Part shown: positions 1 through 24,551 of the stretch, in pieces
Layout: the number at the start of each line of letters is the position of its first letter
Numbering within the stretch: position 1 is the stretch's first letter
NCBI GenBank assembly: GCA_900299205.1
Contig: OMIW01000077.1
Span: forward strand, 1 to 24,551
Direction: 5' to 3'
DNA length: 24,551 nt
Source: Pseudomonadota bacterium
GTDB lineage: Bacteria; Bdellovibrionota_C; UBA2361; OMIW01
Made by a program: the position numbers and the translations under genes
The notes under the pieces: model-generated
The model's input: only the letters and a program-made list of their open reading frames with translations
What the model was told of the DNA's origin: nothing
Databases searched by the model: none

Positions 1-8
1 GGTTTTTC

Positions 9-84
9 CTCGTCCTTTCGAATCGAGTCTGTGCCAAAGCAGCGGCACCCTCGCCTCGAACCCCCTTATTTCGCAGCCTCTAAG
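9..84 (+). repeat. Left arm of an inverted repeat shared with the right edge of the window
   Basis: This 76-base stretch matches the reverse complement of 24472-24547. Two blocks are exact: 18 bases at 9-26 and 23 bases at 62-84. The middle part matches at roughly two thirds of positions with two compensating one-base gaps, giving about 65 of 77 aligned positions by hand. A T-rich run extends the similarity by a few bases at the outer edge. On the right the same sequence spans the start codon of a lipoprotein gene; here no comparable reading frame continues, so the copy is either non-coding or a decayed gene start. It lies 57 bases upstream of the methyltransferase start. It could be a dispersed short repeat family, a duplicated promoter/leader, or a remnant of a second lipoprotein gene. 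Confidence 0.7.
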
Positions 85-140
85 AGGACGAAGTTTCTTT
101 GTGATTTGCGATACATCTGTCGATTGAGAAAACGGCTTCT

Positions 141-1649
141 ATGGGCGGTTCCTACACAGCAACTACCTTCGAGGCAAAAGTTCGACGCGTGTGGCATCTT
201 GATCACCTGCGTGCAGTCAGCTGCCTTCTCGGACATCGGTGGGGTGATGATAAGCCGAAACGGGTGCTTTCAGTTGGATGCGGAACGGGGGTTCATCTCG
301 TGCCCCTCGCCTGTCAGTATCCCGAGATTCATTTTGTCGGATGCGACCCAGAGGGTGAGCTGCTTTCACGGGGGATGAGCTATCGCGATTTTTGCGGATG
401 TAGGAATCTCAAATTCATTACCGGCACAATTGATGCCATTGAGGTGGCGAATGATGATGCGAAGTTCGATATCATCCTGGTGCAGGGAGTTTATTCTTGG
501 ATAGAAGAGGGTGCGCGGGACACCCTGCTGAGGGGGATTGTCGAGCGCCTGTCCCAAGAGGGGGTTTTGTTGTTAACCCATAATGTCGCGCCGGGTTGGA
601 CTATTCGTCAGGTGGTTCAGCAGTTTTTGTGCTCAGTTGGTATCGTGCCAGCCGATTCTATCTCTGATGAGGCCGTCCGCCGGGCCCGAACAGAGCTTGA
701 ACGATTCCGAGAGGAGATAAATCGAGATTCCTTGTATGGTTCTTTGGTGTGGGGAGAGGTAACTCGGATTCTTTCGGAGTCGACGGCCTATCTGCGACAC
801 GAGTTTCTGAATCCCGCGACTTCGGCCAGTACCCTTAGTGAGCTCGTCGATCGGGTTCAATCGGTCGGATTGTCGTATCTCGGCGATGCGCGGTTCTCGC
901 GGAATCCGTTTCCAGGATTGAGTGACTCGGTCGGGACAGGTACGGATGGAAATCGGGGAGGTGCGGCGACATTCCGTGATTTTTGCCGCGGATTGCCCTA
1001 CCGCGAGTCGCTATTTACTCGAAGGCCTCTGAGCAGCCCATTTCCGCGGGTTACTGAAGAATCGCTCTCGTCGCTGAGCTTCGGATGTGCGCTCGTTGAG
1101 GACGATGATTCGCCAGGATACTTTAGAGATCCTGCGGGAAGAGAGTTTTCCTTTCGTGCAGACCAGCTTGATGGTGAGATTGTGCGACTCCTTGCGGCGC
1201 ACTGGCCCCGCACGCTCTCGTGGCTCGATCTGAAAAAGGGGATCGACGGAAAATACGGGATAGCTAAAGAAGGACAGCAGATTGCCGATTGTCTGATGTC
1301 GCTGCTTGCATCTGAGTTGATTACATTCGCCGCCACACCACCTGTTTTTAAAGATACTTCGGAAATGGTCACTGCTCCCGAATGGCTTGGATGGGAAATA
1401 ACCGCTGGGGGCGTGCTCACCAATCGGTGGTACGAGCCGGTTGAACTGGGAGGTTTTGAATTGATGCTCCTTTCCGCGATCATCGGGGGACTTCACTCTG
1501 TCGAGGGACTTATCAGTCTTACGAGGATGCAAATCTCACAATCACCCGATCATCGGACGTTGCCTGCGGAAGTTGTCTCGGAGACGGTTAAGGACGGATT
1601 GAATACCCTTGCACGGGCAGGTTTAGTTCACGAGGTAGTGTTGAGGTAA
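141..1649 (+). CDS. SAM-dependent methyltransferase with probable methyltransferase regulatory domain
   Basis: The protein has 502 residues and no signal peptide, so it is probably cytoplasmic. Motif I of class I methyltransferases is visible as VLSVGCGTG at residues 42-50. An acidic residue at the end of the second strand follows (VGCDP, about 66-70), and a motif IV-like strand (DIILVQGVYSW) lies at about 110-120. The layout after that, with a long helical middle section and a C-terminal region rich in short helices, fits the methyltransferases that carry the PF10119-type regulatory domain. Its substrate cannot be read from the sequence. The ATG at 141 is the only plausible ATG: an in-frame stop lies at 102-104, and family members usually have only a few dozen residues before motif I. 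No clear Shine-Dalgarno is seen. The aminopeptidase follows 45 bases later on the same strand. Confidence 0.8.
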   Translation: MGGSYTATTFEAKVRRVWHLDHLRAVSCLLGHRWGDDKPKRVLSVGCGTGVHLVPLACQYPEIHFVGCDPEGELLSRGMSYRDFCGCRNLKFITGTIDAIEVANDDAKFDIILVQGVYSWIEEGARDTLLRGIVERLSQEGVLLLTHNVAPGWTIRQVVQQFLCSVGIVPADSISDEAVRRARTELERFREEINRDSLYGSLVWGEVTRILSESTAYLRHEFLNPATSASTLSELVDRVQSVGLSYLGDARFSRNPFPGLSDSVGTGTDGNRGGAATFRDFCRGLPYRESLFTRRPLSSPFPRVTEESLSSLSFGCALVEDDDSPGYFRDPAGREFSFRADQLDGEIVRLLAAHWPRTLSWLDLKKGIDGKYGIAKEGQQIADCLMSLLASELITFAATPPVFKDTSEMVTAPEWLGWEITAGGVLTNRWYEPVELGGFELMLLSAIIGGLHSVEGLISLTRMQISQSPDHRTLPAEVVSETVKDGLNTLARAGLVHEVVLR

Positions 1650-1694
1650 GGGGGATGGGTGTGGTAGCGTCCCGAGGTTGTTCGAAGGTTTATC

Positions 1695-3185
1695 GTGAAA
1701 ACACATCTCACTATCGGTGTGGTTCCTCGTCTTGGAGGAGGTGATGTTGCCGATCTGCTTGTCGTCCCGTGGTCGGATAACGCTCGTTTTATGCGCCAAA
1801 TCGGCGAACTCGCCGGTGTGGAGATTTCGAGTTTTCTGGAACGGCATGGGGCTTCCTTACGGAATAAAAAGCCTCTGGCCCTTCCGTGTGTACCCGAAAA
1901 TCAGCGGTGCCGAGCCATCTTCTTCGTTCCGGTAGTTTCTGCTAATCGGGAGGATGATCCTATTCGGGGGTTTGCCGAGCAGGTAATCCGGCTGGCGCAG
2001 AGCCAGAGGGCTGAGAAGGTAGCGATTCTCATCGACCTTTTGCCCAAGGCCTCATGGCGCGGTTCCACGATGGAGCGATTGGTTGAAGCGGCAGAGTTGG
2101 CACAGTACCAGTTCACCGATTTTCAATCGAAGATCCCCGACTCGTCTACCGTGAGTCAGCTGATCTTGGTTTCGGAACATGCGTGCCCGCGTGAGATTCA
2201 AACTGGCCTCGCGCTCGCAGCGAGTTATCGGCTTGCTCGCGACATTATCCTCACACCGCCGAATCACAAACGACCTCGAGATCTCGCAGAGAGGATATCT
2301 CGTGAGCTCGATCACCCATTGCTGTCGGTAACGGTGATTGACCGGGCTGGTCTTGAGCGGCTCGGTGCAGGAGGAATCTTGGCTGTCGGTAATGTGGGGG
2401 AACCGGTCCTCGTCAGGATTGAGTATTCTCCACCGACCGAACCGGGTGCCCGACTTGCTGCCCGTCGTCGGCCTGTTGCCCTTGTTGGCAAAGGAGTCAC
2501 GATGGACACCGGGGGATACGCTCTCAAACCTCTGAGCGGTCAGAAGGCGATGAAGGGGGACTGCGCTGGGGCAGCGGCTGTTGTGGGAGCGATGCGAGCA
2601 ATTGCATCACTCAAACCGGCGACTCCTGTTCGTGGTTACGTGGCTCTCGTGGAAAACCTCATAGGTCCAGGAGCGATGCTTACCGGGGACGTAATAACGA
2701 CCCTAGATAAGCATACGGTCGAGATTATGAACCCTGATGCAGAGGGCAGGCTCATCCTCGCTGATGCGATAGCTCTCGCATGTCAGGAGGGGCCAGGGGT
2801 CGTCATTGACATTGCCACGCTCACCGGAGGGGTAGTCGCCGCACTGGGGAATAAGCGGGCGGGCGTATTTGCAACCTCGACTCGTCTCGCTGAGGCCATC
2901 ATTCGAGCCGGTGGGGCCTCGGGGGAGCGCTTCTGGCGTCTCCCGCTGGCGGACGAGTATCTCCCGCTTCTTGAGGGGGGGATTGCGGACCTCAGAAATG
3001 TCGCATCAACCCCCGGTCCTGATGCGACCGTTGCCGCCCTCTTCCTCAGAGAGTTCGTTGCCCCCCAGGTCTCGTGGGTCCATCTCGACATCGCAGGCCC
3101 CGGCCTCGGTGATGGAATGGAACGGGGACATGTGGCGGGCTTCGGCGTGGGTACCCTGACCCGATTCGTTTGTTCTCGGGGTTAG
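1695..3185 (+). CDS. pepA: Leucyl aminopeptidase (M17 family)
   Basis: Cytoplasmic di-metal exopeptidase that removes N-terminal residues, often leucine, from peptides. The 496-residue length is normal for M17. The catalytic half shows the metal and catalytic residues in order: K266 (VGKG), D271 (MDTGG), K278 (YALK), D289 (MKGDCAGAA) and the NPDAEGRL box with D348, E350 and R352. Each sits four positions before its Escherichia coli PepA equivalent (K270, D275, K282, D293, D352, E354, R356), so the active site looks intact. The usual NTDAEGR box reads NPDAEGR here. The N-terminal domain, about residues 1-170, is weakly conserved as is usual. The start is GTG at 1695, with no strong ribosome-binding site. 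The terminator at 3238-3287 closes the unit, which may include the upstream methyltransferase. Confidence 0.93.
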   Translation: MKTHLTIGVVPRLGGGDVADLLVVPWSDNARFMRQIGELAGVEISSFLERHGASLRNKKPLALPCVPENQRCRAIFFVPVVSANREDDPIRGFAEQVIRLAQSQRAEKVAILIDLLPKASWRGSTMERLVEAAELAQYQFTDFQSKIPDSSTVSQLILVSEHACPREIQTGLALAASYRLARDIILTPPNHKRPRDLAERISRELDHPLLSVTVIDRAGLERLGAGGILAVGNVGEPVLVRIEYSPPTEPGARLAARRRPVALVGKGVTMDTGGYALKPLSGQKAMKGDCAGAAAVVGAMRAIASLKPATPVRGYVALVENLIGPGAMLTGDVITTLDKHTVEIMNPDAEGRLILADAIALACQEGPGVVIDIATLTGGVVAALGNKRAGVFATSTRLAEAIIRAGGASGERFWRLPLADEYLPLLEGGIADLRNVASTPGPDATVAALFLREFVAPQVSWVHLDIAGPGLGDGMERGHVAGFGVGTLTRFVCSRG

Positions 3186-3237
3186 GGTGTGTTCTTGGAT
3201 GCAAGGTTCAACTCAGCAAGATCCTCAATGGATCCCA

Positions 3238-3287
3238 GGGCGTAATCATCGAAGGGCTCTTTGCTCTCGGTGATACGCCCTTTTTTT
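3238..3287 (+). terminator. Rho-independent terminator after pepA
   Basis: GGGCGTA at 3238-3244 pairs with TACGCCC ending at 3280. The stem continues through TCATCGA against TCGGTGA with one bulged A and one G-U pair. The loop is about 14 bases, and seven T residues follow at 3281-3287. This is the strongest terminator in the window and closes the methyltransferase/aminopeptidase unit. Confidence 0.88.
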
Positions 3288-3302
3288 CTCGTCTTCCCAA
3301 GG

Positions 3303-3368
3303 GGGCATAAGCGTCGTCGTTATGCCCTATCGAGAGCATAAGTCACGCCCCTGCGTCTGAGAGCATAA
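3303..3368. promoter_or_regulatory. Palindrome plus repeated GAGAGCATAA boxes upstream of the coiled-coil gene
   Basis: GGGCATAA (3303-3310) and TTATGCCC (3320-3327) form a perfect 8-base inverted repeat around a 9-base spacer. Two exact direct repeats of GAGAGCATAA follow at 3332-3341 and 3359-3368, so the GCATAA core occurs three times directly and once inverted within 66 bases. No T-run follows, so it is not a terminator. It sits between the pepA terminator and the start of the next gene, where operators lie. The regulator is unknown. A fortuitous hairpin is possible. Confidence 0.45.
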
Positions 3369-3398
3369 CCGAAAGGAAGAGTGTGGGTGGGGGGGATT

Positions 3399-5483
3399 AT
3401 GAAGTATTGGAATTTGTTAGGTTTGTTTTTTGTCGGATTGCAGGTCTTTCTGTACCCCCTTCGGGGGATGGCAGCGCCTTCGTCCGACGAGATCGATTTC
3501 GAGGTCATGGAAGAGGTTAAGCAGCTTTTCAAATCCTCTCGAGGGCTCGTATCAGAGCTAGACAAAAAGTACAAAGCCGAGTTCACCGCGATTGAATCTG
3601 CTCAACGAAGTCAAGGGAGGCTACTATCCGACCAAGCTGAAAATCAGAAAAAAGCCCTTAACTTGCTCGATACAAGCCTTTCTGCCGCTGTGGTAGAGCT
3701 TTTCACGGCAAACGCCCAGATAGCGATTATTCCCTCCATTGTTAAATTCGCCGATCAACTTGTGCTCATGACGGACTTTTACCGACAACAATCTGGGGCT
3801 CCTGTGGGTTCGGAGACCTTGAGCTGCGGTGTCGCGTGCGAGCATTTTCAGAGAAGAAGAAATGCTCTGTCCGGAATGATCGCCTTTCTGCGGGACGATA
3901 TGGTCAATTTGTCCGGAATCGTACGCAAAAGGCGGGAGAAGGTCGAGCAGATAGCGGGGGAACTATCGACGCTGCGTCAGAACGCTTCCTCTAGCTTGGC
4001 GAGGTTCGGTTTTGATCACTTCATTAATTTGAGAGTTGCCCTCCTCGAGGGGCAATCCGAGATCGTCGAAGATATCCAACGCCTGGGAGCTCAGATCAAT
4101 TTCGCAGGCCAAGCTGACTTGGTTCCTGCTCCGTGTGCTCCGGGAGTTTTTACTTTCACGAGCTTCAGCAGTGATGTTCAGCTTTTGTCGGCGTTGACAG
4201 CCGGATGGTCAGCATCAGGCGATCCGCTTCAACAATTCAACGTGAATCAGTGGATCCAAGGAACCACTCAGAACCCGGGCCCGCTCAAGGCTCGTCGAAA
4301 CCAGTATTTAGGCTATACGGACACCAATGGGATTTATCGACCGGGATGGTTGGATAATTGGGGTGGATGTTCTCAGACAAAGACGAATGTGCTCAATGAT
4401 TTTCGCTCAAAGGTTGAGGCGGAGGTGAGGCTGGGTAACATGGGTGCCGCTCGGAAACTTGACGAGGAAACGCTGACACTCCAGGTAGAGGTCGATGTCC
4501 TCACCGCTCACCGTTCTCGTTTGGAACAGTTCTCGACGTTGCTCCAGAAACTGGGGACTATCGCGACCAGCCACGCTGCCGTGCCGAAGGCTAATGAGGC
4601 CTGGAGCGATATGTGGAAGAGTTCTGTCATCAGTCAGATAAAAAATATCGAAAGGGTTCTGCTAGCCCAGAGGGAGGCTCTGTTTGCCAGTCAGATTCTT
4701 CTAAGGCTCGCGGAGGAGCAGTTATTACCCTTGGCATTGATCAGCGATGCCGATGAAAGGAGTGCTAAGCTCCTCTCGGTGCAGCGACGACTTGAGGCCA
4801 TCTCAAAGCAAGGTCTCGAAAGGATTGAGTTGGAGCTTACTCTGGCGGCAGGTAGCCTTAATACGATGAGTGCAAATATATTGAGCTCAGAAGGGATCGC
4901 CGGGGAGGGAGGTCTCGGAGAGGCCATATTGGCTTACGATACCATAACGAAGGTTAGAAGCAGCCAGATGAAGACCGAACGGGACGTTGAGCTGCCGGGT
5001 CGGCGTCAGAAAGCGGAGGCCCTCGTTGCAGAGCTCGAGCAATCAAGAGCGATTGCGATAGCCACTCTCCTCGATATTGAGAAACGGCAAGCGGAGCTCC
5101 GAGTCCTCGGGGATGAACTGAAAGGCCTGAAGACTCGTGTGGAAGGTTTTTTCGGCGTCAGATGGTCTCATCCCTATTACAGCGACCTTGCCCGCAGATT
5201 CCTGGTCGACCTAAAGGTGAGTACCGCGGCAAGAAATAGAATATTAAAAAAGGGAGTCCAAACTTTCCTCAAGTCATTTGCCACGGTGGGCACAGGAGGC
5301 TCTGCGTATCAGGGGCCTCCGTTTACGAAGCTGGGCTTGATGGCGAGGTCGCTGAGAACGAAATATGGGCCTCGAATGAGGCAATTGGCGGATGAAATTT
5401 CCTCTCCACAGCTCGGCGGGATGTCTTTTTCCTCGATTACCAAGAATTTGAAGGAAAACAAGGCGAAAGGCGCCTCTCTGTAG
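3399..5483 (+). CDS. Secreted coiled-coil protein of unknown function
   Basis: I do not recognise this 694-residue protein. The N-terminus is a signal peptide: MKYW, a hydrophobic stretch to about residue 19, then GMAA before a likely cleavage site near residue 26. The mature part is mostly helical, with long charged segments of coiled-coil character near residues 30-115 and in the last third (about 520-620). No C-terminal membrane segment is seen. Several cysteines (the SCGVACEH pair, APCAP and GGCSQ) could form periplasmic disulfides. The ATG at 3399 is preferred to the GTG at 3381 because the hydrophobic core follows it directly and a purine-rich GGGGGGG lies 5 bases upstream, although AGGAAG at 3374 abuts the GTG. 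The gene stands alone between a terminator and a convergent operon. A secreted structural or envelope role is inference only. Confidence 0.85.
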   Translation: MKYWNLLGLFFVGLQVFLYPLRGMAAPSSDEIDFEVMEEVKQLFKSSRGLVSELDKKYKAEFTAIESAQRSQGRLLSDQAENQKKALNLLDTSLSAAVVELFTANAQIAIIPSIVKFADQLVLMTDFYRQQSGAPVGSETLSCGVACEHFQRRRNALSGMIAFLRDDMVNLSGIVRKRREKVEQIAGELSTLRQNASSSLARFGFDHFINLRVALLEGQSEIVEDIQRLGAQINFAGQADLVPAPCAPGVFTFTSFSSDVQLLSALTAGWSASGDPLQQFNVNQWIQGTTQNPGPLKARRNQYLGYTDTNGIYRPGWLDNWGGCSQTKTNVLNDFRSKVEAEVRLGNMGAARKLDEETLTLQVEVDVLTAHRSRLEQFSTLLQKLGTIATSHAAVPKANEAWSDMWKSSVISQIKNIERVLLAQREALFASQILLRLAEEQLLPLALISDADERSAKLLSVQRRLEAISKQGLERIELELTLAAGSLNTMSANILSSEGIAGEGGLGEAILAYDTITKVRSSQMKTERDVELPGRRQKAEALVAELEQSRAIAIATLLDIEKRQAELRVLGDELKGLKTRVEGFFGVRWSHPYYSDLARRFLVDLKVSTAARNRILKKGVQTFLKSFATVGTGGSAYQGPPFTKLGLMARSLRTKYGPRMRQLADEISSPQLGGMSFSSITKNLKENKAKGASL

Positions 5484-5771
5484 ACTTAAAATGAGGAGAA
5501 GGGAACATTTTTCGATCGCCGAACACCGGCTGAGTATCGGTTGTTAGATGGGGGTCGTGGATGTAAACGGAAAACCGGGCCCTTAGCATCGGAGCCACAC
5601 GATTTTTTTCGAAAGAGAGGTAAAGAGGCCTGAGTAAATCAAGCGAGCCAGGTTGCGGATTTGCTCAGACGCTCGAGCACAAAATAGCTGACAGTAGTTC
5701 CCCAACAACCCTGTCGCAAAATATGGGATCACGCAGAGGGTGAACTCACTGGAATCATCGGTGGATGACCA
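5484..5771. other. Intergenic region between convergent genes, with one inverted repeat
   Basis: This 288-base gap separates two converging genes. I find no convincing ORF or RNA gene. The clearest structure is an 11-base inverted repeat, CTGAGTAAATC (5630-5640) against GATTTGCTCAG (5658-5668), with one G-U position and a 17-base loop. No T-run follows on either strand, so a terminator role is only suggested by position. A T7 run at 5604-5610 has no strong stem before it. Confidence 0.5.
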
Positions 5772-6485
5772 TTACCCCTTTCGTGATTCTTCTTTCACAA
5801 TCTTTCCATCCTGCAAAGTAACTACTCTGGAAGCCCGATACGCGAGGGGCAGATTATGGGTCGTTACCATAATCGAGAGCCCTTGATGAGAGAGATCTTC
5901 GAAAAGGTCGAATATGCTGTCGCTGGTCGCAGAATCGAGGTTCCCGGTTGGTTCATCCGCGATGAGGACTTTCGGTTTAACTATCAGTGCGCGGGCAATT
6001 GCGACACGTTGCATCTGACCCCCCGACAATTCACGGGGAAGGTGGTCTGCTCGCGAAGCTATTTCGAGCGTTTCGAGGAGTGCGAGGGTGGTGCGGCGCG
6101 ACGGATTACGTCGCAGAAAGAGGAGGGGAAGTTCAACATTTTCTGCGACTGAGAGGGTCGGAAGAAGGTAGAATTTCTGGAAGACGAATCCGAAAAAACC
6201 TCGGCGAATCGCAACAAGGGCATCCTCGGAGAGTCCTCGAGTATCAATCCCGTTTATGATAAGGCTTCCCTCGGTCGGAGCATCGAGGCAAGCGACGGTG
6301 TTGACCAAGGTCGTTTTTCCTGATCCTGATGGCCCGACGATCGCGATCATTTCTCCGGTAGCTACTGAGAGATCCACACCATCGAGCGCACGCACCGTTT
6401 CACTCCCTCTGCGGTAGTGTTTCGTCAGATTTCGGCCAACAATGAGGGGCTCCTCGGCGGACGGATGATTTAGCGAATAGCTCAT
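5772..6485 (-). CDS. ABC transporter ATP-binding protein (MacB/LolD type)
   Basis: Cytoplasmic ATPase subunit of 237 residues, the usual size for LolD/MacB-class domains. Walker A is GPSGSGKTT (51-59), the Q-loop glutamine is Q103, the signature LSGGQMQRVAIARAL begins at 153, Walker B VLIADEPTGNLDS runs 173-185, and the H-loop is TTH at 208-210. All catalytic elements are present. It starts 9 bases after the stop of the FtsX-like permease, with GGAGAA of the permease 3' end serving as ribosome-binding site, so the two surely act together. It is the last gene of the minus-strand cluster. This ATPase class drives mechanotransmission in the envelope (LolCDE, MacAB, FtsEX) rather than simple solute import. 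The substrate is unknown. Confidence 0.93.
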   Translation of the reverse strand: MSYSLNHPSAEEPLIVGRNLTKHYRRGSETVRALDGVDLSVATGEMIAIVGPSGSGKTTLVNTVACLDAPTEGSLIINGIDTRGLSEDALVAIRRGFFGFVFQKFYLLPTLSVAENVELPLLFLRRNPSRRTTLALLETLEIASRADHLPRELSGGQMQRVAIARALIVKPKVLIADEPTGNLDSATSDSIFDLFEDLSHQGLSIMVTTHNLPLAYRASRVVTLQDGKIVKEESRKG

Positions 6486-6494
6486 ATTGTTGCC

Positions 6495-7790
6495 CTATTC
6501 TCCGGCCCGTATAGCTTCGAGAGGCCGCATTGATGAGGCGCGCCATGCGGGATACAGACCGGCAAAGAAGCCGACGAGCACGGTTCCTCCCAACGATAAT
6601 CCGATAATTCCCGGCGAGATCACAACGATCTCTCCTTGAACACCCAATTCAATGAGGTGACGAAGCATGAATTCAATGATTCCAGAGCCTCCATAAGCGA
6701 CAATGATACCCGCAAGCCCCCCGAGAAGGCACAGCGCGAGAGTTTCGTACCAGATGAGCTCGAATATGTCGCTTCGACTCGCCCCTATCGCCTTCATGAT
6801 CCCGATCTCTCCGGTACGCTCGTGAATGCTCATGAGGATGGTGTTGATGACCCCGATGATTGCAACCACTATCGCGATTACGGCGACTGCTCCTATCATC
6901 GCCTGAGCGGTGCTGATGAGGTTAAGAAGCGTTGATTTTACCTGCTGGAGGCCCACTATCTGCACCTCTGGCAGCGAGATCCATCTCTCCTCGAATTGAC
7001 GGATAGCTTGACTCGAAAATTCTTTGAGCTTCACTCCAACGACCGTGATCTGTGACGGACGATTAAAAATGCGTTGAGCGCTCGACAAAGGCATAAACAC
7101 GGTACCGTCATCCTGTGTGCCCGTTCGGCTCAGAATGCCAGCTACTGTATATTCATGCGTTTCGCTCGAGACAGCTCCTGACGGCGTAATAGTCAGAGCG
7201 ATCGTATCTCCAACTTTTCGCTGCTCGTACTCGGCTACTTCGTACCCGAGGACCACCTCTTGTTTGATGTTTTCCGGGGCCTCCTTGGTGACTTCGGTAT
7301 CGGTTGTAAACCACCGTCCCCCGTCGAAGCCGGTTCCGGTCTGAAAAGAGAGCCACGGCTTCATTGTCGTGAAGCTCGGCACTTCGATTCCACTGACCAC
7401 GATAAAGCTGCCCGCTCCGTCATCTTGTATGCTGGTTTGCTCCTTCTCTGCCACCCCGATAAAAACGGGGGTTATGCTGGCGACACCCGTATCGGTTGCA
7501 ACGTTAGTGTAAATGGAGTCGGGAAGGTAGAGGAGCCCGGTTCCTCCCTTCAGCATCATGGTTGCCGCTTCATACGGACAGCCCTTTGCCATCACCATCA
7601 CCTGAAACCCGAGCATATCGATGCTCCGCGTTATCGCTCCGTGATAACCCTTAACAAAACCAGCAAGCGAAACTGCGACCGCTACTGCAAGGGCCACTCC
7701 GGTAACAGCAAGAGATGTTCGGACAACGCGACGAAGGAGGTTTTTCCCCGCAAGGGTCGCAAATGCAAGGATGTGACGATGAAAATCCAT
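6495..7790 (-). CDS. ABC transporter permease, MacB-like periplasmic core with FtsX domain
   Basis: Inner-membrane permease of 431 residues with the MacB/FtsX layout. TM1 is at about residues 22-45, a periplasmic domain of about 240 residues follows, and three C-terminal TM segments lie at about 290-320, 345-372 and 393-418. The cytoplasmic coupling motif ERTGEIGIMKAIGAS after TM2 is the hallmark of the family, and the C-terminal PAWRASSMRPLEAIR is also typical. Unlike most MacB proteins, the periplasmic domain begins with a cysteine in AKGCPYEAA (C71), which may matter for a thiol or metal function. No MacA-like adaptor or TolC is encoded nearby. The start overlaps the GGAG-rich end of the OB-fold gene, whose stop is 5 bases upstream. 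The family is certain, the transported substrate is not. Confidence 0.9.
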   Translation of the reverse strand: MDFHRHILAFATLAGKNLLRRVVRTSLAVTGVALAVAVAVSLAGFVKGYHGAITRSIDMLGFQVMVMAKGCPYEAATMMLKGGTGLLYLPDSIYTNVATDTGVASITPVFIGVAEKEQTSIQDDGAGSFIVVSGIEVPSFTTMKPWLSFQTGTGFDGGRWFTTDTEVTKEAPENIKQEVVLGYEVAEYEQRKVGDTIALTITPSGAVSSETHEYTVAGILSRTGTQDDGTVFMPLSSAQRIFNRPSQITVVGVKLKEFSSQAIRQFEERWISLPEVQIVGLQQVKSTLLNLISTAQAMIGAVAVIAIVVAIIGVINTILMSIHERTGEIGIMKAIGASRSDIFELIWYETLALCLLGGLAGIIVAYGGSGIIEFMLRHLIELGVQGEIVVISPGIIGLSLGGTVLVGFFAGLYPAWRASSMRPLEAIRAGE

Positions 7791-7795
7791 CCAGG

Positions 7796-8176
7796 CTATC
7801 TCCGGAAAAATTGGACCGATTTCGCATTAAACACAAGTGAGCCGCTCTGTCGCTGGAGGGTTCCGGCAACCCGAGCTCGATACCCTTTTCGTTGCGGAAG
7901 AGAGGGAGCTACCTCTGACAATTCGATCCGGAGTCGCTGCTCACCAACCGCAAAGAAAAAGAAACAACCTGTCAGTGCGCACTGCCGAGTAACGATACCC
8001 TCAATCAGAAGTGGTTTGTCGAGGTATGTGTCCGGTTCCGTGATAACGGAAGCAAGGGGGGTCACAACATCGCTCGTAAATGGCTCCCCATACCGTTCGG
8101 GGCGAATCATCAGGCCAACGGTTGTCGCGAGAATTGCGATGCCGAGGACACTACAGAGTATGATGATATTTCTCAC
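7796..8176 (-). CDS. Membrane-anchored small protein with OB-fold-like domain and CxxxxC motif
   Basis: The gene encodes 126 residues. One TM segment (about 3-24) is followed by a small beta-rich domain. The run IEGIVTRQCALTGCFFFF (58-75) and the later RARVAGTLQ resemble OB-fold domains of the DUF4920 or tRNA_anti-like kind, where a Cys pair sits at the first strand hairpin. The cysteines here are C66 and C71. The start is GTG at 8176, preceded by GGAAGG and overlapping the upstream stop as GTGA, which signals translational coupling. The longer reading frame open to 8422 lies antiparallel in frame to the upstream gene and is not needed. Orientation is probably N-in with the OB domain in the periplasm, beside the permease. 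A thiol-redox, heme or metal role is inference. Confidence 0.8.
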   Translation of the reverse strand: MRNIIILCSVLGIAILATTVGLMIRPERYGEPFTSDVVTPLASVITEPDTYLDKPLLIEGIVTRQCALTGCFFFFAVGEQRLRIELSEVAPSLPQRKGYRARVAGTLQRQSGSLVFNAKSVQFFRR

Positions 8177-8922
8177 GAACCTTCCTTTGGACGAACGCCG
8201 GTCGGCTCGTTTAGCCGTTCCTGAGCGCGCAGGAAATATTGATCGCTGGCCCGCTGAAACAAAAGCAGGTCGAGAATGACGAGATTCTTCCGAACACCCT
8301 GCATAATCGCATAATAATCGATGAGGCTCTCTTCTGAAAGATCTTTTGGCGGATGTATCTGAGCAATCTTGTGCCGCGAATTTGAGGGGTCTTTCTCCCG
8401 ATAGTAGTCGTGCATATACCAATCAGCTAGTGATAGCCCCTCAAATTGGATGCGAAACGGCTTGTCGCGAAAAAGTTTAGAGGCGGGGCTCTCAAGCCTT
8501 TGGAAGAAGATCTGTCGAATTCCCCGAGTTGACGGATCAACAGAAAGGAAAAGCTGAATGACGCCACCCTTTCCGGGAATATTAACCCCGTGAACAATCC
8601 CTATCTTTTCTGCACCCCGAAATATCGAATATACCGTGTAGGGGGTGTCGATGCGATCAAAAACGGGGTCCGTTTCTCTTCCTATTCTCGATTCGAGTTC
8701 CTTGAATTGATATTCACCGTTCGCGAGCGAGGAGAAAGTTACGACATCTTCCTTGTATGACGTCATATCTGGAAAAACAAATCGAAGGTCCTGCGCGGGG
8801 TTCGTCAGGGTGCATCCTATCGCTGCAGATGCGACGTGAGGATTCAGACAGAGTGATATCAGGATGCCGATGAGCGAGACAAGGAATACTTTTCTGACAG
8901 AATAGAGGCGGGAGAAAATCAT
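8173..8922 (-). CDS. Periplasmic protein resembling FMN-binding (NosR/RnfG-type) domains
   Basis: This 249-residue protein has a signal peptide (hydrophobic residues 12-27, cleavage likely after VASA at 33). The mature domain begins NPAQDLRFVFPD. It then shows YTVYSIFRGAEKIGIVHGVNIPGKGGVIQ, a pattern of strand, Gly-rich turn and 'VxxDxxxxxI' (LFLSVDPSTRGIRQI) that I associate with FMN-binding domains. The covalent-flavin SGAT-type motif is not present, so flavin attachment cannot be claimed. The C-terminal YYAIMQGVRKNLVILDLLL is a conserved-looking helix. It lies 4 bases after the outer-membrane barrel gene and overlaps the next gene by 4 bases. The domain assignment is tentative; only its periplasmic location and operon membership are solid. 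Confidence 0.8.
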   Translation of the reverse strand: MIFSRLYSVRKVFLVSLIGILISLCLNPHVASAAIGCTLTNPAQDLRFVFPDMTSYKEDVVTFSSLANGEYQFKELESRIGRETDPVFDRIDTPYTVYSIFRGAEKIGIVHGVNIPGKGGVIQLFLSVDPSTRGIRQIFFQRLESPASKLFRDKPFRIQFEGLSLADWYMHDYYREKDPSNSRHKIAQIHPPKDLSEESLIDYYAIMQGVRKNLVILDLLLFQRASDQYFLRAQERLNEPTGVRPKEGS

Positions 8923-8926
8923 AAGA

Positions 8927-10237
8927 TTACCAATATCGATAGTATTGCAACGACACGATCGAGCCGGATCCCCGTGAGGGTGAGGATATTATCTGCTCGA
9001 CCGAGAGGTCCATCCAGTGGAGGTTTGCATTTGCGATGTCGTTCGTAAAATACCAGGCAATGTCGTAGATAATCGAACGGGAAACGCCTCCGGATCGAGA
9101 GGTATTCACGAGTGCATCAGTGGGAGGATGATGGTGATGACCCCCCGAGGTGGATGGAGTTCCCTGATCGAGCCACTGCTGACGAAGCTGCAGGTTTGCC
9201 CCCAACTGCCGCTTGTTGGTGAGATAGCCGAATTGATGAAGCTGCATCACGGTGCTGCGGTTATTGTCTGAGCCGACCGATAACTCGTTGGTTAGGGTAA
9301 AACTGCCGCGTTCAGTGGGCACGATGTAGCGCAGGTCAGGCCCAACCCGCATCGTGCGTATAATATCCGAGCCGTCAAATATCGCTGCTTGATGGGGAGA
9401 TGCAAGTCGCTCGCCGACGAGGGCACCCACGCCTGCTTCTAGCCCGTAGCGGTTCTTTATCGAGGTGCTTGTTCCGACGCGCACTCCGAGTAAGCCTGAT
9501 TGCCCCGCAAATCTAAAGTCATATCCTGAACCGACCAAATAGTAGATATCGTATGATGCGTATTCGGTCAGGTTTCCCCAGAATCCCGCGTACCAATCTC
9601 GCTCGAATCCGATATTCTGATCGTTGGAGAGTTGCAAGACCGTACCGTGAGTGTCGGTCGCGAGATTAAGTCCGAGGGGAAGGTAAAATCGACCGATACG
9701 GAGGTTCGCGACTCCTATGAGGGATGACGCCTGCTCGGCTCCGACAAGAAATGATGCTGGATTGTAGAGGTCGCAGTATGCATTATGATACTCAACTGCC
9801 CAAGGTATCCGGTCCTCCCCTTCTCTGTCCGATATGATTGGGATGTACCCGTCGCGTCGAACGAGGCGAGCCTGAAGATCGCATGAACCGATGGTACTGG
9901 TCTCGCTCTGGAATCGTCTCAGCCACTCGAATCCGATTGAGTGTCGGTTCGAGATTTCAGAGGAAGTATTTTCTGTGCGCTCCGGTTGATAGCTAACGTC
10001 ACGCACGACGGTCTGAAGAAAAAGCTCTCTTCGAAATTGCGTATTTTGGGCCCACCATGGTTCCTGGGAAGGATCAGCCGTCGGGGAGGTGGCGCGAGGT
10101 TCGAGATCCGTAAAGGGGTCGATGCCATCGCGTGGGGCTGCGATAGATACCGGGGGGAAGCTCCACGCGATGATAAAAAAGAGCAGTAGACCTAGGATGA
10201 TCCGACCAAAGGACTGGCCGAGGGAGGAGTGTGGCAT
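8927..10237 (-). CDS. Probable outer-membrane beta-barrel protein with His4 loop
   Basis: The gene encodes 436 residues, with a signal peptide (hydrophobic 13-27, likely cleavage after SIAA at 34). The mature chain alternates polar and hydrophobic residues with many aromatic girdle positions (for example YDIYYLVGSGYDFRFAG). It ends in LQYYRYW, a terminal aromatic residue recognised by the BAM machinery. A loop near the C-terminus reads GGHHHHPPTD (His 367-370, encoded at 9128-9139), consistent with metal binding at a surface or periplasmic turn. The specific porin family is not recognised. Translation starts 8 bases after the receiver-like gene, with AGGAGG in the end of that gene. Being directly upstream of a periplasmic protein and ABC genes, it likely supplies the outer-membrane part of the same system. 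Confidence 0.82.
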   Translation of the reverse strand: MPHSSLGQSFGRIILGLLLFFIIAWSFPPVSIAAPRDGIDPFTDLEPRATSPTADPSQEPWWAQNTQFRRELFLQTVVRDVSYQPERTENTSSEISNRHSIGFEWLRRFQSETSTIGSCDLQARLVRRDGYIPIISDREGEDRIPWAVEYHNAYCDLYNPASFLVGAEQASSLIGVANLRIGRFYLPLGLNLATDTHGTVLQLSNDQNIGFERDWYAGFWGNLTEYASYDIYYLVGSGYDFRFAGQSGLLGVRVGTSTSIKNRYGLEAGVGALVGERLASPHQAAIFDGSDIIRTMRVGPDLRYIVPTERGSFTLTNELSVGSDNNRSTVMQLHQFGYLTNKRQLGANLQLRQQWLDQGTPSTSGGHHHHPPTDALVNTSRSGGVSRSIIYDIAWYFTNDIANANLHWMDLSVEQIISSPSRGSGSIVSLQYYRYW

Positions 10238-10245
10238 GAGAGTGT

Positions 10246-10977
10246 TTATTCCTCCTTCTCTTCCCGCAATTTCGCCTTCTGTCGTTTCTCAAGCAGCTGG
10301 CGTCGAAGGCCCGCTAGGCGACCGCGCTTTCGCGGAGTAAGCGTGTCACAGATGTCGATCAATGTTGTCACAAACCCTCCCGAGCCGCCATCACAGAACA
10401 GCCGGAGAGATGACGACGAATTGTGAAGAGGATCCTTCTTAATTTTCGCACTGTCAATGCTACCTCCCGAATTCGAGGCCTTCGTCAGCTCAGCGGCGAC
10501 TCGGTCAATTTCATTCAAGAGATTTCGAAGGAGCACCTCATTCTTGATCGGCGAGCGAAGAATTTTCGGATCAAACGGCTGACCGTTCGTAGCCTCTCCT
10601 ATGGCATTGTCAAGCATGGGCAATGAAATGGGTAGCAATAGGTATGAACGAGAACCCGCAAGTATCATGTCTACCACTCTGTCTGGGTCTGGGTCCTGAG
10701 AGGCCGCAATCAAAATTGGCGGGGTCTTCAACTGCCGAATCCGTTGAGCAAAGATAATCGGATTTATGTCAGATTCTTCGACGGAGAAAATGACGTGAGA
10801 GAAACGTTCGCCAGCCACCCGTTGTAATGCGGCGCTGTGAAACAGAACGTGACGGGCGCTGCCGTACTGAAGCTTTACGAGCTGCCGTGTAAGCTCCTCC
10901 AGCCCCCATCCAACAACAAGGATGGAGGCGGTCTCGCGCTCCTTGGCGCTCATGAGAAACGACGGTCCCTCTTTCAT
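10246..10977 (-). CDS. Receiver-like (pseudo-receiver) protein with basic C-terminal tail
   Basis: The gene encodes about 244 residues. The first 120 follow the CheY fold pattern: ASILVVG strand, a helix, HVLFH strand, SHVIFSV strand, PPILIAAS strand and SYLLLPIS strand. The phosphoryl-acceptor Asp after the third strand is replaced (HVIFSVEESD), and the conserved Lys of the fifth strand is missing (LLLPI), so phosphorylation in the normal way is unlikely. The rest is helical, ending in an Arg/Lys-rich tail (about the last 35 residues) that could contact nucleic acid or membrane. The start is uncertain: TTG 10992, ATG 10977 and ATG 10953 are all in frame, and 10953 lies closest to the domain. 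It sits 8 bases before the outer-membrane barrel gene, so it may control or scaffold that system. Confidence 0.75.
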   Translation of the reverse strand: MKEGPSFLMSAKERETASILVVGWGLEELTRQLVKLQYGSARHVLFHSAALQRVAGERFSHVIFSVEESDINPIIFAQRIRQLKTPPILIAASQDPDPDRVVDMILAGSRSYLLLPISLPMLDNAIGEATNGQPFDPKILRSPIKNEVLLRNLLNEIDRVAAELTKASNSGGSIDSAKIKKDPLHNSSSSLRLFCDGGSGGFVTTLIDICDTLTPRKRGRLAGLRRQLLEKRQKAKLREEKEE

Positions 10978-11096
10978 AGGTGATGAAGTCAAAGAGCATT
11001 TCCGTGGAGGTATCGGCAGGACAGGGGGTTACCTTGAGATTTTTATCCGCTCAGTGAGTTCGGAGGGGATTTTGCGGCCCACAAGGAGCCGGTCTT

Positions 11097-11360
11097 TCAG
11101 AGGCCGGTGTCCCCATTCAAAGCCGCGCGAAGTGCCATCTTAGCTGAGAGGACCCCAGCCGCGAGGCCGTCAGCGTATGTGTAGCGAGGGTCTGTTATGA
11201 GGGGGGTAAAATTGTCGGGATTCAGAAGGTCCTCGTCAGTGAGGCGTGGGTTGAGAGTATGGGCTATCTGCTTTGCCTGGATGAGAAAATGGTGGTGAAG
11301 ACCTTCGAGCTCACGTTCGATGAGGGAGAGAAGTTCTTCTCGGGAGAGTGCGTCGGCCAT
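11097..11360 (-). CDS. Small helical protein of unknown function
   Basis: I do not recognise this 87-residue acidic, mainly helical, soluble-looking protein. Visible features are a leucine/glutamate helix with HHH at about residues 22-26, a TDEDLLNPDNF segment in the middle and an Ala-rich C-terminal helix. The ATG at 11360 is 8 bases after the TPR gene stop. A TTG at 11372 overlaps that stop as TTGA and would add four residues; neither has a clear ribosome-binding site. Close packing with the TPR gene makes a real coding sequence likely. About 120 bases separate it from the receiver-like gene, so the cluster could be two transcripts. Confidence 0.65.
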   Translation of the reverse strand: MADALSREELLSLIERELEGLHHHFLIQAKQIAHTLNPRLTDEDLLNPDNFTPLITDPRYTYADGLAAGVLSAKMALRAALNGDTGL

Positions 11361-11368
11361 GAGCGTGT

Positions 11369-11905
11369 TCAATCAAGAGGGGATTTATCGTCAGGTACGT
11401 TCGGTGTCGTTGCTAAACCCCCGCCTTCCTCTAGAGCTCGCAAGTAAGCTAACATCCCGAAAATGTTTGGATTGTAGGCTATTTGTGGAATCTCAAGAAG
11501 GTACGTTCTCGCCTCATCCAGTCGGTTAAGGGGGATTAGGGCTGCGGCAAGCTCCTCTCGGGCAGCATGAAGGGACGGATCGAGATTGAGAGCTGTTCGC
11601 GCATGTTCAACGGCCACCTCGAATTGATGGCCGGCAAGGTGACAGCGCGAGAGAAGCACCCAAGAAAGGGCACAGGAGGGCCGTAAAGTCACGGAAGCTT
11701 TCGCCGCGCCGTAAGCCGTCCGCAAATCTCCCCCTGAGAGGGCGGCCTCTCCCACGAGGAGTTGGCCACGAGCCCAATAAGGAAATCGACGAACTACCCT
11801 CCGAACCTGAGGAACAATCTCGCCTTCAGGAATGCCTGATCTACGGGCCGCTGTTAGCCAGAAAGAGCAGAGCAGGTTGGCTATTTTCTGCGCGAGCGAA
11901 AACAT
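11369..11905 (-). CDS. TPR-repeat protein
   Basis: The protein has 178 residues. Consecutive helix pairs with tetratricopeptide spacing are visible from about residue 45 to 160: LVGEAALSGGDLRTAYGAAKAS, then WVLLSRCHLAGHQFEVAVEHARTALNLDPS, then REELAAALIPLNRLDEARTYL. The second has the classical G/A and P positions of a TPR. There is no signal peptide; the first residues are moderately hydrophobic. TPRs bind protein partners, so an adaptor role is expected, but the partner is not identifiable. It lies between a single-pass membrane protein gene (23 bases upstream) and a small helical protein gene, forming a three-gene set after purF. Confidence 0.82.
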   Translation of the reverse strand: MFSLAQKIANLLCSFWLTAARRSGIPEGEIVPQVRRVVRRFPYWARGQLLVGEAALSGGDLRTAYGAAKASVTLRPSCALSWVLLSRCHLAGHQFEVAVEHARTALNLDPSLHAAREELAAALIPLNRLDEARTYLLEIPQIAYNPNIFGMLAYLRALEEGGGLATTPNVPDDKSPLD

Positions 11906-11928
11906 CAGGACCCGCTTATCCTCCGATA

Positions 11929-12144
11929 TTAATGTCCAAGCCGATCATCGGGCGACTGAGACGCGGGGAGCGTGGTCTGAGCTGATCGGAGTTCAAGAAG
12001 AGTTTGCCCCAGCTTTCGTTCGCGGGGAGAATTACTTAAGGTCTCATCAACGGTGTAGAGCCCAAAGGCGAAGAGGACAGCCACTGAGCCCGCAATTGCG
12101 AACCATCGGACCCCTCGCTGTGTTTCATTTTTATCGGTGATCAT
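11929..12144 (-). CDS. Small single-pass membrane protein
   Basis: The gene encodes 71 residues. A short polar N-terminus is followed by one TM segment (WFAIAGSVAVLFAFGLYTV, about 16-34) and a polar tail that includes a leucine-rich helix (RKLGQTLLELRSAQ). It is unrecognised. The start chosen is ATG 12144, with AGGTGGA about 12 bases upstream. The reading frame is open for 29 more codons, but that extension is basic and has no ribosome-binding site. Position directly before the TPR gene suggests a membrane anchor for that protein. It starts 142 bases after purF on the same strand. Confidence 0.6.
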   Translation of the reverse strand: MITDKNETQRGVRWFAIAGSVAVLFAFGLYTVDETLSNSPRERKLGQTLLELRSAQTTLPASQSPDDRLGH

Positions 12145-12193
12145 GATTGTTTCTTTCCACCTTTTTGTTCTAGCGGCTTGTCGGGGGAAACGC

Positions 12194-12208
12194 ATCCCTC
12201 GAAGGGAT
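12194..12208 (-). other. Small perfect hairpin between purF and the membrane-protein gene
   Basis: ATCCCT and AGGGAT form a 6-base perfect stem around a 3-base loop. On the minus strand it is followed by GCGTTTCCCCC rather than a T-run, so it is at best a weak terminator or pausing site after purF. Confidence 0.3.
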
Positions 12209-12285
12209 CGCTTGAGTCCTGATGGTGCCACGATCCCCTATTTCACACCAGCTCAACGATTCTGGCAATGTTCTTGACGGCTCGA

Positions 12286-13674
12286 TCAACGATTGGCGGG
12301 TACTCCGGCTCGATAATTACCCGTGAAGCACGCATCGCAGAATGAACCGGGTCTACTGCCTACCGCCCTATACATGCCCTCAACCGAGAGGTAGGCGAGG
12401 CTATCGGCCCCAATAAAGGTCCTAACCTGGTCGGTTGAGAGAGACGAACTGATGAGCTCCTCCTTGGTAGGGGTGTCGATACCATAGAAGCAAGGGGATA
12501 TAGTGGGAGGGGCCGAGATCCTTACATGTACCTCTCGTGCGCCCGCTCGTCGAATCATCTGGACGAGCTTTTTCGAGGTTGTTCCCCTGACGATTGAATC
12601 GTCTACCACGATAACTCGCTTCCCTTCAATCAACTCTCTGCTTGGATTGAGCTTCAATTTAACCCCGAAATCTCGAATCGATTGCTTGGGCTCAATAAAT
12701 GTTCGTCCCACATAATGATTTCGGATGAGACCGAGTTCGAATTGGATGCCAGATCGGTGAGCATATCCGAGGGCTGCAGCAACGCCTGAGTCGGGGACGG
12801 GAATCACGATATCCGCAGGAACAGGGGACTCCGCCGCGAGCTCCTCCCCCATTCTTTTGCGTATCGGATATACTGTCTTCTCAAAGACCATCGAGTCGGG
12901 CCGAGCGAAATAGACAAACTCAAAGATGCATGGGGCCGGGTTTGTCGGAGGGAATGGGAAATAGCTGGCGCGCGATCCTTCCCCTGATATTTCAATAACC
13001 TCGCCCGGAGAGATGTCTCGTTCGTAGTCGGCGCCGATAAGATCGAAGGCACAGGTCTCTGAGGCGAGTACGGTCGCGCCGTTCAGCTTGCCGAGGGCGA
13101 GCGGGCGCAGTCCAAAGCGGTCTCGTGCTGCATACAGCGTTTTGGGAGTTAAGATAAGGAGAGAAAACGCCCCCTCGGCGCGGAGGAGGGCAGCGTTCAC
13201 CCGCTCGGTGAGGGGTCGAGAGCGGTCTCCTCTCGCGATAAGATGAAGAAATACCTCAGTGTCGGAGGATGATGCGAAGATTGCGCCCTCTTGCACCAGC
13301 TCCTGTCGCAATTCGTCGGCGTTGATAAGATTACCGTTGTGCGCTACCGCTATGGGCCCATCAGCTAATTCTGCGGTAAAAGGCTGCACATTAAAGAGGT
13401 GGTTCCCTCCCGCCGTAGTATATCGAACGTGACCAATCGCATTTCGTCCTGAAAGGTCTGCAAAATCAAATCTTTGAAACACGTCAGCAACTAAACCAAG
13501 CCCCCGATAGGCACGAAGTGCTCCGTTCGGACCGGGGTCTCCCGCGACGACCCCCGCTGCTTCCTGACCTCGGTGTTGTTGGGAATAAAGCCCCAGATAA
13601 GCGAGGTTCGCAGCCTCTGGGTGGCCCCAGATGGCCATAAGGCCGCATTCGTCCCTGAATCCTGATTGAGACAT
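12286..13674 (-). CDS. purF: Amidophosphoribosyltransferase
   Basis: Catalyses the first committed step of purine synthesis, transferring glutamine amide nitrogen to PRPP to give phosphoribosylamine; cytoplasmic. The 462-residue length is typical. The start MSQSGFRDECGLMAIWG places the Ntn nucleophile at C10 after a 9-residue propeptide, as in the Bacillus type. The ATG at 13674 has AGGAA 6 bases upstream, and a longer reading frame to 13734 would only lengthen the propeptide. Glutaminase residues YTTAGG and AHNGNL (about 85-116) are present, as is the PRPP loop VIVVDDSIVRGTT (354-366). Cysteines C249, C395, C446 and C449 match the four ligands of the Bacillus subtilis 4Fe-4S cluster, so an oxygen-sensitive cluster is predicted. 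It is divergent from prkA. Confidence 0.97.
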   Translation of the reverse strand: MSQSGFRDECGLMAIWGHPEAANLAYLGLYSQQHRGQEAAGVVAGDPGPNGALRAYRGLGLVADVFQRFDFADLSGRNAIGHVRYTTAGGNHLFNVQPFTAELADGPIAVAHNGNLINADELRQELVQEGAIFASSSDTEVFLHLIARGDRSRPLTERVNAALLRAEGAFSLLILTPKTLYAARDRFGLRPLALGKLNGATVLASETCAFDLIGADYERDISPGEVIEISGEGSRASYFPFPPTNPAPCIFEFVYFARPDSMVFEKTVYPIRKRMGEELAAESPVPADIVIPVPDSGVAAALGYAHRSGIQFELGLIRNHYVGRTFIEPKQSIRDFGVKLKLNPSRELIEGKRVIVVDDSIVRGTTSKKLVQMIRRAGAREVHVRISAPPTISPCFYGIDTPTKEELISSSLSTDQVRTFIGADSLAYLSVEGMYRAVGSRPGSFCDACFTGNYRAGVPANR

Positions 13675-13964
13675 GATAGTTCCTGACAGAAGACGGTATC
13701 TCGAAGTTAGATTTCGACCGATTGATACAGGCAAATTGCTCCCGATTAGCGTCGGATGTGCCGCGCATTCTATCCGATAGGAAGAAGCGAGGGAACAAAA
13801 AGGATATCGTCAATCGTGATGAAACGGCTTTCTGATATTATTTCGAAGAAAAGATACCGGAACAAAAAACATCTACCAACCGAATCGACCAAACTCTCAT
13901 CATATCACAAGACGTAAGAAGAGGAGCGCCCGAGGAACAGGGAGTGACTGCGAGAGGAGCGACT
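13675..13964. other. Divergent purF/prkA intergenic region
   Basis: This 290-base region must hold promoters for both directions. I see a TATTAT at 13836-13841 that could be a -10 box for prkA, but no good -35 box at the right distance. No riboswitch-like or terminator structure is evident on either strand. The last 50 bases are purine-rich and include the prkA ribosome-binding site AGGAG at about 13955-13959. Confidence 0.35.
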
Positions 13965-15893
13965 ATGACTGAAGAGTTTCAAAGGATTATTCAACAAGAT
14001 CGAGAAGCGAGAAAAAAAGCGAGCTGGAAGGGCACGCTTCTGGAGTATCTCGAGCTCGTTCAGGAGGGTCCTGATCTCGCCAAATTATCGCACAAAAGGC
14101 TTTACGATATGATAGTTTCGTGCGGAGTGCGCGACATATCGGCCGATGAAGATCCAAAATTAAAACGGCTCTACAAGTCGGGCAGTGTTCGAACCTACAA
14201 CTTCTTCTCCGACGAGTTTTACGGCATGGAGAAGACGATTAACCAGATTGTGCGATACTTTCACTCTGCCTCACTCAAGGGCGAGGAGAGTCGCCAGGTT
14301 CTCTATTTTGTAGGGCCCGTCGGGTCGGGAAAGAGCTCACTGGTTGAGCGGTTGAAGAAGGGGCTCGAGGAGCTGAGCTTTTTCTACGCGATAGATGGAT
14401 GCCCAATGTATGAGGAGCCGCTCCATTTGATCCCGCGACACTTGAGGAAAGAGTTCTCAAAACGGCTCGGTGTTCAGATTGAGGGCGACCTTTGTCCCGT
14501 CTGTCGATATCGACTTAAGGAAGAGTTTCAGGGGCGGTGGGAGGAAATGCCGATCCGCACCCACGAGTTCAGCATTCGAGCAAAGCGAGGTGTCGGCGTT
14601 GTTCCGCCAGTAGATCCTAACAATCAGGATACGAGCGTTTTGATAGGGGGGGAAGACATTTCAAAACTCGACCTGTATTCGGAGGGTGACCCGCGGGTAC
14701 TTGACCTATCGGGTGCGCTCAACGTCGGAAACCGGGGTATGGTTGAGTTTATCGAGGTCTTCAAAAATGAGACTGAGTATCTTCACGCGATGATCACTGC
14801 CACGCAGGAGAAGTCGATACCCGCGCCGGGGCGGCACGGGATGATCTACGTCGATACCTGTATTGTCGCCCATTCAAACGAAGCCGAATGGAAAAAGTTT
14901 AAGAGCGACCATACGAACGAGGCAATTCTCGATCGTATTGTTACAGTGAAGGTTCCGTATAATCTGAGACTCTCAGAGGAAGTCAAGATTTATCGCAAGC
15001 TCATTCGACAGTCACGATTCACCGCAGATATAGCTCCTCATACGATCGAGGTTGCCTCGATGTTCGCGATTTTGAGCCGACTCGATCCAACTAATAAATG
15101 TGATCTTCTCACAAAACTAAAGCTCTACAATGGTGAAGAGGTCGTCGAGAAGGGAAGGACGAAGAAGATAGATATTACAGAGCTCCGTGAAGAGGCAAAG
15201 AGCGAGGGGATGACCGGTATTTCAACCCGCTTTATTATGAAGGCGCTCGACAACGCATTATCGGATAATATCGAGGCGAACTGCATACATCCGATTAGCG
15301 TTCGTGAAGCATTAGTGAATATGGTGAAGGAATCAGACTTCGCTGATGATGTGAGGAAGCGATATCTCGAGTTCCTTCAGGATACCCTTCACAAGGAGTA
15401 TCTTGAGATACTCGAAAAGGAGATTACGAAAGCCTTCGTTTACTCATATCAGGAACAGGCAGAATCTCTCTTCCAAAACTATCTTGATCATGCCGAGGCG
15501 TATGTGACGAAGCGACGATTCAAGGATCGGAATACTGGCGAAGAGTTAGAGCCTGATGAATCCTTTATGAAGTCGATTGAGGAACAGATAGCAATTGTCG
15601 GTACTGCGGCGGATGGATTTAGGCAAGAGGTTATTGCTTATCTCTGGAGTATCGGACGCAAAGGAGAAAAAATTACGTATGAGAGCTATGAGCCTTTGAA
15701 AGAGGCGATTGAGAAAAAGCTGATGGCGAGTGTCCGAGATGTTTCGCGGATTATCACCAAAGCACGAACGCGTGATGATGACCAGTCTAAGAAGTACGAC
15801 CGGATGGTTGAACAGCTAATAAGGAATGGGTATCCCGCAAGTTGTGTGGATACGATTCTTAAATACGCGGCTAACAACCTCTGGAAAGATTAG
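13965..15893 (+). CDS. prkA: PrkA-family serine protein kinase / AAA+ protein
   Basis: The protein has 642 residues, normal for PrkA/YeaG. An N-terminal AAA+ domain carries Walker A GPVGSGKS at 117-124. The C-terminal region is the PrkA kinase-like domain. The protein is cytoplasmic; family members act in stress and starvation survival and sporulation control, and some are reported to have protease activity. The start is ATG 13965 with AGGAG 6 bases upstream, rather than GTG 13944. It is the first gene of the conserved trio with DUF444 and SpoVR genes, and only 3 bases separate its stop from the next start. Confidence 0.95.
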   Translation: MTEEFQRIIQQDREARKKASWKGTLLEYLELVQEGPDLAKLSHKRLYDMIVSCGVRDISADEDPKLKRLYKSGSVRTYNFFSDEFYGMEKTINQIVRYFHSASLKGEESRQVLYFVGPVGSGKSSLVERLKKGLEELSFFYAIDGCPMYEEPLHLIPRHLRKEFSKRLGVQIEGDLCPVCRYRLKEEFQGRWEEMPIRTHEFSIRAKRGVGVVPPVDPNNQDTSVLIGGEDISKLDLYSEGDPRVLDLSGALNVGNRGMVEFIEVFKNETEYLHAMITATQEKSIPAPGRHGMIYVDTCIVAHSNEAEWKKFKSDHTNEAILDRIVTVKVPYNLRLSEEVKIYRKLIRQSRFTADIAPHTIEVASMFAILSRLDPTNKCDLLTKLKLYNGEEVVEKGRTKKIDITELREEAKSEGMTGISTRFIMKALDNALSDNIEANCIHPISVREALVNMVKESDFADDVRKRYLEFLQDTLHKEYLEILEKEITKAFVYSYQEQAESLFQNYLDHAEAYVTKRRFKDRNTGEELEPDESFMKSIEEQIAIVGTAADGFRQEVIAYLWSIGRKGEKITYESYEPLKEAIEKKLMASVRDVSRIITKARTRDDDQSKKYDRMVEQLIRNGYPASCVDTILKYAANNLWKD

Positions 15894-15896
15894 TCT

Positions 15897-17108
15897 ATGA
15901 GCACGATTTTCCGGCCCTATACCCCGACCTCCCAGCGGTCGGACAGAAGTGCTCGGGATCGCCTTCGGCATCGCCAGAAGATTAAGGACTCGATACGGGA
16001 CAATATCGGCGACATTCTTGCCGAGGAATCGATCATCGGTCGTGATCGAGATAAGGTGATAAAGGTACCGATCCGTTCTATCAAAGAGTTTCGGTTTATC
16101 TACGGTGATAATGCGCCGGGGGTAGCTCAGGGGAATGGAGAGCAACAGCCGGGCGATGTCGTGCAAAGCTCACCAGAGCAGGGGCAAGGGCAGGGTGAAG
16201 GAGGAAATCAGCCGGGAGTCGACGCATTTGAAACTGAGATAACGCTCGATGAGTTGATCGACATCATGTTCGAAGACCTTGAGCTCCCTGAACTTGAACG
16301 GAAGTCGCTCAAGCAGATTATCTCAGATGATGCCACCAAGCGAAAAGGAAGGCGACACGCGGGCATCCGGCCTCGGCTCGATAAGAAGATGACTGCCCGT
16401 AATCGTATTCGACGGAAGCTTGCGGTTGGTCGCGCACGCGAGGTTGACTTTGATGAAGAGGACAGGCGATTTCCTTTTCACAAAGATGATATGAGGTATT
16501 TCCATATTGTGCCTACCGAACGAGAGGAATCAAATGCAGTAGTGTTCTGTATTATGGACACCTCGGGCTCAATGGGTACGGTCAAGAAATACCTTGCACG
16601 GAGCTTTTATTTCCTCCTCTTTCAGTTTGTCCGACAAAAGTACCAAAATGTTGAGGTCGTTTTCATCGCCCATCATACCGAAGCAAAGGAGGTGACTGAG
16701 AACGAATTTTTCCATAAAGTCGAGTCGGGAGGAACCTACATATCCTCTGGTTATCGTAAAGCGCTCGATATCATCAACGACCGCTACCATCCGTCCTTAT
16801 GGAATATCTACGCATTCCATTGTTCAGATGGAGATAATTTCTACTCAGATAACGATAGAGCGGTCGCGGCGGCAAAGGAGCTGTGCTCAGTTTGCAACCT
16901 TTTCGGATATGGAGAGATAAAGCCAGCGGGGAGTGCCTACTACAGCGGGACGATGCTGGAGACTTTCGCGCAGGTGAAGTCGGAAAACTTTTGCACCGTC
17001 ACAATCGAGCGCAAGGAGGACCTCTGGCCTGCATTCCGATCGGTGTTGACCAAAGACAAGACCAGAGCGATCGGGGGGGAGACGACCGCGACGGCGGTAG
17101 GGTCGTAG
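15897..17108 (+). CDS. yeaH: DUF444 / YeaH-YhbH family protein with VWA-like domain
   Basis: The protein has 403 residues. The N-terminal part is basic and contains a Gln/Gly-rich low-complexity stretch (about 73-106). A von Willebrand A-like domain follows, with a MIDAS motif DTSGSMG at 221-227. The C-terminal half contains YAFHCSDGDNF, typical of the DUF444 family. It is the standard partner of PrkA and SpoVR; its molecular role is poorly known. The 3-base spacing from prkA shows tight co-expression. Confidence 0.95.
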   Translation: MSTIFRPYTPTSQRSDRSARDRLRHRQKIKDSIRDNIGDILAEESIIGRDRDKVIKVPIRSIKEFRFIYGDNAPGVAQGNGEQQPGDVVQSSPEQGQGQGEGGNQPGVDAFETEITLDELIDIMFEDLELPELERKSLKQIISDDATKRKGRRHAGIRPRLDKKMTARNRIRRKLAVGRAREVDFDEEDRRFPFHKDDMRYFHIVPTEREESNAVVFCIMDTSGSMGTVKKYLARSFYFLLFQFVRQKYQNVEVVFIAHHTEAKEVTENEFFHKVESGGTYISSGYRKALDIINDRYHPSLWNIYAFHCSDGDNFYSDNDRAVAAAKELCSVCNLFGYGEIKPAGSAYYSGTMLETFAQVKSENFCTVTIERKEDLWPAFRSVLTKDKTRAIGGETTATAVGS

Positions 17109-17139
17109 TGATGTCATTCCCCGTGGAGATGGAGCACCT

Positions 17140-18600
17140 ATGACCGATTATGATCTTGACGAGCTAAAAGCATGGGATGATCGGATTCTCGAATTCGTTC
17201 ACCGTTATGGGCTCAACTGCTATCCTCAGGAATTTGAGGTCTGCGATCATAATGACATGATCGGCTATATGGCCTACTCCGGTATGCCATCCCACTATCC
17301 TCATTGGTCATATGGAAAGGGCTATGAGCGGCAAAAGACCATGTACGAATATGGCGTGTCAGGACTGCCGTATGAGATGGTTATTAACTCTCATCCGTGT
17401 CTTGCCTATTTGATGCGGGATAATACGCTACTCCTCCAGATACTGACCATCGCTCATGTATATGGCCACAATGATTTTTTTGCGAATAATTTTACCTTTA
17501 AGTCAGGTCTCGATGCCCGCTATACGATAGAGCTGTTCAAGAACCATGCGAATCGGGTTAAGGGCTACATAGAAGATCCCTCAATTAACATCGACCTAGT
17601 TGAATCAGCGATTGACCACGCTCATGCGATATCGTGGAACTGCCAGCGTAATATGGCAATTAAAAAGCTTTCGCACGAAGAGCAGCTTCAGCGGCGAATT
17701 CAGGCGAGTCGGGGTGCCGAGGATCCCTGGAGTGAGATTCATCCACCAAAGACCTTTCATCCCCCCGATCTCGACAAATTTCCCCTTGAGGCTGAGGAGG
17801 ATATCCTCCTTTTTATCGCGGACAACAATCCTTTTCTTCCCGAGTGGAAGCGCGATGTCATGCGGATTGTTGATCAGGAGGCCCGCTACTTCCTCCCGCA
17901 GATGGAGACTAAGATCATGAATGAGGGGTGGGCCAGTTATTGGCACCATAAGATCCTCAATGCTCTTGAGCTGGATCAGGGGCTTCACATGGAGTTTATG
18001 GTTCGTCATAACCAGGTGCTTCGCCCACATCCAGGGGGAATCAATCCATATCATCTCGGGTTTGTCTTATGGCACGACATTGAACGACGATGGAATGAAG
18101 GAGATACGGGGCGAGAGTTTACTGATGACAAGCCTCAGGTAGCCATTTCATCGCTCGATGAAAACGAAACACCAGGCCGCAAAAAGATATTTGAGGTACG
18201 GGAGACCGACCGCGATGCCTCGTTTCTTCGGCGGTTTCTCACCGTGGATGTGATGCGAGAATTGGAGCTTTTTCAACACGAGAAACGGGGGAAGGAGCGA
18301 ATTATCACCAAAGTTGCTGATGATGAGGGGTGGGAAGAGATTAAGGAAAATCTGATTAAGAGCACGGGCATGGGCTCGATCCCGGTCATCAAGATCGAGG
18401 ATGCTGATTTCGGAAAAAACAGAACGCTCTATTTAAAGCACGCGCACGACGGGCGTGACCTCCAGCTTGATTACGCCGAGCCGACGCTTAGACACATCAG
18501 AGCACTCTGGGAGCGGGAGGTGGTTCTTGAGACAGTCCTGAACGGGAAACGTTCGCTCCTGAAAATGGGGGAGTCTTCAATGAAGGTGGAGAAGTTGTAG
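17140..18600 (+). CDS. spoVR: SpoVR family protein (YcgB-like)
   Basis: The protein has 486 residues, close to the family norm. Conserved runs include the opening with YPQEFEVCDH, the HYPHWSYGKGYE segment (about 52-63), the IAHVYGHNDFF segment (about 107-117) and MNEGWASYWHHKIL in the middle, as in SpoVR/YcgB. The many His and Glu residues in these motifs suggest a metal site, but no activity is established for the family. The start is ATG 17140, with GGAG 5 bases upstream. It is the third gene of the prkA-yeaH-spoVR operon, which is linked in other bacteria to stationary-phase or stress survival and to sporulation or development. Confidence 0.95.
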   Translation: MTDYDLDELKAWDDRILEFVHRYGLNCYPQEFEVCDHNDMIGYMAYSGMPSHYPHWSYGKGYERQKTMYEYGVSGLPYEMVINSHPCLAYLMRDNTLLLQILTIAHVYGHNDFFANNFTFKSGLDARYTIELFKNHANRVKGYIEDPSINIDLVESAIDHAHAISWNCQRNMAIKKLSHEEQLQRRIQASRGAEDPWSEIHPPKTFHPPDLDKFPLEAEEDILLFIADNNPFLPEWKRDVMRIVDQEARYFLPQMETKIMNEGWASYWHHKILNALELDQGLHMEFMVRHNQVLRPHPGGINPYHLGFVLWHDIERRWNEGDTGREFTDDKPQVAISSLDENETPGRKKIFEVRETDRDASFLRRFLTVDVMRELELFQHEKRGKERIITKVADDEGWEEIKENLIKSTGMGSIPVIKIEDADFGKNRTLYLKHAHDGRDLQLDYAEPTLRHIRALWEREVVLETVLNGKRSLLKMGESSMKVEKL

Positions 18601-18660
18601 GGGTAGCAGACGAAAGCGGTGCGCTGGGAGCGAACGCTACGAGATAGAGGTTCTTCACAC

Positions 18661-18699
18661 AGCCGCCCTCGATGTAATAAAGGCGGCTTGAGAGTTTTT
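18661..18699 (+). terminator. Terminator after spoVR
   Basis: AGCCGCC (18661-18667) pairs perfectly with GGCGGCT (18682-18688) around a 14-base loop, followed after five bases by TTTTT at 18694-18698. It ends the prkA-yeaH-spoVR transcript 60 bases after the last stop. Confidence 0.75.
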
Positions 18700-18787
18700 C
18701 CGGATCAATGAAAAAATGCTACGGGGGATTCACTCCGATCCGAGGTTTTCGATACAAAACTCGCTCCAAGAATCGTGACATCACCCC

Positions 18788-18820
18788 CTGAGCGATATTC
18801 ACTGAGAGATATTTACTGAG
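18788..18820. repeat. Tandem 14-base repeats inside a C5/G5 hairpin
   Basis: CTGAGCGATATTCA (18788-18801) is followed directly by CTGAGAGATATTTA (18802-18815), 12 of 14 identical, and by a partial third CTGAG (18816-18820). Flanking CCCCC and GGGGG bring the ends together as a stem. It lies between two converging transcripts, so it may be a bidirectional transcript end or a binding-site array. No T-run follows. Confidence 0.5.
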
Positions 18821-18825
18821 GGGGC

Positions 18826-18847
18826 TAATCCAGAAAAATTTGGATTA
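18826..18847. terminator. Possible hairpin at the end of the DUF3352-like gene
   Basis: TAATCCA (18826-18832) and TGGATTA (18841-18847) are perfectly complementary around an 8-base A/T-rich loop. The right arm contains the stop codon of the minus-strand lipoprotein gene. TTTT follows on the plus strand only, so it may act as a weak terminator for transcription arriving from spoVR. Confidence 0.35.
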
Positions 18848-20818
18848 TTTTGAGGGTTTTGGAAGTTTCCGCCACACAACCTCAACGAATCCTTGATCAA
18901 ACTGAAGAGTCAAATACATATCCCCTAAATCTTCTATCGCATTAATGTGTTCCATCTCCAGGGGAGATTTTCCTTGACCAAATGCCGCGAGAGTCGCATA
19001 CAGTCCCCGGAGAATCTTTCCAATTTGGACTGCATTTGCGCGAGCAACGAGAGGAGCTTTCGACTCAGTCGTAAGCTGGAACGGTGCGACAGAAGCCGAA
19101 GCTGTGTTCGTTTTCTGCGCTGTTATCATCTTCGTTACCCCCGCCTCACTGCTCCCGATCAGAAGCGCATCTTTCGATTCGGCGAGAAACAATCCGATAC
19201 CGAAGGGACTGAGCACGTATGTTGTGTTGACACCGTCAATTGACTTGGTTTCCCACGTTCCCATCGGCATACCTGAATCCCGAATCATTGGGGTAAGCCC
19301 TACCTTGATGGCTTCACTCAGGGCGGCCGCGGAGGTCGATTCAATCACGATACCGAGATCTGGCAAATACGCACCTTCTGTCTGCTCGAACAAAGCCAAA
19401 GCAACAGACTGGATAGAGGTAAGCGCGGCGTACGGCGAATCCTTCGGCATTGGGAACATTTCAAGCGCCTTACCGACCGGTACATAGGCGCTGAGAAGGA
19501 GGGCGACATTCGCGGGTAGTACGCGCAACGCTCCAGGAATCTTTGATTCGTTGAGACTGTCGTATAGCGCGGCTGCATCTGGTCGCGATTTGTCAATCAA
19601 TGAGGTGGCCCGGAAGGTGAGTGCACCCGATTCATCGACGGACCCCCTGAAAACGATCGCCTGAGCCGGAATATCGCTAATCTGGGTTATGGCATCCTGT
19701 AATGAGGGAAGCTTTTCTGCTATCTCATCGGTGGTCGTTGCCGGTGTTCCGGTACCATCTTGGGACGCCGAGCATGCCTCATCAGAGCCCTCGCAGGAAC
19801 TGTCTTTCTTCGATGTCGTTTGACCAAGCAGCTTCTCAAGGGCATCGCGCTTGGACTCAAGCGCCTGCTTGAATTGACCGAGGTCAAAGTAAACGTGGAG
19901 AAAATCATTCTCTGATTGGGGCAACCGTCTGTTCACTTGGGTGACGGTCTGACTGCTTATCACCGGGGGAAGGGTCGTCACGTTCGGATTTAGACAGTGC
20001 GAAACTGCTTCAGAGCTCGAGCTCACTCCGAGGACGTTCTCGGAGGATGCCCCGATGAACACTGTAACCTTTGTGGTTTGAGCAGCGGAGGTATTCACTG
20101 ATGCTGTCGAGGATTGCTGAGAAGCGATTCCCCCCGAATTGTCCTCCTTTTCCTCAGCAGACTCTGGCACTTCTGCCGCAATCTCAGTGCTAATTGCATA
20201 GCCCTTGATTTGTCCAAAGGTATGTTCGGCGACTTCATAGTTACGGCCCCGAACGCCATCGATGAGAGTTTTTAGCTTATTCGCGAACTCTGGGCCGGTC
20301 GCACACACACCGCCATTGATTGGCTGCTCAGAGTTTCCGGCTGACGCAAAAATAACAACTTGCTGATAAGAAGGGGTTCCACTTGGCTCGCGGGGAAGAA
20401 AGCCCGCGCTCTCAAGAATTTCAACAAGGTCCCTTTGAACAACATCAATTGAGCGAGCGGACTGGGTAGTTGTGGCAGAGGCTCCTGATTTGGAGTCATC
20501 CTCCTTTTTTTCTGAACTCGTCGGCTTGTCTGCGGCTGATATGTACTTTCGAACTGTGTCTAGAGATTGGGAATATAAACGCTTACCACCCGCGCTTTCA
20601 CCGTCATATGAAACCAGCAGGAATGTTCCCTGCGGAGCACGAGAGAGAAAATTTGTCTGGGGTGTTGAAGCTGCATTTTGACCTGTTGCAGTCGTCGCTG
20701 CCTCATCTTTCTTCGAACATCCCGCGAGTACCACGAGAGCTGAGCAGAGCAGCCCGGCAGCAACAGGGGCAAAATGGATAAGAGGGCGCGGGAATGGACG
20801 ATTGGCAGGTGCGATCAT
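18845..20818 (-). CDS. Large lipoprotein resembling DUF3352 proteins
   Basis: The protein has 657 residues. A lipoprotein signal ends in LVVLAGC with the lipidated Cys at 34; the mature N-terminus (SKKDE) suits outer-membrane or periplasmic anchoring. Repeated sections of the kind APQGTFLLVSYDG and LPANVALLLSAY are reminiscent of the DUF3352 family of envelope proteins without known activity. They are separated by long Ser/Thr/Glu/Lys-rich low-complexity linkers near residues 100-125, 225-260 and 355-395. The start is ATG 20818, with AAGGA 8 bases upstream; the frame is open further upstream into the end of the GH57 gene but without a signal sequence there. It follows the GH57 gene by 50 bases and is probably co-transcribed. 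Confidence 0.8.
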   Translation of the reverse strand: MIAPANRPFPRPLIHFAPVAAGLLCSALVVLAGCSKKDEAATTATGQNAASTPQTNFLSRAPQGTFLLVSYDGESAGGKRLYSQSLDTVRKYISAADKPTSSEKKEDDSKSGASATTTQSARSIDVVQRDLVEILESAGFLPREPSGTPSYQQVVIFASAGNSEQPINGGVCATGPEFANKLKTLIDGVRGRNYEVAEHTFGQIKGYAISTEIAAEVPESAEEKEDNSGGIASQQSSTASVNTSAAQTTKVTVFIGASSENVLGVSSSSEAVSHCLNPNVTTLPPVISSQTVTQVNRRLPQSENDFLHVYFDLGQFKQALESKRDALEKLLGQTTSKKDSSCEGSDEACSASQDGTGTPATTTDEIAEKLPSLQDAITQISDIPAQAIVFRGSVDESGALTFRATSLIDKSRPDAAALYDSLNESKIPGALRVLPANVALLLSAYVPVGKALEMFPMPKDSPYAALTSIQSVALALFEQTEGAYLPDLGIVIESTSAAALSEAIKVGLTPMIRDSGMPMGTWETKSIDGVNTTYVLSPFGIGLFLAESKDALLIGSSEAGVTKMITAQKTNTASASVAPFQLTTESKAPLVARANAVQIGKILRGLYATLAAFGQGKSPLEMEHINAIEDLGDMYLTLQFDQGFVEVVWRKLPKPSK

Positions 20819-20868
20819 GGAGGAATCCTTGAGGGTATGGGGGCAGCGAGAACGGGATGAAAGAGAAA

Positions 20869-22332
20869 TCAGCCCGCAAATTCTAGCATCTTTTGGAGTC
20901 GAGAACAAAATTCAACGCCATAATCGACCCAAACTCCCTCACCCCAGTATCGGAAGCAGCTCGTTTGAGCGTTAAGGAGCAAGAAGAGGGCCTCGTTGTA
21001 ACGAGGATCCGATGTCGGCAGTTTCGGCTTCAAGACTCGTTCATAGAAAAGCGAACTCACTTTGTCCATCGGAAGAAGCAGCCTGTCGTAGTCTCGGACC
21101 CAAGAGATATTGCTGGTCCACGATCCCCCTTCCATATGGAAGGAATGGTCTGACTTTGTAAGTTCGGTTATCGTCGAGGCTAATTGATGCGCGTTGTTTT
21201 TGCCCGGGGTGAATCGGGTCCAAAGCTGTTTCTGCTTTGTCGGTTGGAGAATCGGAAAGTCACGTTCAGTAATCCCGATTGCAGCGAGGTGCTCGAGGTA
21301 CTCGGTACCGTTCATGAGAGGAGTGGATGCTCCGGTCGCAAGTTTGGCCACCTCGATAAATTTCGGGGGGAACTCGTGCATCATCACACCACCGTTCTCG
21401 CCGTCGGCGATCTGGCTAACGATTGGGGGAACCGATATGCCCTTGATGGTGGCGTGCGGTAACGATGAGGCTTCGAACCACGGCTGCATTTGAGCAACCA
21501 GCTTAGTGTCAGATCCCTGAGTCTTTATGAGGCAAATGATGCTGGCCTCATCCCCCTCGCTATTCCGACACACGAGCCGATGAGGGATGTGGGGGTGTCG
21601 AGGAGAATGTCCCGTTTCGGGTTCCTCAACAGTGTGCTCTTGGACGAGCACCCAGTGATATCCACAATCAACGAGAGTCTTTACAAATCCGTACGCGACA
21701 TCGGGATGATTTGGGAGCGCCATTTCGGGTGGTGAGAATCCCTTTACCCGGGCGACCGCTTCAGCGCCAAAGATGGCAGCGAAATGGTGTTGCCAGGCCT
21801 CGACGTGGAGCCGAAAATCCTGCACCGGAGTTGACGGTGCAACAGCGTGTCCCCAGGCGGTTCCTAGCCACTCGACACAAACGCGATAGCGGGGGTCCAC
21901 GGCGAGGAGGCGGAGCGACTCGATGACCTCAGTCGCGCCCATCGCCTCGAGACCGTAGAGGAGCGAGCCCGAATAATCGACCATGATGCGGGGGTCGTAC
22001 CCCTCGCCAACCAGGGTGGGGATGATGGTGCCCAGTCGTTTGTAGCAATCACGAAAGACTGTTGCGTTGTACCGATCCCCGTCTGAGCCGTGCTCGAGCA
22101 TAAATTGAAGATTGCTGATAATCGAGCCACCCGGGCCAGCCGGGATGTTTGGTTGGTGCATGTGAAGGGCACATGCGGCAACTGATCGAAGAGAGGTAAA
22201 CGCCGCCGGATCCCGAACGGGATAGAGTCGCTTGTCTGCAATGAGAGCTTGGGCTGCATTTAATTCACCCCCAAGACCGCAGAGGGGTGGAAGCGAGGAT
22301 GAGGGTGTCGACGGAGGTTGGATATCGGTCAT
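20869..22332 (-). CDS. Glycoside hydrolase family 57 protein
   Basis: The protein has 487 residues and no signal peptide, so cytoplasmic action on alpha-glucans such as glycogen is expected. GH57 conserved regions are seen: HMHQP at 57-61 (region I), VEWLGTAWGHAVAP around 153-166 (region II), GFSPPEM with the probable nucleophile E203 (region III), and ADGENGG with the probable acid/base D310 (region IV). The usual Trp of the region III motif is Ser here. The exact activity (amylase, branching enzyme or transferase) cannot be told. ATG 22332 has GGAG 7 bases upstream and is preferred to the reading frame start at 22380. It lies between the polyprenyl synthase and DUF3352-like genes, all on the same strand. 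Confidence 0.88.
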   Translation of the reverse strand: MTDIQPPSTPSSSLPPLCGLGGELNAAQALIADKRLYPVRDPAAFTSLRSVAACALHMHQPNIPAGPGGSIISNLQFMLEHGSDGDRYNATVFRDCYKRLGTIIPTLVGEGYDPRIMVDYSGSLLYGLEAMGATEVIESLRLLAVDPRYRVCVEWLGTAWGHAVAPSTPVQDFRLHVEAWQHHFAAIFGAEAVARVKGFSPPEMALPNHPDVAYGFVKTLVDCGYHWVLVQEHTVEEPETGHSPRHPHIPHRLVCRNSEGDEASIICLIKTQGSDTKLVAQMQPWFEASSLPHATIKGISVPPIVSQIADGENGGVMMHEFPPKFIEVAKLATGASTPLMNGTEYLEHLAAIGITERDFPILQPTKQKQLWTRFTPGKNNAHQLASTITELTKSDHSFHMEGGSWTSNISWVRDYDRLLLPMDKVSSLFYERVLKPKLPTSDPRYNEALFLLLNAQTSCFRYWGEGVWVDYGVEFCSRLQKMLEFAG

Positions 22333-22425
22333 GGGCGGACTCCGGGCGGAAAGGCAAAGGGGAAGCTGCAAAAATGACAACGACCCCCAGATCCTACCTC
22401 ACCGGGAGGGGGGAGAAAAGAGAAA

Positions 22426-22475
22426 TGGGAGGGACCAGATTCGAACCTGCAATCTCTCGATATGTGGATTTCAAA
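22426..22475 (-). pseudogene. tRNA 3'-half fragment, serine-like (UGA)
   Basis: Read on the minus strand, the segment begins at an anticodon-loop-like TTTGAAA (anticodon TGA with T33 and A37 in the right places). It continues with half an anticodon stem TCCAC and a short variable-arm hairpin ATC-GAGA-GAT, then the T-loop GGTTCGAATC and an acceptor-like CCCTCCCA. The bases 5' of the anticodon loop do not pair with TCCAC, no D-arm is present and no GGGAGGG partner lies at the right distance; that side is the end of the polyprenyl synthase gene. The T-stem also has a mismatch. It is therefore a remnant rather than a working tRNA. Such 3' tRNA fragments are typical attachment-site scars of integrated elements. 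Confidence 0.5.
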
Positions 22476-22482
22476 CGATCCT

Positions 22483-23487
22483 CTATTCCATACGTTCGAG
22501 GGTGTACCGCATCGTTGCCTTGATCGCTCCCAGCGCATCGAGGCATATCTCAATACCCTGTGATGATGCAGAGCCGACCGCTTCATGCAACGCTAGTTCG
22601 GCTGCCTCGACCTCTTGCCGTGCAAGAAGTCGAGCCATCCCTATTACAGAGCTTTCGGCGAGCTCGGCGAGAGCTTTTTGAACAAACTCCTCCTCATTCT
22701 CTACCGGCTCCTTCCGAAGTTTTGTGGCCAGAGGTGAGTTCGATTCGAGCCATAGAACATTTATAAGCGATGGTTTGCGCTCCCGAATATCGGTACCCGG
22801 TCGTTTGCCAAGCGTTTCCTCGGGGGATATTACATCAAGAATATCATCCAACATCTGGAAACCAACTCCGAGGTGTTCGCCGAAACGGGCCAAGGCTTCC
22901 AGGGAATCTCCCCGCAATCCACTCAAAAATCCGGCAGAACGAGCCCCCAATCGAAAGAGGGCTGCGGTCTTTTTCGCGGCGATTATCCGAGAGGTCGAGA
23001 GAGAATGAGTGTCGGCGTAGAGGGGGGTCTCAAGAATCTCCCCCTCAGTAAGGTTAATGCACGCCTCCTCGGTGGCATCGATGATAAAGGGATCCAGCCG
23101 CGCACAGAGGCTAAACGCGCGGGTGAGGAGGAAGTCGCCGGTGAGTAATGTGTCGTTGGTGCCGAACTCTGCGTAGGGCGAGGGGTGATGCCGACGGATA
23201 GGGGAGCGATCAATAATGTCGTCGTGAAGGAGAGTCGCCATATGAATGAGCTCTATCCCGGCAGCGACATCGACGAGGCTCTGGGTCGGCTCGCGTATCC
23301 CGAACCCTTTCGCCAACAACAAGGTTAGGGCGGGCCGTACCCGTTTTCCCCCAAGCCCGAAGAGGTAGGAAGCAATCTTCGCAAGTTGGGGCGCCTCGGT
23401 TGTGAATTTGGTAGCAATGAGCCCTTCGACTGATTGAAGGCCGGGGACGGCGCGGAATATCTCGGCGAGGGATGGCGTCTGGGTCAT
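22483..23487 (-). CDS. ispB: Long-chain polyprenyl diphosphate synthase
   Basis: Condenses isopentenyl diphosphate onto an allylic diphosphate to build the isoprenoid chain used for quinones or lipid carriers. Length is 334 residues, normal for the family. GGKRVRP lies at 46-52; the first Asp-rich motif is DDIID (89-93) and the second DDILD (214-218), with the KPS motif (RKPSLINVL) after it. Residues just before the first motif (MATLLH) lack the bulky aromatics that stop elongation early in farnesyl synthases, which points to a longer product. The symbol ispB is by likeness; exact chain length is unknown. The start ATG 23487 is 220 bases from tRNA-Glu. It is followed at its 3' end by the tRNA fragment. 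Confidence 0.9.
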   Translation of the reverse strand: MTQTPSLAEIFRAVPGLQSVEGLIATKFTTEAPQLAKIASYLFGLGGKRVRPALTLLLAKGFGIREPTQSLVDVAAGIELIHMATLLHDDIIDRSPIRRHHPSPYAEFGTNDTLLTGDFLLTRAFSLCARLDPFIIDATEEACINLTEGEILETPLYADTHSLSTSRIIAAKKTAALFRLGARSAGFLSGLRGDSLEALARFGEHLGVGFQMLDDILDVISPEETLGKRPGTDIRERKPSLINVLWLESNSPLATKLRKEPVENEEEFVQKALAELAESSVIGMARLLARQEVEAAELALHEAVGSASSQGIEICLDALGAIKATMRYTLERME

Positions 23488-23576
23488 GGGGATTCGTGGT
23501 GGTAACGGCTTTCGCTGCTCTCCGCATTGATGGAAAGTGCTGGAGACGGATCAAAGTGAATACGACAAATGATATC

Positions 23577-23610
23577 ACGGCAGCTACACCACTTCCACCG
23601 CGACTGCCGT
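23577..23610. other. 7-base inverted repeat upstream of the polyprenyl synthase gene
   Basis: ACGGCAG (23577-23583) and CTGCCGT (23604-23610) are perfectly complementary with a 20-base loop. There is no T-run on the minus strand, so it is not an obvious terminator for tRNA-Glu. It could be an operator-like site for the synthase or chance. Confidence 0.25.
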
Positions 23611-23707
23611 TGGAAAGGCCCGCTTGACCCTCGTTATTTTTGAGTAGGTTGAGAGGAAAAGGCCCACGAAGAGGGGCAGAGAGGTGTATTAGACCATTTG
23701 AAGAATG

Positions 23708-23782
23708 CGTCCCCGACGGGATTCGAACCCGTGTTACCTGCGTGAAAGGCGGGTGTCCTGGGCCAGGCTAGACGACAGGGAC
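23708..23782 (-). tRNA. tRNA-Glu (anticodon UUC)
   Basis: On the minus strand the 75-base sequence folds as a tRNA. The acceptor GTCCCTG pairs with CGGGGAC with one G-U, the anticodon loop is CTTTCAC, and the T-arm is ACGGG with loop TTCGAAT and CCCGT; the discriminator is G. The D-loop and the 3' part match bacterial tRNA-Glu closely. The anticodon stem reads CCCGC against GCAGG, with one C-A mismatch at the middle pair. The 3' CCA is not encoded (GCA follows the acceptor stem), so it must be added enzymatically. It stands alone between two protein genes on the same strand. Confidence 0.95.
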
Positions 23783-23936
23783 TCATTGATGGGACGTAGT
23801 GTGGATTATTATCGGGGTGAGGTCAAGGTTGTGAGATGGAATTTATCACGCGACCGAGCAAAAAGGTGCGTTAGAAAGGTGATTGCCTCACGGTGACCAC
23901 AGAGAGTTCTCTCTGCGTAGGCACCGCCGACAGTTC

Positions 23937-24530
23937 TTACTCTCCACGGTGCCGCTCAATCGCTTCGATAATAGCCTGGTCGAGGTTTGGTTCTTTTAAT
24001 CCATGTTCCTCCGAATAATCCCCGAGGACCGAACGGAGTTGATCAAGATATGGCCCCCCCTCTTTCACGGCTTGATTGTAGAGTTCAAACGCTGAGGGCC
24101 CACCCTCTTTGAGGAAGTCTGCGAAAAGGTCCAGCGCGTGAGGACTGCGTAATACCTGCATGAGTTCTCCTATCGAGATTGAGGGGAAGTCACTCGATTT
24201 GAGACCACGCAGTTTTTCTCGTGCCTGTTCAAACATCCTGCTTGAGGCGATACGCGTCTCTAGCTCCTTTTTGAAGTCGACCCCGATAAAATCGCCGAGG
24301 TATTTGAAGGCTGTATCCTTAGCAAATTGAGAGCCTTCGCCCCACCATTCGTCGTACCAAGGCTCATCACATTCGCCATCGATGGTTAGGAATGTAGGGT
24401 CGCAGAAAGCTGCATCATCGGCTTCATCGAAGCAGCCGGTCATAACTATCATGACGAAAATCACGCCGAGCCTTAGAGGCTGCGAAATAAGGGGTTTCGG
24501 ACGATGGCACCGCTCATTCGGCCCATACAT
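23937..24530 (-). CDS. Probable lipoprotein of unknown function
   Basis: The protein has 197 residues. A basic N-terminal stretch of about 20 residues precedes a hydrophobic core (LGVIFVMIVM) and a lipobox-like VMTGC with Cys at 33; the Met before TGC is an unusual but possible lipobox residue. The mature part is acidic and helical, with Cys 43 and Cys 54 in the AFCDPTF/GECDEPW region just after the anchor, and several Trp and Tyr (PWYDEWWGEG). No family is recognised. There is no other start codon that leaves a complete signal, so ATG 24530 is used, though no ribosome-binding site is visible. The first 19-20 codons and the start codon lie inside the right arm of the inverted repeat, so the N-terminus may have been captured from that repeat. 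Confidence 0.7.
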   Translation of the reverse strand: MYGPNERCHRPKPLISQPLRLGVIFVMIVMTGCFDEADDAAFCDPTFLTIDGECDEPWYDEWWGEGSQFAKDTAFKYLGDFIGVDFKKELETRIASSRMFEQAREKLRGLKSSDFPSISIGELMQVLRSPHALDLFADFLKEGGPSAFELYNQAVKEGGPYLDQLRSVLGDYSEEHGLKEPNLDQAIIEAIERHRGE

Positions 24531-24547
24531 CGATTCGAAAGGACGAG
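24472..24547 (-). repeat. Right arm of the inverted repeat shared with the left edge of the window
   Basis: Reverse complement of 9-84 with about 84% identity; exact blocks at 24472-24494 and 24530-24547. It spans the predicted start codon and the first codons of the lipoprotein gene. The arms are almost equally far from the two window ends (8 bases left, 4 bases right). Confidence 0.7.
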
Positions 24548-24551
24548 AAAA

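Follow-up and report, generated by a model that had tools for sequence, protein, structure and literature searches.

The window, a stretch of DNA of 24,551 nucleotides, carries a tightly packed cassette of five ORFs on its minus strand. In gene order, the cassette encodes an outer-membrane barrel of 436 residues (8927..10237), a secreted periplasmic protein of 249 residues (8173..8922), a membrane-anchored OB-type protein of 126 residues (7796..8176), an FtsX/MacB-type ABC permease of 431 residues (6495..7790), and an ABC ATPase subunit of 237 residues (5772..6485). The intergenic gaps are 4, −4, 5, and 9 bases, and the GTG start of the OB gene overlaps the stop of the periplasmic-protein gene. 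The ORF check reproduced the five frames, coordinates, and spacing of a previous sequence-only reading of this DNA. Another minus-strand ORF (10246..10992), faintly response-regulator-like, ends 8 bases ahead of the barrel gene, so the unit in the window is not strictly five genes, and this ORF is probably co-transcribed with the cassette. We rejected it as a sixth component, since it is absent from every other cassette locus in the neighbourhood comparison and, with relatives present in 36 of the 42 class genomes, belongs to a host-lineage family. Misbinning of the contig was also ruled out. The contig fits its genome because the neighbouring amidotransferase is 68% identical to genomes of the same order and the GC content is equal within and outside the cassette.

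In the structural model of the first gene product (pLDDT 84), the chain forms 16 strands, bearing out its assignment as a barrel, and the closest solved folds are OprB (Z 25.0), OprP, and OprO (both Z 24.5). The protein is therefore predicted to be a 16-strand porin resembling OprB and OprP. The family alignment, from which the assignment also draws, shows the invariant residues Glu71, Gln122, Arg124, Asn152, Asp195, His197, Asp214, Arg253, and Asp301. The window barrel has a run of four histidines within a loop of low model confidence, which the sequence-only reading had taken as a sign of a metal cargo. Of the 46 barrels, this is the only one in which three or more histidines stand in succession. 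We rejected the run as a metal site and do not use it as evidence for metal, because it is unique to the window.

The model of the periplasmic protein (pLDDT 93.5) supports the FMN-binding-like fold proposed before: it superposes on NqrC (4xhf_C) with Z 10.7 and an rmsd of 3.5 over 156 residues, and on RnfG (8ahx_G) with Z 12.8 and an rmsd of 9.3 over 171 residues. By this model, the protein has the NqrC/RnfG FMN-binding fold. The SGAT flavin-attachment stretch is replaced in the family by D-[FY]-x-A-[TSAILV], and in the window by D-Y-Y-A-I, with the register judged by eye. The loss of this motif had escaped the sequence-only reading. The FMN_bind Pfam model matches neither the window protein nor its family, and we rejected a covalent flavoprotein of the NqrC/RnfG type because the S-G-A-T motif is not present. 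The family has an invariant N-terminal cysteine and an HGVN motif; Cys37 is conserved in all 56 aligned sequences. A secreted protein is likelier than one lipidated at Cys37, judging from the residue before Cys37, which is Gly, Ser, or Asn, and from position −3, which is not Leu.

The OB-type protein appears from its translation and family to be of the DUF4920 kind. DUF4920 (PF16267) is matched by 27 of 40 family members, with a best value of 1.1e-8, and the window member has no match; this family relationship is an addition to the earlier description. The CxxxxC pair noted at that time is real and conserved, with Cys66 in 40/40 members and Cys71 in 38/40. Variation within the family includes a fusion to a YHS/TRASH domain at locus L016 and a Met/His-rich tail at L053.

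The FtsX permease and ATPase identities are confirmed by Pfam. The permease matches FtsX (4.6e-22, 78.8 bits; cut-off 25.5) and MacB_PCD (5.3e-15, 56.7 bits; cut-off 27). The ATPase, whose gene adjoins the permease gene, matches ABC_tran (PF00005; 2.5e-32, 112.8 bits; cut-off 25) with intact Walker A, LSGGQ, and Walker B motifs. Together they have the FtsX C-terminal domain, the MacB-type periplasmic core, and the partner ABC ATPase of the ABC3 / FtsX-MacB superfamily. Where its periplasmic domain begins, the permease carries the motif AKGCPYEAAT(M/L)ML(K/Q)GG, which is found in 82 of 82 aligned sequences; the apparent invariance of its PYEAATMM stretch is inflated, as this stretch was one of six probes in the pattern scan that gave 80 loci. 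The preceding cysteine (Cys71), to which attention had been drawn, lies outside the probe and is also present in 82/82, and independently found copies carry GCPYEAAT or GCPYELAT. From the signal and anchor layout, Cys37 of the periplasmic protein, Cys66 of the OB protein, and Cys71 of the permease are expected to face the periplasm.

The gene-neighbourhood check showed that homologues of the five genes do cluster elsewhere. In 42 of the 60 loci whose upstream sequence reaches far enough, the order and strand of barrel, periplasmic, OB, FtsX, and ATPase genes are kept (41 by automatic count plus L008, whose OB gene lies at 4887-5258). The remaining 18 represent a Geobacter-centred variant without the OB gene. 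The ATPase gene adjoins the FtsX gene in 74 of 75 loci. In a separate search, the periplasmic protein was found in 10 of 290 genomes and always inside the cassette, one locus being cut by a contig end. This clustering far exceeds chance and bears out the view of one co-inherited unit across outer membrane, periplasm, inner membrane, and cytoplasm. The cassette is spread over about a dozen or more phyla, with hosts in Acidobacteriota, Verrucomicrobiota, Planctomycetota, Elusimicrobiota, Myxococcota, Omnitrophota, and others, and a reduced form in Thermodesulfobacteriota. A Massilia plasmid from mine tailings, which is mobilisable, carries a remote five-gene copy.

In relatives, the cassettes recurrently neighbour genes for NosL, YtkA, copper P-type ATPases, YHS domains, and TlpA/DsbD redox proteins. 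In 12 loci, a gene for a CsoR-family repressor with the Cys-His-Cys pattern of the Cu(I) type precedes the cassette on its strand; the distance to the barrel gene is 2-17 bases in seven of them and about 200-510 bases in five. CsoR binds Cu+ and leaves the DNA, inducing copper export genes (PMC3140484). Five of these 12 loci share the window's large FtsX clade, and three come from genomes found by the periplasmic protein alone without use of the permease. The gene runs of L120 and L124 include a copper P-type ATPase, a metal-sensitive repressor, and TlpA-like and YHS proteins; the L120 ATPase, on which the curated model was tested, scores 625 bits against TIGR01511 (cut-off 397). The Geobacter-centred variant has YtkA-family proteins in 21 loci and NosL, which binds one Cu(I) (PMC7558416), in 12. 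On the Massilia plasmid, an ArsR/SmtB metalloregulator gene precedes the cassette and a DsbD N-terminal-domain gene follows it, and more remote FtsX relatives are found within heavy-metal clusters on plasmids. There is no copper gene beside the window's own cassette, a search of its genome detected no CsoR family gene, and among close relatives in Acidobacteriota, Elusimicrobiota, and Myxococcota, most are without CsoR. The sequence-only reading, which had missed this context of CsoR, CopA-type ATPase, NosL, and YtkA in relatives, suggested a metal or thiol-redox cargo. The metal and thiol theme is sustained by the conserved cysteines and the copper context; the histidine argument is not.

We consider it reasonably probable that the cassette is a trans-envelope ABC system handling Cu(I), or soft metals, whose most likely role is to export periplasmic copper at the expense of ATP, because the cassettes of relatives sit behind a copper-sensing switch and beside copper pumps and carriers. 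The CsoR, CopA-type ATPase, NosL, and YtkA genes favour copper(I) over an unspecified metal or thiol. We infer that the metal is Cu(I), that the components bind it and form a complex, that transport is outward, and that this function extends to the window. In such a system, the helix- or lipid-anchored DUF4920-type OB protein with its CxxxxC and the NqrC-fold protein with its invariant cysteine would bind or relay Cu(I) and pass it to the permease at its GCPYEAATMML site. The MacB-like engine of two subunits would spend ATP on conformational work in the periplasm (mechanotransmission) and not on transport through the inner membrane, and the metal would exit via the dedicated 16-strand porin. 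More tentatively, and with somewhat more doubt than confidence, we suggest a widespread ATP-powered alternative to CusCBA, which would expel periplasmic Cu(I) in many phyla using an FtsX-type engine, a porin of its own, and a protein of the NqrC fold that gave up flavin for a metal role, and which would have spread by horizontal transfer and plasmid.

The same neighbours could be read in the opposite direction. Porins are passive and often serve uptake, and NosL and YtkA also occur with copper delivery and cuproenzyme assembly, while NosDFY-NosL serve copper insertion into nitrous oxide reductase. The cassette could therefore serve import or delivery, with the porin admitting copper, the periplasmic proteins carrying it, and the ABC engine driving its insertion into cuproenzymes. 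The porin-type rather than TolC-type outer-membrane part, the NosL and YtkA genes of the Geobacter-centred variant, and multicopper oxidase genes near L015, L021, L028, L030, and L031 are consistent with this. However, CsoR control and linkage to copper P-type ATPases fit copper excess and not shortage, and we regard acquisition or delivery as unlikely. The nitrous oxide reductase (NosZ) propeller had no match in six Geobacter-type genomes in a search run without a positive control, and we do not count this result as evidence.

The cysteines could instead act on disulfides, or the system could export a small thiol, the metal links being secondary. The CxxxxC of the OB protein, TlpA-like neighbours at L054, L120, and L124, and DsbD-type neighbours at L054, L120, and the Massilia plasmid point this way. 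But a disulfide is not essential, because two of the 40 OB family members, and also the Massilia copy, do without the second cysteine. The CsoR copies have the Cys-His-Cys pattern, and the copper ATPase and NosL links would be left unexplained; we consider this reading quite improbable. We give similarly little credence to an exporter resembling MacB or LolCDE whose substrate would be lipids, lipoproteins, or a small molecule that chelates metal. The FtsX/MacB_PCD architecture would suit it, and the PA4064-PA4065 system of Pseudomonas aeruginosa (pyochelin) is a precedent, for it has been recast as a MacB system exporting a chelator (PMC11481552). Among the neighbour families listed, however, genes for making chelators do not recur, and the cassette has no MacA, TolC, LolA, or LolB, as had been claimed. 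MacAB-TolC itself was rejected on its absent partners, the separate ATPase, and a MacB equivalog score of 66 bits against a cut-off of 966. LolCDE was rejected likewise, with LolD at 215.7 against 307.75 bits and LolCE at 89.3 against 362.45. Under the copper efflux reading, five gene families acquire a function that can be put to the test; for three of them, the window proteins had matched no named Pfam or NCBIfam model. Cultured hosts include Geobacter argillaceus, Geomonas silvestris, and Massilia putida. If true, this reading would extend envelope copper handling by a route driven by ATP and would show the FMN-binding fold put to another job.

No characterised system matching the five-gene set was found in the open-access literature, and the three unnamed families had no credible match when searched by sequence against the PDB. 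An FtsX/MacB_PCD permease with an ABC ATPase is shared with MacAB-TolC and with the split MacB systems, PA4063-PA4066 and ZrgABCDE of Vibrio; in PA4064/PA4065 the permease and ATPase are separate subunits, as in the cassette, and Zrg also has a periplasmic metal-linked protein. Besides its ABC permease and ATPase, the Zur-controlled ZrgABCDE comprises DUF2796, DUF2607, and DUF3299 proteins (PMC9817125). We rejected it as the identity of the cassette, since its DUFs are absent from the window proteins and from the families of the periplasmic and OB proteins. Both PA4063-PA4066 and Zrg answer to Zur (zinc), whereas the cassette is linked to CsoR/ArsR and to copper or soft metals, has its own porin and NqrC-fold protein, and lacks MacA, TolC, DUF2796, and DUF3299. 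SifABCDE of Bifidobacterium breve combines FtsX permeases, an ATPase, and an FMN-binding-type extracytoplasmic protein for ferrous iron (PMC5449479). The cassette shares these components and the transition-metal link with the SifABCDE / P19-Ftr1 systems but has one permease instead of two, an outer-membrane porin, a DUF4920 protein, and copper-type regulators, with no FTR1 or P19 genes in its conserved set. The likeness to NosDFY-NosL, in which ABC subunits work with a Cu(I) protein, is limited to the Geobacter-centred variant. That identity was rejected, as the permease has FtsX and MacB_PCD, NosD is absent from the window proteins and recurring neighbours, and NosL occurs only in the 12 variant loci and not in the main five-gene form. 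The periplasmic protein shares its fold with the RnfG/NqrC FMN-binding subunits; in contrast to them, it does not conserve the flavin motif, has the N-terminal cysteine and HGVN, and is not in an electron-transport operon. CusCFBA carries out the trans-envelope removal of periplasmic Cu(I) that we propose for the cassette, but it is a proton-driven RND pump with a TolC-like channel, whereas the cassette would combine an ATP-driven FtsX engine with a porin.

The five-gene cassette lies on the minus strand of the window at 5772-10237, with gaps of 4, -4, 5 and 9 bases. Pfam identified two of its products, the ATPase and the FtsX/MacB_PCD permease. The outer-membrane barrel, the periplasmic protein and the OB protein matched no named family at useful scores in Pfam or in a curated-model search. 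The sequence-only reading had taken the five genes for one envelope unit, and this view is borne out by loci from a permease scan, by an independent search with the periplasmic protein and by a split operon with both halves retained. The permease scan gave 80 loci from many phyla, and gene order was counted in the 60 loci with at least 3.3 kb of upstream sequence. The barrel, periplasmic and OB genes precede FtsX on the same strand in 42 of these 60 (41 by automatic count plus L008, whose OB gene at 4887-5258 was overlooked since its FtsX frame opens early), and an ATPase gene follows FtsX in 74 of 75 loci. The 18 loci lacking the OB gene form a Geobacter-centred variant, and some of them also lack a recognisable barrel. 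To avoid selecting by permease, a profile of the periplasmic protein alone was run on up to 290 genomes. The protein was found in 10 genomes and lies within the cassette in all 10, including one (G244) in which the contig end cuts the cassette after the barrel and periplasmic genes. In genome G037, the operon is split into YtkA-barrel-periplasmic and FtsX-ATPase halves on two contigs. The refuting condition set in the sequence-only reading, homologues that do not cluster in other genomes, thus did not come true. The permease tree interleaves phyla (24 label changes against a minimum of 14), which fits repeated transfer and does not prove it.

The window is one entire contig of a 2.4 Mb draft genome of 206 contigs. 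It fits this genome because the neighbour gene at 12289-13734 has 68% identity in same-order genomes. The cassette is patchily distributed within the host class and order. Of 45 class genomes, only the window's own and one other yielded the permease, and a sample of 27 same-order genomes yielded no copy of the periplasmic protein. GC content is equal inside and outside the cassette and thus gives no sign of recent arrival. An ORF at 10246-10992, ending 8 bases before the barrel, belongs to a host-lineage family and accompanies no other cassette among the loci compared. Its family is faintly response-regulator-like and occurs in most genomes of the host class, with at most 6 members per genome. 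Elsewhere in the window, the PrkA kinase, DUF444 and SpoVR genes, a well-known stress-linked trio, are consecutive at 13944-18600, and two long overlapping minus-strand ORFs (18845-20908, 687 aa; 20869-22380, 503 aa) have no Pfam match at E 0.01.

The barrel model has 16 strands, and its nearest folds are substrate-selective porins, OprB (Z 25.0, rmsd 4.2 over 334 residues) and OprP (Z 24.5, rmsd 3.9 over 320 residues). His4 of the barrel, previously read as a metal clue, is absent from every other family member and loses that role. In many Geobacter-type copies (L070, L072, L073, L075, L076, L078, L079, L084), the barrel position is occupied by a gene of about 570-680 aa with a c-type-cytochrome-like start, and four of the flanking genes that were scanned contain Peripla_BP_6 (Pfam). 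The model of the periplasmic protein (pLDDT 93.5) has the NqrC/RnfG FMN-binding fold in structure comparison (NqrC, Z 10.7, rmsd 3.5 over 156 residues). In place of the SGAT flavin-attachment motif, the family has D-[FY]-x-A, and the window protein has Ile at the Thr position, in a register judged by eye. C37 (56/56) and H111 (55/56) are conserved in this family, and Y98, N114, Q141 and K212 are invariant in all 56 aligned members. Two loci (L120, 6878-8143; L124, 9119-10378) encode a version of about 420 aa with a long C-terminal extension.

DUF4920 matches 27 of 40 OB family members, and C66 (40/40) and C71 (38/40) are conserved. The OB proteins have a helix as their anchor, replaced in other clades by an apparent lipobox; one carries a fused YHS/TRASH domain, and a second ends in a tail rich in Met and His. 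The OB gene is tandemly duplicated in L119 (6183-7222). Directly behind its first helix, the permease carries the motif AKGCPYEAAT(M/L)ML(K/Q)GG, with C71 in 82/82, M78 in 75/82 and M79 in 82/82 aligned sequences; conservation within PYEAATMM is biased by its use as a scan probe, and C71 lies outside the probe. Copies found by other routes retain GCPYEAAT or GCPYELAT, and a remote Massilia permease has GCPMEAAS. Five loci (L111, L117, L118, L120, L124) have a single FtsX gene followed by two tandem ABC ATPase genes, which suggests a mixed ATPase pair.

The cargo clue, copper, comes from neighbours in relatives, and we infer its transfer to the window. A CsoR-family repressor gene with the Cys-His-Cys pattern, the Cu(I) type in this family, precedes the barrel on its strand in 12 loci (L042, L045, L050, L052, L053, L055, L059, L060, L062, L120, L123, L124), which represent about four lineages rather than twelve independent events. 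The distance to the barrel is 2-17 bases in 7 loci and 199-510 in 5. Once CsoR has bound Cu+, it releases copper-export genes (PMC3140484). The L120 and L124 gene runs also encode a copper P-type ATPase, a small Cys-rich secreted protein, a TlpA-like protein and YHS proteins. The Geobacter-centred variant has YtkA-family genes in 21 loci and NosL, which binds one Cu(I) (PMC7558416), in 12. A mobilisable plasmid of Massilia putida, from wolfram mine tailings, carries a remote five-gene copy that is preceded by an ArsR/SmtB regulator and followed by a DsbD N-terminal-domain gene. Still more distant FtsX relatives occur in metal clusters on Vibrio campbellii and Pelobacter propionicus plasmids. 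Short secreted Cys-rich proteins that match nothing in Pfam, encoded immediately upstream of the barrel in several lineages (L118, 5639-6052; L119, 9104-9535; L120, 9582-9968; L013, 5261-5620), are possible metal-binding partners. In the window genome, a P-type ATPase exceeds the cut-off of the copper subfamily. No CsoR was found in this genome, and the window copy must therefore be regulated otherwise, possibly together with the ORF at 10246-10992.

Since CsoR responds to copper excess, we consider the cassette to be probably a copper efflux system; delivery of copper to enzymes, the main alternative, appears rather unlikely. FtsX/MacB engines are thought to spend ATP on moving their periplasmic domains rather than on carrying cargo through the inner membrane, as described for MacB (PMC11481552). 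The analysis itself shows the conservation, the predicted folds and the gene neighbours. For copper efflux, we infer Cu(I) binding, complex formation and an outward direction: the OB and NqrC-fold proteins would bind periplasmic Cu(I) and hand it to the permease at the CPYE...MM site, and the permease stroke would pass it to the dedicated porin.

MacAB-TolC, LolCDE, ZrgABCDE, SifABCDE and NosDFY were each checked on their defining parts, and the cassette departs from each in at least one. No description of the five-gene set was found in the open-access papers searched. The cassette belongs to the ABC3/FtsX group, and we call it an FtsX-type ABC system, linked to metal, that has a porin of its own and re-uses an FMN-binding fold.
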